DNA from: a virus
Length of the DNA: 64,000 bases
Reading direction: 5' to 3' (one strand)
Virus record (IMG/VR): IMGVR_UViG_3300033993_002274
Location: 1-64,000 of that record
Positions 1 to 64,000 of the stretch are shown here, piece after piece. Positions within the stretch are counted from its first letter, which is position 1. The number at the start of each line of letters is the position of its first letter. The notes below the pieces were generated by a model. The model did no database searches, was not told the origin of the DNA, and saw nothing but the letters and a program-made list of their open reading frames with translations. The translations under genes were made by a program, and so were the position numbers.

Positions 1-418
1 GAGCTCCCATTTTTTGTTTTTTCTTTGTGATAAATGTTCCTGAGTAGAACAATTTAGTTTTGAAATTAAATGAAAAATATTCTGTTGTTTTTCTTTCAAC
101 AAAAAACTTACCTCCGACTCTTCTTTGCTTTGTATATAATTGATACTTTAAGGAAATTTTATTTTCACTTTCTTCAATAAAAAATCTATATCTTATTCTA
201 AATACTGACGCGCAAGGGTTGCCATAATGTTTAACAAAATCATCCTCAGAAAATAGTTGGGTGTCTGTGTAAAACTTTTCTTTGTTTTTTGTAAAATGAA
301 CTGACTCATAACTGTTATTATGTTTTGAGTCAATATCACAGAAGTTTTTATAAAGTTCAACTCTGTAATTCTTTTTTTCAATAAACTTATGAAATGTTTT
401 TCCTTCTACTTCTAACAT
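1..418 (-). CDS. hypothetical protein, 3' end beyond window
   Basis: The frame is open from an ATG at 418 to the left edge, so the C-terminus is outside the window; 139 codons are visible. The product begins MLEVEGKTFHKFIEKK, is rich in Lys, Phe and Tyr, looks soluble, and has no motif I recognise. The start is supported by TATCTTTG (minus strand, 423-430) lying exactly four bases before the ATG, a match to the Bacteroidetes -7 box. The upstream gene ends at 454, leaving room for this promoter only. Confidence 0.75.
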   Translation of the reverse strand, partial: MLEVEGKTFHKFIEKKNYRVELYKNFCDIDSKHNNSYESVHFTKNKEKFYTDTQLFSEDDFVKHYGNPCASVFRIRYRFFIEESENKISLKYQLYTKQRRVGGKFFVERKTTEYFSFNFKTKLFYSGTFITKKKQKMGA

Positions 419-422
419 AGTA

Positions 423-430
423 CAAAGATA
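423..430 (-). promoter_or_regulatory. Bacteroidetes-type -7 box TATCTTTG
   Basis: TATCTTTG fits the TAnnTTTG consensus and is followed by TACT and then the ATG at 418. At this spacing the transcript would start at or within a few bases of the start codon. I see no clear -33 TTTG at the expected distance. Confidence 0.45.
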
Positions 431-453
431 AATAAATTTTGGAAATTAAAAAA

Positions 454-741
454 CTAATTCAATGAAATTTTTCCCATATGGTGGTCCATAAAATTGGAAA
501 CCACATTATTTAAGGTGTTTTTTTTAACCTTATTTTGAATTTCTAAAATCACCTGAATCATCTGATTTCTTGTTGGTGCTATTTCTTTTTCTTCTTTTTG
601 GTTTTTTTCGGCAATTTCTCTAATTTTTTGATAAAACTTTGAGCCGTCATTGTCACCAATTAATAGCTTGAGTTGGTCAGGGTTTTGTGTAAAAAACTTG
701 ACAAGGGTTGTCATGTAAATTTCTATATCGACATTATTCAT
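454..741 (-). CDS. hypothetical protein (95 aa)
   Basis: A small, charged, probably helical protein, with a Lys/Glu-rich middle (about residues 45-55) and no recognisable domain. It lies between a 1..418 hypothetical gene downstream and the leucine-rich-repeat gene upstream, on the same strand. The start ATG at 741 is preceded by TAAATTTG plus four bases, the same promoter geometry as two nearby genes, which supports both the start and the reality of the gene. Function unknown. Confidence 0.7.
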   Translation of the reverse strand: MNNVDIEIYMTTLVKFFTQNPDQLKLLIGDNDGSKFYQKIREIAEKNQKEEKEIAPTRNQMIQVILEIQNKVKKNTLNNVVSNFMDHHMGKISLN

Positions 742-745
742 ATGA

Positions 746-753
746 CAAATTTA
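746..753 (-). promoter_or_regulatory. Bacteroidetes-type -7 box TAAATTTG
   Basis: TAAATTTG, then TCAT, then the ATG at 741. It matches TAnnTTTG and has the same four-base spacing to the start codon as the boxes before 418 and 3033. No convincing -33 element is visible. Confidence 0.45.
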
Positions 754-780
754 ATAAAAATAATTTATTCAGTAAAATTA

Positions 781-2145
781 TTAAACAAAAATATGTAAGT
801 CAGATTCTTCAGGTAAATCTCGTAAATCTTCAGGTAATGCGTTTGAATTACTATTTTTTAAATTAATAATAGACAACTTAGGAAGGTCTTTAATACAGTC
901 TGGTAATCTCTGTAAATTAGGATTGTCAGGTAGTGATAAAAACTGTAACTTAGTCAAATTACATACTGCCGGTGGTATTGTAGCGACACAACCAACAAAG
1001 TGAATTGCTGTTAAATCTGTAAAATTACCAATAGTATCAGGTATATTTAAATCCAATTTTGAACTTTTAGCAATAAACTCAAGTCTTGTTATGTTTTTAG
1101 GTAATGTTGTGAAAAATTCATCAAACCCATAAAGTGCAATAAATTTAGATGCTGAATCACTTGGATATTGTACAGAAACTTTTGTTCCTCCTGCAGTAGA
1201 TAAACCTTTCATAAACTCAAATTTAAAGTATTCTTTCAAACCTTCTTCATTAGTATTCAAAAAGTCAACCAAATCAATTTGTCTATCTGCTGGGTCCATA
1301 AACTGATTAGATGGGAAGTGGAATTGGTACCTATATGCTGGAAGTCCAGAAACTTCACCATATTCTTTATCGGCAGTATACTTCATTCCTGAATTTGGTA
1401 TAACCACATATAAAGGTCCATCCTTGATGTATCTATCAAACCAAGTAAGACCTGGTGATGATGTACACCATCTTGTTTCGCCTTTACCAGGTTCTTGATA
1501 TGAACCTCCGTAGAAACATGCCGCATCTTTACCTAATTTACCGGTGTCTGAAATTCTTGCAACTGTCCAATTTTGACCTCTATACACAATGTCAGCTCCA
1601 GGGTGTGCGTAAGTTTTAGATGCCTCTTTCTTTTCAGTTGCACTTGCTTTAGTTTTTTCTAAACTAAAATCTTTAACATAATCATATAATGTCTCAGGTG
1701 TTAATTTATTAATATCTCTAGCATCTTGAGGTAGTCTATTTTTAAATCTTTCAAACTTTTGTAAGTCGCCAGTTACTTTATACAAGTCTTCTAAGAATAA
1801 ATCTTGATACTGTTTAAGTGCTGATTTATATTGTCCTGATTGTGGGTCAGAAACCATTAGTGGGTGGTCTGATGGTAATTTAGGTGTCACAAAGTTTTTC
1901 AACAACCACTGAGCGTACTTACCAATTTTTACCTTTTCCATATCTTCAGGTTTTACTGAATCAATATCCATACCTTCAGGAACTCTTGTTGTTGGGTCGG
2001 CAGCAATTAATGCAAATAAAGTTTCAAAAGGCATAATACCTTTTTGCCCTCTTTCTTTTGGTTTAACAAATTTGTCAAATAAAACTTGAAATCTTGAACT
2101 TTCAACTATTATGTCTCGTAATATATTAGTAAATCTAATTGCCAT
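781..2145 (-). CDS. leucine-rich-repeat protein with WCT motif
   Basis: A 454-residue protein. Residues 1-15 (MAIRFTNILRDIIVE) form a short amphipathic helix ending in I-V-E, like the capsid-targeting tags of T4 internal head proteins. A central domain carries a GETRWCTS motif near residues 222-229 followed by GPLYVVIPN. The C-terminal third (about 355-440) has leucine-rich repeats of the type LTKLQFLSLPDNPNLQRLP. LRRs are protein-binding modules and are uncommon in phages. A TATTTAT promoter-like motif lies 16 bases before the ATG. I infer a virion-packaged or host-interacting protein; the biochemical role is unknown. Confidence 0.8.
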   Translation of the reverse strand: MAIRFTNILRDIIVESSRFQVLFDKFVKPKERGQKGIMPFETLFALIAADPTTRVPEGMDIDSVKPEDMEKVKIGKYAQWLLKNFVTPKLPSDHPLMVSDPQSGQYKSALKQYQDLFLEDLYKVTGDLQKFERFKNRLPQDARDINKLTPETLYDYVKDFSLEKTKASATEKKEASKTYAHPGADIVYRGQNWTVARISDTGKLGKDAACFYGGSYQEPGKGETRWCTSSPGLTWFDRYIKDGPLYVVIPNSGMKYTADKEYGEVSGLPAYRYQFHFPSNQFMDPADRQIDLVDFLNTNEEGLKEYFKFEFMKGLSTAGGTKVSVQYPSDSASKFIALYGFDEFFTTLPKNITRLEFIAKSSKLDLNIPDTIGNFTDLTAIHFVGCVATIPPAVCNLTKLQFLSLPDNPNLQRLPDCIKDLPKLSIINLKNSNSNALPEDLRDLPEESDLHIFV

Positions 2146-2161
2146 CTTTTTAATTTTATAT

Positions 2162-2168
2162 ATAAATA
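2162..2168 (-). promoter_or_regulatory. TATTTAT promoter-like motif before the LRR gene
   Basis: On the coding strand this reads TATTTATATATAAAATTAAAAAG and then ATG. The same TATTTAT heptamer, usually followed by a TAAAA stretch, recurs before many virion genes in the window. It is a candidate late promoter; the full TATTTATA form is the reverse complement of the T4 late box TATAAATA. Confidence 0.35.
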
Positions 2169-2193
2169 TTGCAAATTTTGAAAAAAATAAAAC

Positions 2194-3033
2194 TTAGTAG
2201 TTCATAATGAGTAATTCTTCACCCATATTTTGTTTCTCTCCTTTCTTGGCTGCAGCTGCTTTTGCAAACTCTTTTTTAACCCAAGTGTATTGGTCTTCAG
2301 GAAACCACTGATGCAATAAGTCAAAATCGTAATATGATAATGAAAACTTACCTTGGACATTATGTAAACCATTTGCCAATCTTTCGTGGTCTTGTCTATC
2401 AAAATCATGATTAGAGTAGTAATTCTCAGTTTTCCAGTAAGGTGGGTCCAAATAAATGTAAGTGGATGGTGAGTCATATTTGTTAATGACATCGGCAAAA
2501 TCCATATTTTCAACATCAGTAATTTTTAAAAAATGGTCTACCCAATCAGGTTTTGACAACTTATCTCTAAAGGTAAGATATTTTGATTTATATTTACCTT
2601 TTAAGTCAATAAAGTTGGATGTTTCAGGTTTGGACCCACTAAATACTTGTGTTAGAATATAAACGTATTTAGCCGCCACCTCATAATCGCCAGGTTCTAC
2701 GCTGAAACCTTGATTAAAAACTTCAGCCTGAAAGTTGATAAATTGTTGTTTATAAATTTCAGGAGTAATGTCCACACCTTGTTTTTGACAATCAATAGAG
2801 TTGATTGCCCTTAACAATTCAGTAGGGTTTTGAACACACTTGAATAGATTATAGTTCAGTGGATTAAAATCATTATAAACCACTTTTTTAAGATTTGGGA
2901 ACTGTTTTAGGTCCATATTATAGAAACACCAAAACATCCCTCCAAAAGTCTCTAAATAGACTTCCATATCTTTATCATAGAAAGGGACTATCCACTTTCC
3001 AATTTTACTCTTACCTCCAATATAACTTAACAT
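2194..3033 (-). CDS. dam: Dam-type DNA adenine methyltransferase
   Basis: A 279-residue member of the D12 (alpha) class of N6-adenine methyltransferases, which transfer methyl from SAM to adenine, typically in GATC. The N-terminus MLSYIGGKSKIGKWI and ETFGGMFWCFY (28-38) correspond to the SAM-binding region, and YLDPPYW with DPPY at 196-199 is the catalytic motif. Length is typical for the family (about 270-280). It probably protects phage DNA from host restriction. A full Bacteroidetes promoter lies directly before the ATG. The exact target sequence cannot be read from the protein. Confidence 0.9.
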   Translation of the reverse strand: MLSYIGGKSKIGKWIVPFYDKDMEVYLETFGGMFWCFYNMDLKQFPNLKKVVYNDFNPLNYNLFKCVQNPTELLRAINSIDCQKQGVDITPEIYKQQFINFQAEVFNQGFSVEPGDYEVAAKYVYILTQVFSGSKPETSNFIDLKGKYKSKYLTFRDKLSKPDWVDHFLKITDVENMDFADVINKYDSPSTYIYLDPPYWKTENYYSNHDFDRQDHERLANGLHNVQGKFSLSYYDFDLLHQWFPEDQYTWVKKEFAKAAAAKKGEKQNMGEELLIMNY

Positions 3034-3037
3034 ATTT

Positions 3038-3069
3038 CAAATATAGTTTTTTTGATATTTATTTTCAAA
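3038..3069 (-). promoter_or_regulatory. full Bacteroidetes promoter (TTTG-N20-TATATTTG) for dam
   Basis: On the minus strand TTTG (3069-3066), 20 bases, then TATATTTG (3045-3038), then four bases and the ATG at 3033. Both boxes and the spacing fit the Bacteroidetes -33/-7 consensus. The predicted transcription start falls within a base or two of the start codon, so the dam mRNA may be leaderless. Confidence 0.6.
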
Positions 3070-3092
3070 TGATTAATACATAAATTATAGGT

Positions 3093-3248
3093 ATGAAAAA
3101 AGAAAAAGCAACAGAAGTAGAGTGTAGTATTTGTAAAAAAGGTATGTCCAACTCTCAAATTTGGATTACTATTTTGGCGGTTTACATGTTAATCGCAGCT
3201 GTCTACGGAACAATAGAAATCGTTAAAAATATAATGTCTTTATTTTAA
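3093..3248 (+). CDS. small single-pass membrane protein with CxxC (51 aa)
   Basis: A 51-codon open frame on the plus strand (ATG 3093, TAA 3246-3248). Residues 11-14 are C-S-I-C, followed by a hydrophobic segment (about 22-43, [17 protein letters not shown]) that should span the membrane. It fills the gap between divergent dam and convergent dnaJ, and its last nine bases overlap the end of dnaJ. It is one of only two plus-strand genes seen. The Cys pair plus one membrane segment suggests a small inner-membrane protein; no function can be named. Confidence 0.6.
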
Positions 3249-4202
3249 TATATTATTAATTTGTTCTCTTTGTTCGTTAGTTAAAGTCAGATTATTCTGT
3301 ATGCTTATTTTTATGTAAAAATTACCAACAGTACCATCAACTTTATATCCTTTTTTGAAAAGTCTTAATGGTTTTTCAGTATCAAATCCTTCAGGTAGAT
3401 TTATTTTTATATTACCATCAGGATGAGGTATTTCAACTTGGTCGTTTATTAATAAGTCTTTGAAATTTAATTTTAGATAATAAATCAGGTCATTTCCTGA
3501 TTTTTCAAAATTGTTGTGTTTTATACACAAAACTTTTAAAATTAAATCACCTCTACCATATTTAGGTATTTCATCCCCCATACCTCTCATCCTCATAAAG
3601 TCACCATTATCTACGTTGTTTGGTATTTGTACGTTAAACTTGCTGTGGTTAGAAATAACCCCATTACCATAACAAAATCCACAAGCATCAATTAAATGTT
3701 CACCAGTACCTTTACATTCAAAACAATTTGATTGTATTTGTGTTTTAAAAAATCCTGTACCAACTGTTTGTACAATAAACCCTCTACCTGCACATCTTGT
3801 GCATGTTTTTTTAGTTCCACCTGTTCCTGAGCAACTTTCACAAGATTTATTTGTGTCAACTTCGATTGTTTTTTCTACACCTTTATAAGATTCTTCAGGT
3901 GTGATTACTATTTCAATAATTTTGTCAGCTGGTTTAGGTTGTCTTTGTGAATGCCCCATCATTTCCTCAAAAATTGACCCAAACCCACCATTACCAAATG
4001 GGTTTCTACGTTTCATGTCGTAATCACTTCTTTTATTGTCGTCCCCTAAAATATCATAGGCTTCAGAAATTTCTTTAAATTTTTCTTCACCGTTTGGGTT
4101 TACATCTGGATGGTATTGCTTACTTAGTTTTTTATATGTTTTTTTTATATCCTCTTGTGTTGCATTTTCGCTTACACCTAATATTTCGTAATAGTTTTTC
4201 AT
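3240..4202 (-). CDS. dnaJ: DnaJ/Hsp40 co-chaperone
   Basis: A 320-residue type I DnaJ. The J-domain occupies residues 1-65 with the HPD motif at 31-33, which stimulates the ATPase of Hsp70 (DnaK). A short Gly/Phe region follows (67-77). A zinc-finger domain has four CxxCxGxG-like repeats with Cys at 121/124, 134/137, 160/163 and 174/177, then a substrate-binding C-terminal domain. It is shorter than bacterial DnaJ (about 370), mainly in the linker and C-terminus. It probably redirects host DnaK to phage replication or assembly proteins. The start codon is separated by a single base from the start codon of a divergent plus-strand gene. Confidence 0.95.
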
Positions 4203-4203
4203 A

Positions 4204-4845
4204 ATGTCAAATTATATAATAGTTCTTTTTAAGAATAGGAAAAAAAGAAAAATTATCAAACGTTATTCTACAGAAAAAAACGCCATATCTTTTTTTAAAA
4301 AACTTGTAAAACAAAATAAAGAAATAGTTTTTGATAAGAAAATAGAAAATGCAACACCAGTTAATTACCACATTGGTTTACTAACAAATCAATCCAATGT
4401 TCAAAATACTTTACATTTTGTTGATGATTTAGGTAGAAATCATGTTGCAAACTTACAAGATAAAGAATACGTTTTTATTGATATTGAAAAGTACAATGTG
4501 GAAGAAAAGATATATGATTATCAACTTAAAGACAAAATCAGTTTTTCAGAGTTTTTAAAGAAGTACTGTAGTAATAATGAGTTGAAAAACATCTTTTCAT
4601 TAAACAACAAAATATGTATACAGATAAATGAAACTATAAGTCTATTTTCATTGAAAGACATTGATGAGTCTTTTAGGTTTTTAAATATTTTAGAAAAACA
4701 CTTTTATGAAAATTCAAGGATGGATGCTATTATTGTTAGGGATGTATCAAACGCACAAAGAAAATGGATTTACAGCGTTTTAGAAGAGATGGGTTTTGAT
4801 AAGAAAAATTTATACAGACAAAAAACTACTTTCTCAAAAAGGTAA
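4204..4845 (+). CDS. hypothetical protein (213 aa), plus strand
   Basis: The larger of the two plus-strand genes. The N-terminus is very basic ([18 protein letters not shown]), followed by a mixed alpha/beta-looking region with no membrane segment or known motif. No competing minus-strand frame of quality covers 4204-4825. Its ATG lies one base from the divergent dnaJ ATG, so its promoter must sit inside dnaJ; TAGTTTTT is found four bases before the start. Its 3' end overlaps the convergent gene at 4826 by 20 bases. Function unknown. Confidence 0.8.
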
Positions 4846-5047
4846 ATTCAACGTTTGAAATTTGTATCGTGCATTTTTTTTCATTTTGATTCAACATCAG
4901 ATGTTGTAATAGATTAGAAAAGGTGCCTTCATCCAAAGACACCTTTAATTCAACTTTTTCATTTTTGATAAATGAACTTTCAAGTAAATCTGAAATTTGA
5001 GCCAGTTTTTCTAAATCACCCCTAAAACTCTCTTGATTCTCTGCCAT
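4826..5047 (-). CDS. hypothetical protein (73 aa)
   Basis: A small protein with a predicted helical N-terminus (DLEKLAQISDLLESSF) and a basic end TFLRK. No domain recognised. It overlaps the convergent plus-strand gene by 20 bases and the upstream minus-strand gene by 37 bases, as the last of a run of short overlapping minus-strand genes. Confidence 0.6.
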   Translation of the reverse strand: MAENQESFRGDLEKLAQISDLLESSFIKNEKVELKVSLDEGTFSNLLQHLMLNQNEKKCTIQISNVEFTFLRK

Positions 5048-5223
5048 AAATTCATTTTTTCTTCTTCAAATATTGTATTTCTTATATCTGAAGGTTTAAA
5101 CATTTTTATTTCAGAAGAAAACTTTTTTTTCTCTTCTTCGTTAATCTTGTTTGATTTTTTTACTTCCTCCTTCAAGGACTCCATTTCCCTCAGAAGTGGG
5201 TGTAAGTTTTTGTTTGGCTCCAT
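5011..5223 (-). CDS. hypothetical protein (70 aa or shorter)
   Basis: A Lys/Glu-rich, probably coiled-coil peptide ending MNLWQRIKRVLGVI, an amphipathic basic C-terminus that could touch membrane or nucleic acid. The longest frame overlaps the upstream gene by 83 bases; an internal ATG at 5184 (after GAGGGAA) reduces this to 44 and may be the true start. Nested between two other overlapping frames, so less certain than its neighbours. Confidence 0.45.
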   Translation of the reverse strand: MEPNKNLHPLLREMESLKEEVKKSNKINEEEKKKFSSEIKMFKPSDIRNTIFEEEKMNLWQRIKRVLGVI

Positions 5224-5605
5224 TAGTATTTAAACTTGTTAATTCATTTGTGTCAAACTTTAATGTTCTTAAAGTATCTATATCCCCATTTTCAAATATA
5301 CCTTTCAATTCTGAAACTTTCAACTTAAATAGTCTTTCTTTTTCTTCTCTTTCTAAATTAGTTGATATTACAGCATCGATTGTTTTTTCAACAATATCGA
5401 TTAACGATGGATTGTTTTCACAAACAAAAGATGTGATAGTTCTATTATCATTATTTTGATTTTGTAATATTTCAATTCCTTCAGGAGCTCTTTTAAGAGT
5501 CGACCATGTCGATGGGAAAATCATATCAAAAGTTACATAATTTTTTAAAATTCTAACAGAGTTAAGATAAGTTGACGTTTTGTTAATAAATTCACTATAA
5601 ACCAT
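5141..5605 (-). CDS. hypothetical protein (154 aa)
   Basis: A soluble protein of mixed composition with a charged helix in the middle (NLEREEKERLFKLKVSEL) and a polar, Gly/Ser-rich tail. No motif recognised. The ATG (5605-5603) shares a base with the TAA of the upstream membrane-protein gene (TAATG), implying translational coupling. Confidence 0.7.
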   Translation of the reverse strand: MVYSEFINKTSTYLNSVRILKNYVTFDMIFPSTWSTLKRAPEGIEILQNQNNDNRTITSFVCENNPSLIDIVEKTIDAVISTNLEREEKERLFKLKVSELKGIFENGDIDTLRTLKFDTNELTSLNTNGAKQKLTPTSEGNGVLEGGSKKIKQD

Positions 5606-5787
5606 TATACCATAATTAAATAAGTTAATACATATGATATTGCAATACCATAATATAGTTGTTCATATTTTTCAAATTCATAAGGTGCTGGTGGATTTGA
5701 ATATACTGACCTTACGAAACTAAATATAAACTTTGTTAGTAATAATATAGAGAAAATAAAACAAAAAAGTAATAGATAATTAATCAT
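5605..5787 (-). CDS. small two-pass membrane protein (60 aa)
   Basis: Two hydrophobic segments, residues 3-25 (YLLLFCFIFSILLLTKFIF) and about 45-59 (YYGIAISYVLTYLIM), joined by a polar loop. It overlaps the Hc1-like gene upstream by 8 bases and is coupled to the next gene by TAATG. Size and topology would suit a holin or another membrane accessory protein, but nothing identifies it as one. Confidence 0.6.
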   Translation of the reverse strand: MINYLLLFCFIFSILLLTKFIFSFVRSVYSNPPAPYEFEKYEQLYYGIAISYVLTYLIMV

Positions 5788-5962
5788 TTTTTTCTTCTTT
5801 ACTGTGGTTCAAAATTTCAGTTCTTAACTGTTGTGTTAAACTTTTTAATTGTTGGCAAGTTTTTCTAGCTCTAGTACCTGCAGACTTATTACCTCCATAA
5901 AATTTGGTTGTATCAACTGAAAGTTCTTCAATTAATGTTTTGATTTGTTCTAAAGTTTCCAT
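5780..5962 (-). CDS. histone H1-like (Hc1 family) DNA-binding protein
   Basis: A 60-residue protein close in size and pattern to the H1-like proteins of Bacteroidetes: a helical N-terminus (METLEQIKTLIEEL), then the basic core GGNKSAGTRARKTCQQLKSL (24-43) with the typical AGTRARK, then a second helix. Family members bind and compact DNA. A phage copy could condense phage DNA in the head or disturb the host nucleoid. It lacks the long Lys/Ala-rich tail of chlamydial Hc1. It is the first gene of a run of short genes down to 4826. Confidence 0.8.
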   Translation of the reverse strand: METLEQIKTLIEELSVDTTKFYGGNKSAGTRARKTCQQLKSLTQQLRTEILNHSKEEKND

Positions 5963-6021
5963 TTAAAAATTTTTATACATTTATTTTTTTTAATTTAAAT
6001 ACGTGGTTTGTAATGTAAAGA

Positions 6022-6516
6022 CTAATCAATCAGTTTTACAGACCTTTCTAACATCTTATAAATTTCGGTAAAAATTTCTACGTCTGATTTACTTTTTGGT
6101 GTTTCTAAATCAAACATATGATTAAAAAATTTATCTACCGTTTCTTTTATTTTTTTATCGTTTTGGTTATAAAACGTATCAAAAAAGAAATTCTCAAAGA
6201 ATAAAATATCATTTTGATTAATATCAAATTCTATATTTTCTTTTTTAAAATTCTCGATTGTTTTATTTAGACACCAAACAAAATGTTCTTTTTTTTGTTG
6301 TTCCGTCATTCCAGTTTTGGTTTCTAACGAATCAATGTCTTCCTCACCTAAATATGTCATTTTTATTAAACCATAAAAGGAAAAACAAAAGTCTCTAAAT
6401 AGTTCTGTGTATTCTGGTATAATATTGTTTGCTAAATACCAAGCAACAATATCTTCTTTTTCCATAGGTTTTGCCAACCAATCAAAAAAATTCCCCATGT
6501 TATTACTAATAGACAT
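6022..6516 (-). CDS. hypothetical protein (164 aa)
   Basis: Acidic and aromatic-rich, probably all-helical, no known domain. The ATG at 6516 lies inside the first arm of a strong hairpin (6491-6522) and a second in-frame ATG (residue 7) lies in the other arm, so translation start is probably affected by RNA structure. TATATTTT stands four bases before the first ATG, a near match to the promoter geometry seen at other genes. Confidence 0.75.
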   Translation of the reverse strand: MSISNNMGNFFDWLAKPMEKEDIVAWYLANNIIPEYTELFRDFCFSFYGLIKMTYLGEEDIDSLETKTGMTEQQKKEHFVWCLNKTIENFKKENIEFDINQNDILFFENFFFDTFYNQNDKKIKETVDKFFNHMFDLETPKSKSDVEIFTEIYKMLERSVKLID

Positions 6517-6522
6517 GGGGAA
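6491..6522 (-). terminator. hairpin with U-tract covering a start codon
   Basis: On the minus strand TTCCCCATG, a 14-base loop, CATGGGGAA, then ATTTTTTTGA. It is a 9-bp stem followed by seven T, the shape of an intrinsic terminator, 34 bases after the stop of the gene at 6557. Both stem arms contain an ATG of the next gene, so it may act as an attenuator or translation switch as well. Confidence 0.6.
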
Positions 6523-6556
6523 AATATAGTATAATTTTATTAGAAATGAATTTTAA

Positions 6557-8125
6557 TTATTGTGTTTTTCTATCATAACCAATTAAACTTTTCATTTTTT
6601 CCATTTCGGTCAAAACATTTTGTTTGTCAGTGGATTCTAACTTCATCATAATTTTGTCAGCACCTGACTCAGACCCGCTCTTGTCAGTAACGACAGGTTG
6701 AGGTGCTTTGTTATATGCCTTCTTTTTTAATTTTGACAAATAATTATTTTTTCTTACTTCATCTCTTTTTGCGTTCACAGGAGTTTCTACTGCATTTGCC
6801 CATTTTGGGTTATTACCTGTTTCTGATGAACCTTTTACATATTTAGATACTCTTTCTTCATTTGGTTCAAAAGTGTCGTAATCTAAGTTCTCTAAACTTG
6901 CCGCTGTGAAGTTAGTTATATATTCATCAACCGCCTTAGATGGTACGTAAGCCATTTTATCCATTTTTTCAAGTTCTCCATTCCCTTTGGGAAAATTCTT
7001 TGGTGACATTTCGTATTTACCTTTAGAACCTGTTTTTAAATAAGATTTCATTTTTTTAACAACACTATCAATATAGTCCTCTTCTTGTTTTTTAGATTGA
7101 CCTAATGATGATTTCAAATATGTATCAGATTTAGTTGCTTTTTTTCTTTTTTCTTCTAAAACAATATTCTCAATTAAACTTATCATTTCATTTTCTGTAA
7201 AAATCAATCTTGACTCTTCAACTTTTGCCTTTCCTTTACCTGGCCAATCTTTTTTTGCTCTCTTAGCAAAGTATAATTGTCCCATTTTTTCTCGACTTGA
7301 GCTTGGTACTTTTTTACCTAATCTTTTTAATTCTGAATTTCTTTTCTTAATTTTTTTAATTTCGGTGTCTATCTCATCAATTGTCATATCTGCATACTCA
7401 CCAGTACTTTTAACTTCAACATCTCCTTTCCATTTTTCAGTTATGTATGACTCTTCAACGGGGTAAGTTTTGTTTCCGACTCTAAAAGTTTTATCTCCTC
7501 TTTCTCTTGCTGCTGATAATGCACCTGAAAAAGCATTTCCTTCTTCAACATCTTCTTCTTCTAAATCCAACTCATATAAAGTTTCTTCCACTTCTTTTTT
7601 CATAGAACGAAGTGCTTTAAAGTCTGCACCTGTAATTTTACCAAATGGTTTCGCCTTATCTATTTTCCGTCTACCATCTGTAAATCCATCATATTCTTCA
7701 TCTAAATAAAATTCATCTTCTTCTTCAAATGATTGTCCAAGTTCTCTATCTTTATTTTTCATATGATGTTTCATTCTTCTTATGTTTGGCATATCGTCAT
7801 CTTCAAATGAAAATGTATTTTCTAAATCTTCGTCTTCCTCTCTGTTTCTAAAAAATCTTTCTATATCTTTTTTTGGTATATCTCGTAAATTTTTACCCCC
7901 AAAAAAAGGATGAGAATCATCCATACCTCCTAATTCATTTATATTACCTTCATATGTACCACACTGTTCGCATGTTTCACCTTCATACATTTTACCACCA
8001 CATTGTTCACACATTTCTTCTTTCATATTTTTATTTTCAAATATTTTATTTTCTATGTCAAAAATTCTATTATCTATCTCTTCAGATATAATTCTTTTTG
8101 TTATGTTTTTTATGTAATTTTCCAT
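6557..8125 (-). CDS. virion-associated protein with zinc ribbon and two tag-like helices
   Basis: A 522-residue, very charged protein. N-terminus MENYIKNITKRIISE looks like a capsid-targeting helix ending I-S-E. A zinc ribbon has Cys at 39, 42, 52 and 55. Residues 95-140 are strongly acidic. A second tag-like segment (306-325, RLIFTENEMISLIENIVLEE) aligns with the N-terminal tag of the protein at 23714. The C-terminal part is basic. It could be a head-core or packaged protein cut at several sites by a prohead protease. TATTTAT lies four bases before the ATG. Confidence 0.75.
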   Translation of the reverse strand: MENYIKNITKRIISEEIDNRIFDIENKIFENKNMKEEMCEQCGGKMYEGETCEQCGTYEGNINELGGMDDSHPFFGGKNLRDIPKKDIERFFRNREEDEDLENTFSFEDDDMPNIRRMKHHMKNKDRELGQSFEEEDEFYLDEEYDGFTDGRRKIDKAKPFGKITGADFKALRSMKKEVEETLYELDLEEEDVEEGNAFSGALSAARERGDKTFRVGNKTYPVEESYITEKWKGDVEVKSTGEYADMTIDEIDTEIKKIKKRNSELKRLGKKVPSSSREKMGQLYFAKRAKKDWPGKGKAKVEESRLIFTENEMISLIENIVLEEKRKKATKSDTYLKSSLGQSKKQEEDYIDSVVKKMKSYLKTGSKGKYEMSPKNFPKGNGELEKMDKMAYVPSKAVDEYITNFTAASLENLDYDTFEPNEERVSKYVKGSSETGNNPKWANAVETPVNAKRDEVRKNNYLSKLKKKAYNKAPQPVVTDKSGSESGADKIMMKLESTDKQNVLTEMEKMKSLIGYDRKTQ

Positions 8126-8154
8126 AATAATAAATATTACCTTTAATGGAAAAC

Positions 8155-8727
8155 TTAAATATAGTCTATAAGAATTTTTAGAATTTCAGATTCACTTAAT
8201 CCAGTTCTATATGATACGTTCTCAATAGCCTCTTTTAATTTTGATTTTTTCTTAGTTTTTTTAGGAGTTGACTTTGTTAATTTAGTATTAAAACCACCCG
8301 TTTTACCAAATTCTAAAGCGTTTATATCTCCCTGATTACAATAAGGGAAAGTTTTACATTTTTCTTTTGGTTTTACAAATAACCCACCAGGTAATTGTGT
8401 TTTTTTAGACGGTCCCCAACTATTTAAGTTTTTAGCCAAAAAAGATGCCCCTTCATATGAACCTGAAGACGCCGAACCAGTTGCTTCAGTTGCTTCTATT
8501 TTTTCAACATCTTCCTCTTCGTTGAAATTCAAAGCGGGGGCAAAACTTCCTGCCGATGCCGCTCCCATACCTTCTTTGGTTTCTTTTTTTGTTTTTTTGT
8601 ATTCTTTTTTTGCTTCAGTATCTTTAGAAAACAAACTAAATATTGGTCTACTAATTGTTGAAGATTTTTCTTCTATCAACTCTCTTAGTGCGTTTTCTAT
8701 TAACTTTTGGTGGTCTATATTTTTCAC
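8155..8727 (-). CDS. hypothetical protein (190 aa) with tag-like ends
   Basis: Starts with GTG at 8727; the preceding codon is a stop, so no upstream start exists. The N-terminus MKNIDHQKLIENALRELIE is an amphipathic helix ending L-I-E. The middle is Gly/Ser/Ala/Glu-rich and probably disordered, followed by a basic stretch and a C-terminal helix GLSESEILKILIDYI that resembles the LTESDL tag of the 23714 protein. No enzyme motif. Likely a virion or head protein. Confidence 0.7.
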   Translation of the reverse strand: MKNIDHQKLIENALRELIEEKSSTISRPIFSLFSKDTEAKKEYKKTKKETKEGMGAASAGSFAPALNFNEEEDVEKIEATEATGSASSGSYEGASFLAKNLNSWGPSKKTQLPGGLFVKPKEKCKTFPYCNQGDINALEFGKTGGFNTKLTKSTPKKTKKKSKLKEAIENVSYRTGLSESEILKILIDYI

Positions 8728-8731
8728 TTAC

Positions 8732-8983
8732 TTATATTTTTAAATTTTTAAATGTGCTGGTCCACATATGTTTTTGTCTATACATCTCATAGTAAAATTC
8801 GGTAAATGCCTTTGTAATATAATCAGTAATGTCCCCTTTTATTTTTCCATTTCTAATTTCTTTTCTTATCAAATCAATCATTTGATTTTCAAATTGTTTT
8901 AGGGTACTAGAATTGAAAAAACTTTTGATTTCACTTTTAACAATTTTTTCTATTTCTTTTTTATCTGATTGTGAAAACGGCAT
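8732..8983 (-). CDS. hypothetical protein (83 aa)
   Basis: A small helical, Lys/Glu-rich protein (DKKEIEKIVKSEIKSFF) with an aromatic C-terminus. No known domain. Four bases separate its stop from the next gene and two from the signal-peptide protein upstream, so it belongs to one tight operon with the spanin-like genes. Confidence 0.65.
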   Translation of the reverse strand: MPFSQSDKKEIEKIVKSEIKSFFNSSTLKQFENQMIDLIRKEIRNGKIKGDITDYITKAFTEFYYEMYRQKHMWTSTFKNLKI

Positions 8984-8985
8984 GA

Positions 8986-9399
8986 TTAAAAAATTAATAG
9001 TCCTGTTAATGTTAGTATTATAGAACCTCCAACTACCTGTATGAATGCACTTTTTACTTTATGTTTTTTAAATTCTTTTCTTAACCTTTCGTTTTCGTCT
9101 GACATTATTTTAAACTTTTGTTCGGTATTTGAAACCAATATTTTGTTTGTGGAGTCTAACTTCTGCCAACTTGAAATTAATTTTTCCATATAAAAAACCT
9201 TGTCGTTAAGTTGTATGATTTGTTTTTCGTTAAGTTTATTTATTTCTTTTAATCTATCATAGTCATTTAAATCCAATAACATTTTTTGTGCAACCCCATA
9301 AGGTATACATATTTCTGAAGTATCTTGAGGTTTTGGTTTTTGAGCGAAACTATTAAACCCAATAAAAAGAATTAATAGTAAAATTGTTATTCTATTCAT
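8986..9399 (-). CDS. exported coiled-coil protein with C-terminal membrane anchor
   Basis: 137 residues. Residues 1-20 form a Sec-type signal peptide (MNRITILLLILFIGFNSFAQ, cleavage probably after Ala 19). A long coiled coil follows (about 50-112), and a C-terminal hydrophobic segment (117-137, SAFIQVVGGSIILTLTGLLIF). It sits next to another membrane-anchored coiled-coil gene, one base apart. The pair resembles spanin-like lysis proteins that bridge the periplasm, but the C-terminal anchor is unusual for a spanin. Confidence 0.65.
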   Translation of the reverse strand: MNRITILLLILFIGFNSFAQKPKPQDTSEICIPYGVAQKMLLDLNDYDRLKEINKLNEKQIIQLNDKVFYMEKLISSWQKLDSTNKILVSNTEQKFKIMSDENERLRKEFKKHKVKSAFIQVVGGSIILTLTGLLIF

Positions 9400-9400
9400 C

Positions 9401-9751
9401 TTAAAAATTATATCTTTTTCTAAGCAAACTATCTACTTGTTTTTTGTCTGCGTTTTTTATCTCTTCTTTTTTTTGAGTGTAGTAGTTATTAACTTCCTTT
9501 TTTTCTATTTTTATATTTGATATTTTTTTATCAATATCTTTTACTTTTTGATTATAAGAATTGATTGAATCATTTAAACTTTTTTGAAGGTTTTTTAGTT
9601 CTCCGATGTGTTTATCCAATTGCTCCAATTTATATTTATCCAACTCAGACATTTCTGGTTTTTTTGTTAAAATCAGTATTAAAAGATAAATGATGGCAAA
9701 TACACCAACACCTATTAAAATTTTTTGCCAATATTTTTTTAAAAATTCCAT
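9401..9751 (-). CDS. membrane-anchored periplasmic coiled-coil protein, i-spanin-like
   Basis: 116 residues with one N-terminal membrane helix (9-29, QKILIGVGVFAIIYLLILIL) and a long Lys/Glu/Asn coiled coil ending QVDSLLRKRYNF. This N-in, coiled-coil-out layout is that of Rz-type inner-membrane spanins, which fuse inner and outer membranes at lysis. The lysis role is an inference from topology and neighbours (an amidase-fold gene lies upstream). Confidence 0.55.
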   Translation of the reverse strand: MEFLKKYWQKILIGVGVFAIIYLLILILTKKPEMSELDKYKLEQLDKHIGELKNLQKSLNDSINSYNQKVKDIDKKISNIKIEKKEVNNYYTQKKEEIKNADKKQVDSLLRKRYNF

Positions 9752-9752
9752 A

Positions 9753-10298
9753 TTATTCTTCTTCTGTAAATTTAGTTTTTTTCCTAACTGAAATTATTTT
9801 TGCCCATTTGCTTTTAAATTTTTCAAAAAAAGATTTTAATTTGTTTGTCAAATCAACAAGCTCTTGGTCCAATTTAATCATATCACCATTTATATATACA
9901 CCGTTGTTTTCACCAATAGAATAGAAAAACTCAACGTCAGCATCAACTATCTTACCACTCCATTGAACTGAATTACTATAAACATTTAGTACTCCAAAGT
10001 CTGAAAGGTCAGATACTTCATTAACAAATTCTTCCATGGTTTCTTGATAAGATTGTTTTTCGTCGTTTGTTAATTCCAACTCTTTTTTATCTTTACCGTG
10101 AAGAGTTAAAAGACCCCCCGATATACGATAAGTTTTACTTTTGTCTTTTTTTACTTTATCAACATCCACATCAGTTTCTTGTTCTTCATCTTGTTCGATG
10201 TTGTCTTCAATACTTTTTGCCATATTAATTGGCCCTACTTGTTCTTGCAAAAGTCTAGACCTTTTCAACAACATTTTTATTTCATCATACTGGTTCAT
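9753..10298 (-). CDS. hypothetical protein (181 aa) with tag-like N-terminus
   Basis: Begins MNQYDEIKMLLKRSRLLQEQVGPINM, a basic amphipathic helix ending L-Q-E, followed by an acidic linker (30-50) and an alpha/beta domain (YRISGGLLTLHGKD, ADVEFFYSIGENNGVYING) with a basic C-terminus. No named family recognised. It overlaps the amidase-fold gene by 14 bases. The tag suggests packaging in the head. Confidence 0.65.
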   Translation of the reverse strand: MNQYDEIKMLLKRSRLLQEQVGPINMAKSIEDNIEQDEEQETDVDVDKVKKDKSKTYRISGGLLTLHGKDKKELELTNDEKQSYQETMEEFVNEVSDLSDFGVLNVYSNSVQWSGKIVDADVEFFYSIGENNGVYINGDMIKLDQELVDLTNKLKSFFEKFKSKWAKIISVRKKTKFTEEE

Positions 10299-10893
10299 AT
10301 TCTTCTAATAATTTTTCAAAATTGTTAAAATTGAAAGATGGGTTTATATCTCTACAGTTCGAATTGTAATTGCTTTTTGTTGCAACTCCGTTAAAGTTTT
10401 CAACTCCCGATAATTTGACATTTGTTTTTGTTGTCTTTTTATCGATGTTAAACTTTTCACACAACTCATGTGTTAAAAAAACCAAACTTTCAATTTGTTT
10501 TTGAGTATATGGGTCCCAAAAAAATTGTTCTCTCCATTTTTTTTCAAAAACTTTCTCTTTATAAATATCACCTATCCAATTTAAATAGTTTGTTTCTATT
10601 GGTATTTTTTTTAACCAAGTTAAATTCTCTAAAACAATAGTTATGGAGTTTTTGTCAACCGACTCATCACCTATGTAATTTGAATACATATTAGGTTCTG
10701 AAATCATAAATATTTCACCACTTTTATTAATTAAATAATTAGGTATATGTGGGTTATTTTGATTGTACCTGTGTAATAATGATTGTATATAAAATCTATA
10801 AGGCCTTTTAGTATCGGCCAAAATTATTTGACTTTTTTTGTCGTTACGAGACAGAACTTCAGATTCTATTAATTTTGAAATTACCTGTATCAT
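10285..10893 (-). CDS. amidase_2/PGRP-fold-like protein, zinc ligands not evident
   Basis: 202 residues. The order of segments follows N-acetylmuramoyl-L-alanine amidase type 2: IPNYLINKSGEIFMI, then NSITIVLEN, then YTQKQIESLVFLTHELCEKF, then CRDINPSFNF. In active enzymes zinc is held by two His and a Cys/Asp; here the first site reads IILADT instead of xxHHT and the second His region reads FNGVATKSNYN, so catalysis is doubtful. The N-terminus MIQVISKLIE is tag-like. It may be a structural or peptidoglycan-binding relative rather than an endolysin. It overlaps the upstream membrane-protein gene by 35 bases. Confidence 0.5.
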   Translation of the reverse strand: MIQVISKLIESEVLSRNDKKSQIILADTKRPYRFYIQSLLHRYNQNNPHIPNYLINKSGEIFMISEPNMYSNYIGDESVDKNSITIVLENLTWLKKIPIETNYLNWIGDIYKEKVFEKKWREQFFWDPYTQKQIESLVFLTHELCEKFNIDKKTTKTNVKLSGVENFNGVATKSNYNSNCRDINPSFNFNNFEKLLEEYEPV

Positions 10894-11971
10894 TCTTAGT
10901 GTATGAAAGTCTTCTATTTGTTATTGTTTGAGTTTCTTCTGTATTATTACTAATAATTTCTTCAGGTGTTTCTTCTACTACTGGTTCAGTAATGTCTAAT
11001 AAATTATCAGGGACATTGACTTCCTCTTCAACTTGGTGGGGAAGTTCATGGGGAAGTTCGTGGGTAACTTGGGGGGTGACTTGAGGGGCGACTTGAGGGG
11101 TAACTTGGGGGGTGACTTGAGGGGTAACTTGGGGGGTGACTTTCTGTTTTAGGGAATCATCTTCCTCATCTTTTCTATTATTTTTGAATGCTTGGTTTGT
11201 TGCAATAACTAATGTAATGGCTAAAGGGTCAAACACAAAAATTAAAATTAATATGAATATGTTTGCGGTTTTTTTAACACTCCACCCGGTAAGTTCACTG
11301 ATATATTTTATGGTCCCAAGTTCATTACCTGAAATCTCTTTTGATTCTAATTCAAGTACTTTTATATCTAATGCGGTAATACTGTCATTAAGAGCGTCCA
11401 CTTTACCTGACATTTTGTCACGATTTTCAATCGCCAATCCTAATTGTAATTCAAATGATTTACGATTCGCATTATTTGCTCTTGTTACAACCTGGCCTGT
11501 TTGTCTATCTACGCTTTGAGTTGTAGTGTTAGTCGATAAGGCGTTTCTTAATTTTGAGATGTCTTTATCTAATATTTGTTTTTCTTTTTGATACTCGTTT
11601 TTAATTTCCTCAAATCTTTGTTTTTTTACTTCAATGTTTTTTACTTCCTTCTGACCAATTTCAAGTTTTGCAATGTTAGTTGAAAACCCTGTACTTAAAA
11701 GTCCATATATCCCCAATGACGTAATAAGAGATAAAGTCACAAGAGCAACAGTCATATATAATTTTAATACTCCGTAAGTTTCTTTCCACTTGTCGTGGAG
11801 ATATGTTGCGATGGCAATTTTTGATAATTCTAAAAACCCACCCATTATTATTACAGGTAAAGCGACTCCAACAAACACAACGGATAAACCAACAACACTA
11901 TAATACGCAGCAGTCCCTGATAATCCGAGAGCACAAAACAACAAAAACCAAGGTAGTAATTTTTCTTTCAT
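10859..11971 (-). CDS. multi-pass membrane protein with coiled coil and PQVT repeats
   Basis: 370 residues. Membrane segments at about 7-27, 30-50, 70-92 and 238-258 (FILILIFVFDPLAITLVIAT). Between the third and fourth lies a long coiled-coil region (100-215). The cytoplasmic tail holds about seven TPQVT-type repeats and two HELP repeats (about 278-312), then an acidic Pro-rich stretch. The architecture suggests a scaffold in the host inner membrane. TATTTAT lies 17 bases before the ATG and a terminator-bearing structured RNA lies upstream. Confidence 0.75.
   Translation of the reverse strand: MKEKLLPWFLLFCALGLSGTAAYYSVVGLSVVFVGVALPVIIMGGFLELSKIAIATYLHDKWKETYGVLKLYMTVALVTLSLITSLGIYGLLSTGFSTNIAKLEIGQKEVKNIEVKKQRFEEIKNEYQKEKQILDKDISKLRNALSTNTTTQSVDRQTGQVVTRANNANRKSFELQLGLAIENRDKMSGKVDALNDSITALDIKVLELESKEISGNELGTIKYISELTGWSVKKTANIFILILIFVFDPLAITLVIATNQAFKNNRKDEEDDSLKQKVTPQVTPQVTPQVTPQVAPQVTPQVTHELPHELPHQVEEEVNVPDNLLDITEPVVEETPEEIISNNTEETQTITNRRLSYTKNDTGNFKINRI
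11060..11143 (-). repeat. tandem repeat coding TPQV-type units
   Basis: About seven copies of a 12-base unit (coding strand CCCCAAGTTACC and variants) within the membrane-protein gene, encoding Thr-Pro-Gln-Val. Copies alternate between two closely related variants, which suggests recent expansion by slippage or recombination. Confidence 0.7.
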
Positions 11972-12011
11972 ATTAATAACTATAACAGATAAATATTAAA
12001 GATAAATAAAA

Positions 12012-12033
12012 CCCTCACCGGCGCCGATGAGGG
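12012..12033 (-). terminator. intrinsic terminator of structured RNA A
   Basis: Minus strand CCCTCATCG, loop GCGC, CGGTGAGGG, then TTTTATTT. A 9-bp GC-rich stem with a U-rich tail, a strong intrinsic terminator, ending transcription from the gene at 12134 and the RNA between. Confidence 0.8.
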
Positions 12034-12143
12034 AGTGTAGTTTCATTCTACCGTATAGATAGAATTGAGGATTCTCACCCAGGGTCCTTCGTGTCCCATT
12101 CCGCCGAGTTGTAAGGGTAATCTCGGTTCAACCCTATAAGTAA
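12012..12143 (-). ncRNA. structured intergenic RNA A (candidate)
   Basis: A GC-rich island in an AT-rich gap between two genes. On the minus strand AGGGT (135-131) can pair with ACCCT (118-114) and CCGAG (126-122) with CTCGG (108-104; all 12xxx), an H-type pseudoknot. Downstream are a hairpin ATTCTATC/GGTAGAAT and the terminator. It shares GGGTnnnAATCCTC with RNA B. I could not fit it to a tRNA or a known riboswitch. It could be a stable small RNA or a 3'-end element. Confidence 0.45.
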
Positions 12144-12673
12144 ATAACTAATATGTTATTGTTTTTTATTCCTTCTATTGTAACTCTTTTTGATTTTTTT
12201 TCTTCAACATCAGTCTTTAAAAACTGACCATCATTTGAAAATGCAGATGTTATTATATTGAAAAAATTACCATCTTTATTTAGTAAAATTTCAACATAAT
12301 TAAAATGCTTGTCGTCTTCATTATCCTTTCTTTTTTTAACAAAAATAATTTGATTATTTTCAGGTTTTTCAGTTTCGAATGAATTATAAATTTTTTCTAA
12401 ACTATTTTCAAACAATTTTTTTATCATGGAGTCAGGAACTGCTATTCTTGGTGGTTGTACGTATTTTGAGCGTCTAGTTGCAAGGTGGTCGTTATACATA
12501 TCAACTAAACTATCATAACTTTCTTTACCAAACCTTTCTTTTCTTTGGTGGTAAGTTGATTTTAATTGTATCAATTTATTATCTATGATTTTAGAAAATA
12601 AAACCGTACCTCTATCTTTTTCTTTTTTAGATTCAACTATGATGATATTTTTTAATACGGATAATAAATTCAT
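12134..12673 (-). CDS. hypothetical protein (179 aa) with tag-like N-terminus
   Basis: A longer frame opens at 12709, but its first 12 codons come from a terminator hairpin, so the ATG at 12673 is chosen; it is preceded five bases earlier by TATTTAT. The product begins MNLLSVLKNIIIVESKKEKD, an amphipathic helix ending I-V-E as in the LRR protein. The C-terminal part (NYVEILLNKDGNFFNIITSAFSN has the strand pattern) vaguely recalls the BECR-type phage RNase fold, but this is only an impression. Probably a head-packaged protein. Confidence 0.65.
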   Translation of the reverse strand: MNLLSVLKNIIIVESKKEKDRGTVLFSKIIDNKLIQLKSTYHQRKERFGKESYDSLVDMYNDHLATRRSKYVQPPRIAVPDSMIKKLFENSLEKIYNSFETEKPENNQIIFVKKRKDNEDDKHFNYVEILLNKDGNFFNIITSAFSNDGQFLKTDVEEKKSKRVTIEGIKNNNILVIYL

Positions 12674-12678
12674 ATCAT

Positions 12679-12685
12679 ATAAATA
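12679..12685 (-). promoter_or_regulatory. TATTTAT promoter-like motif
   Basis: Coding strand GTATTTATATGAT and then the ATG at 12673, lying immediately after the terminator hairpin at 12687-12716. The tight packing of terminator, motif and start supports it as a new transcription start. Confidence 0.35.
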
Positions 12686-12686
12686 C

Positions 12687-12716
12687 AAAAAGGGTGAGAA
12701 AAATCCCACCCTTTTT
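12687..12716 (-). terminator. intrinsic terminator of structured RNA B
   Basis: AAAAAGGGTG, a 10-base loop, CACCCTTTTT: a 10-bp perfect stem with A- and T-tracts on both sides, able to act in either direction. It ends the transcript of the sigma-factor gene and RNA B. Confidence 0.8.
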
Positions 12717-12830
12717 AATTTTCCCGTACCGATTAGAGGATTTTAAACCCGACACACTAACCGCGGTGTCACGACGACTTACGACCCCAGGAGTAAGCTT
12801 CCCGACAAACACTGATACATGTCTCATTGT
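12687..12830 (-). ncRNA. structured intergenic RNA B (candidate)
   Basis: A GC-rich island between the sigma-factor gene and its terminator. On the minus strand it can form hairpins CTTAC/GTAAG (12797-12778) and GACAC/GTGTC (12770-12751), the latter competing with GGTTAG/CTAATC (12762-12757 with 12736-12731). TGTCGGG occurs twice. It shares the motif GGGT-(3-4)-AATCCTC and a following TACGG with RNA A. It does not fold as a tRNA in either direction. A regulatory or stable small RNA in the 3' region of the sigma gene is the likeliest reading. Confidence 0.45.
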
Positions 12831-12876
12831 TTGTTATACAAAGATAAGTGTTTTTTTTAAACTGCCAAAACTTTTA

Positions 12877-13692
12877 TCATAAATATTCAAATAAATCTGA
12901 ACATTCGTTTCGTAGTTTACGAAGAGCCTTTTCTTTGATTTGACGAACTCTTTCTTTTGTAAGACCAAAATCTGTACCAATATCTTCCAAAGTACGAGGT
13001 GTGCCGGTAATACCGTAGTAATCCTCAATAATTACTTTTTCACGCTCATCCAATACTGACATAATTTCCATCATTTTAAGTTTGAGAGTGTCCTTTGTTG
13101 AAAACATTTCATCAGGTGAAACGATATTTTCATTTTTTATTACATCAATTAATGTGTCTCCGTCTTCATTGATGTGCATATCCAAATCAACAATTTTTGG
13201 AAGTTGTGCAAACTTTGCGGATAATTCCCCGTTAGTTTTTTCCAAAACCTTTTTTTCTTTTTGCATATCTTGAACAACATTAACCGGGAGTCTGATTGTT
13301 CTTGAATTATCATTTAGTGATTGAAGGATTGATTGTTTAATCCACCAAACAGCATAAGAAATAAAACGGTTGTTCTTGGTCCAATCAAAATTCTTAATGG
13401 CCTTTAACAGTCCATAATTTCCTTCAGCAATTAAGTCTGATAGGTCAATACCTTGATTTTGATATTGTTTTGCAACGGTAATAACAAAACGTAAGTTGCC
13501 CTCTAAAAGTTCTTTATAGATTAACTCTTTTTCTCTTTCAGTACAGTTTTCATCTGTAATCATTTTTGAAAGGATTTTTTCCCTTTCAGGTGTCATTACT
13601 TTTAACTTTCGAATGTCTTTTAAATAAAGTTGAATTTCGTCTTGGTTAATCGGGTTTGAAGATTTAATTTCCTCGGTTTTCTCTCTTTCCAT
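12877..13692 (-). CDS. rpoD: RpoD-like sigma-70 family factor
   Basis: 271 residues. Region 1.2 near 18-50 (DEIQLYLKDIRKL), region 2 at 66-137 with NLRFVITVAKQYQ, DLIAEGNYGLLKAIKNFD and FISYAVWWIKQSI, and region 4 at 208-266 with TLEDIGTDFGLTKERVRQIK, the helix-turn-helix for the -35/-33 box. Compared with Bacteroidetes primary sigma (about 287) it is close in length, but the region 3 part between 138 and 200 is divergent. It should redirect host RNA polymerase to phage promoters. Unlike T4 gp55 it keeps region 4. It overlaps the upstream gene by 29 bases. Confidence 0.92.
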   Translation of the reverse strand: MEREKTEEIKSSNPINQDEIQLYLKDIRKLKVMTPEREKILSKMITDENCTEREKELIYKELLEGNLRFVITVAKQYQNQGIDLSDLIAEGNYGLLKAIKNFDWTKNNRFISYAVWWIKQSILQSLNDNSRTIRLPVNVVQDMQKEKKVLEKTNGELSAKFAQLPKIVDLDMHINEDGDTLIDVIKNENIVSPDEMFSTKDTLKLKMMEIMSVLDEREKVIIEDYYGITGTPRTLEDIGTDFGLTKERVRQIKEKALRKLRNECSDLFEYL

Positions 13693-14254
13693 AATTGTCT
13701 AATATTTGTTTTTCTTCCTCTGTTAATGACTCTATACCTTTTTCTGAAATCTTATCCAAAATTTGGTCTACAGTCGGTTTCTCTTTTTTTTCTTCTTTTA
13801 AAAATGGATTTTTAATCATGTCTTCCGTTAGTGGAAATATGAACTCCATTATATTGTTCATTCTTTTCTTTTTTTCTTCTGATAATTCATCTTTATGTAC
13901 TCCTTTTGTTTTTGTTTCTTTTTTTACTCCATCTATATTTAAAAAATCTCTCTTCAATTTTCGTTCCATTTTGATGTCCACGTTTTCTGTCGCCTCCATC
14001 AAAAAATACTGCTCAACTACTCCGTCCAAACACATATCAACGTATTCTTTTAGTTCCATAAAAGGTTCTTTGGTTCTAAAGTGTAAAACTACACCAAACT
14101 CACCATAATTAAACTTTAGGTATTCACTAGAAACCACCGTTATTAGCTGATACGAAATGTCCTCAATAAACTTTTCCATTTCTGTGAAATCACCGAAAAT
14201 AAAAAGCATATATCTTTTGTCTTGTGATTTCATTTCTGTTTTCTTCTTTCTCAT
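13664..14254 (-). CDS. hypothetical protein with C-terminal DUF6576-like motif
   Basis: 196 residues. Residues 14-100 look like an alpha/beta domain (MLFIFGDFTEMEKFIEDISY). The C-terminus (about 160-190, TVDQILDKISEKGIESLTEE and following) matches a helix-turn motif common at the ends of Bacteroidetes proteins (DUF6576 type). An internal ATG at codon 8 is an alternative start. It is immediately upstream of and overlaps the sigma gene, so a role with RNA polymerase is possible but not shown. Confidence 0.7.
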   Translation of the reverse strand: MRKKKTEMKSQDKRYMLFIFGDFTEMEKFIEDISYQLITVVSSEYLKFNYGEFGVVLHFRTKEPFMELKEYVDMCLDGVVEQYFLMEATENVDIKMERKLKRDFLNIDGVKKETKTKGVHKDELSEEKKKRMNNIMEFIFPLTEDMIKNPFLKEEKKEKPTVDQILDKISEKGIESLTEEEKQILDNYGKRENRGN

Positions 14255-14263
14255 AAATATCTT

Positions 14264-14788
14264 TTAAACTCGTTTTGAATATGATACAATTTGGTAAAAA
14301 TCCTTTTTTCCTTCACAATATTCTAACACTAAAGTTAATAATGTTTTGAACATGTAGGCGTCTTTTGTTTGTTTTTCGCAGATGGTAAATAACTCAATAA
14401 AACTCACAAGGGTGTCCATCTTATAATACCCATGATTGTCTAAAACATCAAACTCATATAAATGTTTTTTGTAAAAATTAAGTTCGTAACTATTTCTTTC
14501 TTCTGTGTTGTTGAATGGTTCCGTTGTTTCATACAAAGATAATACTTTTTTTACAAACTTACCAACAATCACTTTATTATATTCACATTTTACTAAAAGG
14601 TCAGTAATCCAGTGCGTATGACTTGGTGTTCTTAAACGTTTGTTAGTTTCTTTGTATTTTACAATAAAGTCAAGTTCAGGATTTTCACCTCTATTTCCCT
14701 GATAAATTGCAACCATAGTTCCGTCTACCATTGTATACGTAGAGAGGGGTGAAAAGGTTACCCCTTTTTTAGAATAAGTTAGGGTCAT
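14264..14788 (-). CDS. hypothetical protein (174 aa)
   Basis: A soluble protein with a beta-rich N-terminus (TYTMVDGTMVAIYQGNRG) and a helical C-terminal half. No family recognised. It lies four bases after the DNA methyltransferase stop and might belong to the same functional unit, but nothing in the sequence shows this. Confidence 0.65.
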   Translation of the reverse strand: MTLTYSKKGVTFSPLSTYTMVDGTMVAIYQGNRGENPELDFIVKYKETNKRLRTPSHTHWITDLLVKCEYNKVIVGKFVKKVLSLYETTEPFNNTEERNSYELNFYKKHLYEFDVLDNHGYYKMDTLVSFIELFTICEKQTKDAYMFKTLLTLVLEYCEGKKDFYQIVSYSKRV

Positions 14789-14792
14789 AATT

Positions 14793-15737
14793 TTATTTTT
14801 TTAAAATTGAGTCTTCAAATATTTTTTTTCCTTTACTATTAATATCTAACATTATGTAATTTCTATTAGTATTAATACACGCCCTACCTGTTGTTCCAGA
14901 ACCCGCAAACGGGTCAAGTACTAAATCTCCCTTGTTAGAAAACATATTTACTATTCTTTCTAATAGTTTTACAGGTTTTTGTGTTGCATAATCAAGTTTT
15001 TCGCTTCCTTGTATTTGGTTAATGTCAATCCACAAATCCCTTACCGGAATACCATCCATTTCGTGTAAGTATTTTTTTACTCTTGGGATTCCATTAGCAT
15101 TGTATTCCAATCTTTTTTGGGAATCTAACTCTTTCATTTTTTCTATAGACCACCACCATTGTTTGAAATGTCCATTCCATTCGTATCTTAAATTAGGTCT
15201 CTGTACAACATTAGGTTGTGAGTTGTGAGCGGCGCTGGTGGTGTACTCACCAATATCATCTTTTTTTAGATTATTTTTTTTCTTGTAATCATCGTTATAT
15301 GGTAAATACTGTGGATTATACGTATACTTTGTGGATTTTGAATACACGATAATGGTGTCGTGAAATCTCATCAGTTTTTTAGATGATTTTTTGTTGCCCC
15401 CACTTTTCCAAACTACTTCATTTCTAAAATTTTTTTCACCAAACACTTCATCTAATACAATTCTAATATGGTGTGAAACTGAAGGTTCCACATGAACAAT
15501 TATAACACCAGAACTAACCAATAGATTATGCATGATTTCTAATCTTGGTTTTATAAAATCATTTCGGTATGATTCGTATGATTTATACTTATCGTCAAAG
15601 TCATCAAAGTCTCTTCCAGTGTTATATGGGGGGTCAAAATAAATTAAATTAATTTTTTTTTTCTCTTCTCTTAGTTTAGTTAGTTCGATTAAATTATCCC
15701 CTACAATATATTCGTTCATATTTTTACTTGTTAACAT
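14793..15737 (-). CDS. beta-class DNA methyltransferase (N6-A/N4-C)
   Basis: 314 residues. The catalytic motif DPPY stands near the N-terminus (35-38, LIYFDPPYNTGRDF) and the SAM-binding motif near the C-terminus (275-283, DPFAGSGTT), the order of beta-class N6-adenine/N4-cytosine methyltransferases. The target-recognition part is in the middle. A second ATG at codon 7 (MNEYIVGDNLIEL) may be the true start. A PD-(D/E)XK-type protein gene sits 49 bases upstream, so the two may form a restriction-modification pair. TATTTAT lies four bases before the ATG. Confidence 0.9.
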   Translation of the reverse strand: MLTSKNMNEYIVGDNLIELTKLREEKKKINLIYFDPPYNTGRDFDDFDDKYKSYESYRNDFIKPRLEIMHNLLVSSGVIIVHVEPSVSHHIRIVLDEVFGEKNFRNEVVWKSGGNKKSSKKLMRFHDTIIVYSKSTKYTYNPQYLPYNDDYKKKNNLKKDDIGEYTTSAAHNSQPNVVQRPNLRYEWNGHFKQWWWSIEKMKELDSQKRLEYNANGIPRVKKYLHEMDGIPVRDLWIDINQIQGSEKLDYATQKPVKLLERIVNMFSNKGDLVLDPFAGSGTTGRACINTNRNYIMLDINSKGKKIFEDSILKK

Positions 15738-15786
15738 ATTAATAAATACTTAAAAAAACCAATTAATAAACCACTAATCAATAATT

Positions 15787-16359
15787 TTAATCTCTGTTAA
15801 CTTTTTTATTATATTCACTCTCAAGAACTTCTTTTGCTTTGTCCAAATAATTTAACCAAATTTTTTTAGGGACACTAGTTATTAAATAATTAGGATTTTT
15901 AGGGTCAATTAACTCACGTTCGGGAATTGCAATAAAAGACCATTTTTCAATATTACCATAATCTTCCGTATCCGGTCTAGAAAACAAATAAATGTCGGCC
16001 TCACCAACAGAGTATGAAACGTGACCAGTAACAGATGAGTTTTTGTTTTTTTCAGATTTTCTACGTGTCTGTTCTAAGTGAAACTTATCGGACCTAATTT
16101 TACCTTGGATAGTTATTAATCCATCCCAAGTAATTAAATCATAACCACTCCCATTCAAGTCATTATCGTCTCGTTTTTTAATTTTTAAAAAAGTATTTTC
16201 ATTTATCCAATCCATTTGGATGTATTCATTGGATTCTGCTAATATTTTTCCTAAATCTCTTAATTTTTTTAATTCAATTAGTTTAAAAAACGCAATAATA
16301 AGATAGTATACCAACTTATTTTCTTTTTTTATCAGTTTTAGCGTGTTTTCTGAAATCAT
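15787..16359 (-). CDS. putative PD-(D/E)XK restriction endonuclease
   Basis: 190 residues. The segment SGYDLITWDGLITIQGKIR (71-89) has Asp 74, a beta-hairpin and Gln-Gly-Lys at 85-87, which fits the D-(x)n-(E/Q)xK active site of PD-(D/E)XK nucleases. A His/Gln/Arg-rich stretch follows (FHLEQTRRKS) and then IYLFSRPD. It lies next to a beta-class DNA methyltransferase on the same strand, the usual context of a type II restriction enzyme. No close family recognised; the call rests on the motif plus context. Confidence 0.55.
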   Translation of the reverse strand: MISENTLKLIKKENKLVYYLIIAFFKLIELKKLRDLGKILAESNEYIQMDWINENTFLKIKKRDDNDLNGSGYDLITWDGLITIQGKIRSDKFHLEQTRRKSEKNKNSSVTGHVSYSVGEADIYLFSRPDTEDYGNIEKWSFIAIPERELIDPKNPNYLITSVPKKIWLNYLDKAKEVLESEYNKKVNRD

Positions 16360-16401
16360 TTTTTTTTATTTATACTATAAAAATAATAAAAATATTTAGA
16401 A

Positions 16402-18774
16402 TTACAAAACTTTTGACACATTATTTTCTTTTTTAATTTTAACAACACTGTCCGCCCATTGCGACACTAAATTCGTGTGTGTTATAACAAAGATTTTTTC
16501 AAAATAGTCTTTAATCTTAGTGAAGAACTCATAAACCATATCCAAGTTATCATTACTTATTTTTCCAAAGACCTCATCCCACACTATTATATTTGGTTTT
16601 GAAAGTGAACATACTTTTGACAGTACAGCTCTTAATGACATAGCTGCGATGGTTCTTTCATATCCTGAACCAGAAACCATCAGTTTTTCAATTCCAGTTG
16701 AGTTATCAATCATCACAAACTCCACCTCGTTTTTATCGTTAATTCTAATCTCCAATTTAAAGTATGAACTATCCTCCATCAATCTTTGAAGTTCTGAATT
16801 GATTAGTGGCATCATAGTCTTCATAATCATTTTTGATATTCCATTCTTACCAAACAACTCCAAGTAGATTTTAAAGTTCTTTTCTTTTTCCTCTTCTTTT
16901 TTGATTTGTTCAATCAGTTTAAGGTTATTTTCAATTTTTTCTTGGTTGTTAGTATTACCCACCTCCAGTGTTGTAATTTCAGATTTCTTTGATGTTTTTT
17001 GTGTTTCAAGTTCATCAAGTCTCATATCCGCTTTAATCAACATTGTTTCAATTTGTTGATTGTCTTTAATCTTATCCTGTATCTCAAAATATCTTTTAAG
17101 TTTTGAATTAAAACTTTCAATTTTCAAATCACAACTTTCAACTGATAATTCGTATTTTTCCTTGATGAGTTTGTTTTTTTCATATTCATCAAACTCTTTT
17201 TTAAGTTGCACAAATGATTGTTCTTTGTTGGATAAATCCGTAATAAGTGTTGTTTTTGTGTTTTTTTGCACAATAAGTCCATCTAATTCTGCAATTTTTG
17301 AATTGGTGATTGCTGCATTCATTAACTCAATCCCACAATGTTCACATTTAATTCCACCTTCGACTGAAGACTTCAATTTGTTAATTGAAGAAATTTCCGT
17401 GTCAATTTGAACAATCTCTTTATAAACACTATTATATTGTTCTTTAACTTCATCATGTTTATCTTCATGATAAAACTCACTTGGTTCGACAACTTTAAGT
17501 TCATTTATTTTTGATATGAATGTGCTTTTTTCGTAGTTGATTGTGTTGATTTCTTCTTGTGTTTTTTCAGGATTCAACACAGAGATTTCTTGGTCAATAT
17601 CAGAATGTTTTTTCTTTAACATTCCATCCCGATACTCTTTTCCTTTTTTAACTTTCTCCTCAATATCTTTCAACTCAATTTTAACTTCTTCAATTTTTTT
17701 CAAATTAGTAGAAATTGTATTTTTCAACTCTTCGTTGTTGTCTTTAAGTTGTTGTGAAGAATATACATTTGACATCTTTGATTTTGAAAAATCTCCATAT
17801 ACTTCTTTTGCAATTTCTTCTTTTCTTTTCAAAAACTCCAACCCCATAAATCTTGATAACACCTGACCACGAGCAGTTGGTTTTGCTTCCAACAATTCTT
17901 CAAGATTTGATGCTGTTGTAAGAATGGTCATTAAAAAGTCTTCTTTTGTTCCAATAGAAGTTTTAATAAATGCTTCAGTTTCACGTCTTTGTTCGCCAGT
18001 AAAGTTTTGTAAACTACCATCAGATAATTTTTTAAAGAAGTCCAATTCTGTTTTTACATTCCATTCATTTTTCTTGGACAACTTTCTTTCAATGTTTCTT
18101 ACGATAATGTAATCTTCACCATCGATTGATACTTCACCTTTTACATAAACTTTATCTTTATTTGTAAATCGGTTGAATATTTCTTCAGCCTTTGTTGTTT
18201 TGGTTGTTTCATTAAAAAACAAGAACATCAAAAGGTCTACCGATAAAACCGTCTTACCACCAAAGTTTGGTGGGTCCGATTCAATAACAACAATACCGTT
18301 AAGTTTTTCAAAATCTAATTTTTGATTTTCGCCATAAGATAGAAAGTTTGAGAACTCAATGTTTTTAATATACCACTTTTTAAATTGTGTGGTTTCTTCG
18401 TGTTTTTCTAAAATCTTGTTTTCAACTATTTTATTAATTGAAAGGATTTCATCGGTATGACCTGTAAGACCTTTACCTTCCAAATATTGTCTCATTAAAC
18501 CCAACTGGTAGTTCGCATCAGTTATATTAACTGACACATCTATCGTTTGAACCTCGTCAGTATTTGTGATTTTAGCCTTTGTTAAAACATTGACGTTGGT
18601 AGTGTTATACTTTTTGGAAAAGTAATGTTTAACACTTTTAATTTTGTCTTGTGTAAAATTTTCAGGCAAATCTTCCCAAACAACTTGTATGGTCGGGTTT
18701 ATAAACTTTGAAAAATCAAGGTCTTTAATCATAATATTGTAATTAAATTTTTTTGGTGGATTAAATAAATCCAT
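16402..18774 (-). CDS. SbcC/Rad50-like recombination ATPase (gp46-type)
   Basis: 790 residues. Residues 1-130 are an extra N-terminal domain. The ATPase head starts with FSNFLSYGENQKLDF (141-155) and an atypical Walker A, SDPPNFGGKTVLS (166-178). A long coiled coil is interrupted by a zinc hook, Cys 477 and Cys 480. The second half carries the signature VSGSGYERT (700-708) and Walker B NIIVWDEVFG (728-737). With the SbcD-like gene it forms the nuclease complex that resects DNA ends for recombination-dependent replication. It is larger than T4 gp46 (560). Confidence 0.92.
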   Translation of the reverse strand: MDLFNPPKKFNYNIMIKDLDFSKFINPTIQVVWEDLPENFTQDKIKSVKHYFSKKYNTTNVNVLTKAKITNTDEVQTIDVSVNITDANYQLGLMRQYLEGKGLTGHTDEILSINKIVENKILEKHEETTQFKKWYIKNIEFSNFLSYGENQKLDFEKLNGIVVIESDPPNFGGKTVLSVDLLMFLFFNETTKTTKAEEIFNRFTNKDKVYVKGEVSIDGEDYIIVRNIERKLSKKNEWNVKTELDFFKKLSDGSLQNFTGEQRRETEAFIKTSIGTKEDFLMTILTTASNLEELLEAKPTARGQVLSRFMGLEFLKRKEEIAKEVYGDFSKSKMSNVYSSQQLKDNNEELKNTISTNLKKIEEVKIELKDIEEKVKKGKEYRDGMLKKKHSDIDQEISVLNPEKTQEEINTINYEKSTFISKINELKVVEPSEFYHEDKHDEVKEQYNSVYKEIVQIDTEISSINKLKSSVEGGIKCEHCGIELMNAAITNSKIAELDGLIVQKNTKTTLITDLSNKEQSFVQLKKEFDEYEKNKLIKEKYELSVESCDLKIESFNSKLKRYFEIQDKIKDNQQIETMLIKADMRLDELETQKTSKKSEITTLEVGNTNNQEKIENNLKLIEQIKKEEEKEKNFKIYLELFGKNGISKMIMKTMMPLINSELQRLMEDSSYFKLEIRINDKNEVEFVMIDNSTGIEKLMVSGSGYERTIAAMSLRAVLSKVCSLSKPNIIVWDEVFGKISNDNLDMVYEFFTKIKDYFEKIFVITHTNLVSQWADSVVKIKKENNVSKVL

Positions 18775-18779
18775 ATTGA

Positions 18780-19067
18780 TTAATCGTTTTCACCAACGTT
18801 GTGGAAACCTGATATTTGCACTTTTGTTCCGTCTTCTAATATTGTGTCATAATTGGGTGTTTCCGTAGTATCATTATCTGTTCCTTCAGAAACAACATCT
18901 TCAATATTTTCGGTGTCTCCTGACATTTGTGCGAACTTTTCTTTCAATTCTTCCATTTGTTTTTGAAACGCCTCATTCCATTTCTTTCTAAGAGTATATT
19001 CTTCTTGTTTAACTTTTTTGTTTCTCTTTTGAACTTTTGCTCTATGTGCTTTTGCCGCTTTACCCAT
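18780..19067 (-). CDS. hypothetical protein (95 aa)
   Basis: A very basic N-terminal helix (MGKAAKAHRAKVQKRNKKVK) leads into a charged coiled coil and an acidic Thr/Asp tail. The basic end could bind nucleic acid. It lies five bases upstream of the gp46-like gene. Function unknown. Confidence 0.65.
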   Translation of the reverse strand: MGKAAKAHRAKVQKRNKKVKQEEYTLRKKWNEAFQKQMEELKEKFAQMSGDTENIEDVVSEGTDNDTTETPNYDTILEDGTKVQISGFHNVGEND

Positions 19068-19078
19068 TTTTATTTAAT

Positions 19079-19429
19079 TTAAAATTTATTACTTGGTCTG
19101 TTTTGTTCGTACCATTCAATTACCGAATTGATTGCCCAAACAGCTCCTGATGACAAAACACCATCAAAGAACCATGAACCCCAAATCGGTGTATTAAACA
19201 TATCATTTGTTGGTGAATAAATCAACAAGGATAATACAAAACCTCCCCATGTTGAAAAACACATCGGGCAGGATAATATCCCTGAAATAAACTCACCTAA
19301 AAAATGAAGTGGCATGAATTTATTTTCACCCCAATTTTTAAAAAAGTTTCTTAAACCCTGAAATATGGACCCATAAACCATAATGTTCATTAATCCATAA
19401 CTTAAAATAAACCATACTAAAATTTCCAT
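19079..19429 (-). CDS. membrane protein with CPMCFSTW motif (DUF1360-like)
   Basis: 116 residues with three hydrophobic segments (about 3-22, 44-75, 85-105). The motif SCPMCFSTW (53-61) recalls the CxxC-x-x-W motif of DUF1360 membrane proteins. Found in the middle of the recombination gene run with 10-12 base spacings. Role unknown. Confidence 0.65.
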   Translation of the reverse strand: MEILVWFILSYGLMNIMVYGSIFQGLRNFFKNWGENKFMPLHFLGEFISGILSCPMCFSTWGGFVLSLLIYSPTNDMFNTPIWGSWFFDGVLSSGAVWAINSVIEWYEQNRPSNKF

Positions 19430-19439
19430 ATATTTTTTT

Positions 19440-20210
19440 TTAACCGTTTAAATTGGAGCTTCCGTGAAATTTTGCGTTGATAAACGAATTATTTTTTGGT
19501 TGCTCTAATATTTTTTTTTCTAATTCTTTGTTTTTATTTTTTAAATCCCTTATTTCTGAATTTAAATTTTGGATGGTTTGTTGTAACATCTTCGACTTAC
19601 CATCGTCTACAGAAATGTCTAAATTACGTCTAAGTTCGTCTAAATCATTATCCTTTTTAGACATTTCATTTTGATAAAAATTTTCCATTTCTTTTGTTTT
19701 AATTGAAAATTCTTGTCTAATGTTGTCAATTTCTGTGGACTTAATCGTAATTTCTCCGTTCAACTGTTGTATTTTTAACAACAGTTCATCCAACTGTTCG
19801 GAATTTCTTAACAGTTCGATTTCCAACTTGGCGTTTTTTTTACCAAGTTCGTTTATTTGATTGTCATCGGTGGTATATATTATTTTCTCAACCACTCTAT
19901 CGACCGGAACTTCTTTAATTACTTCAACCTCTTTGATGACTTCAATAGGTACTTCTACCAGTTTTTCAACAATCACTTCCTTTATTAAGTCTTTTTCACC
20001 GGTTTCATTAGTATTTAAGTCTTTTTCACCTTCATTAAGTGGTTTTCCCAAAAACCCATATTTTTTAATATCAAATCCTTGTTTAAAACATAGATAAATA
20101 AAATTATCAACGTCTTTTATTTCTTTAGATTCACAAAATGCAGACACTGCCTGCATTATTTCTTTACTAAATATTTTGGAGTCTTTCTGTTCCATTTTCA
20201 ATATCTTCAA
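19440..20210 (-). CDS. coiled-coil protein with EVxxEV repeats
   Basis: 256 residues (or 251 from an ATG at codon 6). A small N-terminal domain (10-55) is followed by a repetitive strand-like region (VEKLVEVPIEVIKEVEVIKE, about 80-110) and a long coiled coil (115-240). The EVP-IEV type of repeat occurs in structural proteins. It overlaps the SbcD-like gene by 44 bases (29 from the second ATG). Likely a structural or scaffold protein; not assignable further. Confidence 0.65.
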   Translation of the reverse strand: MKILKMEQKDSKIFSKEIMQAVSAFCESKEIKDVDNFIYLCFKQGFDIKKYGFLGKPLNEGEKDLNTNETGEKDLIKEVIVEKLVEVPIEVIKEVEVIKEVPVDRVVEKIIYTTDDNQINELGKKNAKLEIELLRNSEQLDELLLKIQQLNGEITIKSTEIDNIRQEFSIKTKEMENFYQNEMSKKDNDLDELRRNLDISVDDGKSKMLQQTIQNLNSEIRDLKNKNKELEKKILEQPKNNSFINAKFHGSSNLNG

Positions 20211-20946
20211 ATGATTTTATGGAAAACTTCAAAAATGGTTTTGGGTTATCTAAATCAACATAATTATAGTCCTTACTTTCAACATCATATATTCCATAAC
20301 CGTGTCTTCCAATACTTTCACCAATGTTTTGTTGAATTGGACTTCCAATCATATAACCTTTACCTGTTTTAAATTTAAACTCTTGTCGTTTGTGAATATC
20401 ACCACATAATACGGTTTCAAGTCCATCAAACTTTTCAACATCATATGCCTCTTCACCAAAGTCAAAACCAAGGTCTGTTTTCATTCCTTGAATTGGTCCA
20501 TGAAATAATCCAATTCGGGTTCCTTTTGCTTCGGTTAAATCAGGTGGAATATTTCCTTGGTATTGTGAATATACGCACCAACTAATGTTCTCATCTTCGT
20601 AGACACCTCTATCTTTGTAGTAGGAAATATTATTACTATTAAGTGAACTAATAATAGGTGATAGTGCGTCCAATCTTTCCGTGTTATTTACCAAGAAGTC
20701 GTGGTTTCCAGGTATGATGATTGTCTTAGCTATATTTGAACATTCAGTCAATAACCATCTAACCATCTCAATAAGTTCAGGTGTCATCTGATTTTTAGAA
20801 TGAACTAAGTCGCCAGTGAATACAATCCTATCTGGATTTAATTCTTTCCATTGTTCAATGGCAGTTTCCAAAATTGATTTATACAAATCGTGGTCTTTAA
20901 AAAGACGGATGTGTAAGTCAGAAAAGTGTACTAAAGTTTTAATCAT
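20167..20946 (-). CDS. SbcD/Mre11-like nuclease (gp47-type)
   Basis: 259 residues with all metallophosphoesterase motifs: SDLH (9-12), FTGDLVH (43-49), PGNHDF (79-84), LFHG (147-150) and CGDIHKR (181-187). These residues bind two metal ions in the Mre11/SbcD nuclease site. Together with the SbcC-like protein encoded 1.4 kb downstream it forms the gp46/gp47 recombination nuclease. Shorter than E. coli SbcD (400), close to a bare catalytic domain plus cap. Confidence 0.92.
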   Translation of the reverse strand: MIKTLVHFSDLHIRLFKDHDLYKSILETAIEQWKELNPDRIVFTGDLVHSKNQMTPELIEMVRWLLTECSNIAKTIIIPGNHDFLVNNTERLDALSPIISSLNSNNISYYKDRGVYEDENISWCVYSQYQGNIPPDLTEAKGTRIGLFHGPIQGMKTDLGFDFGEEAYDVEKFDGLETVLCGDIHKRQEFKFKTGKGYMIGSPIQQNIGESIGRHGYGIYDVESKDYNYVDLDNPKPFLKFSIKSFEDIENGTERLQNI

Positions 20947-21153
20947 TTAATTGTTCGGTTTAACCGTTATTGTATATTTTCTAGTATAACTTGAATCTTC
21001 GTTTTTTACTAATACACCTAACACAGGATTAAATGCGTCGGAGTCAAACATAATCGGTGTAACAACAACATTTAAGTTGGAGTTTTCTAATGCAATTTTT
21101 ACTTGTTGAGTAATTGCCATCTCATTAATTTCTGTTTTCATAATTTTAATCAT
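20947..21153 (-). CDS. hypothetical protein (68 aa)
   Basis: A small mixed alpha/beta protein (ITQQVKIALENSNLNVVVTP, then a strand pair). The ATG at codon 5 is an alternative start. It abuts the SbcD-like gene and overlaps the next upstream gene by 8 bases. Function unknown. Confidence 0.65.
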   Translation of the reverse strand: MIKIMKTEINEMAITQQVKIALENSNLNVVVTPIMFDSDAFNPVLGVLVKNEDSSYTRKYTITVKPNN

Positions 21154-21388
21154 TTAATTGTTGTTTATCATTACAATATACCTCAAATGGTGGTTTATAT
21201 GGGTCGTCTTGAATTGGAAAAGGATTCACCGGTATTGGTATTCTAAATGGTTCAGAAATATCAATTTTGCTACTTTCTTTCACCAAATCCATCTTTTCCA
21301 CAATTGGTGCAATATCAATGTTCTTATCTTCTAATTTTCCATGAAGGTAACCTTGTAACCAAATATAAAATTCTTTATAACTTAACAT
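21146..21388 (-). CDS. hypothetical protein (80 aa)
   Basis: A helical N-terminus with many aromatics (MLSYKEFYIWLQGYLHG) and a Pro-rich, probably extended C-terminal half (FRIPIPVNPFPIQDDPYKPP). The start overlaps the stop of the 48-residue gene upstream by seven bases. No known domain. Confidence 0.7.
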   Translation of the reverse strand: MLSYKEFYIWLQGYLHGKLEDKNIDIAPIVEKMDLVKESSKIDISEPFRIPIPVNPFPIQDDPYKPPFEVYCNDKQQLND

Positions 21389-21528
21389 AATTCTCTACAA
21401 TAAAGATTAATTAAAATGGTTCTTGCCAATTTAAATTCTTTTGCTCTATTAAGTTTTAAACCATAAAGATTTGCAATACTTTTTAAATGTGGAAAAGCTT
21501 CCGTAATTGTCATTTTACTTACTTCCAT
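21382..21528 (-). CDS. small hypothetical protein (48 aa)
   Basis: ATG at 21528-21526 overlaps the TAA of the upstream zinc-ribbon gene (TAATG) and the stop overlaps the next start, so it fills the gap exactly. The product MEVSKMTITEAFPHLKSIAN... is a compact basic helical peptide ending INLYCRELC, with a helix-turn-helix feel but no firm match. The perfect coupling on both sides supports it as a real gene. Confidence 0.65.
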   Translation of the reverse strand: MEVSKMTITEAFPHLKSIANLYGLKLNRAKEFKLARTILINLYCRELC

Positions 21529-21746
21529 TACTTGTCGAATAGTTGTAAATCTTTATTCACATTACCACAATCACTACACATGTAAGTAGGAAATGGAACA
21601 ATCGTGTCTTCATGACTACCTGTCAAAAGTTTAGGAACTTTTTTTAACATAGTCACTTCTTTAAAATAAATTGATTCACATTTTTCACATTTAATAGTTT
21701 CTTGTTGTCTTAAATCAATTTTTGGTCTAATAATATCGTCGCTCAT
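21528..21746 (-). CDS. small zinc-ribbon protein (72 aa)
   Basis: Two CxxC pairs (Cys 20/23 in IKCEKCESI and Cys 57/60 in MCSDCGNV) form a zinc ribbon. The Arg/Lys-containing linker could contact nucleic acid or a partner protein. Coupled to both neighbours (ATGA at its start, TAATG at its end). Small zinc ribbons in phages often modify transcription or translation, but no role can be assigned here. Confidence 0.75.
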   Translation of the reverse strand: MSDDIIRPKIDLRQQETIKCEKCESIYFKEVTMLKKVPKLLTGSHEDTIVPFPTYMCSDCGNVNKDLQLFDK

Positions 21747-21832
21747 TTTATTATATAATTTATGTTTATTTTAATTGTTGAATTGTCCCAACTGGTATTT
21801 ATGTACCAAACAGGTGTAATTGTAGTTTCCAT
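21743..21832 (-). CDS. possible micro-protein (29 aa)
   Basis: A 29-codon frame (METTITPVWYINTSWDNSTI...) whose TGA overlaps the next ATG as ATGA. TATATTTC lies three bases before its ATG, close to the TAnnTTTG geometry. Too short to be certain, but otherwise this stretch would be the only unexplained gap in a fully coupled run. Confidence 0.4.
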   Translation of the reverse strand: METTITPVWYINTSWDNSTIKININYIIK

Positions 21833-21854
21833 AGTGAAATATAATTTATTAGTT

Positions 21855-22715
21855 TTATTTAGTCAAATATTCAGACATATCCATTTTCAAAATAGTGTCG
21901 ACGACATCTCTTGGTATTCGGTATTCTTTGAACTCAACGTTTTCTGTTAAATGAACAATTACACCACCCATTAGTGGAATATTTTCATATTTAGTCCCTT
22001 CTAACATCTTTAATAATAACTTACCATAAAAAGGTAATTGTGTGTTGTAGTGACCAAGAGCGTTGTTTGGGAGTTTTTCAAAAGGTTTTTTCATGGGTTT
22101 TGTGTAGTCATTTACTTCCATGTTTTTTTCCTTGTTGGTTTTCCAATCCGTAATTACAATACCGAATCCGGTTTTTTGTTTATTTAACATTAACCAAACT
22201 TTATCGGGCTGACCAGTATATCCTAATTCAGGATGACCTAAAACAATCTCCGTATCAAGTAAGACAGCTCCTCGTTCTTCCATGAGTGACAAAAACTTTT
22301 TACCAGCCTTTATCATTCTATCGCCTTTCATAGTAAGTTCTAAATCACATTCAAATAATGGTTGTCGAACTTCTTTATCTATTTTGAATTTGTTAATTGT
22401 TTCTAATTCAAGTTCATAGTGAACCCTACTACCCATATTTGTTGAAATGATTCCGGATTGTTTCCACTCTTCTAAATAAGTGTGCATCGCATATGGACTA
22501 CCTTTCGCCAATTTTCTTGCAACATCCTCAGCCGGAAATTCATCATAAAATAACTTCATCACTTTTGATACAGATGGGAAATCATCTCTAACAACACCAT
22601 TCACATCTAACATTGTGTACTTGTGTTTATCTTCTTCAAAAGTTAATTGAAACTCTTTTTGTTTTTCAGAAATAATCTCTCGTATTTCTTTTGCTACTTC
22701 TTTTAAATCTATCAT
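21855..22715 (-). CDS. RecB/Cas4-like PD-(D/E)XK exonuclease
   Basis: 286 residues. Active-site elements: MGSRVHYELE with His 99, then Glu 156, then GYTGQPDKVWL with Asp 171, and ITDWKTN with Asp 190 and Lys 192, the order of the RecB-type PD-(D/E)XK nuclease fold. Phages use such enzymes in DNA processing and recombination. It overlaps the primase gene by four bases (ATGA), consistent with a replication role. Confidence 0.8.
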   Translation of the reverse strand: MIDLKEVAKEIREIISEKQKEFQLTFEEDKHKYTMLDVNGVVRDDFPSVSKVMKLFYDEFPAEDVARKLAKGSPYAMHTYLEEWKQSGIISTNMGSRVHYELELETINKFKIDKEVRQPLFECDLELTMKGDRMIKAGKKFLSLMEERGAVLLDTEIVLGHPELGYTGQPDKVWLMLNKQKTGFGIVITDWKTNKEKNMEVNDYTKPMKKPFEKLPNNALGHYNTQLPFYGKLLLKMLEGTKYENIPLMGGVIVHLTENVEFKEYRIPRDVVDTILKMDMSEYLTK

Positions 22716-23629
22716 TTAAATTCTACATAATATTTTTCGATGTCACCTTTAAGGTCACACACATCTTTATCTTTTGGCAACTTCACTAACTTAACTCTGT
22801 TATATAAAGCTCCTCCGTTTAGTTTGTCATATAGGTTTTTAGCGTCGGTATATGCGTCGCCATCCAAGCAAACTATAATATTTTTTTTCGCCTTTGAGTA
22901 TAGTTTTTCCCAAAGGTTGTCTGTTAAAAACTTCCCTAATAGACAAATTGAATTGTCCAAAAAGAAACTATCAAAGACTCCTTCAACAAGGTATATATCT
23001 TTTTTCCAATCAATTAAACTCTCATTAAAAATTAAAAAGTCTTTTGATGCTTCAGGGTTTTTGTATTTTAATTTACTTCGTGGGTTCCACGACCTTGATA
23101 CGAAAAAGTTTAATTCTCCTTTTTTATCAAAAGATGGAACAATGATTCTACCGGAATATTCACCCTCTAAACATAGACCAATTTGATACTTTTCTATAAT
23201 CTCATCAGTGATTCCTCTTTTTTTCAAATAATTAAAAGCCTCTTTTCTTGGAATATGAAGTGGGTGTATCTCGTCAAACTTTTTATATTCTTTTGGTAAT
23301 TCAAGTTTTTTGTAAACCTTTTCTTTTTTTTCAAACTCATCGGGTCTAATTAATTTATATATTTTTTTATCTTTTTTTGAACCAAACTTATCTATAAGTT
23401 TTCCTAAGTGTCCGTGAGTACCATGCGTCTCAGCACACCCCCAACACTTGTAAACATGTTGTTGGTAATTAATCTCAAGGTTTCCCTTTCCATCTAACTT
23501 GTCAAGACCTTTAATTGTATATGAACACACAGGGCAATCAACCGATATTTGACCTCTTAGTTCATTTACTGATTTTGGTTCCCCAAAAATATTACCAATA
23601 AGGTCTATGATTAACTCTTCCGATTCCAC
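22712..23629 (-). CDS. dnaG: DnaG-type DNA primase
   Basis: 305 residues, GTG start. An N-terminal zinc finger has Cys 32/35 (CPVC) and Cys 62/65 (CWGC). The TOPRIM catalytic domain holds YLVEGVFDS with Glu 216 and CLDGDAY with Asp 256 and 258. It synthesises RNA primers for lagging-strand synthesis with the DnaB-type helicase at 56517. The C-terminal helicase-binding domain of cellular DnaG is missing, as in T4 gp61. Start supported by TATCTTTT four bases before the GTG. Confidence 0.9.
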   Translation of the reverse strand: MESEELIIDLIGNIFGEPKSVNELRGQISVDCPVCSYTIKGLDKLDGKGNLEINYQQHVYKCWGCAETHGTHGHLGKLIDKFGSKKDKKIYKLIRPDEFEKKEKVYKKLELPKEYKKFDEIHPLHIPRKEAFNYLKKRGITDEIIEKYQIGLCLEGEYSGRIIVPSFDKKGELNFFVSRSWNPRSKLKYKNPEASKDFLIFNESLIDWKKDIYLVEGVFDSFFLDNSICLLGKFLTDNLWEKLYSKAKKNIIVCLDGDAYTDAKNLYDKLNGGALYNRVKLVKLPKDKDVCDLKGDIEKYYVEFK

Positions 23630-23633
23630 ATAT

Positions 23634-23663
23634 AAAAGATAAGAATAATATGTGGATTGTCAA
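23634..23663 (-). promoter_or_regulatory. Bacteroidetes-type promoter before primase
   Basis: Minus strand TTG (23663-23661), 19 bases, TATCTTTT (23641-23634), four bases, GTG. Spacing and boxes fit the -33/-7 consensus except for the final T. It follows directly after the bidirectional terminator at 23671. Confidence 0.5.
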
Positions 23664-23670
23664 TTAACAA

Positions 23671-23696
23671 AAAACCCACCTTTGTGGGTGGGTTTT
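23671..23696 (-). terminator. bidirectional intrinsic terminator
   Basis: AAAACCCACC, loop TTTGTG, GGTGGGTTTT: a perfect 10-bp stem. On the minus strand it is followed by TT and more T-rich sequence (TTTTTTG), ending the gene at 23714. Confidence 0.85.
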
Positions 23697-23713
23697 AATA
23701 TTTAAATATTTTT

Positions 23714-24553
23714 TTATCTAAAAGACAAATTTTGACGACAATATAATTGGTAGTTTTGTTTTTTTCCGTCAGTCTCTACCCTAATTATCCCTTCAAATTC
23801 GACTAAACCTTCTTCGTTCACTTTTTCTAATGAAGTACCGCCCCTTACTAATTTTTGTTTTGCTCTAAGCACAAAAGTTTCACCAGGGTTTACGGTAAAA
23901 GGAACTTGTTTATCAATTCTCATACCGCTATTCATAGGAAGAATCCTTTTTATAGTAATTGGTGCACTTCCAGAATTTTTAATACCTCTAAATGTAAATT
24001 CAATATCTTGTCCAAATCTAACTTCAGCATCTGGATTTCTCGCAACCAATGTTCCTGTCAACGGACCTCCAAACCCACCAATTGGACCTTGACCTTGCTC
24101 ATTAATAAATCTACGTCTAATATGTGATTCATTCATTCTTGAATTATCTCCACCAACCATTGGTAACCACACATGTTTCATAAACAATGTGGCTAATGTT
24201 GCGAAAGTAAGAGACGCACCTACATTAAAGATTTTTTCTTTCGGTTCCTTTCTTTTAAAATCCCTTTTAATACTTCTAACTTCTCTTTTAATTTTTCTTC
24301 CTGTTCTTCTAAACCATTGAGCTAATTTTTTTAACCATTTTGGTTTTCTTTTTGATAATTCTATAATGTAGTTTTCAGCATCTTCTTCTGTCATATCTGC
24401 AAATAAATTATCTACACATCTTTCCATTGCCATATCATCGTTTTCGTCACAATTTTCTATAGCAACTTCAGCTTGCATATTTGTATTTTCATTAACAATT
24501 CTTCTAACAAGTCTTGTTAAATCTGATTCCGTTAGTCTTACTATTCTTTTCAT
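23714..24553 (-). CDS. tagged membrane protein with DUF1573-like domain
   Basis: 279 residues. N-terminal tag RIVRLTESDLTRLVRRIVNE (3-22) is a form widespread in proteins of Bacteroidetes phages. Then an acidic and a very basic segment (75-105, WLKKLAQWFRRTGRKIKREV), one hydrophobic helix (about 112-128), and a C-terminal Ig-like domain (170-275) of DUF1573 type (GIKNSGSAPITIKRILPMNS, NPGETFVLRAKQ). I infer a virion or head-packaged protein that may be delivered to the envelope. Preceded by TATTTAT at 24580. Confidence 0.7.
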   Translation of the reverse strand: MKRIVRLTESDLTRLVRRIVNENTNMQAEVAIENCDENDDMAMERCVDNLFADMTEEDAENYIIELSKRKPKWLKKLAQWFRRTGRKIKREVRSIKRDFKRKEPKEKIFNVGASLTFATLATLFMKHVWLPMVGGDNSRMNESHIRRRFINEQGQGPIGGFGGPLTGTLVARNPDAEVRFGQDIEFTFRGIKNSGSAPITIKRILPMNSGMRIDKQVPFTVNPGETFVLRAKQKLVRGGTSLEKVNEEGLVEFEGIIRVETDGKKQNYQLYCRQNLSFR

Positions 24554-24579
24554 AATTATTTTTTTTTACTTATTTTACT

Positions 24580-24586
24580 ATAAATA
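24580..24586 (-). promoter_or_regulatory. TATTTAT promoter-like motif
   Basis: Coding strand AGTATTTATAGTAAAATAAG, 26 bases before the ATG at 24553. It matches the extended form TATTTAT-(2-4)-TAAAA. Confidence 0.3.
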
Positions 24587-24612
24587 CTTTACAAATACAA
24601 AAAAAAAATAAT

Positions 24613-25218
24613 TTACCAAATTTTTTCTTGTTTCATATAACCAAGAACACAAGTATAAGAATCTGCCATATCAAAACATTCTTTTTTTAATGTGTTGTTT
24701 TTGGTATAGTGCCATGTAATTTGAGGCTCTTTGTCGGATACTTTTCTCCAAATAATTTCTTTTTTATCTGTGTCTTTTGGTAATCCACCAAATAATACAA
24801 ATTTATCTTTGTCGTTTTTTTGAAGTAAATCAGGCCAAGCATACTTTCTTGAGTTATATGTAGATATATAATCGGGAACAATACCTAATATGTCATAAAT
24901 TGATTTTGTAATCATTGAATTATATCTCAATAGGGTTCCTACTGTCCAAACATTATTTGAATTTAATAGTGGTTCTTCTATTACCACTTTTGTAATACCC
25001 AAATTTTTATATCCCTCAAGTTTTAACTCAAACGCATCTACTTTTAATAATAGTTCTTGAATTTTATTTTCTTCTTTTGGTTTGATTACTGGTGAAAAAT
25101 GAGTTAACTCCAATAATTGTTGGGTTTTAATGTCAAAAAGACTCCATCCAATTGTTTTGGTTGATATATCTAAGCCTAAAACTTTTGGTGAGTTTTTTAA
25201 ATCAGGTTTTGTATTCAT
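24613..25218 (-). CDS. ruvC: RuvC-like Holliday junction resolvase
   Basis: 201 residues with an RNase H-type fold: VLGLDISTKTIGWSLFD (13-29, catalytic Asp 17), KVVIEEPLL (Glu near 80), and CFDMADSYTCVLGYM at the C-terminus with the last acidic residues. This is the motif order of RuvC-type endonucleases that cut branched DNA before packaging. It lies between virion genes and replication genes, six bases from the upstream gene. Confidence 0.8.
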   Translation of the reverse strand: MNTKPDLKNSPKVLGLDISTKTIGWSLFDIKTQQLLELTHFSPVIKPKEENKIQELLLKVDAFELKLEGYKNLGITKVVIEEPLLNSNNVWTVGTLLRYNSMITKSIYDILGIVPDYISTYNSRKYAWPDLLQKNDKDKFVLFGGLPKDTDKKEIIWRKVSDKEPQITWHYTKNNTLKKECFDMADSYTCVLGYMKQEKIW

Positions 25219-25224
25219 ATTTTT

Positions 25225-27438
25225 TTAAAAATCATACTTAATCGGATACTGTTGAACACCTTGTCTTTTTTCGGGTGATTGTATCTTAGATATAACCATA
25301 AGTTCTTTATTCGCATTGTAAAGTGCTACTTCTGTGACATAAGGTGGTGTTGTTCCGTCCCAAGTTGGGTTTGATGAATCAAAAAATTGTGTTTGTCCCA
25401 AATTACATAAGAAATTCATAACATATATTGTTGCTTGAATATCCGTTTCAATTGTTCCAAAAAAGAAAAACTCACCTCCAAAATTTAAAGTTATACCAGT
25501 TTGATTTAATACAGGTAGACTTATATAATCATTCAAATCATATATTGGTGCCGTATCATACATATTTTTTGTCAACTGAATAGTTGTTCCCGTCAATCCT
25601 GATATGGTTAAATATCCACCAACCGTGGTTGCAGAAAGTTGTGATAATACATTAATTTCTCTCCATTGTGTAACATCAGGTCTTGTCGTGGCACTTGATA
25701 CTTTTTGTGCTAAAAGTTTTATATCTGTGGCGGTAAATCCTGATGGTAGTCCTGAAACAGGAACTTTCAAAAACGGAAACTCATTTCCAAACCTTACAAG
25801 AATATCAGAAGCTCCCGGTAATAAACTTTGGTCGTTTCCTGTTATAGTCTGATAGTAATTACAATGTAATGAATTTGTAAATGCTGAGTTATTTAATCTG
25901 TATGTTAAAAATAAAGTTTCAGTATCTCCCGTCAATAATCCTTGTGTCCCACCTAATACACCACTAAATGTATTTGGAGTCACAAGACCTAATTTTGGTG
26001 CCGGTAATGTCCAACTTCTATTTGATTTGTAATTCAACGCCGCAACTATTTCATCATCATCAAATACAATTATTTTTAAATCAGGAAAAACTTTACCAAT
26101 TCTATTTGGGAAACCATTTGTGTTTGCGTGTGTGTCCCAAAGGTGATAGTATCTTAATCCCGGTGCGTTAAAATTGATGCTCTTTCTTGATTCAATATAA
26201 TGTGGTGTAAATAAATTAAGGTTTGTAAATCCTGAAGGGTCTGTATAAAATACTTCACCAACTTTCGCATTAGGATTTTTATGCCACATTAACCAAGGAA
26301 TGGATAGTTTGAAATTTCTAGCCTGACCTGTATTTCCAGGGTTAGTACTATCATAATCTTGCATTGCGAACTTTTCACCATAATAGTTGTCAATTGCTTG
26401 ATTTGTATAATGAACTATTGCAATAGCCTTTTGGTCTGATGGTTTAACGGTTATTTTTTCTGAAAATGAATTGTAAAAATAAACTGAGTCAGTATCTGTT
26501 TGACCACTATCTGAATAGTAACCCAAATATTCTTTACTACCTGTATATCCTGTTGATTGGAAATAATTAAAATCTTGATTTACGGTGTTAAAAATACCTG
26601 CCGGTGATTCGGTCCATGGAATATTCATATTCCAAACTTTAACATCCTTTTGTGAAACATCACAATTTGTTTCAAAATTGAAAACGTTTGGATTCCAATA
26701 CGGTTCAGGAGTAAATGAGTCATAAATGACAGTCATGCCTGATGGGTAAAAAACAACTTTAGAGTCTCCTGTATACCCCATACCACTAAAGTTTGGTAAT
26801 TGTCTATCTACTTGTACGGTTACTGTTGTTGCAGTGGAAGTATTTCCCGTTACACCCACTACAACATAACTAAATATTGGTGATGCTCCTGTAAATGGTT
26901 GAATGTTATTCGTACCAAATAAAAACAAAAACATTCCATTAGTAACTGTACCTGAAACTGTTGGGTCTAAACTTGAATATTTAAGTGTTAAAACATTACC
27001 TGAAGTTACACCTGTGTTAGATACAACAAAATTTGGATTTATAGTATATGCAGATGAAGTATATGCGCTAAATACAACAGGAGTTCCTGTAGAACCTGTA
27101 AAAAAACCTCTTGGGGCTGCACTATTAAAGACATTATCGATATATGACGCATCAAAAGGGACACCTAATGTACTTCCCGATGTTGAATCTACAAATAAAG
27201 GGTATTTGACTTGCATTCTATTTTTTTCAGGAATTGGTGCTAAATTTTGAGCATTATATTGTGGCATCAAAACGTTTAGTTGAACGTAATCCGTGTTACT
27301 TGTTGCGTTATAGCAAACTTCACTATCTCCAACTTCAAAATACGCAATATCAAATTTACCTTGCGATATTTTTTTCCTTGCCGCGTCGGTTATTATAGTG
27401 TTGATTAACGCTGAGGTATTTTTGATTATGTATGACAT
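25225..27438 (-). CDS. virion/tail structural protein (737 aa)
   Basis: A large beta-rich, Gly/Ser/Thr/Asn-rich protein without signal peptide or membrane segment, typical of tail or fiber proteins. The N-terminus (SYIIKNTSALINTIITDAAR, then DIAYFEVGDSEVCYN) resembles fiber-attachment domains. The 737 residues close the virion block. TATTTAT lies five bases before the ATG. I cannot assign it to a T4 counterpart. Confidence 0.7.
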   Translation of the reverse strand: MSYIIKNTSALINTIITDAARKKISQGKFDIAYFEVGDSEVCYNATSNTDYVQLNVLMPQYNAQNLAPIPEKNRMQVKYPLFVDSTSGSTLGVPFDASYIDNVFNSAAPRGFFTGSTGTPVVFSAYTSSAYTINPNFVVSNTGVTSGNVLTLKYSSLDPTVSGTVTNGMFLFLFGTNNIQPFTGASPIFSYVVVGVTGNTSTATTVTVQVDRQLPNFSGMGYTGDSKVVFYPSGMTVIYDSFTPEPYWNPNVFNFETNCDVSQKDVKVWNMNIPWTESPAGIFNTVNQDFNYFQSTGYTGSKEYLGYYSDSGQTDTDSVYFYNSFSEKITVKPSDQKAIAIVHYTNQAIDNYYGEKFAMQDYDSTNPGNTGQARNFKLSIPWLMWHKNPNAKVGEVFYTDPSGFTNLNLFTPHYIESRKSINFNAPGLRYYHLWDTHANTNGFPNRIGKVFPDLKIIVFDDDEIVAALNYKSNRSWTLPAPKLGLVTPNTFSGVLGGTQGLLTGDTETLFLTYRLNNSAFTNSLHCNYYQTITGNDQSLLPGASDILVRFGNEFPFLKVPVSGLPSGFTATDIKLLAQKVSSATTRPDVTQWREINVLSQLSATTVGGYLTISGLTGTTIQLTKNMYDTAPIYDLNDYISLPVLNQTGITLNFGGEFFFFGTIETDIQATIYVMNFLCNLGQTQFFDSSNPTWDGTTPPYVTEVALYNANKELMVISKIQSPEKRQGVQQYPIKYDF

Positions 27439-27443
27439 ATTTT

Positions 27444-27450
27444 ATAAATA
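27444..27450 (-). promoter_or_regulatory. TATTTAT promoter-like motif
   Basis: Coding strand ATATATTTATAAAATATG, heptamer five bases before the start at 27438. Confidence 0.3.
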
Positions 27451-27468
27451 TATTTTTATAAATTTATT

Positions 27469-29061
27469 TTAAGATAAACCTATTTTTTGTAAAGGCATAT
27501 ACTTTGGTGACCCGTTTACACTTATACCGTTACATGTTGATGGGGTTATAGTTACATTTGTTATTGTTACTGTATCTAAAATATAACCTTCAAGTTGACA
27601 ACCGTTAAATTCTATACTTGGAGTATTAATAAACTGAGTAATAGTACCGTTTATAATTCCTCCTGATGAAATACTTGCAGTGTATGTATTTGTAAATGAA
27701 CTATAATTTATATTAGATAAATTACAAGAAGGTCTAGTTTGTGAACTAGTAGTAACCACAGAGTTTGTTGGAGTACTTAAAGTTGCATTACCTGATGTTG
27801 TTGCAGTTATAGAATTTGTAATAACAGGTACGTTTGTTACGAAAGTTTTTCCTGTAAATCCAACGGCAGTATTAATTGTAAAGTTTACTGTTTTTCCTGC
27901 CGGTAATGTTGGTGTAACGTTTATTTGATAATACCAAGTTTTGGTAGTTGTAGTACCAACATTAGTTTGATTTGCCAACGGAGTTAAACTTAAATTAAGT
28001 GTATAGTTTGTATAAGAATTTTGTGGTGTAAGTGTTACTGACTGAGTTGTTACTGTGTTATTAGTATCTTTTATATAAATTGTATAATTACCAGCAGCCA
28101 AACCTAAAAATGTATTTGACATTTGATAATTAACTCCATTGATAGAATACGTGTAAGATGGAACTCCTCCATAACCCGTGACATTAATCACACCGTTAGA
28201 TGTGTTAGAACAAGTTGGTTGTGTTGTTGAAACTGATAAAGTTAATGGCGGTGTTGTACAAACTCCTGTTGATACAAATACAGTACCTTGATATGTTCCA
28301 AGTAAAGACCAATTACCTGTAGGTGGCGTTGTTGGTTGTAATAAAGCGGGAACGCCAGGATTAGTCCATCCGCTAACTTCCCATCTTGTATTTCCTGTAC
28401 TATAGAATACCGTATAAGTTGAACTTGTCCAAGACGGGTAACCATTGATTGTTGAACCGCTGGTTAAAGTAGTTAAATACGTTGTATTAAAAGAAGGTGT
28501 ATATTCAAAACATAAGTTTTGTGGGTATACAGGTGCTGGTGTCGGTGGAGGTAAACAATCTGAACAAGTGTCAAATGGCCCTGTAGATATTACTGCAAAA
28601 TTATTAATATAACTTTGTCCTGTATATAATGTTTGACCACTATGAGTCCAACAACCAACTTGACTTGTTAAACTGTACACTTTACCATCAACGAATTTTG
28701 AAGGTAAATCTGCAACATAATAAACAAAAGTTCCTGAATTTTCACAGTCTTCAAACTGTTCTAAATAGAAACTATCATAATCAACTGAACAAGTTGTTTG
28801 ACCTGTAAAATCACCATAATAATCTATAACTGTTGCAGTATAATTACCAGGTAGTAAATTAGTAAGTAAAGAACCTTGAGCCCCGTTACTCCAATTTATA
28901 GTATAAGGTGGAGTTCCTCCTGTTACGTATAAGGTTATTAGACCATTAGTTGAATCAGGTGTTGACGCATTAATACTATCACAATCTAAACCTAATGGTA
29001 GAAGTGTTATTATATTACAACTATTTCCACTTAATAAACCCATCTTACCAAGTTGCCCCAC
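27469..29061 (-). CDS. tail adhesin with SprB-like repeats
   Basis: 530 residues. At least two SprB-like units are visible: GGTPPYTINWSNGAQGS (about 49-65) and GGVPSYTYSINGVNY (about 295-310), each followed by a GNYTxxIxD strand. A Pro-rich linker with Cys (CSDCLPPPTPAPVYP) lies between. SprB repeats occur in the gliding adhesin of Flavobacterium and other Bacteroidetes surface proteins. A phage copy probably forms part of a receptor-binding fiber. It overlaps the upstream fiber gene by 17 bases. Confidence 0.75.
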   Translation of the reverse strand: MGQLGKMGLLSGNSCNIITLLPLGLDCDSINASTPDSTNGLITLYVTGGTPPYTINWSNGAQGSLLTNLLPGNYTATVIDYYGDFTGQTTCSVDYDSFYLEQFEDCENSGTFVYYVADLPSKFVDGKVYSLTSQVGCWTHSGQTLYTGQSYINNFAVISTGPFDTCSDCLPPPTPAPVYPQNLCFEYTPSFNTTYLTTLTSGSTINGYPSWTSSTYTVFYSTGNTRWEVSGWTNPGVPALLQPTTPPTGNWSLLGTYQGTVFVSTGVCTTPPLTLSVSTTQPTCSNTSNGVINVTGYGGVPSYTYSINGVNYQMSNTFLGLAAGNYTIYIKDTNNTVTTQSVTLTPQNSYTNYTLNLSLTPLANQTNVGTTTTKTWYYQINVTPTLPAGKTVNFTINTAVGFTGKTFVTNVPVITNSITATTSGNATLSTPTNSVVTTSSQTRPSCNLSNINYSSFTNTYTASISSGGIINGTITQFINTPSIEFNGCQLEGYILDTVTITNVTITPSTCNGISVNGSPKYMPLQKIGLS

Positions 29062-30625
29062 TTAATCTTTTCCAACCTGACGTATCTCTATAATACAAAT
29101 AGGATGAATCATACGTTATTTGTCCGACTTCACCTGTTGGGTCCGTTGTTCCTGTTGGTGTGATAGAATTACCTTTAACAACAAAATTTGGAACGTACAC
29201 AGTTTCAGCCTGAGTTCCTGAAATTGAAATACCTCCTAAAATTACTGAATGGTCAGCCATTAATGTTGAATTTTCACTACCAACTATTGCTGAATTAAAA
29301 TATTTAACAACGTTTCCTAAACCGCCTAATATAGATGAATTATAACATGGGTCAGATGGTGTTGCCGCTGATATAACGTTAAGTTCTCCACCTAATATTG
29401 TACAGTTTGCGGAAGTACCCGATTGGATAGTATTCGTACTTCCCCCTAAAATAGCGCTAATTTCACCATTTATAGTGTGTTGTTCACCAAATCCAAAACT
29501 CGCATATCCGTTTGAAGTATTGTCGGCGCCACCAAGAAAACTTATATCTCCGTATATTTCATTACCATCACCTATAGAAAACCCGATACTCGCTTCTATT
29601 TTATTACTATCTCCGAATGACGATGAACTAGTTCCATAAACTTTATTGTTAGACCCAAATGCTGAAGACGCATTTCCAAAAACTTTATTACTTTTATTAG
29701 TGGAAAATGTGCTACGACCAAAAGAATAATTTCCTTGTCCACCAGCGAACGAATAGGTCCCAATTGCTCCAGACTCGAAACCTTTTACAGATGCACTTTT
29801 ACCTCCTGCGGTTTGATTACCACCCCAAGATGATGGGTCATTTGTATCGCCCACATATAAATTACCTGTAGTAGAAAGTCCAGTGTCATAAAGGTATATA
29901 ATAGTCCTACCACCACTAAATGTTGTTCCTGAGACTTTTTGAAAATCGTCAGATAAAGTTGCCGCGAAGACAGAATTATCAATCCAAATAAATTCATTAT
30001 TTGTATAATTCGCTGTGACGTTTCCATAAACACTACTTAAATAAAGTACTCCTGAAGTAAGTCCTGTTGCCAAATACGCAGTATTTGTTCCTGCTCTTGT
30101 ACTAGTTCCTTCAGAGTGTGAATTGGAACCAAATGCCTTTGTGTTAGACCCTTCAGCGTGTGATGTAGTTCCCGAAGCAATTGTATCCACACCTTCAGCA
30201 TGACTGTAATTACTTAATGCTTGTACATTATCTCCAAACGCAAAACTCAATGTATTTTGAGCGTCAGACCCTGTTGATTGGACCCTGTTATGTACTGTTA
30301 TTTCGTTTGTACAGGCGTGGATATTATTTGTATAAAAACTTGTAATACAATTACCTGAACCACCTGTAAATGGTGTTGTTAGTCCTGATACGGTAAAGGT
30401 TCCTCCTGTTGTGTTAGTAAAAGTTATAGTCCCTCCTGAAGATACTGCAGTTCCTCCTGTTAAATAAACATCAGGTGAACCTCCGAATAAAGGTACTAAT
30501 TGTGATAATCTTGCCTTATATGATGAGCCAGTTGGGCTTTGTGATGTGTCACCAGTTATTACAATATGTATGAGGTCATTAAGTGTTGCTCCTGTAGCTA
30601 ATGTCCTTGATGTTAAAGTTGCCAT
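29045..30625 (-). CDS. tail fiber with YadA-head-like SHAEG repeats
   Basis: 526 residues. A central beta-roll region (about 140-185 and on to 440) has repeats such as SHAEGVDTIASGTTSHAEGS and later variants (AFGSNNKVYGTSSSSFGD), as in the heads of trimeric autotransporter adhesins. A conserved N-terminus (MATLTSRTLATGATLNDLIH) probably attaches to the virion, and the C-terminus (SSYLYYRDTSGWKRLSGATW) is typical of tail fiber ends. Likely a trimeric receptor-binding fiber. Confidence 0.8.
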   Translation of the reverse strand: MATLTSRTLATGATLNDLIHIVITGDTSQSPTGSSYKARLSQLVPLFGGSPDVYLTGGTAVSSGGTITFTNTTGGTFTVSGLTTPFTGGSGNCITSFYTNNIHACTNEITVHNRVQSTGSDAQNTLSFAFGDNVQALSNYSHAEGVDTIASGTTSHAEGSNTKAFGSNSHSEGTSTRAGTNTAYLATGLTSGVLYLSSVYGNVTANYTNNEFIWIDNSVFAATLSDDFQKVSGTTFSGGRTIIYLYDTGLSTTGNLYVGDTNDPSSWGGNQTAGGKSASVKGFESGAIGTYSFAGGQGNYSFGRSTFSTNKSNKVFGNASSAFGSNNKVYGTSSSSFGDSNKIEASIGFSIGDGNEIYGDISFLGGADNTSNGYASFGFGEQHTINGEISAILGGSTNTIQSGTSANCTILGGELNVISAATPSDPCYNSSILGGLGNVVKYFNSAIVGSENSTLMADHSVILGGISISGTQAETVYVPNFVVKGNSITPTGTTDPTGEVGQITYDSSYLYYRDTSGWKRLSGATW

Positions 30626-30649
30626 TTTTTATTTTATATATATCAAAGT

Positions 30650-30940
30650 TTATTGAAAGTTATATGGTATTCCATCTTGAAATTCAAAACATATTAGGTC
30701 TTGAAACTGTTTATAGTTACATAAACTATCAGAACAGAACTCACAACCATTGCTGTCTATTATTTTAACAACATAACTATCCATCGATTCAAAGGAAACA
30801 GGTAATGTAAATGAATATGGAACTGAAGAAATTGTTGCAATATATTGACAAGTTCCGTATATCCCACATTCGTCACAAACCCAAATATCGTATGGACTTG
30901 TTCCTGAAGTTATTGTATTTAGTGTTACTATTGTTGCCAT
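30650..30940 (-). CDS. small Cys-containing virion protein, paralog family
   Basis: 96 residues, one Ig/SprB-like module: SGTSPYDIWVCDECGIYG, then VVKIIDSNGCEFC. It shares the pattern xSPYDVxxCD...KIIDxNGC with two small proteins at 35486 and 35777. Four bases separate it from the Pro-Thr-tract gene upstream. Probably a small decoration or connector on the fibers. Confidence 0.7.
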   Translation of the reverse strand: MATIVTLNTITSGTSPYDIWVCDECGIYGTCQYIATISSVPYSFTLPVSFESMDSYVVKIIDSNGCEFCSDSLCNYKQFQDLICFEFQDGIPYNFQ

Positions 30941-30944
30941 TTTT

Positions 30945-32552
30945 TTAACATACTCCGTTTACTGTGCAAAACTCGGTGATTACACCACTGTTGTCGACAC
31001 TATAAATTTTATTTCCGTATCTAATATAATCAATCGTTAATGGATATAATAACGATGAATTACTATATACTGTTACTCCTGTTTGTATTTGATTAACTGA
31101 TGGATGAGTGTAGAATATTGTTTGTAATCCAAAATTAGTTAATTGACATCCAGGGCAATTAACCGAATATGCTCCATTACCAATCCATTCGTTAAATGTT
31201 CCAACAAGTGGTTCAACTTGTAGACACTCTGCACAATCAACATAAGTTGTGGCAGTAGTCGCTGTAAATCTATTTTCATTTACCACAATATAACCTGAAG
31301 GTGGAACATAATTTATGAAGTATCCTACATAACTATAACAATTTCCAGAATAATCTCTAATTACTTCTCCCGGGTCTAAATTAGTTGGTGGGGTTGCTGT
31401 TTGTGTAATCATCGATGTTGTCGTACAAGATGTAAACACAAAGTAAGTACCAGGTGCGTAAGTAGGTGTTGGGGTTGGTGTTGGTGTAGGTGTCGGAGTC
31501 GGTGTAGGTGTCGGAGTCGGTGTAGGTGTAGGTGTTGGGCAAATCGTACAAGCGGTATATGCTGAAACCACTAACTTAACTGTTGCATTAGGACTTGCTG
31601 TTGTATCTTGTATATATGTTGCACATTTTAATTGGTCATTAATAACCCCTAAGAATGTTTGTCCTGTTGATATTGGTGTGCCTGATAATTCCAAAGGACC
31701 TGAAACGTAATAAGAAACGTTTTCGTTACAATCTCTTAATTCCTTAACTCTAAAACATATAAAGTTTCCATCGTCTATTGTAAATGTTACAGTTTCACCA
31801 GTCAAATTGATTGTTGGTGTAGGAGTGGGTGTTGGGGTTGGTGTTGGTGTTGGTGTTGGTGTTGATGCACTAACACTAATGTTTACTGTAAAAGCACTAC
31901 ATATATTTGGAGTTGGTGTTGGTGTAGGAGTCGGGGTTGGTGTTGGTGTAGGAGTCGGGGTTGGTGTTGGTGTCGGCGCATCACAATCAACATCATATGA
32001 AAAATCAAAAGTATCACATACAGGAGTTGGTGTTGGTGTTGGGGGAACACAATCACCAGGATAAAATAAGTCGGTAAAAAGATTTGGACAAACAGAAGTC
32101 GTTGGGTTTTGTCCGTAGAAGAAACAATTTGTACCAGGTGCTGTACCTAAACACCATTTTGTAGCACTTTTATAGATATACCCTGGTTGTGTTCCTCCTG
32201 TGAAAAAGGGGAATCCGTTATATCCTCCCGCAACAACATATGTTCCGGTGTATGCAGAATATTCATCTTTATTTATTACAACACAATATTTATTAGAACA
32301 ACATTCTCCTGTTGCACAACTTGAGGCGGTACATCCTGTTTGTAGTCCATATGTTCCATTAGGTACATAACTTGTTGCGGTAAACCCTGACGTAAACGCA
32401 GAAACAATTGAATAACATCCACTTACAACAGATGCATCATAAGTAATATAATAAACAGAAGTTACAGCCGAAGTCCCAGCGGTCCAATTAGTTTGGTTTG
32501 TAAAATATTGTAAACCGGGGTAACAACAACTCTGTAAAAGTATATTTGCCAT
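30945..32552 (-). CDS. Pro-Thr-tract stalk protein (535 aa)
   Basis: A Cys-rich protein whose globular parts are separated by several (PT)n tracts, the longest about 15 dipeptides, near residues 170-220, 230-250 and 340-370. Such tracts form stiff extended linkers and are frequent O-glycosylation sites in Bacteroidetes. N-terminus [17 protein letters not shown]; no signal peptide. Two glycosyltransferase genes lie directly upstream in the same block. Probably a fiber or stalk of the tail. Confidence 0.8.
31464..31538 (-). repeat. Pro-Thr coding repeat tract 1
   Basis: Near-perfect 6-base and 12-base units coding Pro-Thr (coding strand CCAACACC and CCTACACC variants). Related tracts lie at 31814-31865, 31910-31977 and 32022-32045 in the same gene. 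The units vary in length and third base, as expected from slippage. Confidence 0.8.
31910..31977 (-). repeat. Pro-Thr coding repeat tract 3
   Basis: Same unit as the tract at 31464. Within it a roughly 30-base block (plus strand ggtgtaggagtcggggttgg) is repeated in tandem, so longer-range duplication has occurred as well. Confidence 0.75.
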
Positions 32553-32568
32553 TAAATTTTCTTTTTAT

Positions 32569-32575
32569 ATAAATA
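32569..32575 (-). promoter_or_regulatory. TATTTAT promoter-like motif
   Basis: Coding strand TTATTTATATAAAAAGAAAA, heptamer 16 bases before the ATG at 32552. Confidence 0.3.
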
Positions 32576-32596
32576 ACCCAAAGTTTTTTTTTGCAT

Positions 32597-33394
32597 TTAA
32601 AACTCCAAATTTATTTCTTCAGGTTTATAACAGTAAAAATGTTTGTATGCATGAATAAATGCAACATCTTTTTGTTCTTCCATAGGTACTGACCATCCTG
32701 TTTTATCCCACCAATTTCCTATATTTTTGTCTTCGTATTGTGACCAATCATCCCATGGTCCCCAAGTAAATCCAAAAAATTGAAATAAAAATGAAAGAGT
32801 TGCATCACACCACTCCACAGGCCTTGAGTCTAATTTATATATTTCGTCCCAAGGTACTTCACCTAATCTATTATATATTTCTATAAACTTTTCTCTATTG
32901 AAAATTGCACCACCACAAGCCCCATAATTTTCTAAAGACCCTAATTCACTCCAAACGTGTCTTGAGTTGTCTTTAATATTAAATTTATTTTTTAGATATT
33001 CATACAATTCTTTTGTGTAATATGGTCCATAAGCTCCTGATATATCAAACTTTGGTGGTATTGTTATTTCACATTTACACCAAACATCATCTTCATAATG
33101 AATAATCCATTCAACGTCTTTAAGTGTTGTTAGACAAGCCTCATATATTCTTGTCAACCACCGATATAATCCATCTTTATCAACAAAAACTTTACCTGAA
33201 TGTAGGTTATTAACTCCTTGTTGTTTAATCCAAGTGTAGTCACAATTAAATTTTTTTGCCACAGGCTCTAATAACTCCGAACCATCTTCAAATAAAGAAA
33301 TTGGTGCGTTTGGATAAAATTTTCTAAACTGTTCAATTGCTTTATAACAAGCAACTAATTTATGACCTGATTGGTAAAAAACCCCTATATTCAT
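32597..33394 (-). CDS. putative GT-A glycosyltransferase
   Basis: 265 residues. The N-terminus MNIGVFYQSGHKLVACYKAI starts a nucleotide-sugar-binding fold, and WIIHYEDDVWC (about 94-104) gives a DxD-like metal site. ACGGAIFNREKF (about 158-170) is typical of acceptor-side loops in GT-A enzymes. It overlaps the GlcNAc-transferase-like gene by four bases. Probably glycosylates phage fibers or host surface glycans. Family not identified. Confidence 0.6.
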   Translation of the reverse strand: MNIGVFYQSGHKLVACYKAIEQFRKFYPNAPISLFEDGSELLEPVAKKFNCDYTWIKQQGVNNLHSGKVFVDKDGLYRWLTRIYEACLTTLKDVEWIIHYEDDVWCKCEITIPPKFDISGAYGPYYTKELYEYLKNKFNIKDNSRHVWSELGSLENYGACGGAIFNREKFIEIYNRLGEVPWDEIYKLDSRPVEWCDATLSFLFQFFGFTWGPWDDWSQYEDKNIGNWWDKTGWSVPMEEQKDVAFIHAYKHFYCYKPEEINLEF

Positions 33395-34632
33395 ATTTCA
33401 CCTGTAATTTGTTTAACCCAACCACTTTGTCTATGGTGTATCCAAATTGACCAACTTTTTGTTGTTCTATCCACCAAGAATGTTCTTTTTATATTTACGT
33501 AATCACTTTTTACTTCATACAATTCTTTGATTTCATTACTATTGGCATCTTGTCTATAAATTTCATTTCCTAAATCGTCCAAAAATGAAATTGCCCAAAA
33601 ATCATAATCATCTTCAGGGGCTTCTAATCTTGGAACAATTATATTGTATGTAAACATAAAACTTTCTTTTTTATGCCAATCAGTTTCATCATTAATGGGT
33701 GGATTTTCACCTTTCAATGTCTTTGGATGTAATTTTCTATCTAAAAAATTAATACCCGCATACAATTCATAATCACGATGAGTTCTTACATTACCTAATC
33801 CATATTCCCCCAAGTCAATACCATGGTCTTCTTCTTGTAACATGTGTCTAAGTCTTATTTTGGACTTAGTATCCATTTCCCACCATGGTTCTTCAACTAC
33901 CCCACTTTGTTTGTTTTCCTCATTAAAATCCGTCCAATGTTTTGTTCTACCTTCTCTTGTGTATTCATGCCAAACAACTGTTTTATGTGGGTGAAATAAA
34001 TCATAACCTAATGTATATGACCTAATAGATAAACTGATTTCATCACCAGCAAAGTAAATGTTGGGGTCATACTTATATTCTTCACAATGTTTTCCAATCG
34101 TAAAGAAAAAGTGACCACTAACAAATCTTGCAGGTATTGGTTTATCTAACTCTTTCCAATTTGGAATTTCGTGAGGTCTAAACATAATTGTTCCTCCCGG
34201 TGTGAAGTTAGATGCAACCATTTTGTATGGCTCAACATTTAATAATTTATTAGTTTTGGGTTCATACATGCCTGCATATGCAGTAATGATTGGTTTTTTT
34301 GAACCTGTCATTTTCATCATTTCAATCAACTCAATATCCCAATCCTGTAAGAATCTATGGTGTGAATCTAATTGTAATGTGTATTCTTCTCCGTTCCATA
34401 ATTTTTGAATTTCTGAACGAGCCCAACACAGTCCTTTACTTTTTGACCAATGATAATCTAATATTTTGAATCTTTCGTCATTTGCAAATTCTCCCATAGA
34501 TTCATTTTCATCTCGTTGCCAACAAATACCAAAGGTTAAATTCTCAGGGTTTTTTGCCTTTGAAATGCAGTCTCTGATTGTCGGTAAAAGTTCGGGGTCT
34601 CTATAAGACGCAATTTGGACAAATATTTTCAT
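33391..34632 (-). CDS. GlcNAc-transferase-like glycosyltransferase (GT60 type)
   Basis: 413 residues. The N-terminus IFVQIASYRDPELLPTIRDC and the LQLDSHHRF motif (about 91-99) match the family that includes the Skp1 hydroxyproline GlcNAc-transferase (PF11397 type). The Asp-Ser-His segment is the expected metal-binding site. FAGDEISLSIRSYT lies further on. It sits between a collagen-like gene and the Pro-Thr-tract gene, which could be its substrates. The substrate link is an inference. Confidence 0.75.
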   Translation of the reverse strand: MKIFVQIASYRDPELLPTIRDCISKAKNPENLTFGICWQRDENESMGEFANDERFKILDYHWSKSKGLCWARSEIQKLWNGEEYTLQLDSHHRFLQDWDIELIEMMKMTGSKKPIITAYAGMYEPKTNKLLNVEPYKMVASNFTPGGTIMFRPHEIPNWKELDKPIPARFVSGHFFFTIGKHCEEYKYDPNIYFAGDEISLSIRSYTLGYDLFHPHKTVVWHEYTREGRTKHWTDFNEENKQSGVVEEPWWEMDTKSKIRLRHMLQEEDHGIDLGEYGLGNVRTHRDYELYAGINFLDRKLHPKTLKGENPPINDETDWHKKESFMFTYNIIVPRLEAPEDDYDFWAISFLDDLGNEIYRQDANSNEIKELYEVKSDYVNIKRTFLVDRTTKSWSIWIHHRQSGWVKQITGEI

Positions 34633-34679
34633 ATTATCATTTTAAACAAAAATAATACCTCAAGACTAAAAATAAATAA

Positions 34680-35462
34680 TTAAACTTGTGTGATTGTAAC
34701 AATCAAAGATGGAATGGCCGGTCTAGTGGGTGATGTAAAAGGTCCTGCATCATATTGTAAACCTAATCTTGTGTCATCTACTCTAAATTTTAATTCTAAA
34801 AATTCATTGGCTGAAAGGTCTATTACAAAATTCCAAGCAGCTACAGTTCTACCATTATTAGAATTTACGACAACTTGTGTATTTGAGTTAGTAACATTAC
34901 TACCATTTTTAGCTAACCATATATCCATAGTTTGTGCTGAACCACCACCTGTTGATTCTAATTGAGCGGAAAATTGTAAATTATAAACACCGGCACTTGC
35001 AACAACAAATTTTGTATTTGCCGATAATGTTACACCATTAGAACCAGTATTGGTGTCCGCACTCATAGAAAACGCACTAGAGGTACTTGAAACATATTGG
35101 TCCGTTGTGGACAAAAAAGACCCCCATGCTCTACCACTACCATCGACGCCACTGGTTCCGTTAGTTCCGCTAGTACCATTTGTACCACTGGTTCCGTTAG
35201 TTCCGCTTGTGCCGTTAGTTCCGCTAGTTCCACTTGTACCGTTAGTTCCCGAGGACCCGCTAGTTCCATTTGTACCACTGGTTCCTGAAGACCCATTAGT
35301 TCCATTTGTGCCTGAAGTTCCGGCAATTGATGCAGTTATAGCACTAAATGGTACTGCTTCTGTTCTACCTGATATTATTGGATTGTAATTTACAATTACC
35401 AATAATGAATTAGAGTAACCTGTCGATGCTGCAGGTAAGGATGATATTGGTAAATCCGGCAT
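34680..35462 (-). CDS. collagen-like fiber protein with C1q/TNF-like head
   Basis: 260 residues. N-terminal virion-attachment-like part (1-45), then about 20 Gly-X-Y triplets of the form GTS/GTN/GSS (about 47-108) that should form a trimeric collagen-like stalk, then a beta-sandwich C-terminal domain (115-260) resembling C1q/TNF heads (VVASAGVYNLQFSAQLES). The triplets contain no Pro, so Thr rather than hydroxyproline would stabilise the helix, perhaps glycosylated. Probably a receptor-binding or decorating fiber. Confidence 0.85.
   Translation of the reverse strand: MPDLPISSLPAASTGYSNSLLVIVNYNPIISGRTEAVPFSAITASIAGTSGTNGTNGSSGTSGTNGTSGSSGTNGTSGTSGTNGTSGTNGTSGTNGTSGTNGTSGVDGSGRAWGSFLSTTDQYVSSTSSAFSMSADTNTGSNGVTLSANTKFVVASAGVYNLQFSAQLESTGGGSAQTMDIWLAKNGSNVTNSNTQVVVNSNNGRTVAAWNFVIDLSANEFLELKFRVDDTRLGLQYDAGPFTSPTRPAIPSLIVTITQV
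35150..35322 (-). repeat. collagen-like Gly-Thr-Ser/Asn coding repeat
   Basis: Tandem 9-base triplet units and 18-base pairs (plus strand gttccgttagttccgctagt-like) encode GTSGTN. The reverse strand happens to stay open (Val-Pro-Leu repeats), which is a by-product. Confidence 0.8.
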
Positions 35463-35474
35463 AGTCTTTTATAG

Positions 35475-35481
35475 ATAAATA
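35475..35481 (-). promoter_or_regulatory. TATTTAT promoter-like motif
   Basis: Coding strand ATATTTATCTATAAAAGACT, heptamer 12 bases before the ATG at 35462; fits the extended TATTTAT-(2-4)-TAAAA form. Confidence 0.35.
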
Positions 35482-35485
35482 TTAT

Positions 35486-35773
35486 TTAAGTTATTTTGAT
35501 TCTAAAACCATCTTCCTGTAATATATAAAAACCAGTTTCTTGTAATAAATAACTTCCACAATCCACTTCTATTTCCATGATACAACCATTAGCATCTATA
35601 ATTTTTATATATATAACATCTTCATTTGGAAAAAAAGATTCTGAATTAATAACTACATTTGGTGGTATTGAAGTAACTCCTGACACATAAAAACAATAGG
35701 TATTTGATGGGTCACAAATGAAAACATCATAAGGACTTAATCCGCTAGTTACTCCTGTTATTTGTATATTCAT
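35486..35773 (-). CDS. small SprB-like module protein, paralog family
   Basis: 95 residues: SGLSPYDVFICDPSNTYCF, then IYIKIIDANGCIMEIEVDC, then a short tail with LLQETGFYILQEDGF, itself a small duplication. It is a paralog of the proteins at 30650 and 35777. It lies between the large SprB-repeat gene and the collagen-like gene, three bases after its sister gene. Confidence 0.7.
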   Translation of the reverse strand: MNIQITGVTSGLSPYDVFICDPSNTYCFYVSGVTSIPPNVVINSESFFPNEDVIYIKIIDANGCIMEIEVDCGSYLLQETGFYILQEDGFRIKIT

Positions 35774-35776
35774 ATA

Positions 35777-35986
35777 TTAACAATTTATTTCATAAAAAGT
35801 TTCACAACCATTACCATCAATCGCTTTTATTATTAAGGTATTTGCTGCAGAATAAAATGCAGATAAAACATAAACGGTAAGTGTTGTACCAAGTAATGAA
35901 CAATTATTTCCGTTTTCATCACAAACGTAATAACTAACGGGTGGTGTTCCTCCTGTCAATCCTGTTATGTCAACTGAGTACGGCAT
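35777..35986 (-). CDS. small SprB-like module protein, paralog family
   Basis: 69 residues, a single module: LTGGTPPVSYYVCDENGNNC, then IIKAIDGNGCETFYEINC. The stop-start junction with the 767-residue SprB-repeat gene is immediate (35986/35987). The four Cys could form disulfides or be surface-exposed. Likely a tail tip or fiber accessory. Confidence 0.7.
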   Translation of the reverse strand: MPYSVDITGLTGGTPPVSYYVCDENGNNCSLLGTTLTVYVLSAFYSAANTLIIKAIDGNGCETFYEINC

Positions 35987-38290
35987 CTATGTATAACAAG
36001 TTACATCGTAGTCTATTGTTAATTCTAAAGTGAAGTTAGCATCAGCCAATGGGTCGGTGTCTCCCTCACAATTTGATTCAATGTGAATTGTATTATCTGT
36101 CAAACTTATAGTATAACTACTAATATCAGTAACACCACTTAATATCCCTTCTATTGTTGATTGCCAAACAGTGTCTTGTGGAACATCATTCAATGTTGTT
36201 GCGGTATAGAATGTTTGAGTAAATGCACTTCCGTTAATATTCATTTCAAGTATAAATTCTGCAGTATTTAAACTACATCCCGTATATCCACTTGTAACAT
36301 CAATATACCCCTCATTTAACATTTCTAAAAATCCACGTTTAGCCCCAACTGTTGTTGCAAATTCATTTTGACACAATTCAACAACAGAGTATGTTGTTAC
36401 ATTATTTCCTGAACATGTGATTGTAAAATTGTGAGTTTGTGAACATCCGCGACTGTCTGTAACTTCAACAGAATACGTACCGGCGGTTAAACCGGATATA
36501 GTTGAACCCGTTTGTCCTGACGGAACATTATCTGACCAATCATAACTAAATGTTGGTTCTCCGTCGTATATTAATACTTGCGCAGTTCCATTTTGACCAC
36601 CATAACATTGTGTTGTTGATATTGCACTAATTAAACTACCTCCCGTTGATATTGTTACTTGTTCATCAATTTGACATCCATCTGCATCAACAACTGTAAG
36701 AGTATAACTACCAGCCACTAAATTATTAAAGGTATATGAAGATAATGATGTATCTAATACTGATTGACCGTCACTTAATATATAGTCCAAAGGTGATGTG
36801 TAACCAGTCCCAACTTGAACTTGTAAAACACCATCATTTTGTGAACATGTTGAACCAGTTGTTGTTGCACTTATTTCAAACTTATCAGTAGATGCCAACG
36901 TAACAGTTGTTGTGTATTCACAGTTTGTTCCTGTTGCAGATATAATTAAGTCATACGTATCATTTGTTAAACCTGAAAACGTACTAGTTAAACTTTGTGT
37001 TGTATTGGTATATACTAAACCGTTCGTTTGTCCCGATAATATATAACTATAAAAATTATTTGAACCTTGTAATGAAACAGTTAATGAACCAAGTTGTTGA
37101 CTACAATTAGAATTAGTTACTACCGTATCAACTATAAAAAATGAATTTTCAGCATTAATAAATGCACTTATTATTTGTTTACAAAAGTTCGCATCTGTAA
37201 TTTCTAAATTGTAATTTCCACTTGATAAACCTGATAAGGTTAATGTATCGCTTAATGTATACCCTACTTGTGATGTGCTGGCGGAATAATAATAAGGGAC
37301 ACTACCCCCTGTAATTGTAAATGTAATACTACCGTCTGATGAAAAACAAGAAGGATTTACAGAAGTAACAATACCAACTCCAAGTGGGTCGGCTTCACCT
37401 ATAGTATCACTTTTAGTCACCACACAACCATTACCATCAGTTACAGTACAACTATAAGTTCCAATTGTTAAACCTGTTATTGTTTGACCCGTCTCACCGT
37501 TATTCCAAAGATATGTGTAAGGTGATGTTCCTGTAAGTCCTGTGATTGAAAGTTTACCTTCATTAATCACACAAGTAGACGTATTTACTTTCCAAAAACC
37601 AAAATCAAAATTTGAAGAGGATGAAACAATTGCGTTAGATGTTGTTGCAGTTGACAACCCATAATCCACAACTTGAACAAAATATGTGTCCGCAGATAGA
37701 TTTGTGAATGTATAAGGGAACAAAGTTGTTACTTGTGATTCAACAGTACCTCCTGATGTGGATAATATTAAAGTATAAGGCGACATTTGAGAGTCGGCAC
37801 TTACAGTTAGTGTTCCATTATTTTCTCCACATGTGGTTGGTGTTACGTCAATAATGTCAGTATAAAAACAACCTGTTATAATAACGTTTATATATAATTC
37901 GTTATTTTCAAACCCTTCAGAATCATTTAACCTAAACACATAGGTGTCGGCGGTTAATCCTGAAAATGTTATTGGACTTGATGACGTTTGAGCACTTATT
38001 CCACCAGGTTGTATATTATCTATTGTGTATGGAGGTATTCCACCATATGGTGAAAATGTTACAGAACCCGTTGGGGATGAGCATGTACCTGTGATTGTAA
38101 ATGTTAGTCCTAATGGTTGGTCATCGCAAGTTGGTGTACAAGCGGACATTGTGTTATAAACACCAAATGTTGATGCTGAGTACGCACTATCAAAACAAAT
38201 AGTTTCCCCTAAAGAAACTCCAACTACAAAGTTACCACAACAATCATAGTACCTATATACCCCATCCGTTAAACCCGAAAAACAAGCCAT
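35987..38290 (-). CDS. large SprB-repeat tail adhesin (767 aa)
   Basis: At least six SprB-like units, for example GGIPPYTIDNIQPGG, LTGTSPYTYLWNNGETGQ, GGSVPYYYSASTSQ and DGEPTFSYDWSDNVPSGQ, each followed by GTYxxxVTDxxGC. The N-terminus MACFSGLTDGVYRYYDCCGN lacks a signal peptide, as expected for a virion protein. It overlaps the gpI-like gene by one base. By similarity to the flavobacterial adhesin SprB, I infer receptor binding or mimicry of host surface adhesins. Confidence 0.8.
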   Translation of the reverse strand: MACFSGLTDGVYRYYDCCGNFVVGVSLGETICFDSAYSASTFGVYNTMSACTPTCDDQPLGLTFTITGTCSSPTGSVTFSPYGGIPPYTIDNIQPGGISAQTSSSPITFSGLTADTYVFRLNDSEGFENNELYINVIITGCFYTDIIDVTPTTCGENNGTLTVSADSQMSPYTLILSTSGGTVESQVTTLFPYTFTNLSADTYFVQVVDYGLSTATTSNAIVSSSSNFDFGFWKVNTSTCVINEGKLSITGLTGTSPYTYLWNNGETGQTITGLTIGTYSCTVTDGNGCVVTKSDTIGEADPLGVGIVTSVNPSCFSSDGSITFTITGGSVPYYYSASTSQVGYTLSDTLTLSGLSSGNYNLEITDANFCKQIISAFINAENSFFIVDTVVTNSNCSQQLGSLTVSLQGSNNFYSYILSGQTNGLVYTNTTQSLTSTFSGLTNDTYDLIISATGTNCEYTTTVTLASTDKFEISATTTGSTCSQNDGVLQVQVGTGYTSPLDYILSDGQSVLDTSLSSYTFNNLVAGSYTLTVVDADGCQIDEQVTISTGGSLISAISTTQCYGGQNGTAQVLIYDGEPTFSYDWSDNVPSGQTGSTISGLTAGTYSVEVTDSRGCSQTHNFTITCSGNNVTTYSVVELCQNEFATTVGAKRGFLEMLNEGYIDVTSGYTGCSLNTAEFILEMNINGSAFTQTFYTATTLNDVPQDTVWQSTIEGILSGVTDISSYTISLTDNTIHIESNCEGDTDPLADANFTLELTIDYDVTCYT

Positions 38291-41238
38291 TAATTACAAT
38301 TTATACTAGCGTTTATACCTATATTTAAGTACAGTTTTTTATTTGTGAAGTCATCATAACAAGTTGAATTACTTATTACTAAAGTTTTACCCGCAAAATA
38401 ATAGTTTAGTCCATGATTATATAATTCTTGTAATTTGTCATCAATTGCCGCTGTTATTTGAGCAACCGTTGGCACATCATAAAAACCATATCCTGTGTAG
38501 AATTGCTCTTGAACTAAAATCGTACTGTCTAATCTACAATCCACAAACCACTCCGATACTATACTTGTTAAATCACAATTGGCTTGAGTGTACCCACTCT
38601 GTTTTACAACCGCACTTAAAACTTGTGTTAGATAAGTTTGTGGACTGTCAAAGTTTAATTCACATCTTAAAGTTTGGTCTATACAATCATATCCAAATAA
38701 CTGACCGTCAAATGTACAAGGTACACATTCAACTTGTATAAATTGACATCCTCTTTGTCTTCTCCATATGAATTTTTGTCTATGGAAAATTGAGTTTTCC
38801 ATTTTTTGGCCCGTGAGCCAAAGTGTTGTTGCAGGAACCAACTGTTCCAATAATCTTTGCCAATAATCACCAATACCTAATGTATAGTCTATCATTTTTT
38901 GATAGGTAAATTGATTGGAAGGTATTCCTACTGTTTGTTGTGATTGAAGGTATTTCCAATATATTGATTGAAGTGTAGGGTAACCACCTGTCTTACCGTC
39001 GAAAATTGTTTGTCTATTTCTAACATTAATCATGTTGGTAAAGAACGATTGAGCAAATTCAAAAAATGTTTTTTGTTTTGGTTGTGGGTTTACAAAAGTC
39101 CAATCTATCGCTCCTGGATATGGATAAGGTGACGTTAAACCGGTATTTGGAATTGGGTAATCGTATTTAACACACATATCCCACACATCATAAACTAACC
39201 CTTGACCCATATTAATATTTAATTCAATATTTTTTGAGTTTATAAGTTGTTTGTCGTTTGTAATGGTGTAATCAACCCCATTAAAGTTTGAATTATTTTT
39301 TCTGTTTCCTATGTCGTCAACGGACCAAGACTTTTGGTTGTCGTAAATTTTTGTTATTGTATACCCTTCATTCAAAAATGGAAACTTAGTAAACCTGTCT
39401 AAGTATTCTTGACCATATGAAAAAGGTTGTAGTTGTGTTACAACACTTGGTACGTTTTGGTCAAGTTGTGAATTTTCTAAATCGACAACTTGTGGTGACC
39501 TGTGTTTTGGGCTAGATTCAAACCAACCTGAACCTTTTTGGAAAAAGTAATCATCTGTCTGTGTTGGTGACTTAGGGTAACCATCGTCAGAAATACCATA
39601 ATCATTTCTTGACGTTGTTACAGTTTGCACTTCTCCGTTTGTTGTAAATCCGGTATATGTTACTCCTTGAATAGAAAATGTATTTGTTGGGTCTAATGCA
39701 GGTTTTTCAACATAAACCGTACCTCCACTTATTTTAGCATAATTTTCTTTAAATTGGTCCACATTAATTTTTGAATCGACCAAATACACAACTTCATTAA
39801 ATTCTGTTATTGCTTCAGGTGCACCAATCAATCTCATTATGTATTCCAAAGATGTTCTTGTTCCTTTGGATTTAAACATATATGCTGAGTTTAGAATTAC
39901 ATTTCTAAAATATTGATAGTTTAATTCTGATGGTGTTTTTTCTTCTGCTTGACCTGAATAAATTTGGTCGGTTGTTGTACTAAACACCGCATCTAATAAT
40001 TGGTCGTTATTAATTGGCGATATATTTGTATTTACCCCCAAGGTTTGTGCTAAATTAGTTAGTAACTGTGATGGTATATCATTTCCCACAACATAGTTCA
40101 CTGAGTTCATATTCGCCAAGGCATCAATAAACTTTTTAACCTCATCAAAACTTCTACCATATATTTGTAGAATTTTTTCCATCTTTTGGTCCTGAGTGTC
40201 AAAGTCCTTGAATGCCCCTGTTGTTAGAAATCTTGAAATCAAATTGGTTTTGTAATCGTCAAGATTAAGTGCGATTTCACTTAAAGTTGTTAAATACGTG
40301 TCAAAATTAGATGTCACAATATCTAAATTCCATAAACCGTCCAATACCCATGTTACACTTTGTACTTTTAATGTAAAAATCCCATCTGAATCGTAGTATG
40401 GGTACTCAAAAATCGCAGTATACTTTGGTTGGCTATTTCTATTTAATATAAAATCCTCAACCTCATCAAAATCATCTTGGAATATTTCAGCAGTTTTTTG
40501 TGTATTTGGTTTTACTATAAATGTTTCTGTTGAAATTGTTTGTCCTGAAAAAGGGTCACCTTCAACTGTGAATGTAATTGTTCCTGCTGTTAATGTCGCT
40601 GAAGGTATAAAATCAACTACAGGGTATTCTGTTGTAAGAGCAGAAAAATATAAACTAAAGTTTTCGTAGTTATTTGTTAAATCACGGTATTTTGAAACTT
40701 TTATAGGTCTAACTTGAATGTTTCTTGCTGCGTTTACAGAGAAGTCAATGTCAAAAGGATTAACTATCCACGGAACATCAACATCAAACGTTGTTAAATT
40801 TTCAATAGGGTCAAAAGCAATATTTGTAGCGGTGTATCCTGTTGTAAATGACAGAGTCGTTCCTCTTACTTCTAAGGCCGCCGGAAAATAACTTATTATT
40901 TTTGTTACGGACGCTGATAATCTTTTTTGAAGTGAACCATACAACGTAAAACTCGTTACTTGTGATATATCAAAATTTGGATATACTGAAAAGTTTTTTT
41001 GTATGATTTTTTTTGTTTGTTCAACATCTTCAATATTTAAATTTTCTAAATTATAAAGTTGTGAGAAAACACCTAAATCAAAATTACGATTTACCTTTTC
41101 ATAAATGGCAGTTGTAAACTGAAAGTTTCCTTGTGTTAATCCACCTCCTGTCACCAACTGTAATCCAACTATGTTGTCAAACGCAGTTAAAGTTCCTACA
41201 GGTGGAGCAGGTGGATATCTAAATATTTGTTTTGCCAT
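38290..41238 (-). CDS. baseplate wedge protein, gpI/gp7-like (982 aa)
   Basis: A region near residues 330-480 (LISRFLTTGAFKDFDTQDQK, then FIDALANMNSVNY, then FRNVILNSAYMFKSKGTRTS and LEYIMRLIGAPE) has the pattern of phage tail protein I and T4 gp7-like wedge proteins: a stretch of helices, then Lys-Gly-Thr and a helix-Gly. The rest is beta-rich. It is followed by the fiber genes, matching a role connecting baseplate and fibers. Exact T4 equivalent uncertain. Confidence 0.65.
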   Translation of the reverse strand: MAKQIFRYPPAPPVGTLTAFDNIVGLQLVTGGGLTQGNFQFTTAIYEKVNRNFDLGVFSQLYNLENLNIEDVEQTKKIIQKNFSVYPNFDISQVTSFTLYGSLQKRLSASVTKIISYFPAALEVRGTTLSFTTGYTATNIAFDPIENLTTFDVDVPWIVNPFDIDFSVNAARNIQVRPIKVSKYRDLTNNYENFSLYFSALTTEYPVVDFIPSATLTAGTITFTVEGDPFSGQTISTETFIVKPNTQKTAEIFQDDFDEVEDFILNRNSQPKYTAIFEYPYYDSDGIFTLKVQSVTWVLDGLWNLDIVTSNFDTYLTTLSEIALNLDDYKTNLISRFLTTGAFKDFDTQDQKMEKILQIYGRSFDEVKKFIDALANMNSVNYVVGNDIPSQLLTNLAQTLGVNTNISPINNDQLLDAVFSTTTDQIYSGQAEEKTPSELNYQYFRNVILNSAYMFKSKGTRTSLEYIMRLIGAPEAITEFNEVVYLVDSKINVDQFKENYAKISGGTVYVEKPALDPTNTFSIQGVTYTGFTTNGEVQTVTTSRNDYGISDDGYPKSPTQTDDYFFQKGSGWFESSPKHRSPQVVDLENSQLDQNVPSVVTQLQPFSYGQEYLDRFTKFPFLNEGYTITKIYDNQKSWSVDDIGNRKNNSNFNGVDYTITNDKQLINSKNIELNINMGQGLVYDVWDMCVKYDYPIPNTGLTSPYPYPGAIDWTFVNPQPKQKTFFEFAQSFFTNMINVRNRQTIFDGKTGGYPTLQSIYWKYLQSQQTVGIPSNQFTYQKMIDYTLGIGDYWQRLLEQLVPATTLWLTGQKMENSIFHRQKFIWRRQRGCQFIQVECVPCTFDGQLFGYDCIDQTLRCELNFDSPQTYLTQVLSAVVKQSGYTQANCDLTSIVSEWFVDCRLDSTILVQEQFYTGYGFYDVPTVAQITAAIDDKLQELYNHGLNYYFAGKTLVISNSTCYDDFTNKKLYLNIGINASINCN

Positions 41239-42146
41239 TATTCAATAATATTGGTAAAGTTTTTACTGTAATCAATGTTATTATTTCTATCTTGTCTAAC
41301 TTCAAATAGAAGTTCACTAAAGTTGTTTCTAATTTCAAATAGGTTGTATTGTTTGTAAATGTTTCCTGCCGTATCGTAAAGAGTGTAAATACCATCCTCA
41401 ATACTTTTGGTTTGATTACCATAAAGAGCAATTGCTAAAGTGTCAATGTCGTATTCCGCCATTTGAACATCAATAGTAATAGGATTAAAGAAAGTATTTG
41501 TTATTATAATATTTTGGTTTGGTTGACCTATAAAAGGAATTGCACTTGGTTTATTAGATGGAGATGAAGAAGGTGAAAGTGTACAGAAAATTAAATCTGT
41601 TGGGTTGTCTACATATCTATATCTAATAGACTTTTGTGTTGTGTTAACCTGTTCTGTAATTACAGGTTCACAATAAAATGATGACGTAACAAGTCTATAA
41701 AAGTTTGGTATTTTTGTTCCGTTATTATTTAAGTATTCAACTCTAAAACCAACAAGTCCTTGATTAACAAATTTATTTCTATACTGTGAAGGAACATTAT
41801 TAATATCAATAATAATACCTTTTACGTTTGGTAGTGCCGATAAAACTCCACAGTCATTTATTGTTGTTCTAATTTCAGCAGGTCTAATCATTAAAGTATA
41901 AATCCCCAACTTACTAAACTCGGTTGCGGGCAATCTTAAATTATATAAACCACCTAAAATTTCCACGTTATTATTACCACCAGTATCTGAATTATGAAAA
42001 TATGGTGTTAATATATTTGCGGCATTTAATTTTTTTAATGTGAAATTATTTGTAACATCCCTTGAAGGTGTATAGTGTAAGATGATTTCAACATCATCAG
42101 GTGATACATCAGCGGGTCTTGTTATTCCATATGTGCCAAGTGCCAT
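41238..42146 (-). CDS. virion structural protein (302 aa)
   Basis: A beta-rich protein without known motifs (MALGTYGITRPADVSPDDVE, then GGLYNLRLPATEFSKLGIYT). Overlaps the gpI-like gene by one base. By position in the wedge cluster it is probably a baseplate component. TATTTAT lies 11 bases before the ATG. Confidence 0.7.
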   Translation of the reverse strand: MALGTYGITRPADVSPDDVEIILHYTPSRDVTNNFTLKKLNAANILTPYFHNSDTGGNNNVEILGGLYNLRLPATEFSKLGIYTLMIRPAEIRTTINDCGVLSALPNVKGIIIDINNVPSQYRNKFVNQGLVGFRVEYLNNNGTKIPNFYRLVTSSFYCEPVITEQVNTTQKSIRYRYVDNPTDLIFCTLSPSSSPSNKPSAIPFIGQPNQNIIITNTFFNPITIDVQMAEYDIDTLAIALYGNQTKSIEDGIYTLYDTAGNIYKQYNLFEIRNNFSELLFEVRQDRNNNIDYSKNFTNIIE

Positions 42147-42157
42147 TTTTTTATTTT

Positions 42158-42164
42158 ATAAATA
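42158..42164 (-). promoter_or_regulatory. TATTTAT promoter-like motif
   Basis: Coding strand CTATTTATAAAATAAAAAA, heptamer 11 bases before the ATG at 42146. Confidence 0.35.
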
Positions 42165-42178
42165 GTTTATGTCTTTTT

Positions 42179-43267
42179 TTATGTTGTATTAATTTTATAA
42201 TATCCGTAACCATATCTTACCATATCACCAATATTATCAACTTCACCTAATCTTTGTAATGGTTCAAACGCGCTATATTTACCTCTTTCGATATAAACAT
42301 CGCTTTGAACTTCAGGGTCCATAACAAAATCTAACAAATATTCATTTTTTGTAATCGCTGAAAACAATAAATCATTTTGGGTAAATCCTGAACTTTGTAA
42401 TAAGTACAGAGTTTGTCCGTTTGGAAAGTCGTAATAAGTGATGTCATTTATTGTGTATGAAGTATACCCTGACGTTATAGAATTTATTTGTCCGTATGGT
42501 ACTCCATTTTTTATAAAAGTATAACCAACTGTATACGGGTTAGGTCCCCATCTTTTTACATCCGTAAGTTTAGATTTGGTATAACCTGAAACAGGAAAAG
42601 GAATTGTCGTGTATGAACTTGATATTTGTGATGATACATTATTTTGTGAATCACCTGTTGCTATAAAATCGTAACTTACAGGTATACCTGACCAATAACC
42701 ACCTTGTGGTGTGAAAGTAAAATTACCTTGTAAATTTGTTATTGTTGCCCCCGTTAAAGGAAGTACAATCGGTTTTTCAATTATATTCAACCCCCAACTA
42801 TTTTGACCAGAAAAAGTTATGGTATACGCACTTGGTGTGGTGGGGTATGTATGTGTCAATGGTTGGGTTCCAACCTGTTGAGTTGGGCTCCCATCACCCC
42901 AATCAACAAAGAAACTTGATAGTTTTAAAAATGATATTTCTATGTCACCCGATGTATTATAAAAATTAACATCGTAAGGTGTTAATGTATCAGCAGAAAA
43001 TAAAAAATTAGACAACACATCTTTTTGTAACATAAGACCATCAAACTCACTATAAAAACCAATATCGTTCATAGTTTGAGTGAACATAATTGGTATTGTT
43101 AAACCTGTTAAAAGTGATGTACCTCCCGTTCCTCCACTCAATATGTAAGACATACCTGAATACACACCAAAGGTTTGTGACCCACTGTCACCACTATAAG
43201 TTTCACCAAAAATATCTGTAGAAATATTTTCAGGGGATACTATTAAAGAATATTTTTCAGCTTCCAT
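42179..43267 (-). CDS. virion protein with PKD-like domain (362 aa)
   Basis: A beta-rich, Ser/Gly/Thr-rich protein. FFVDWGDGSPTQQV (about 120-133) followed by LTHTYPTTPSAYTITFSG is the PKD-domain signature (WxWGDG...HTY), an Ig-like fold common in surface and tail proteins. One base overlap with the next upstream gene. Probably baseplate or fiber base. Confidence 0.75.
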   Translation of the reverse strand: MEAEKYSLIVSPENISTDIFGETYSGDSGSQTFGVYSGMSYILSGGTGGTSLLTGLTIPIMFTQTMNDIGFYSEFDGLMLQKDVLSNFLFSADTLTPYDVNFYNTSGDIEISFLKLSSFFVDWGDGSPTQQVGTQPLTHTYPTTPSAYTITFSGQNSWGLNIIEKPIVLPLTGATITNLQGNFTFTPQGGYWSGIPVSYDFIATGDSQNNVSSQISSSYTTIPFPVSGYTKSKLTDVKRWGPNPYTVGYTFIKNGVPYGQINSITSGYTSYTINDITYYDFPNGQTLYLLQSSGFTQNDLLFSAITKNEYLLDFVMDPEVQSDVYIERGKYSAFEPLQRLGEVDNIGDMVRYGYGYYKINTT

Positions 43268-44109
43268 TATGGGTTTCCGTATTCATACCATTTTATAACA
43301 TTAACCGAATCACCAACTCTTTGAAGAACAGGTGCTTGGTTTTGTTGTGGGATTTCTTTGTAAACTTGATATTCAAAGTTTGCAAAATCTAACTCAACTT
43401 TATAATAAAAATATTGTGATTTATTAAAATTAAATTTGTTATTTGCAGAAAAAGTAGATTGTGGTTCATTCATAAACCTTACAAATTGACCTGTCTTCGC
43501 ATTAAAAAACTTAGCGGTCATATAAAACTCTGTAATATTTATAAAATCAGTTTCTTTTAACCAATATATAAAAAATCCTTCTTTGTCGGAACCTGTATAA
43601 TCAAGTTTAAATTTTGGTTTTTTAACATTCACTTGTGTTTGATTGTTTAATGGACCTAAAAAACCAACTCTTGTTTGTCCTTGTTGTGTTGGTAATATTA
43701 CACTAAAATATGCCTTTTGGTTTTCATTTGTTTTTGTGTCATAAAAATCCAATTTGAAAAAACTACCTTTGAATGAATTTGCAAAATAATATAATTCAGG
43801 GTCAGTAAATGTTGCATTATCATAGTCAACTGCCCAATCATTAGATGTTGCGGCAGTAACAGAAACGGTAGAATCTAAAAAATAAAATTCATAATTTATG
43901 TCTGTAACATTTGGTGTTTGCGAGTATTCTTTATTTGCGAATCTTGTAGTTTCAAAATCATCAATACCATTTATTAAATCTTGTAAAATATCAGTTTCAA
44001 ATTGAACGATTCCATCGTTTCTACCACCCATGTCAAAAGTTATTTCAACCGGTATGTTAAAAGCCGTATCTTCTGAAGTTACACTAAACCTATAATAATT
44101 ATTATTCAC
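43267..44109 (-). CDS. virion structural protein (280 aa)
   Basis: Beta-rich with many Phe/Tyr/Asn (ITEFYMTAKFFNAKTGQFVR), no recognisable domain. It overlaps both neighbours (1 and 8 bases) within the wedge block. Likely a baseplate protein. Confidence 0.65.
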   Translation of the reverse strand: MNNNYYRFSVTSEDTAFNIPVEITFDMGGRNDGIVQFETDILQDLINGIDDFETTRFANKEYSQTPNVTDINYEFYFLDSTVSVTAATSNDWAVDYDNATFTDPELYYFANSFKGSFFKLDFYDTKTNENQKAYFSVILPTQQGQTRVGFLGPLNNQTQVNVKKPKFKLDYTGSDKEGFFIYWLKETDFINITEFYMTAKFFNAKTGQFVRFMNEPQSTFSANNKFNFNKSQYFYYKVELDFANFEYQVYKEIPQQNQAPVLQRVGDSVNVIKWYEYGNP

Positions 44110-45817
44110 AATCGTCGTTAGTTATTTGTTGATATTCGTTTGAGAATACATTGTTATTTCTTCGAATAGGATATTGTAAAAATATACAATTTAAAAACGG
44201 ATAATGAGCTCCGTTGATGAATGGGTTATTTACCCCAATCCCATCACTATCTATATATCCATAAGTATATAAATCTCTCCAATACCATTTGTTATTATAT
44301 TCACTAAACCAAGAATACCCAGGTATATTGTCTACAGTGTCTTTTGTTCCATTTTCAATATAATCACTAAAAGCTCTAATGGGTATTGAATGGTGTGGGT
44401 TGTACAAATAACCATCAGGATAGTTTTGATTTCCCGTTGTTTGAAACAACAAATCGTTAAATGAATATTTGTGAATGGCTTTAGATAAAACATACTCTCT
44501 TTGTTCCATGTAGTTATATTCACAAAAATCTCCTAAAATTACATCACCTTGATTTAATATTTCATTATAATAAAATGTTTGTCCATTTAACGAATATGAA
44601 TTTGTTGGTATATTATCTTTATTTAAACTATTGTTATGGTTCCACCATGTGTCCACTGAATTTTCTAAAAAATTAAAATTCCAACCTACGTCAATTCCGG
44701 TTTGTAGGCCATTTTGATTAACAAATGGTTTATTAAACCACCCCATATATCCTCTGTTTATAATTGTTAAAAACAACTCAGTTAATGGTTTTCCGTTGTT
44801 GTCTATGTAACCCCCTATTCTTACGTCTTTATCAAACGTGAAAGAAAATGTCTGAGCGTTATTTTTTACAGAAACTCTTTGTACTTGATTTGGTGTTAGT
44901 GCCGAATACTCTAATTTTTTATCTATTGCAAATGGGTTATTTTCAAATCCTGCTTTACTAATATTACATTGTTCACTGTTTTTGATAATCTTGTGTAATC
45001 TAACATAGTATATGGATTTTGTTTCTGCAGAATTAGCAGGTTCAGTTATTCTTTTAAGATTTCCAAAAACACCCGTTTGTATATCTAATGTTGGATATTT
45101 TAAATCATAAATTGTAAAAACTTTATTTTCTGAATCGATTGTTCCATCACCCAAAGAATAAACTTGAAATATAGTTTTATTATTAATTGGTGTCGATAAT
45201 TCAACATATTGTCCAATTTGTAAATTGTGATTTGTACCACAATAAAAATAAACTAAAGATTTTCCATTAAATTTACCTGTCGTTAAAACATAAGGTATTC
45301 CGTCACCAGCAACAAACCCCCCATTGGTTACTCCAAACTTTTCATCAGTATATGACATTGTTTGTGCGGTTGTACTTGAAAACGCATAACTAACATAAAA
45401 AGACCAATTATACGTTGAAGCACTTTTAGGGACAAATGGTACATGTCCTGTAATACCGCTAAATCTTTGAATTGAGAACTCGTCAAACTGAGGGTTTCCT
45501 TCCCAAAAGTTTGAGTTGTTGGACGCATTACTTATTGCGTTTGTGTAATATAAATTATTTTTAAACGGTGTGTAAGATGTTTTACCGGTTAATGTATTAT
45601 CAAATACATTTGTAATCTTACCAGCAAGTCTAAATTTATCACTCTCCTGTCTTTCTGTTTCAAAGAGCGTTTGTTGATTTACTAAGATACTTCTATCCCC
45701 TTCAATTAACTCTCTTCTATCACCAATTAATGGTGGTTGGAGCCAAACATCTTTATCTGTATTCCCAGCATACCTTTTGGACCCAATAACAATTCTTATT
45801 TCATTTTCGTTACTCAT
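44102..45817 (-). CDS. virion structural protein (571 aa)
   Basis: Large, aromatic- and Asn-rich, without membrane segments or known motif (MSNENEIRIVIGSKRYAGNT). Overlaps its neighbours by 8 bases each. Possibly a baseplate wedge protein (T4 gp8-gp10 position), based on gene order only. Confidence 0.65.
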   Translation of the reverse strand: MSNENEIRIVIGSKRYAGNTDKDVWLQPPLIGDRRELIEGDRSILVNQQTLFETERQESDKFRLAGKITNVFDNTLTGKTSYTPFKNNLYYTNAISNASNNSNFWEGNPQFDEFSIQRFSGITGHVPFVPKSASTYNWSFYVSYAFSSTTAQTMSYTDEKFGVTNGGFVAGDGIPYVLTTGKFNGKSLVYFYCGTNHNLQIGQYVELSTPINNKTIFQVYSLGDGTIDSENKVFTIYDLKYPTLDIQTGVFGNLKRITEPANSAETKSIYYVRLHKIIKNSEQCNISKAGFENNPFAIDKKLEYSALTPNQVQRVSVKNNAQTFSFTFDKDVRIGGYIDNNGKPLTELFLTIINRGYMGWFNKPFVNQNGLQTGIDVGWNFNFLENSVDTWWNHNNSLNKDNIPTNSYSLNGQTFYYNEILNQGDVILGDFCEYNYMEQREYVLSKAIHKYSFNDLLFQTTGNQNYPDGYLYNPHHSIPIRAFSDYIENGTKDTVDNIPGYSWFSEYNNKWYWRDLYTYGYIDSDGIGVNNPFINGAHYPFLNCIFLQYPIRRNNNVFSNEYQQITNDDCE

Positions 45818-48800
45818 CTTGGTTCAATATATATGCTTTGATGTATCTGTTGATTGCACTTTTACCTTTGTTTAATCCAAAATAAAAATGATTAGGTCCT
45901 CCCACAATAAATGATTGTTGAGTACCTGCCGGCCAATTTGGATTTGATAAACCTTGTGGTGTTTGATTAAATATGTAACCTCTTCCTCCTGTTGTTGATG
46001 GGTTAAAGTATGGTGTAGTTGGAGGGTTAAAACTAAAGTTTTGGTATTTTTGATAATAAAAACTACCATTAGCCAAAACATCAGTAACCCAATCATTTGT
46101 GTCAGAACCAAAAATAGTTGAAGTTGTTGAAGATGACCACTGATATGTTGGGACTACTTGTGTGTTAGGGTAACCAAAATAATTTGTAAGGTTTGGTGCG
46201 AATGTTTGAATACCCGGACTTAGTGTTAATCTATTAATTGTATTTGAACTAAAGAAGATTCCCATTAAAGCGTCTCCCGTACCAATATACAACTCATTAT
46301 CAGTGTAATTATCTTCATCAAACTCTTCAATTCCATACTCAGAGTTTATTGAAAACATTTGAGCTACATCACCATCTATTCTGTCTTCACTTCTTGAAAA
46401 CATTCTGTTTATTGATGAATCACCCAAACCTAAAACTTGACCCCAAAAATTAGAGTTAATAAGTCTTGAAATAATAAACAACTGTAAAATTTCAGAAGTA
46501 TCATTGTATGAAGTACTTTTGATTGTTTCAATCAAGTACCCTTCAAAATTAGGGTTAGTACATATTTCTTTTGTAAACTCATCTCTTGGTCCTAAGTCCA
46601 TAATGGTGGTCGGGAAAAACAAATTTCTAACATTCATCCCTTTGAAGTTCGCGTCTTCAAATGTTGAACTTGTGATATTTAATTTTCTTGGTTTTTGTCC
46701 AATAAATTTACTTCCGTCATAAATAGCACCTCTATAAAACAATGAATTTGTGGTTCCTCTTGTATAAAATATAGGTCCTTGATATGGTCTTAATGTACTA
46801 TCAGGACTACCACAAAACTTATATTTTTTTGGTTGTCCCGCAATGTTAAAAATTGTTTGTTTTTTCAATGAGAACATATATAAAGAACCATTGACCCAAT
46901 TGTTTTGAAACACATGTGAAAATATTCCTCTACATGCAGCAAACACCATTCTAAATCTTGTTTTCCATTCAAAGAAATATGTAACATCTTTTGGTATTGA
47001 AACAAGTAATGGACTATCAACAAATTTGTAACATCCCCCTGACATTCTTTTTCCATTCGGATTTTCACTACATGGATTTTGAACTGAAAAAGATGTCCCA
47101 CCGCCTTGGTAACATTTTAATACTGTCATGTTTTCACAGGAAAGTGATGCCAAAACTGTACTTGATATTTGACTCGGAGTGTCTCCTGTTATATCTTGAG
47201 CATTATTTGTAGTGTCATTAGGACCATTTGTTGATGGTGCCAATGAAGTACCACCATCTTCGTCTACTGTGTAGACCGCAAAGTTGTCGTTTAAAAATAA
47301 ACTAAACGAGTTATTACCACTTAATTCTGTCGCACTTGATGTAGGTAGTCTATCAGACCTAAATACAATGTTAGAAGAGTTTGAAATGGAAATGTTCGAT
47401 ACTACCGAAGTGTGGTATGCTGGTGAATAAACTCTTGTGGTTGTTGTTGCAATGTTTATACTTGTTCCCGGAGTTGCGTTTGAAGCAATTAAAGTTCCAC
47501 CTTCAATATTACCTTGAGCACTTAACACACCATTTGTCCATTGGAACGCCAATTTATTATTACCAACACTTGGTTGTATATTTGAATATACACCAGGTGT
47601 GGAAGTAAAATATGATAAAGTCACAGCGTCTGATGAATAAGCTTTAAATGTTTGTTGTGACTTATCTGTTGAGTTATAAAAGTAAGGTGAGTTGTTTGTA
47701 AATGCACTAAACAATGTACTATCAGGAGTAAAACCAAAAGGTGGGTGATATAATGACGCATTTGTATTATTTGAAACTAAATGTGATTCAGGCGTTTTAT
47801 AATCATTAAACCAAGCTCCACTTCCTGAGTTTTGTTGTATTGGTACATTAAGATAATAACTACCTTCAATAACAGGACCCGAACCTAAGTTAAATCCAAA
47901 TAATTTCGATAGGTCATATCTTATATTTTGTTTGTCGGTGTATGGGTCCGTACCTCTTGTTAAAAATATAATTTCATAGTTTGCAAAATTATCAATAAAT
48001 TTGATTGGGAATACGTAGTCACATTGTTGTACTGGTGTACCATAACAGAATCTTTGTGTCTTTTTAAACAAATATTTGTTAAGTAATCCTCCCGTTGTGT
48101 TTGTTAATCCTGAAAACTGTGATACAGTACCTCCTGTGATAACTTGAAAATATTCAACCCCCGCAGGATATTTGTAATCTTTTCCATCTTCAGATATATT
48201 TAATTTCAAGTTTACAGTTTGTTGTAAACCTGCTTGATTAATGTAATTAACAGGAACTGTCACTAAACTTGTTGCGTTATATGGTGTAGTTCCCGTAATA
48301 CTATTAGTATTAAACTGATTGGAATTAGTTATACCCGTTAAGTTGGGGTCATTTATTAAGTTGATGTCTTGGAATGTTAAAAGTTGTCCAGGTTGTAAAC
48401 CGTTGAAAGTTCCACTATCAACAAATAACATCATAACACTATCGGTAAACGGTTGTGACGCATCTAATGTTGTTGTATTTGGAATGTTGTTTCTAACAGT
48501 TGTTTGAATTAAATTATCACCTTCAAAATATCTTTGTCTAATATTTGCTAAATTCAAAGATTGTGATAGTGTAACGTCATTCGCTAATACTTTTATTCCC
48601 CCTTGTGCCGGATATTCGGCAATTGGAGTTTTAACTAACTTATCATTATCATTTCCAAGATTTTGGAATTGGTAACCCGCCATCGCTTGGACAACTCCAT
48701 TGTTAAAAGCGTCAGGGTCATTTGCCGAAGATGCTTGCGATGAGTTGTAAACACTATAAGAAGTTGTGGAATTTGTATTCGCTAAAGGACTATTATTTTC

Positions 48801-50663
48801 TGATGAAATTGCAACATTTGCACTTTGAGCGAATGAACTTTGACTACTATCTTCAGGAAGTGTTTCATCAGTACATGGGCAGGCCTCACAATCAGGATAA
48901 GACAACATGGGTAAAGAAATTCTTTTAAATATATTTTCTTTTCCTAATGGTTTAATTGATTGGGTTTTACAACCACCTTTAGGTCTTGCTCCAAATGTGA
49001 TTGCACTTATCGCTAAACAAATACCATATATAACAACATTTATTACCCATATTAAAAGATTTATCAATATTCTTAATATTGGGTATATAAATGCAACAAA
49101 GTGTAAAATGATTATTAAAGTTATGAACGTAGGTGTAAGTAGTATTAAAAGTAGACTTAGTAAAAAGAACAAAAAGTCAAAATTTCTTACACCATCATTA
49201 ACCGGAAATCTGTTTGTGGTGGTAGTACATCGTCTATCTGTAATTTCTTTTATACCTAAATGTCTACTTCTATTGAATCCCCACTTCCATCTATCTATAA
49301 AATTTGCAACTGTATAAACTTTATTGAAATTAAATTGATAAAACTTATCATTACAGTTTACAGCCTCTTGAATCATTTGTTGACCTATTGTCGTATTCAC
49401 ATCCCCATAATCATCCCAATCTAAACTAAATGCGTATGATTTTAATTGTGCGGTTACGTCTGTAGGCGCATTGATGTTAGATGTGGTCCATCCCCATTCT
49501 TTAACATTTGGAACCAAATAATCTGCTCTTAATACACTTGATTCCATTCCATCTTCATTCTGATATTGGATTCTAAATCTATATTTTCCTTTTGTTGGTA
49601 TACCGACATTTGGGTCTGTTGATAGTACTTGTTCACCAAACTCGTTTGTTGTTACGTAGTCCAAATTCATTGGGACGTTTACTAACCAAGTACCGTTGTC
49701 ATCAATTATTTTACCTCCTTCGGGTAGTGAATATTGTTCTAATGCCGGTCTACCGTTTACATCATAATTTATTGTTTGTCTAATTGCTAATATTCTTCCT
49801 TGCCCTGTGACTAAATCACATAAATTACCGGAGTCTTTTTTAGGTTTACAATTTGATTTTAAAAAGTCTTCTTCACTTGTTGAAAACAATGAACCCATAA
49901 AAACGGCTTGAGGTGTAATTTCAATCCCTAAATCTCTTAAATCAAAATCAACTCTTGTTATTCCAACATTACAAATGTTTTCTTCACCCCAGAAAGATGC
50001 AACGTCTATATCTTTTTTTTGATTTACTATTTGAGGTAGTGAGTCTAAATCTGTCGATGATTTAAATTGGTCCCCATCAAATTGTTCTGTAGTTCCCCGA
50101 CCTAATCTTATTAAGTCTGAAGGTCTAAGTGAAAAACAACCGATGTTTGATAAGTCTAAATCTAGTATTGCGGTTTGAATACCTAACGGTACACCAATAA
50201 TCATAAAGTCACCACTTTCATTAGTTTTTACAGTGTACTTATAATACTTTTCATAAACTTCTAAAACTTCATTTCTTGTTAAAACATCCTCCACATCAGG
50301 AAATGTACCAGTCGGACTATGACCACCATACTCTTTAACATATGGTAATAAGTTATATCTATAACCATCTTCGTTTTTTTGGTCAGGTCTTTTATAAGGG
50401 TATAATGTGGATATAATTGGGTCGTTTTCGTCAATAGCATCCAATGGAACAAAAATAGATACATTTGCGTTTGGAACACCGTACCCACCATTAACAACAA
50501 CTCTACCTGCAACAACACCGTAGTCGGCACAAAATCTTGTATATACATCTTCTTGTCTTAACTTTAAAGATAGTATCTCTAAAAAGTCAAAATCCTGTGT
50601 TACGTTAATTCTTAGATTTTGGTCTTTTGTTGGTTGAGCCTTTAGTCTATATGTTTTGGTCAT
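45810..50663 (-). CDS. giant virion protein with internal hydrophobic region (1617 aa)
   Basis: The largest gene. Residues about 50-180 hold a carboxypeptidase-regulatory/Ig-like fold (VVAGRVVVNGGYGVPNANVS and KTNESGDFMIIGVPLG). Residues about 490-560 form a continuous hydrophobic stretch of three to four helices (FDFLFFLLSLLLILLTPTF, then ILRILINLLIWVINVVIYGI), then a Cys cluster (SYPDCEACPC). The remaining 1000 residues are beta-rich. Membrane helices inside a baseplate protein are unusual and suggest insertion into the host envelope during infection. It lies between gp6 and the other wedge genes. Confidence 0.75.
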   Translation of the reverse strand: MTKTYRLKAQPTKDQNLRINVTQDFDFLEILSLKLRQEDVYTRFCADYGVVAGRVVVNGGYGVPNANVSIFVPLDAIDENDPIISTLYPYKRPDQKNEDGYRYNLLPYVKEYGGHSPTGTFPDVEDVLTRNEVLEVYEKYYKYTVKTNESGDFMIIGVPLGIQTAILDLDLSNIGCFSLRPSDLIRLGRGTTEQFDGDQFKSSTDLDSLPQIVNQKKDIDVASFWGEENICNVGITRVDFDLRDLGIEITPQAVFMGSLFSTSEEDFLKSNCKPKKDSGNLCDLVTGQGRILAIRQTINYDVNGRPALEQYSLPEGGKIIDDNGTWLVNVPMNLDYVTTNEFGEQVLSTDPNVGIPTKGKYRFRIQYQNEDGMESSVLRADYLVPNVKEWGWTTSNINAPTDVTAQLKSYAFSLDWDDYGDVNTTIGQQMIQEAVNCNDKFYQFNFNKVYTVANFIDRWKWGFNRSRHLGIKEITDRRCTTTTNRFPVNDGVRNFDFLFFLLSLLLILLTPTFITLIIILHFVAFIYPILRILINLLIWVINVVIYGICLAISAITFGARPKGGCKTQSIKPLGKENIFKRISLPMLSYPDCEACPCTDETLPEDSSQSSFAQSANVAISSENNSPLANTNSTTSYSVYNSSQASSANDPDAFNNGVVQAMAGYQFQNLGNDNDKLVKTPIAEYPAQGGIKVLANDVTLSQSLNLANIRQRYFEGDNLIQTTVRNNIPNTTTLDASQPFTDSVMMLFVDSGTFNGLQPGQLLTFQDINLINDPNLTGITNSNQFNTNSITGTTPYNATSLVTVPVNYINQAGLQQTVNLKLNISEDGKDYKYPAGVEYFQVITGGTVSQFSGLTNTTGGLLNKYLFKKTQRFCYGTPVQQCDYVFPIKFIDNFANYEIIFLTRGTDPYTDKQNIRYDLSKLFGFNLGSGPVIEGSYYLNVPIQQNSGSGAWFNDYKTPESHLVSNNTNASLYHPPFGFTPDSTLFSAFTNNSPYFYNSTDKSQQTFKAYSSDAVTLSYFTSTPGVYSNIQPSVGNNKLAFQWTNGVLSAQGNIEGGTLIASNATPGTSINIATTTTRVYSPAYHTSVVSNISISNSSNIVFRSDRLPTSSATELSGNNSFSLFLNDNFAVYTVDEDGGTSLAPSTNGPNDTTNNAQDITGDTPSQISSTVLASLSCENMTVLKCYQGGGTSFSVQNPCSENPNGKRMSGGCYKFVDSPLLVSIPKDVTYFFEWKTRFRMVFAACRGIFSHVFQNNWVNGSLYMFSLKKQTIFNIAGQPKKYKFCGSPDSTLRPYQGPIFYTRGTTNSLFYRGAIYDGSKFIGQKPRKLNITSSTFEDANFKGMNVRNLFFPTTIMDLGPRDEFTKEICTNPNFEGYLIETIKSTSYNDTSEILQLFIISRLINSNFWGQVLGLGDSSINRMFSRSEDRIDGDVAQMFSINSEYGIEEFDEDNYTDNELYIGTGDALMGIFFSSNTINRLTLSPGIQTFAPNLTNYFGYPNTQVVPTYQWSSSTTSTIFGSDTNDWVTDVLANGSFYYQKYQNFSFNPPTTPYFNPSTTGGRGYIFNQTPQGLSNPNWPAGTQQSFIVGGPNHFYFGLNKGKSAINRYIKAYILNQDE

Positions 50664-50676
50664 TTACTGTTTTAAA

Positions 50677-50683
50677 ATAAATA
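50677..50683 (-). promoter_or_regulatory. TATTTAT promoter-like motif
   Basis: Coding strand CTATTTATTTTAAAACAG, heptamer 13 bases before the ATG at 50663. Confidence 0.35.
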
Positions 50684-50737
50684 GATAATTTAGGTTTTTT
50701 ATTTAAAACTAATAACCTTAAAAATAAAATAAATGAT

Positions 50738-52576
50738 TTAGTAGAAGTCTACGGTTCTTAGTTGTTTTACCCTTACATTAATATCTCTAGAATCAAATCT
50801 GATTTGATATATTTGGTCTGGTTCGGCAAATAAGGTGTCGTCAATTAATAAAATTTCTTTGGTTTCCGCATCGGCGTACCTTTGAGATGTTTCAGATGAC
50901 GAATATTGACCCCCTGTTCTGTTATATATTTTCAAATCTGTTAATGTATTAACACCTGCAACGTCTTGTATTAATCTTCTAATATCAGAAACGTTTACAT
51001 TTTGACCTAAATCTCTGTTTTGCGGATTCATGTAAGTTGATACTTGGTCAATAATTTGAGTAATTATTTGACTTTGAGCGGTATTATTTTCGATTACAAC
51101 AGATATTTCAAACTCTAAATCTATTACCTTTGCGACATCAATTGATATGTAGTCATTTATCATTCTATACTTAGACAAATAGGTTGCCAAGTTTGTTTTA
51201 ATTGCGTTTGGAACTGTTTGTGTTAGATTCCCGTCTGAATCATATGATAAAATTTGTACAGTAACTTTGTTATTATTTTCTGTAATCGCGACTTTGGCAG
51301 GTGCCCCAAATTTACCTGGCATTGTATCGATTAAAGATTTATAGTCATTAACTGTCACCGCTCTTTTTTGTGCCGCAAAGTTAAAACTAACCATGTTTCT
51401 TGCCTCTTCAATTGTTGGTTGGTTTGCTCCTCCAACCGCACTTGTTACATTATTAATTTTTAATGATTGTACAACACTTTGATTGATTTGTGATGATGGT
51501 CCGTTTACCGCTAAATTAACTAATCCAACTTGGTTGATTGAACCAACACCAACATTTGATGCAGTTCCTCCACCTACTCGGTACTGAACAAATAGTGTTG
51601 TGTTAGGTGTTACTGTAAGTCCCAATCCGATATTATTTTGATAATTTTGTATTTTTAATGGGGTTCCAAGATTTGCAAATTGTTGAAGTTGTTGATTTGG
51701 TGTTGTCGTTGCTGCCCCAAATTGTACCTTCATATAACTTTCGGGTGTGTATTCTGTTATAAATCTGTTGTCAGTTTTTATATATTGACCAACTTTAACG
51801 CCAGCATTGTCTATTGGTTTTGTGGGGTCCTCAATAAAAACTGTGTCTTCCGCCAATGCGTCAACTTCATACCATTTGTTCTGTGATGTTATAAATTCAG
51901 CATTTGTTGGGGTTGATTGGTATTGTGTTCCGTCTTTTTGTATGATTGTTGTAACAGACAAAACATTCTTTTCAGGTAAAAAGAAACTATAGAAAGGAAC
52001 TACGTCTGCAGCATTTACAACTTGTTTATATATTTTAGTAACACCATTAACAACAACTTCTCTTTTAGTTATTATATAACTTGTTATTTTATTATTGTTG
52101 TCAAAAACAGGGGTTTTGGTTCTATTATTTACCCCTTCGTTGTTATATTGTGTAGAAAAATCAACATCATAGACTGTTTCAAATGTTTGCCCTCCACCAT
52201 TAAACTGAGCCCCCGCTCTTAAAATACCTAAGTATCTTGAATCTTCATTGTCACCAAATGCCGGAACTTGTATTGATATTTCCACAAGAGCAACTGAAGG
52301 TCTAAATCCCGGTATTTTCAAACCATAGGTTCTTGCAATATTAAAAATAGAAGACCTTTGTTGTGCATATTGTAAGACAGTTTCTTGAATACTTCTATCG
52401 ATATGAAAATGTAAATTATCTCCAATCGCAGCATTTAAATCCATCAAAACTGAAAAGATTGAAGCGTCATTAAAATTTTGAATTATTTCAGGATAATACT
52501 GTTGGGTATAGTTGATTAAGTCCTTTCTTAGACTTTCAAAATCCCTACTTGTATAATTAATTTTTTGAGTTGCCAT
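50738..52576 (-). CDS. baseplate wedge protein gp6-like (Baseplate_J)
   Basis: 612 residues, like T4 gp6 (660). N-terminus INYTSRDFESLRKDLINYTQ and FNDASIFSVLMDLNAAIGDN are typical of gp6/gpJ; the C-terminal part carries the Baseplate_J pattern (VTVNDYKSLIDTMPGKFG, then ISVVIENNTAQSQIITQIID). gp6 dimers link wedges into the baseplate ring. Two bases from the gp25-like gene. Confidence 0.88.
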   Translation of the reverse strand: MATQKINYTSRDFESLRKDLINYTQQYYPEIIQNFNDASIFSVLMDLNAAIGDNLHFHIDRSIQETVLQYAQQRSSIFNIARTYGLKIPGFRPSVALVEISIQVPAFGDNEDSRYLGILRAGAQFNGGGQTFETVYDVDFSTQYNNEGVNNRTKTPVFDNNNKITSYIITKREVVVNGVTKIYKQVVNAADVVPFYSFFLPEKNVLSVTTIIQKDGTQYQSTPTNAEFITSQNKWYEVDALAEDTVFIEDPTKPIDNAGVKVGQYIKTDNRFITEYTPESYMKVQFGAATTTPNQQLQQFANLGTPLKIQNYQNNIGLGLTVTPNTTLFVQYRVGGGTASNVGVGSINQVGLVNLAVNGPSSQINQSVVQSLKINNVTSAVGGANQPTIEEARNMVSFNFAAQKRAVTVNDYKSLIDTMPGKFGAPAKVAITENNNKVTVQILSYDSDGNLTQTVPNAIKTNLATYLSKYRMINDYISIDVAKVIDLEFEISVVIENNTAQSQIITQIIDQVSTYMNPQNRDLGQNVNVSDIRRLIQDVAGVNTLTDLKIYNRTGGQYSSSETSQRYADAETKEILLIDDTLFAEPDQIYQIRFDSRDINVRVKQLRTVDFY

Positions 52577-52578
52577 AA

Positions 52579-53043
52579 TTATATGTTAATTATTATAAAT
52601 TCTCTTGAACCAAACGAGTTGTTGTCGTCCGTATAATCTATTGTAAGTTTAGCTGTGTATTCTTGAGTTGCTCTACCAGGTATTCTATATATATCACTTG
52701 TTCCTAATAACTCTTGGTTAATGTCACCTGGAGCCTCATCTGATTGTAAATATGGAACCACTTTAATTTCATTTATAGTTAAATTTGGTATGTACTTGTC
52801 AACCTGTTGTTGTATTTCAGATTTGATTCCGTCAAACGTTTCACCATCCAAAGGGTCAAAAATAAATTCATATATACGTGTTCCAAAATCAGGATTATAA
52901 TATCTACTACCTCTTGCGGTTAATATCAAATGTAAAAGGTCTGCCCGTATCTCATCACCAGCATTTTCGGTTAAATCAAAATAATAAGATTTTGGACTAT
53001 CCCTAAAGGGAAAATTAACACCATAAGTTCTTCCATCTGCCAT
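52579..53043 (-). CDS. baseplate wedge protein gp25-like
   Basis: 154 residues. The gp25 pattern is clear: DLTENAGDEIRADLLHLILT, then ARGSRYYNPDFGTRIYEFIF, where Arg-x-x-x-x-x-Phe-Gly-x-x-Leu/Ile is conserved. gp25 is a core wedge protein that helps start sheath polymerisation; the family is structurally related to type VI secretion TssE. TATTTAT lies five bases before the ATG. Confidence 0.9.
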   Translation of the reverse strand: MADGRTYGVNFPFRDSPKSYYFDLTENAGDEIRADLLHLILTARGSRYYNPDFGTRIYEFIFDPLDGETFDGIKSEIQQQVDKYIPNLTINEIKVVPYLQSDEAPGDINQELLGTSDIYRIPGRATQEYTAKLTIDYTDDNNSFGSREFIIINI

Positions 53044-53094
53044 ATTACATAAATATAATATCCAACATTTTTAGTTAAATAGATATAAATAAAA

Positions 53095-53115
53095 AATCCG
53101 AGTATAACTCGGATT
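53095..53115 (-). terminator. intrinsic terminator after nrdA
   Basis: AATCCGAGT, loop ATA, ACTCGGATT, 9-bp stem; on the minus strand followed by TTTTATTT. It separates nrdA from the late virion block. Confidence 0.8.
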
Positions 53116-53120
53116 AATTT

Positions 53121-55544
53121 TTAAGAAGAACAACCAAAACAATCAAAGTCTGAATTAGTTGGTTTTGGTGGAAGATTCATATATGAATAATCTACTTTTG
53201 GTTCAACCGGTGAAACTTTTGGTTTTTCCTTTTTTGTAACATCTAAAGCCAAGTGTTTTGCTCCTGTTGAAATGGCCTTTGTTCTTACATAATAACAAAG
53301 AGTCTTTAGACCTTTTTCCCATCCATAAAAATGTGAAGATGTTATTTTAGAAAGTGTTGGGTTAGACATGTAAATATTCATAGATTGTGATTGGTCAATA
53401 AACGGAGCTCTTTCGGCAGCCATGTCAATCAATTCTCTTTGTGAAATTTCCCAAATTGTTTTGTATTTTGGAATCAAATGTTCAATTCTTTTAACCTTTC
53501 TATTATAACCTTTTTCTTCAGTATCTAAGTAATTGTTGAAATTAATATTTTGAATTGAACCTTCATTCATAATAATTTCATTTTTTAAATCCTCGGACCA
53601 AATTCCAATTTTTTCAAAGTCGTTGATTAGGTATTTGTTTACAATCATAATTTCACCTCCAACAACACGTCTATTAAATAAAGCCGAATGTGCGGGTTCT
53701 GTCATTTCGAATGAACCTGTAATTTTGGCGGAAGATGCTACAGGCATTTGAGCGGTGAATAATGAATTACACACCCCATAAGTCATCACGTCTTCTTTCA
53801 AGGTTTTCCAATCCATAAACAAATCTTCTTCAGAGAGTCCCCACATATCAAATTGAAAAATCCCTTGTGACATAGGTGAACCTTTGAAAAACTCATATGG
53901 GGTTCTCAAACCTTTTTTACACAAGTCATTACTTTCAAGAATAGCCGCGTAATAGATTGTTTCAAAAATGTTTTTATTTAATTTTTTAGCCTCAGGTGAG
54001 GTAAATATGTAATCCATTAAATAAAATACATCAGCCAATCCTTGTGTTCCAATTGCAATTGCTCTTTGTTCTAAACCACCTCTATGACCTTTTTCAGTAG
54101 AATAGTTATTTTTATCAATAACATTATTTAATGCTCTAACAACTTTTCTAACTTCACTTATTAATAAAGAATAATCAAACTGTCCGTCTTTGATATAATT
54201 TTTTAACACTATTGAAGACAAAGTACAAATTGCTGTGGTCTTTTCATCTGTATATTGGTAAATCTCATTACATAGGTTAGACTGTTTAATTACTCCAATA
54301 TTTTGGTGGTTAGTTTTTTTGTTTGCACTATCTTTAGAACATAAATAAGGAACTCCCGTTTCTACTTGAGACTCAATAATTTTAGTCCAAATGTCTTGTG
54401 CTTTAACTTTTTTACCAAGACCCATACTAACTGCCGTGTTATACACTTCTTCGTATTCATCTCCAAAACATTCTTGTAATGCCTTTAGTCCTGCCTTTTT
54501 AATATCATTAGGACAGAATAAATACCAATCGGCGTTGTTCTTAACCGCATTCATAAAGTTGTCAGGAATCCAAAGTGCTGTAAATAAATCACGAGCTCTT
54601 AGTTCTTCGGCTCCTGTGTTCTTTTTAATATCTAATAAATCAAATATGTCTTTGTGCCAAGGTTCAAGATATATTGCCGCACTACCCGGTCTTCTACCTT
54701 GTTGATTAAAAAATCTTAAAGACTCATTAACGATTTTTAAATATTTTAACAATCCCCCTGCGTAACCACCTGAACTTGAAATTCTACTTTCTTTACTTCT
54801 TATGTTAGACATTGAAAGTCCAATCCCGGCAGCATCCGATGAATAAGTTGAAATATCATTCATTGTATTTAACAATCCTTCTCTTGAGTCTGAATCGTTG
54901 TAGTGTAAAACACAAGACGCAAGTTGTGGTGTTTTGGTGCCAGAGTTAATCATAATTGGTGTTGCTGGTGAAATAAGTTGAGTCGATAAAGAGTTATAAT
55001 ACTCTAACGCATCTTCTAATGTATTAGTAACCCATATCGCAACTCTCATATACATATGTTGTGGTCGTTCAACAACTTTACCATTTGGTCTTTTTAACAA
55101 ATACATTTCTTGTAATGACCTCCAAGCAAAATAATCAAAGTTATAATCGTTGTCATGTTTAATTGCAACGTCGACAGTATCTTCACCGTAATATTCAATT
55201 CGTTTAATTAATTCTTCATTAACAACTCCATCCTCGTAAAGTAATCTCATAGTCTTTGAAAAACTTTCATCAGTTTCTTTATGATATGAAGATATTGCAA
55301 CCGACGAAGCCATTCTTGAATAGTCGTGATGACTTCCTGTATAGGCTGCCGCAATCTCATAAATTAACTTATCAAGTTCTTTAGTTGTTACTTCCCCCTC
55401 AGTCGGAACCGATGTGATTACTTTAATAAAAATTTCATCTGAGTTTACGTTCAAACCTTTTGCTGAACGTTTTACTCTGTTATAAATTTTTTGTGGATTG
55501 AACGCCACGTTCTCTCCATTTCTTTTTGTTATTTTTAATGACAT
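53121..55544 (-). CDS. nrdA: ribonucleotide reductase class I, alpha subunit
   Basis: 807 residues. N-terminal ATP-cone (1-95, KITKRNGENVAFNPQKIYNR). Catalytic residues: Cys in LASCVLHYND, the NLCNEIYQY motif (Asn, Cys, Glu) and Cys in TAICTLSSI, plus the C-terminal redox pair in FDCFGCSS. Makes deoxyribonucleotides for phage DNA with NrdB, encoded 10 bases upstream. Length normal for NrdA (about 760-850). No intein or intron seen. Confidence 0.96.
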   Translation of the reverse strand: MSLKITKRNGENVAFNPQKIYNRVKRSAKGLNVNSDEIFIKVITSVPTEGEVTTKELDKLIYEIAAAYTGSHHDYSRMASSVAISSYHKETDESFSKTMRLLYEDGVVNEELIKRIEYYGEDTVDVAIKHDNDYNFDYFAWRSLQEMYLLKRPNGKVVERPQHMYMRVAIWVTNTLEDALEYYNSLSTQLISPATPIMINSGTKTPQLASCVLHYNDSDSREGLLNTMNDISTYSSDAAGIGLSMSNIRSKESRISSSGGYAGGLLKYLKIVNESLRFFNQQGRRPGSAAIYLEPWHKDIFDLLDIKKNTGAEELRARDLFTALWIPDNFMNAVKNNADWYLFCPNDIKKAGLKALQECFGDEYEEVYNTAVSMGLGKKVKAQDIWTKIIESQVETGVPYLCSKDSANKKTNHQNIGVIKQSNLCNEIYQYTDEKTTAICTLSSIVLKNYIKDGQFDYSLLISEVRKVVRALNNVIDKNNYSTEKGHRGGLEQRAIAIGTQGLADVFYLMDYIFTSPEAKKLNKNIFETIYYAAILESNDLCKKGLRTPYEFFKGSPMSQGIFQFDMWGLSEEDLFMDWKTLKEDVMTYGVCNSLFTAQMPVASSAKITGSFEMTEPAHSALFNRRVVGGEIMIVNKYLINDFEKIGIWSEDLKNEIIMNEGSIQNINFNNYLDTEEKGYNRKVKRIEHLIPKYKTIWEISQRELIDMAAERAPFIDQSQSMNIYMSNPTLSKITSSHFYGWEKGLKTLCYYVRTKAISTGAKHLALDVTKKEKPKVSPVEPKVDYSYMNLPPKPTNSDFDCFGCSS

Positions 55545-55554
55545 ATTAATAAAT

Positions 55555-56502
55555 TTAAAAATCTTCTGTGAATGTTATAGTTTCGTTTAACTTTGCTTTT
55601 TGGTATTCCATTGTTCTTGATTCAAAGAAATTACCTTTTGTTTCAACCGCAATTTGTTCCATGAATTTAAATGGTTGTTCAACATTAAATTCTTTACTAC
55701 AACCCATCTTAACCAATAAACCATCAACAACAAACTCTAAGTATTGTTTCATTAGATTAGAGTTCATACCGATTAAAGATACTGGAAGTGATTCAGTGAT
55801 AAATTCTTTTTCAATTTCTAATGCTGAAAGTAGAATTTCTTTGATTCTTTTTTCTGATGGTCTTTCTTCTAAGTGGTTATTTAATAAGTGAATTGCAAAA
55901 TCACAATGTAAATTTTCATCTTTAAAGATAAGTGAATTAGCATTACATAATCCTTGCATAATACCTCTTGATTTCATCCAAAAAATAGAACAAAAAGAAC
56001 CTGAAAAGAAAATACCTTCAACGGCAGCAAACGCAACTAACCTTTCGGCAAATGACGCCTTTTCAATCCATTCTAATGCCCATTTAGCTTTCTTTTGAAC
56101 AGCCGGTAATCTATCAATCGCATTGAAACATTCGTCCTTTTCTTTAGCGTTTGAGATATACGTATCAATCAATAATGAATACATTAATGAGTGAATGTTT
56201 TCCATAGCCAATTGAAACCCGTAGAAAAATTTAGCTTCAGGATATTGAACTTCACGATAAAAGTTTTCAGCCAAGTTTTCATTCACAATACCATCTGACG
56301 CCGCAAAAAATGACAGTACATTCTTAATGAAGAATTTTTCATTTTCTGTCAAATTTTCCCAATCTCTGATGTCATTTGTTAAATCGACTTCTTCTGCTGT
56401 CCAAAATGCAGCTTGGTGTTGTTTGTAAAATTCCCATATATCATTGTGTTCAATTGGGAAGATGACGAACCGACCAGGATTTTCTGTTAATATTTTTTCC
56501 AT
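55555..56502 (-). CDS. nrdB: ribonucleotide reductase class I, beta subunit
   Basis: 315 residues. Di-iron ligands are visible: Asp in AEEVDLTND, ExxH in [10 protein letters not shown] with the Tyr four residues after His as the likely radical site, Glu in [10 protein letters not shown], and ExxH in DENLHCDFA. The C-terminal end (TITFTEDF) fits the NrdA-binding tail. Supplies the radical to NrdA. Slightly short compared with E. coli (376). Confidence 0.95.
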
Positions 56503-56516
56503 AATTTTTAATTAAT

Positions 56517-57896
56517 TTAAGATTGTTGTTCTTTTTGCTTTTTCTTTTCTAAAAGCTCTTTGATTCTATTTTTGTTTCTTTCTTCTTTTTGTTCTTCCAA
56601 ACCTAAGAAAGTCATACTTTGTTCTGTGTCTATTTCTAACATTCCGTTGTCAAATTTACAGTTTTCAAAAACAACACCGTCTTTACCAATTCTTGATTTG
56701 GTAATGGCGATTGTTGCCAAATTCATTTCTTTCTGTTGTAGACTCTTGGCCACTGTAATGATTACGTGACCTACCTGAGCCTTTTTAATTGACCCACCCA
56801 TTTGGTCTGTTGTAACCACTTCTGACGAAATCGAATTACGATTTCCTTGTGTTGCGGTCCAACCTGCGATGTCCAACTCATGACACATAGCCTCAAACCC
56901 TCTCATTACTGAACCTTCACTTTTCCATTCATCACCCAACATTTTGTCAGGAACAACACAGTCAATGTAATCTAAAATAATCATATCGACTCTAGTTCCT
57001 TCAGCCATCATCTTTCTAACCTGATTTTTGATTTGATTCATAGTCACAGTATCGGAAGGTAGTTTTTTAATAATTAACTTATTTTTCATAGTTTCCTTAA
57101 TGTGTTTTACCTTCGCCATAACTTCATCTCTATATTCAGACATGTCATCAGGATGAATCCCGGTCCAAAGCGTAAAGTGTTTTCTTTGGATAATTTTTGG
57201 GTTGTCTTCAAAAAATATTTGAAGAACGTTGTATCCCAAGTTGAATGCGTGGTTTGCAATTTTTGTAGTGAAAGTTGACTTACCAACACCCGTTGGTGCC
57301 AAAATAACACCAATCTCTCCCTTAGCTAAACCACCTTTCAATAGGTTGTCAATACCCGCAACCCCAATTGGAATTGGGTGTCTGTAATCGTCGTTTAGAA
57401 CCTCTTCAAGGTTGAAGAAAACGTCGGTTGTTCCTTTATCGACCTCACCAACTTGTAATGCTCCTCTTACCATTTCTTCTAAGTGGTCATAACTTTCAAA
57501 ATCACCCTTATCGATAATTGATTGTGCTTTAGTCATAACCTTCTGTAATTCTTGTTGTTTACAGAATTTTAATGACTTTTCTTGAACAAATAATGAACCG
57601 TCATCAGACACATCTTTTACTTGTTGTAATGTATCCAAAACGCTCTTTTGAGCCATCGGAGAAGATATTTCTGACTTTGTAAGTTGTTCTAATGTATCAA
57701 ATGTTGGAGTATGTTCATACTTTGAATAGAACTCCTTAATCATTTGACAAATAATACGAAAATATTGGTTGTCAAAATAGTGTGGGTCAATAACTTCAAG
57801 AATGGAATTTGAGAAATCTTTATATAAAATAATATTGTTTAATAATTGAATTTGAAAAGTATTTCCTAAGTATCCGAAGTTTTTTTTGTCTGACAT
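56517..57896 (-). CDS. dnaB: DnaB-type replicative helicase (gp41-like)
   Basis: 459 residues. N-terminal helical domain (1-150), then the RecA-like motor with Walker A APTGVGKST (200-208), Walker B VDMIILDYIDCV, and an Arg/Gln sensor region TATQGNRNSI. Hexameric 5'-3' helicase at the replication fork, partner of the primase at 22712. The Lys/Glu-rich tail may bind other replication proteins. Tail end of the replication block. Confidence 0.93.
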   Translation of the reverse strand: MSDKKNFGYLGNTFQIQLLNNIILYKDFSNSILEVIDPHYFDNQYFRIICQMIKEFYSKYEHTPTFDTLEQLTKSEISSPMAQKSVLDTLQQVKDVSDDGSLFVQEKSLKFCKQQELQKVMTKAQSIIDKGDFESYDHLEEMVRGALQVGEVDKGTTDVFFNLEEVLNDDYRHPIPIGVAGIDNLLKGGLAKGEIGVILAPTGVGKSTFTTKIANHAFNLGYNVLQIFFEDNPKIIQRKHFTLWTGIHPDDMSEYRDEVMAKVKHIKETMKNKLIIKKLPSDTVTMNQIKNQVRKMMAEGTRVDMIILDYIDCVVPDKMLGDEWKSEGSVMRGFEAMCHELDIAGWTATQGNRNSISSEVVTTDQMGGSIKKAQVGHVIITVAKSLQQKEMNLATIAITKSRIGKDGVVFENCKFDNGMLEIDTEQSMTFLGLEEQKEERNKNRIKELLEKKKQKEQQS

Positions 57897-57934
57897 ATTC
57901 TGTATTTTTTTTTCTTTGTATATGATAAATATGA

Positions 57935-58387
57935 CTAAGCCAACGAATAATTAAGGTAATTATAAGATAAATTTTTATCTGAAAAAATGTCAGTTAAGTC
58001 TTTTAATATCGTTTTTATCGTTGGTCGTATATCCAGGGTATATCTAGCCTTTGGTGGGTATACTTTAGCGTCGATGATGGTATGACAAATTGTCTCATTT
58101 CCAATTCGAATAATCAAATTAAAAACTTCCGGACCATCAGTATTTGATGTGTCTAAGATAGATGGGTCTTCTTCAATTTGGAACCGATTTTCCAACATAT
58201 AGAAAACTGATTTGTTTCTTAGTTTTGTTTTTAACTCTTCTGACAATGATTTCATGTAGTTCAATAACTCAATACTATTTTTAGCCTTTTGGTTAATGTT
58301 TCTTACATTGAAAAAACGTTGTACAACGAAGTTGTCATTTAATGTAATTAGAAATTCAACTTTAGTAATGTCCTGATTTTCTTTCAT
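57935..58387 (-). CDS. hypothetical protein (150 aa)
   Basis: Mixed alpha/beta protein (VEFLITLNDNFVVQRFFNVR, then IIRIGNETICHTIIDAKVYP), no known domain. It sits between the helicase and the FEN-type nuclease (4-base gap), so a replication role is possible. Confidence 0.7.
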   Translation of the reverse strand: MKENQDITKVEFLITLNDNFVVQRFFNVRNINQKAKNSIELLNYMKSLSEELKTKLRNKSVFYMLENRFQIEEDPSILDTSNTDGPEVFNLIIRIGNETICHTIIDAKVYPPKARYTLDIRPTIKTILKDLTDIFSDKNLSYNYLNYSLA

Positions 58388-58391
58388 AATT

Positions 58392-59399
58392 TTAGTTTTT
58401 TGTTTTAAATTTTGTTTTTTCTTTTCTTGTTAACTTTAAAAATGGTTTTAAAAAATAAATCCAATTATCATCTGTTTTTGGTAGGTACTTAAATAACCCG
58501 TCTTCCATCATCATACGTATTAGGTTTTTGTATCCCCTACCGTCAGGGTCCAATGATTCTGAATAATATGCCCTAACCAAATCTTTACCTTCTTGATTTA
58601 TTAGTGGTTTATCTAAATCAATTAGTTTTTTATTAATCACATAATATTCATCACCAAATATACCTTCTTTTGTTTTACCAGACAAAAGATTTTGTAATGA
58701 TTTGTTGTCTTTATTTTCTTTAAGGAGTTCCTCCCCTTTCGATAAAATATCGGATAATTCCACTTCTTTTTCAAGTAGCTCAGGAAAAAACTTAATTAAA
58801 GTCTTTTCACCTAAATAAAAAATACCGTCGATATTATCAGATGAATCGCCTGTAAGGATTTTAATTGTTTTGACATTATAATGGGGAACTTCAAAATCAC
58901 TCATTTTGATAGTATCCCCCATCTTATAATATCTTTTTGTGGATGGTGAATAGATAGAAACCTTTTCAGATATAAGTTGTGTAAGGTCTCTATCACTTGA
59001 GAAAATTGTTTTATTCTCGTCTTCAGAAATTTGACAGTAATACGCAATTAAATCATCCGCTTCTGAATTTTCAACTTCAAGTTGTCTAACAAACATCTCT
59101 TCAAGATATTGTTTAACTCGTTGTTTTTGTTCTTCATAAGAATCTTGTTTAATCTCATTAGAATCGTTTCTACGGTTTAATTTATACTTGGGGTATATCA
59201 ACCTTCTCTGTGATGAGTTCGTGTCACTATCCCAAAATACTACAACTTTATTATAGTTGTTCTCCTCTAAAAACTTTCTTAAAGTATTCAAAAAGTGCCA
59301 AATGGCCCCAATATGTTTTCCTTTGTGGAAATAATCTTTCACTCCATGAAAACCAATTTTCATCAAATTGTTTCCATCAACCAATAAGGTTTTTGTCAC
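58392..59399 (-). CDS. rnh: FEN-family 5'-3' nuclease (T4 RNase H-like)
   Basis: 335 residues, GTG start. N-terminal Asp in LLVDGNNLMK, then VVVFWDSDTNSSQRR, the acidic cluster NSEADDLIAYYC, FSSDRDLTQL, and the helix-3-turn-helix GDSSDNIDGIFYLGEKTL. This is the motif set of flap/5' nucleases; T4 RNase H removes RNA primers from Okazaki fragments. Length as in T4 (305) or slightly longer. Located between helicase and UvsX. Confidence 0.9.
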   Translation of the reverse strand: MTKTLLVDGNNLMKIGFHGVKDYFHKGKHIGAIWHFLNTLRKFLEENNYNKVVVFWDSDTNSSQRRLIYPKYKLNRRNDSNEIKQDSYEEQKQRVKQYLEEMFVRQLEVENSEADDLIAYYCQISEDENKTIFSSDRDLTQLISEKVSIYSPSTKRYYKMGDTIKMSDFEVPHYNVKTIKILTGDSSDNIDGIFYLGEKTLIKFFPELLEKEVELSDILSKGEELLKENKDNKSLQNLLSGKTKEGIFGDEYYVINKKLIDLDKPLINQEGKDLVRAYYSESLDPDGRGYKNLIRMMMEDGLFKYLPKTDDNWIYFLKPFLKLTRKEKTKFKTKN

Positions 59400-59420
59400 T
59401 TTTTTTGTTTTTAATTGTTA

Positions 59421-60428
59421 CTACTCTACTTCTTCTTTTTCTGCTTTCAAATCAAAGTCACCATCAACTCCGATTATTTCCTTCCAATACTCGGCATATT
59501 CTTTTTTGTATTGTTCGATTGATGCCTTTTCTTCGGAAGCTTCTTTTCCTGGTAAGAACCCGTGTGGTGTTACGATAATCTTCCCATCTTCAAAACCAAG
59601 TCCGTTGATGTGATTTTTCATAACAGACACCTTAGTTCTTGATGCAAACTTCACAGTTCTCTTATCTTTAGTTGCTGTAATTTTTGTTGTACCAGCTCCT
59701 TTTTGATTTCCAAATAAGAATACTAATGAAGAGTTCAACCAAATCGCCTCACCACCTTTTGCCTTAATTTTAGGCTGTCCAAATGGATTGTCAGGTAATT
59801 CAACCCAAGGTTGATTAACAATTATTAGGGTGTTTTCGTATTTAGAGTCTGCTTTACGTGAACCTGAAATACGTTGGTTAATACCCATACCAATCTTGTC
59901 GGCCAAAACACTTGCATTGTGTTGTTTACCTCCTTTACCTTCGTAAGTCATTTTACAAGGAACAGAACCTACTGAGTCCCACATAATACACAATGAATAA
60001 TCTAAATCACCCTTTTCTTGTGCGTCTAATAAATCATTGATGTAATCTGTGATTTGTTCAATATAATCAAAGTTATTATTGAATATATAAAACCCGTCCC
60101 ACTCTAATTCTCCAGTTTCTGTATCAACAACTTCCTCACATTCAAACCCCATTAACTTAGCGTGGTCAAACGACCATTTTTGTTCGGTGATGATAAATAC
60201 AGGTAAAATACCTTTCTTCTGAGCATCAACCGCAGTTTTAACTAGTGCCGTTGTCTTACCTGTGTCTGAATGTCCTAAGAACATATTGATGTGTCCCATA
60301 GCAGGACCAGGTAGACCAACAGCATCCAAAAACGGAGCACCAAGGTCAAAGAATCTTTGTGGTTTATATTTTGCAGATGTGGAAAACTTTTTTTTCAAAG
60401 ACCCAAAGTCATTCTTCTTAATAGCCAT
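59421..60428 (-). CDS. uvsX: UvsX/RecA-like recombinase
   Basis: 335 residues. Walker A GHSDTGKT (52-59), Walker B LCIMWDSVGS, and the DNA-binding L1/L2-like regions between. GHINMFLGHSD is typical of UvsX. It catalyses strand exchange in recombination-dependent replication with gp32 and gp46/gp47. Length matches the core (T4 UvsX 391) with a shorter C-terminus. One-base overlap with the gene upstream. Confidence 0.93.
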   Translation of the reverse strand: MAIKKNDFGSLKKKFSTSAKYKPQRFFDLGAPFLDAVGLPGPAMGHINMFLGHSDTGKTTALVKTAVDAQKKGILPVFIITEQKWSFDHAKLMGFECEEVVDTETGELEWDGFYIFNNNFDYIEQITDYINDLLDAQEKGDLDYSLCIMWDSVGSVPCKMTYEGKGGKQHNASVLADKIGMGINQRISGSRKADSKYENTLIIVNQPWVELPDNPFGQPKIKAKGGEAIWLNSSLVFLFGNQKGAGTTKITATKDKRTVKFASRTKVSVMKNHINGLGFEDGKIIVTPHGFLPGKEASEEKASIEQYKKEYAEYWKEIIGVDGDFDLKAEKEEVE

Positions 60429-60649
60429 TACAGTTCGTAAATTTTAAAGTTTTTAATAGTTTCCAACTTGTCGTTTGCGTTAGTTAGTTGTTCAACCAAA
60501 TTATCCATTTCTTCGGTGTGTTGTGGGTGCTCACCAATTCCTACAGGGTTTGTAAAATATACATATAATCTTGCCTCAGCATCTGCAATTTCAGACTCGT
60601 ATTTTTTCACAAGAGCATCTTTTAATTTTTCTGCTAAAAATGTGTTCAT
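60428..60649 (-). CDS. hypothetical protein (73 aa)
   Basis: A helical protein with the motif YVYFTNPVGIGEHPQHTEEM (29-48), a short stretch I associate with small conserved proteins of T4-type phages. One-base overlap with uvsX. Function unknown. Confidence 0.75.
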   Translation of the reverse strand: MNTFLAEKLKDALVKKYESEIADAEARLYVYFTNPVGIGEHPQHTEEMDNLVEQLTNANDKLETIKNFKIYEL

Positions 60650-60674
60650 TTTTTAATTTTTTAAAGTTAATAAA

Positions 60675-60701
60675 AATCGGGCTTAGGTGTAAAGCCCGAT
60701 T
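60675..60701 (-). terminator. intrinsic terminator after the ssDNA-binding protein gene
   Basis: AATCGGGCTT, 7-base loop, AAGCCCGATT, 10-bp stem; followed on the minus strand by TTTTATT. Ends the high-level ssDNA-binding protein transcript. Confidence 0.85.
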
Positions 60702-60715
60702 ATGTTTTTTTTGAT

Positions 60716-61570
60716 TTAGAATGGTAAATCTTCTGATGGTTCTTCGTTTGCTTGTGGGTCAACAACAGGTGTTGTTTCTTGTTTTGAACCTCCAAGTGAA
60801 ATTTCAGCAGCTTCACCGTAAACATATTTTTTAAGTTCAGATGACCACATTGGTGTTTCACCAACTGCAACTGCCTCTAAATATTCTACAGGTTTTTTAG
60901 AATATACATCATTCCATGTTAATTCATCTTGAATCCATCCTTCCATGATTGCCTTATCCTCATGTAGTGGTTGTGGGTCATCATACATAATAGTTTGGAT
61001 TACTGTGTACTCTTTTCCTTGTGGTGTTTTTGCCTTTGTAAGTTCAATAATTAAATCACGACCTTTTTCGGCATTAGTTACATCACCTTTAGCTTTCCAA
61101 ATAGGTAGGATTTTATCTAAAACACCTTCTTGTTTGTAGTTGTGTTTGAATCTCCAAAACTTAACACCATCTTGTTCATTGTCTCGGTCAATAACTTTTA
61201 CAATGTAAAATAAACGTGAACGGTATTGTGATGCCAATTCTTTGTCTTCTTTTTTACCTGTCGAAATTAATTCGTTATAAACTTCAGTTAATGGTGAACG
61301 GTCGTTGTCGTTTTTCTCGGGGTCATACAACTTAACCCACTGTCCGTTTACTTGGATTTCATGGTACCAAACTTCAACAAATGGTGATGAACCATCTTTT
61401 GTAGGTAAGATACGGATTCTTCGTGATGCGGATTTTTCATTCTTTTGAAGAATTGCGGAAAAATATTTCTTCAATCTGTCTTCTTGAGAAATGTTTGTTT
61501 TTGTGCTGTTGCTCGATGTTGAATTTTTTTCGTACTGAGCAAGTACTGAATCTAATACTGAATTTGCCAT
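60716..61570 (-). CDS. single-stranded DNA-binding protein (gp32-like)
   Basis: 284 residues. Core region (about 45-210) has gp32-type segments (RRIRILPTKDGSSPFVEVWY, FWRFKHNYKQEG). No zinc-binding Cys/His cluster as in T4 gp32. The C-terminus is acidic and ends EEPSEDLPF, the peptide typical of bacterial SSB tails that recruit partner proteins. It has its own terminator, and an isolated transcription unit fits its high-copy role. Binds ssDNA during replication and recombination. Confidence 0.85.
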   Translation of the reverse strand: MANSVLDSVLAQYEKNSTSSNSTKTNISQEDRLKKYFSAILQKNEKSASRRIRILPTKDGSSPFVEVWYHEIQVNGQWVKLYDPEKNDNDRSPLTEVYNELISTGKKEDKELASQYRSRLFYIVKVIDRDNEQDGVKFWRFKHNYKQEGVLDKILPIWKAKGDVTNAEKGRDLIIELTKAKTPQGKEYTVIQTIMYDDPQPLHEDKAIMEGWIQDELTWNDVYSKKPVEYLEAVAVGETPMWSSELKKYVYGEAAEISLGGSKQETTPVVDPQANEEPSEDLPF

Positions 61571-61642
61571 AAATAAATTTTTAATTATTACTCTTTTATC
61601 TATGAAAAATATAAGTGAACTTTCGTTTTTGTCAAATAAAAA

Positions 61643-61662
61643 AGGGAAGATAATTCTTCCCT
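61643..61662 (-). terminator. intrinsic terminator after the PAPDAG-repeat gene
   Basis: AGGGAAGA, loop TAAT, TCTTCCCT, 8-bp stem, followed on the minus strand by TTTTTTATTT. Confidence 0.85.
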
Positions 61663-61686
61663 CAAAAATATAATTATGAAAAATAA

Positions 61687-62367
61687 TTAGTAAGTATTTT
61701 CATCATCATCTTGGTCAAAAATACCAAATGTTTTTTTAACTTCATTAGGTGAATAGTTTTCAACCTCATCTGAAGTTAAGATATATTCTTCTTTCCCTTG
61801 TTTTTCAAAGTCTTCTTTTTTGTCTTCAAAATAATCTGTCAATTTTTGATTATAAGGATAAGAATCAAGTGAACGTAACATCAATTTTTCTTCAGGTGAC
61901 TTAGGTCTACTTTTTTCTACTTTACTTTCGATTGAATCAATTTTTGACATTATTTGGTCCATCTGATTTAATTTTGTTTCTAAATCATTCAATTTAGAAA
62001 ACATACTATCCATGAACTCTTCTTGTTTTGTTTTAATTTCTTCTTGTGTTGTTACTAAATCTGTAATATCTATTTCTTCAGTTCCTTCTTCTTCATCTTT
62101 TTTTGTATCAACTTCTTCAACATCAGGGTCTGACTCAACATCTACAGGTTCGGGTATTGCGTCGGCGCCTCCTGCATCAGGTGTGGGTGCTCCTGCGTCA
62201 GGTGCTGGTGGTGTTGCTCCTGCATCAGGCGCGGGTGCTCCTGCGTCAGGTGCGGGTGGAGCTCCTGCTGCGTCAGGTGCTGGTGGTGCAACTTCTTGTT
62301 CATTAATATATCCTGTAATTTGGTTAAAACGTTTTAACTCTTCTAAAATTTGTCTTTCTATACTCAT
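61687..62367 (-). CDS. acidic coiled-coil protein with PAPDAG repeats
   Basis: 226 residues. The N-terminus MSIERQILEELKRFNQITGY ends with I-N-E, tag-like. A Pro/Ala/Asp-Gly repeat stretch follows (about 28-70), then a strongly acidic linker (75-100), a coiled coil (105-155) and an acidic C-terminus. The acidic, helical character and the tag resemble T4 prohead core (scaffold) proteins, but this is inferred. Encoded between the hub-like gene and the ssDNA-binding protein gene. Confidence 0.65.
   Translation of the reverse strand: MSIERQILEELKRFNQITGYINEQEVAPPAPDAAGAPPAPDAGAPAPDAGATPPAPDAGAPTPDAGGADAIPEPVDVESDPDVEEVDTKKDEEEGTEEIDITDLVTTQEEIKTKQEEFMDSMFSKLNDLETKLNQMDQIMSKIDSIESKVEKSRPKSPEEKLMLRSLDSYPYNQKLTDYFEDKKEDFEKQGKEEYILTSDEVENYSPNEVKKTFGIFDQDDDENTY
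62160..62289 (-). repeat. PAPDAG coding repeat
   Basis: Tandem units coding Pro-Ala-Pro-Asp-Ala-Gly (plus strand tcctgcgtcaggtgc). Units differ by a few bases and vary in length. A GC-rich spot in AT-rich DNA. Confidence 0.75.
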
Positions 62368-62369
62368 TT

Positions 62370-62594
62370 TTACCCATTTAATAATGTTTTAACCCCTTGT
62401 GGAGTTTCGACTTTTAATGTTCTATTTGTTTTCATAGTATTGTCAACTCTTTCAATTAGACCATCTTTCATTCTAATTGTATAACAATCACCAGTTTCCA
62501 AATCACAAACTTCTTGATACCCATTACCCTTATCTCTTTGTGTAATTTTTGTATCTTTTCTTAGATAATTATCTAATAACATTTTTATTTCCAT
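62370..62594 (-). CDS. hypothetical protein (74 aa)
   Basis: A small beta-rich protein (YQEVCDLETGDCYTIRMKDG, then TPQGVKTLLNG). Two bases from the next gene. TATTTAT lies 12 bases before the ATG. Possibly a virion accessory; not assignable. Confidence 0.65.
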   Translation of the reverse strand: MEIKMLLDNYLRKDTKITQRDKGNGYQEVCDLETGDCYTIRMKDGLIERVDNTMKTNRTLKVETPQGVKTLLNG

Positions 62595-62606
62595 AGTTTT
62601 TTTTAT

Positions 62607-62613
62607 ATAAATA
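62607..62613 (-). promoter_or_regulatory. TATTTAT promoter-like motif
   Basis: Coding strand ATAATATTTATATAAAAAAAAC, heptamer 12 bases before the ATG at 62594; extended form with TAAAA. Confidence 0.35.
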
Positions 62614-62618
62614 TTATG

Positions 62619-64000
62619 TTATGGGAAAAATATACCATAACTATTTTTAAATTGGACAAAATATCTATTATAAATATCTTGTATGTCGGGGAACGACGAA
62701 TTTACTTTGTCATTTTTTCTAGTTATAAAATCATTGGTTGTACTTGGTAAATTAACGTAGGCACCTACTCCACCTCCAGGACTAACAAATCTTCCTTCAA
62801 ACCAAAATAAAGTAAATAACGTATAGGCTTCTGCATATTTTTCAACATCTGTGGTATTTGTACTGAAAGTTTTTAGTTGTTCTATAATAGGTAAAAAACT
62901 TTGAACTTGAGCATGTATAAATTGTGTTGGTACTACAAAGTCTGAGAACGATGCATAAGGTCTAGATGATGTATCATTTTCTAATGCCGTTGTTAAACAC
63001 ACTTGTTGGGATATAAGAGCATTTAAATCTGCAGTATAGTTGTTTGAAGTTGATATTTCATATAGATTATAATTTGGTGGATTACAAACAACTTGGTCAA
63101 TTTTATTATTTATTCTAGTAAATGCAATACCAAAATAAAGAGGTCGTAATTTTTCTTGGGCCGCTGGAATATTTGTCGTTAATAAAGTTTTTAAATCTTC
63201 AACCGTTATTGGTGTTATATTAATTCCAACAAATGGTGTAGTTGTAAACGTCGTCGCAGAAAGACAAATATTTTCAGGACTTTGTAACGCGCCAGGTTGT
63301 ACCGTACCTTGTTGTGTGTTTACATTTGTAATTGGTTCAGTTGTCTTAACTTCTTTTAATATCAATTCTTTGTATGCGTTTATATAATTTTGATTGACTG
63401 TGTCTAATAGACTATTTGGTTGTGGTAAACTATATCTTGATATTCTTGGACCTGAAAAAGTTGTGGAAAAACTAGTTTGAGTAATTCTATGTGATAGTGA
63501 TAAAACCATGTAAGGTCCATAGAATAATGGTACATGTCTTAAGTTGAAGTACATAGTCGGTTGAATCATGGCATTACCCATCATTTCTATTTCAACATTA
63601 TAACTTCTACTTTTATATATACTATAAAGTGAAACGGATTGTTGAGCCACTTTGTCTCCTGAAACAGATGCTCCTAATTGTGCAAACATTTTATTTGATT
63701 CTGCAGTGTTTTTCTTTTCAGACATATCTACTTTAACACTTTTAAAAATACTTTGGTTTTGAGTTCCGTAATCAACGCTAAAACCTACTACTCTATTTTT
63801 TTTAGAGTAGTCTTCCTCGGGGTTAGATGGTACTCTTAATGGGTTGTCTGAAGATTTTCTTATATCAAATGTATCACTTGCAAACTTTGAAAATGAAGAA
63901 TTACTTGCAACAAACTCTGACGGTTTACCTGTATAAAGTAATAAAAATTTTGGAGATGCCTTTAAATAATCAACATCCAAAAAAGTTCCAAACAATGTTT
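62619..64000 (-). CDS. baseplate-hub-like virion protein, 5' end beyond window
   Basis: The frame stays open to the right edge; no ATG lies near the edge (the apparent first codon at 63995 is TTG), so the N-terminus is outside. Over 455 residues are visible. Residues near YNVEIEMMGNAMIQPTMYFN, followed by YGPYMVLSLSHRITQTSFST, resemble the domain of tail hub proteins (gpD/gp27 type) where a sheet of this kind binds the tail tube. The C-terminal part is helical. The call as hub is from this pattern only. Confidence 0.6.
   Translation of the reverse strand, partial: TLFGTFLDVDYLKASPKFLLLYTGKPSEFVASNSSFSKFASDTFDIRKSSDNPLRVPSNPEEDYSKKNRVVGFSVDYGTQNQSIFKSVKVDMSEKKNTAESNKMFAQLGASVSGDKVAQQSVSLYSIYKSRSYNVEIEMMGNAMIQPTMYFNLRHVPLFYGPYMVLSLSHRITQTSFSTTFSGPRISRYSLPQPNSLLDTVNQNYINAYKELILKEVKTTEPITNVNTQQGTVQPGALQSPENICLSATTFTTTPFVGINITPITVEDLKTLLTTNIPAAQEKLRPLYFGIAFTRINNKIDQVVCNPPNYNLYEISTSNNYTADLNALISQQVCLTTALENDTSSRPYASFSDFVVPTQFIHAQVQSFLPIIEQLKTFSTNTTDVEKYAEAYTLFTLFWFEGRFVSPGGGVGAYVNLPSTTNDFITRKNDKVNSSFPDIQDIYNRYFVQFKNSYGIFFP

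Follow-up and report, generated by a model that had tools for sequence, protein, structure and literature searches.

Several otherwise unrelated proteins of an uncultured phage carry short, mostly basic amphipathic N-termini that probably act as capsid-targeting propeptides of the T4 kind and address a large, modular payload to the head (a probability of roughly 0.82, in our estimate); the prohead role assigned to the tag follows from analogy with T4. On this reading the tag would bind the scaffold core of the prohead, by which the protein would become enclosed. A T4-type S77 prohead protease made by the phage would cut after [I/L/V]-x-E, and the freed cargo would stay with the DNA and then be ejected into the host. 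More tentatively, and with the odds somewhat against it, the tags could form a general cargo-loading code, in which several interchangeable tag dialects with one protease site turn almost any protein into head cargo, for a payload of about 35 tagged proteins in the largest of the phages examined. Some cargos would then be polyproteins that yield more than one effector through their internal tags, and separate layers of the core might be filled by means of different dialects.

Tagged proteins and conservation of the site

The window comprises 64,000 nucleotides (positions 1 to 64,000) of IMG/VR record IMGVR_UViG_3300033993_002274, a 95,868-base fragment without head genes. The original prediction had named eight proteins as sharing a head-targeting N-terminus. 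All eight ORFs are on the minus strand, their proposed starts are all possible and their N-termini match the letters quoted, the start at 12673 being an ATG within a longer ORF. The tag stood for seven of the eight and fell for the amidase at 10893. The wider proposal, of a modular N-terminal tag with a prohead-protease-like (I/L/V)xE end on unrelated proteins, is supported by orthologues and pattern scans. Predicted tags and cargos are listed below, and proteins are named by their start position.

2101-2145, minus strand: 15-residue tag MAIRFTNILRDIIVE of the LRR protein (781-2145), predicted cut after E15
781-2100, minus strand: cargo of the LRR protein, a TRWCT-type central domain and leucine-rich repeats (Foldseek LRR matches)
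8081-8125, minus strand: tag MENYIKNITKRIISE of protein 6557-8125 (orthologue site)
6557-8080, minus strand: cargo of the same protein, with CxxC zinc-ribbon-like motifs (no Pfam match at E <=0.05)
8695-8727, minus strand: tag MKNIDHQKLIE of protein 8155-8727 (GTG start)
10242-10298, minus strand: tag MNQYDEIKMLLKRSRLLQE of the acidic protein 9753-10298 (orthologue site)
10285-10893, minus strand: Amidase_2 protein, no tag (Pfam PF01510, E 2e-7)
12632-12673, minus strand: tag MNLLSVLKNIIIVE of protein 12134-12673 (one orthologue)
24488-24553, minus strand: long tag MKRIVRLTESDLTRLVRRIVNE of protein 23714-24553 (top PSSM score of the record)
62299-62367, minus strand: tag MSIERQILEELKRFNQITGYINE of protein 61687-62367 (orthologue site)

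Across orthologues, the P1 Glu and a P3 Ile, Leu or Val (rarely Met) were kept, with P2 variable in most families. The LRR protein retained the site in 31/31 distinct orthologous N-termini (one truncated ORF was left out), E15 being invariant in the alignment; Pfam LRR matches to its cargo were all below cut-off. For 8125, [ILVM]xE fell at residues 15-20 in 24/25 distinct orthologues, and for 10298, [LI]xE[QA] was present in 27/27, even with an insertion of about 18 residues ahead of the site; both counts were read from the list of N-termini, as anchor-based counts misplaced 10/26 and missed 13/27. The tag of 62367 was found in 13/13 distinct orthologues in the loci, and [IL]xEQ also in four other aligned genomes. 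Beyond the window, a tagged protein at record positions 79542-80432 kept its site in 40/40.

Conservation was narrower for the remaining proteins. By reading of the listed N-termini, 8727 kept the aligned site in 14 of 24 distinct sequences, and the alignment moves this site from the LIE19 originally proposed to LIE11. A single orthologue of 12673 was found (G003, 266946-267449), with the same kind of tag; the four matches to 12134-12673 in the relatives' loci were none of them orthologue-like, and its conservation thus rests on one genome. The tag of 24553 was kept in the sole orthologue found and has the same form as those of the 131 scanned proteins described below. Across 25 distinct N-termini the amidase lacked any conserved site, and in alignable starts the Glu position was often Gln or Asp. 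The nuclease-like protein 21855-22715 was rejected as a candidate (PSSM score 8.3, IISQ at the site in one orthologue).

Tag-like stretches also occurred inside proteins. Protein 6557-8125 contains a long-tag-like stretch, RLIFTENEMISLIENIVLE, that ends at residue 324 and was aligned in 26 distinct orthologous sequences, and protein 23714-24553 has a second tag-like site (FINE, E152). By our reading of the alignment, the latter protein also has a likely membrane stretch downstream of its first tag.

Base rate of the motif and enrichment at N-termini

The bare motif is common. [ILVM]xE occurred within residues 6-25 of 338/893 ORFs (38%) and in 2895/11621 internal 20-mers (25%), and because of this base rate bare (I/L)xE was dropped as evidence. 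Since the bare motif is weak evidence, tags were judged real on orthologue conservation. A PSSM trained on three relatives (score cut-off >=8) was slightly enriched at N-termini relative to internal stretches in the window's record (3/74 vs 2/574, p 0.012), where a regular expression gave 2/74 vs 6/684 (p 0.18). Held-out enrichment at N-termini was 21/306 vs 16/1496 (p 3e-8) in the relative G003 and 11/213 vs 5/1280 (p 9e-7) in the relative G001. The cultured Flavobacterium phage immuto (host LMO8), in which a prohead protease is annotated, was unenriched for the long-tag PSSM (1/182 vs 5/745) and enriched for a looser regular expression (8/182 vs 5/895, p 3e-4).

Two tag forms on diverse cargos

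An IMG/VR scan queried with nothing more than residues 1-12 of one tag form recovered 131 proteins, 129 of which continue to an [ILVM]xE at residue 22 or 26 that was not part of the query. Entropy was 0.69 at residue 22 vs 3.17 at residue 23, and similarity collapsed after the tag, with 130 downstream parts falling into 103 clusters, 86 of them singletons (single-linkage, E 1e-3). The second tag type ended in [ILVM]xE in 66/70 cases; all 70 had an in-frame ATG within seven codons, and for 68 the distance to the preceding stop or the locus end was no more than 30 codons. The last three positions are common to these two unlike tags. Homologous cargos were found with either tag form, in pairs identified by eye only, as the three-way labelling had assigned a number of long tags to the short class. 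A tblastn search of 50,697 phage records with a 23-residue tag consensus gave no match, at a sensitivity that is doubtful for so short a query.

Head genes and the S77 protease in relatives

A nucleotide search of the phage collection for close relatives of the record returned no match. Relative G010 shares two stretches with it, one of 17,966 bases (96.9% identity) and one of 5,078 bases (96.8%). G010 encodes an S77 protease (E 3.9e-25; match to T4 gp21, PDB 5jbl, E 6e-15), as do four further relatives, and a gp23 that matches T4 gp23. No PF03420 was found in the window's record, and no S77 protease in that record or in a 120-kb record of the same phage, both of which are incomplete. By its own terms, the original prediction would fail if no prohead protease were encoded elsewhere in the genome. 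That case did not arise: the record, a fragment, lacks one, and an S77 protease is encoded by the closely related G010.

The same kind of site recurs in the head proteins of the relatives. It was present as [I]xE/S at the N-terminus of the S77 protease in 45/45, as LINE/A (predicted cut before A) at the end of the major capsid protein (MCP) propeptide in 16/16, and as LIE/S or LIE/N near the C-terminus of the scaffold in 5/5. Of 20 long records that carry the long tag, 15 had both S77 and gp23 (tagged records only, with no untagged control); the other five had neither and may be fragments. A control scan for untagged phages gave zero matches.

Indirect virion evidence came from phage PA5oct, in which a homologue of the LRR cargo is annotated as 'structural protein, ESI-MS/MS'. 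In this phage, a bare N-terminal [ILV]xE was no predictor of MS detection (12/93 vs 36/298, p 0.48), nor were two stricter patterns (7/93 vs 13/298, p 0.17; 5/93 vs 17/298, p 0.63), with MS status taken from the record's annotation and the 298 being ORF calls made here, not annotated genes.

Alternative explanations

It is hardly credible that the tags merely reflect how often so cheap a motif arises by chance when ORFs are AT-rich. The base rate fits such a reading, as do the bare motif in the first 26 residues of 4/10 replication, transcription, chaperone or baseplate proteins, the weak enrichment in the window's record, and the amidase and nuclease 21855-22715, which look accidental. Orthologue conservation and the pattern scans nevertheless contradict it for most of the named proteins, with the case against chance weakest for 12673 and 8727.

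The helices might instead dock onto the scaffold or onto each other without ever being cut, their Glu being kept for binding; we consider this unlikely. The tags do read as amphipathic helices, no cut has been observed, and AlphaFold placed a helix, partly at low confidence, at residues 3-15 of one tagged protein, which we take to be HAD-like from its DWDDN motif (Foldseek returned no match at E <=0.001, and no Pfam match passed the cut-off). Conservation that ends at the Glu, with P2 free in most families, is what a protease site predicts, and the last three positions are common not only to two unlike tags but also to the protease and MCP. Less probable still is another address that has nothing to do with the head, for instance a membrane or a compartment. 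N-terminal helices that are basic and amphipathic look like targeting peptides in general, the likely membrane stretch behind the first tag of 23714-24553 would suit such a role, and PHROG matches of 58 regex-positive proteins included tail and tape-measure families (one member each), by which not every tagged protein need be head cargo; PADLOC found only WYL in these 58. Against another address stand the joint occurrence of S77 and gp23 in most long tagged records, the same site in head proteins, and the MS-detected PA5oct homologue of the tagged LRR family. Capsid targeting followed by cleavage remains our preferred reading. Counting against it are the failure of the bare motif to predict MS detection in PA5oct, the merely slight enrichment in the window's record, the unenriched long-tag PSSM in immuto, and the five long tagged records with neither S77 nor gp23.

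Should this reading be correct, the sequence would reveal much of what the virions of a large group of uncultured phages carry: such an N-terminus would mark a probably head-packaged protein, and many of these proteins likely act at the start of infection. New proteins for host takeover and counter-defence could then be sought directly, and short tags for protein delivery would become available. Because the protease site is common to two unlike tags, the T4 targeting rule also gains a comparative test.

Comparison with known systems

The gene order of G010 resembles that of bS21-encoding Bacteroidetes phages (PMC9723584), with a reverse-strand bS21 (L093, 2804-2995, minus strand; PF01165, E 2.5e-11) in the neighbourhood of the portal, protease and MCP genes, where it lies between the first two; the main text of that study does not mention cleavage, a targeting sequence, an internal protein or injection. 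In the giant phage SPN3US, the prohead protease removes N-terminal propeptides from genome-packaged proteins (nine substrates), two of 20 and 24 residues and the others of 111-254 (PMC10052503); unlike here, no common short tag is described in the sections consulted. The first 30 residues of phage P1 DarB suffice to bring a reporter into the capsid, and the Dar account, in the parts consulted, reports no N-terminal consensus (PMC9024508), whereas the consensus here spans many proteins.

The closest parallel is T4, from which the concept is known, while these tags, their swapping and their scale look new. T4 IPI-III carry an N-terminal propeptide of 10-19 residues that is cut after L/I-x-E by gp21 (S77), and their mature parts are divergent (PMC9026906, PMC3012670). 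As far as these sources describe them, the proposed likeness holds for the site and the modularity, seen here as a sequence feature: a short N-terminal propeptide, an (I/L)-x-E end and unrelated mature parts. It is looser in other respects, as the tags here are often longer (about 11-29 residues) and mostly basic, occur in at least two unlike forms on homologous cargos, recur in some cases as tag-like stretches within a protein, and, in contrast to the handful in T4, reach 37 regex hits in the largest genome.

Conservation and enrichment of the N-terminal tag

The original prediction held that eight proteins, starting at positions 2145, 8125, 8727, 10298, 10893, 12673, 24553, and 62367, begin with a short helix ending in (I/L)-x-E or close to it, and the quoted N-termini were confirmed for 8/8. 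The bare motif is uninformative, because [ILVM]xE lies within residues 6-25 of 338/893 ORFs and in 2895/11621 internal 20-mers. With one truncated or unrelated ORF dropped from each of the LRR, 8066, protease, and MCP families, [ILV]xE was kept in all distinct orthologous N-termini of the LRR protein (781-2145; 31/31), the 62367 protein (13/13), and a protein that we call HAD-like (record position 79542-80432; 40/40). For two genes beside the MCP it was kept in 16/17 and 18/19 by anchor, and the single unanchored sequence of each also has the motif, as read by eye. Read from N-terminus lists instead of anchors, the site was kept in 24/25 orthologous N-termini of the 8125 protein (Met permitted at P3) and in 27/27 of the 10298 protein, despite ~18 residues inserted ahead of it in some members of the latter family. 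P1 was Glu in every anchored sequence of the seven cleanly anchored families and P3 was Ile, Leu, or Val; P2 was variable in five of them and invariant in the MCP and 62367 families. The amidase starting at 10893 drops out as a tag bearer, its orthologous N-termini having no conserved site.

Enrichment was measured in the 95,868-base record whose first 64,000 bases make up the window (G000), its relative G010, four further relatives used as whole records (G001, G002, G003, and G005), and the cultured Flavobacterium phage immuto. G010 has two stretches in common with G000, 17,966 bases at 96.9% and 5,078 bases at 96.8% identity. A position-specific matrix (PSSM) of the long tag, the first of two tag dialects, was built from other genomes and applied to the held-out one; because the genomes are related, those tested include orthologues of trained proteins. 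Enrichment at N-termini was strong in G003 and G001, weaker in G002, G005, G000, and G010, and not seen in immuto.

Tag matches at N-termini versus internal stretches, by long-tag PSSM (score of at least 8; held-out genomes include orthologues of trained proteins) and by untrained regex
G003: PSSM 21/306 versus 16/1496; regex 37/306 versus 15/1776
G001: PSSM 11/213 versus 5/1280; regex 12/213 versus 12/1527
G002: PSSM 6/149 versus 4/940; regex 5/149 versus 9/1116 (p 0.02)
G005: PSSM 4/91 versus 2/562; regex 4/91 versus 5/667 (p 0.02)
G000: PSSM 3/74 versus 2/574 (p 0.012); regex 2/74 versus 6/684 (not significant)
G010: PSSM 2/60 versus 0/327 (p 0.024); regex 2/60 versus 4/391 (not significant)
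immuto: PSSM 1/182 versus 5/745; regex 8/182 versus 5/895

Ten control proteins of the record, with replication, transcription, chaperone-like, or baseplate matches, gave no regex hits and no PSSM scores of 5 or more; 4/10 carried the bare motif within residues 1-26. The chaperone-like one, 3240-4202, is so labelled for its DnaJ-like sequence.

Modularity and exchange of tags

An IMG/VR scan that specified no more than the coding pattern for residues 1-12 (MKKIIRLTESDL type) matched at least 120 stretches. Among the matches listed, 116/131 distinct proteins of at least 40 residues had Glu at residue 22; the tag ended in [ILVM]xE at residue 22 in 115/131, at residue 26, with one additional helical turn, in 14/131, and at neither in 2/131. 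Entropy among these matches rose from 0.69 at residue 22 to 3.17 at residue 23 and ranged from 3.6 to 4.1 across residues 24-36, and their 130 downstream parts of at least 30 residues formed 103 clusters, 86 of them singletons.

G021, a 120,302-base record of the same phage that matches G000 along its whole length at 99.986%, continues past the low end of the window with tandem small genes, some long-tagged and some bearing a second dialect, MKQFIISEQEKxRILEMHQxATSRQYLxE. Scanning for 13 core residues, start codon not required, gave 102 stretches; with the long-tag loci, these yielded 70 distinct second-dialect proteins of at least 45 residues among the matches listed. An in-frame ATG lay at most seven codons upstream of the second tag in 70/70 of these listed proteins, no more than 30 codons separated the tag from the preceding stop or the end of the locus in 68/70, and the tag continued to [ILVM]xE in 66/70, with similarity lost beyond. 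In four pairs of homologous cargos from different phages, one partner bore the long tag and the other the second tag.

Cargo pairs with differing tags
L373 and L497: 53% over 88 residues
L414 and L489: 31% over 124 residues
L311 and L443: 32% over 128 residues
L362 and L513: 41% over 68 residues

The L347 protein is long-tagged and its counterpart at G010 8776-9243 (67% identical) is short-tagged; the former tag looks like an extended version of the latter, because the alignment begins inside the long tag. The tag of G021 115104-115586 seems to be a hybrid, combining both dialects. Loci L424 and L425 (G021 113196-118527), beyond the low end of the window, hold small genes in tandem in which the two dialects occur, along with one tag of apparently hybrid type.

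Tag-like copies also occur internally. The zinc-ribbon-like 8125 protein (6557-8125) has a long-tag-like stretch at residues 305-324, ending at E324 and aligned in 26 distinct orthologous sequences. The 24553 protein (23714-24553) has a second site, SHIRRRFINE, at E152, to which the tag of the G003 orthologue can be aligned, as if it were a fusion of two tagged genes. Both may be polyproteins. Many orthologues of the 8125 protein also have IFE or LFE at residue 30.

Prohead protease and head proteins

The head region, missing from G000, is present in G010 and encodes a T4-type portal, bS21 (reverse strand), an S77 protease, a scaffold-like acidic protein, and gp23; its gene neighbourhood matches that of bS21 phages of freshwater Bacteroidetes as excerpted from PMC9723584.

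L093 2804-2995, reverse strand: ribosomal protein S21 gene, lying between those for portal and protease, an arrangement also seen in published bS21 phages

Repeats of the MDEMYMDEMDYNE type occur in the scaffold-like acidic protein (L093 4642-6078), which also has a site, NLIES or NLIEN, conserved close to its C-terminus.

For the G010 protease, matches were to Peptidase_S77 and, at E 6e-15, to the T4 gp21 structure 5jbl; its own N-terminus carries [I]xE|S in 45/45. In the MCP, 16/16 sequences have LINE|A at residue 60; weak alignment to mature T4 gp23 first begins nine residues further on, and the same script found LTE at residue 65 of T4 gp23. All 20 distinct records of at least 106 kb within 80 of the at least 120 long-tag matches were tested: S77 occurred in 15/20, and gp23 in the same 15. 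S77 was found in 5/20 records chosen by sheath and 1/20 chosen by the LRR protein, many of them short for a whole genome.

Cargos and virion evidence

The central domain of the LRR protein matches PA5oct EST35_0205 (blastp E 4e-15), annotated as 'structural protein, ESI-MS/MS', whose N-terminus, MKLFEVFTLYE, looks T4-like. A TRWCT-type domain (LRR protein residues 76-319) is common to this MS-detected protein and related Pseudomonas phages. In the AlphaFold model of the LRR protein the tag had pLDDT <50, and Foldseek matched the model to solved LRR proteins. In PA5oct, MS detection was predicted neither by the bare motif (12/93 versus 36/298, the 298 being our own ORF calls) nor by two stricter patterns. 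Taken apart from the specific tags, the motif thus has little predictive value.

Pfam matches were few among 58 regex-positive proteins from G001, G002, G003, and G005: 16 families, with two members each for LRR_14 and WYL and one for each of the rest, including M23, NlpC/P60, CHAP, GNAT, EF-hand, and DUF1573. Endolysin, peptidase, tail, and tape-measure families were among the PHROG matches of these 58 proteins, each with a single member, so a place in tails or lysis is possible for some of the tagged proteins. The L094 17373-17762 protein, a possible packaged regulator, has a WYL match slightly below cut-off and, as in relatives, LITE close to the N-terminus.

Comparison with T4 capsid targeting

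The string RLTESDL did not occur in the open-access papers searched. Open-access searches on capsid targeting, prohead proteases, and internal proteins turned up work on T4, P1, and SPN3US, and such tags are described in none of the titles and abstract openings seen there. As excerpted from PMC9026906, T4 gp21 cleaves after L/I-x-E, and T4 internal-protein propeptides are 10-19 residues long. The tags show those sequence features of T4 capsid-targeting sequences that were open to testing here, and we infer that tagged proteins would be packaged, cleaved, and injected. On present evidence, their sequences suggest that the tags behave like T4 capsid-targeting sequences.
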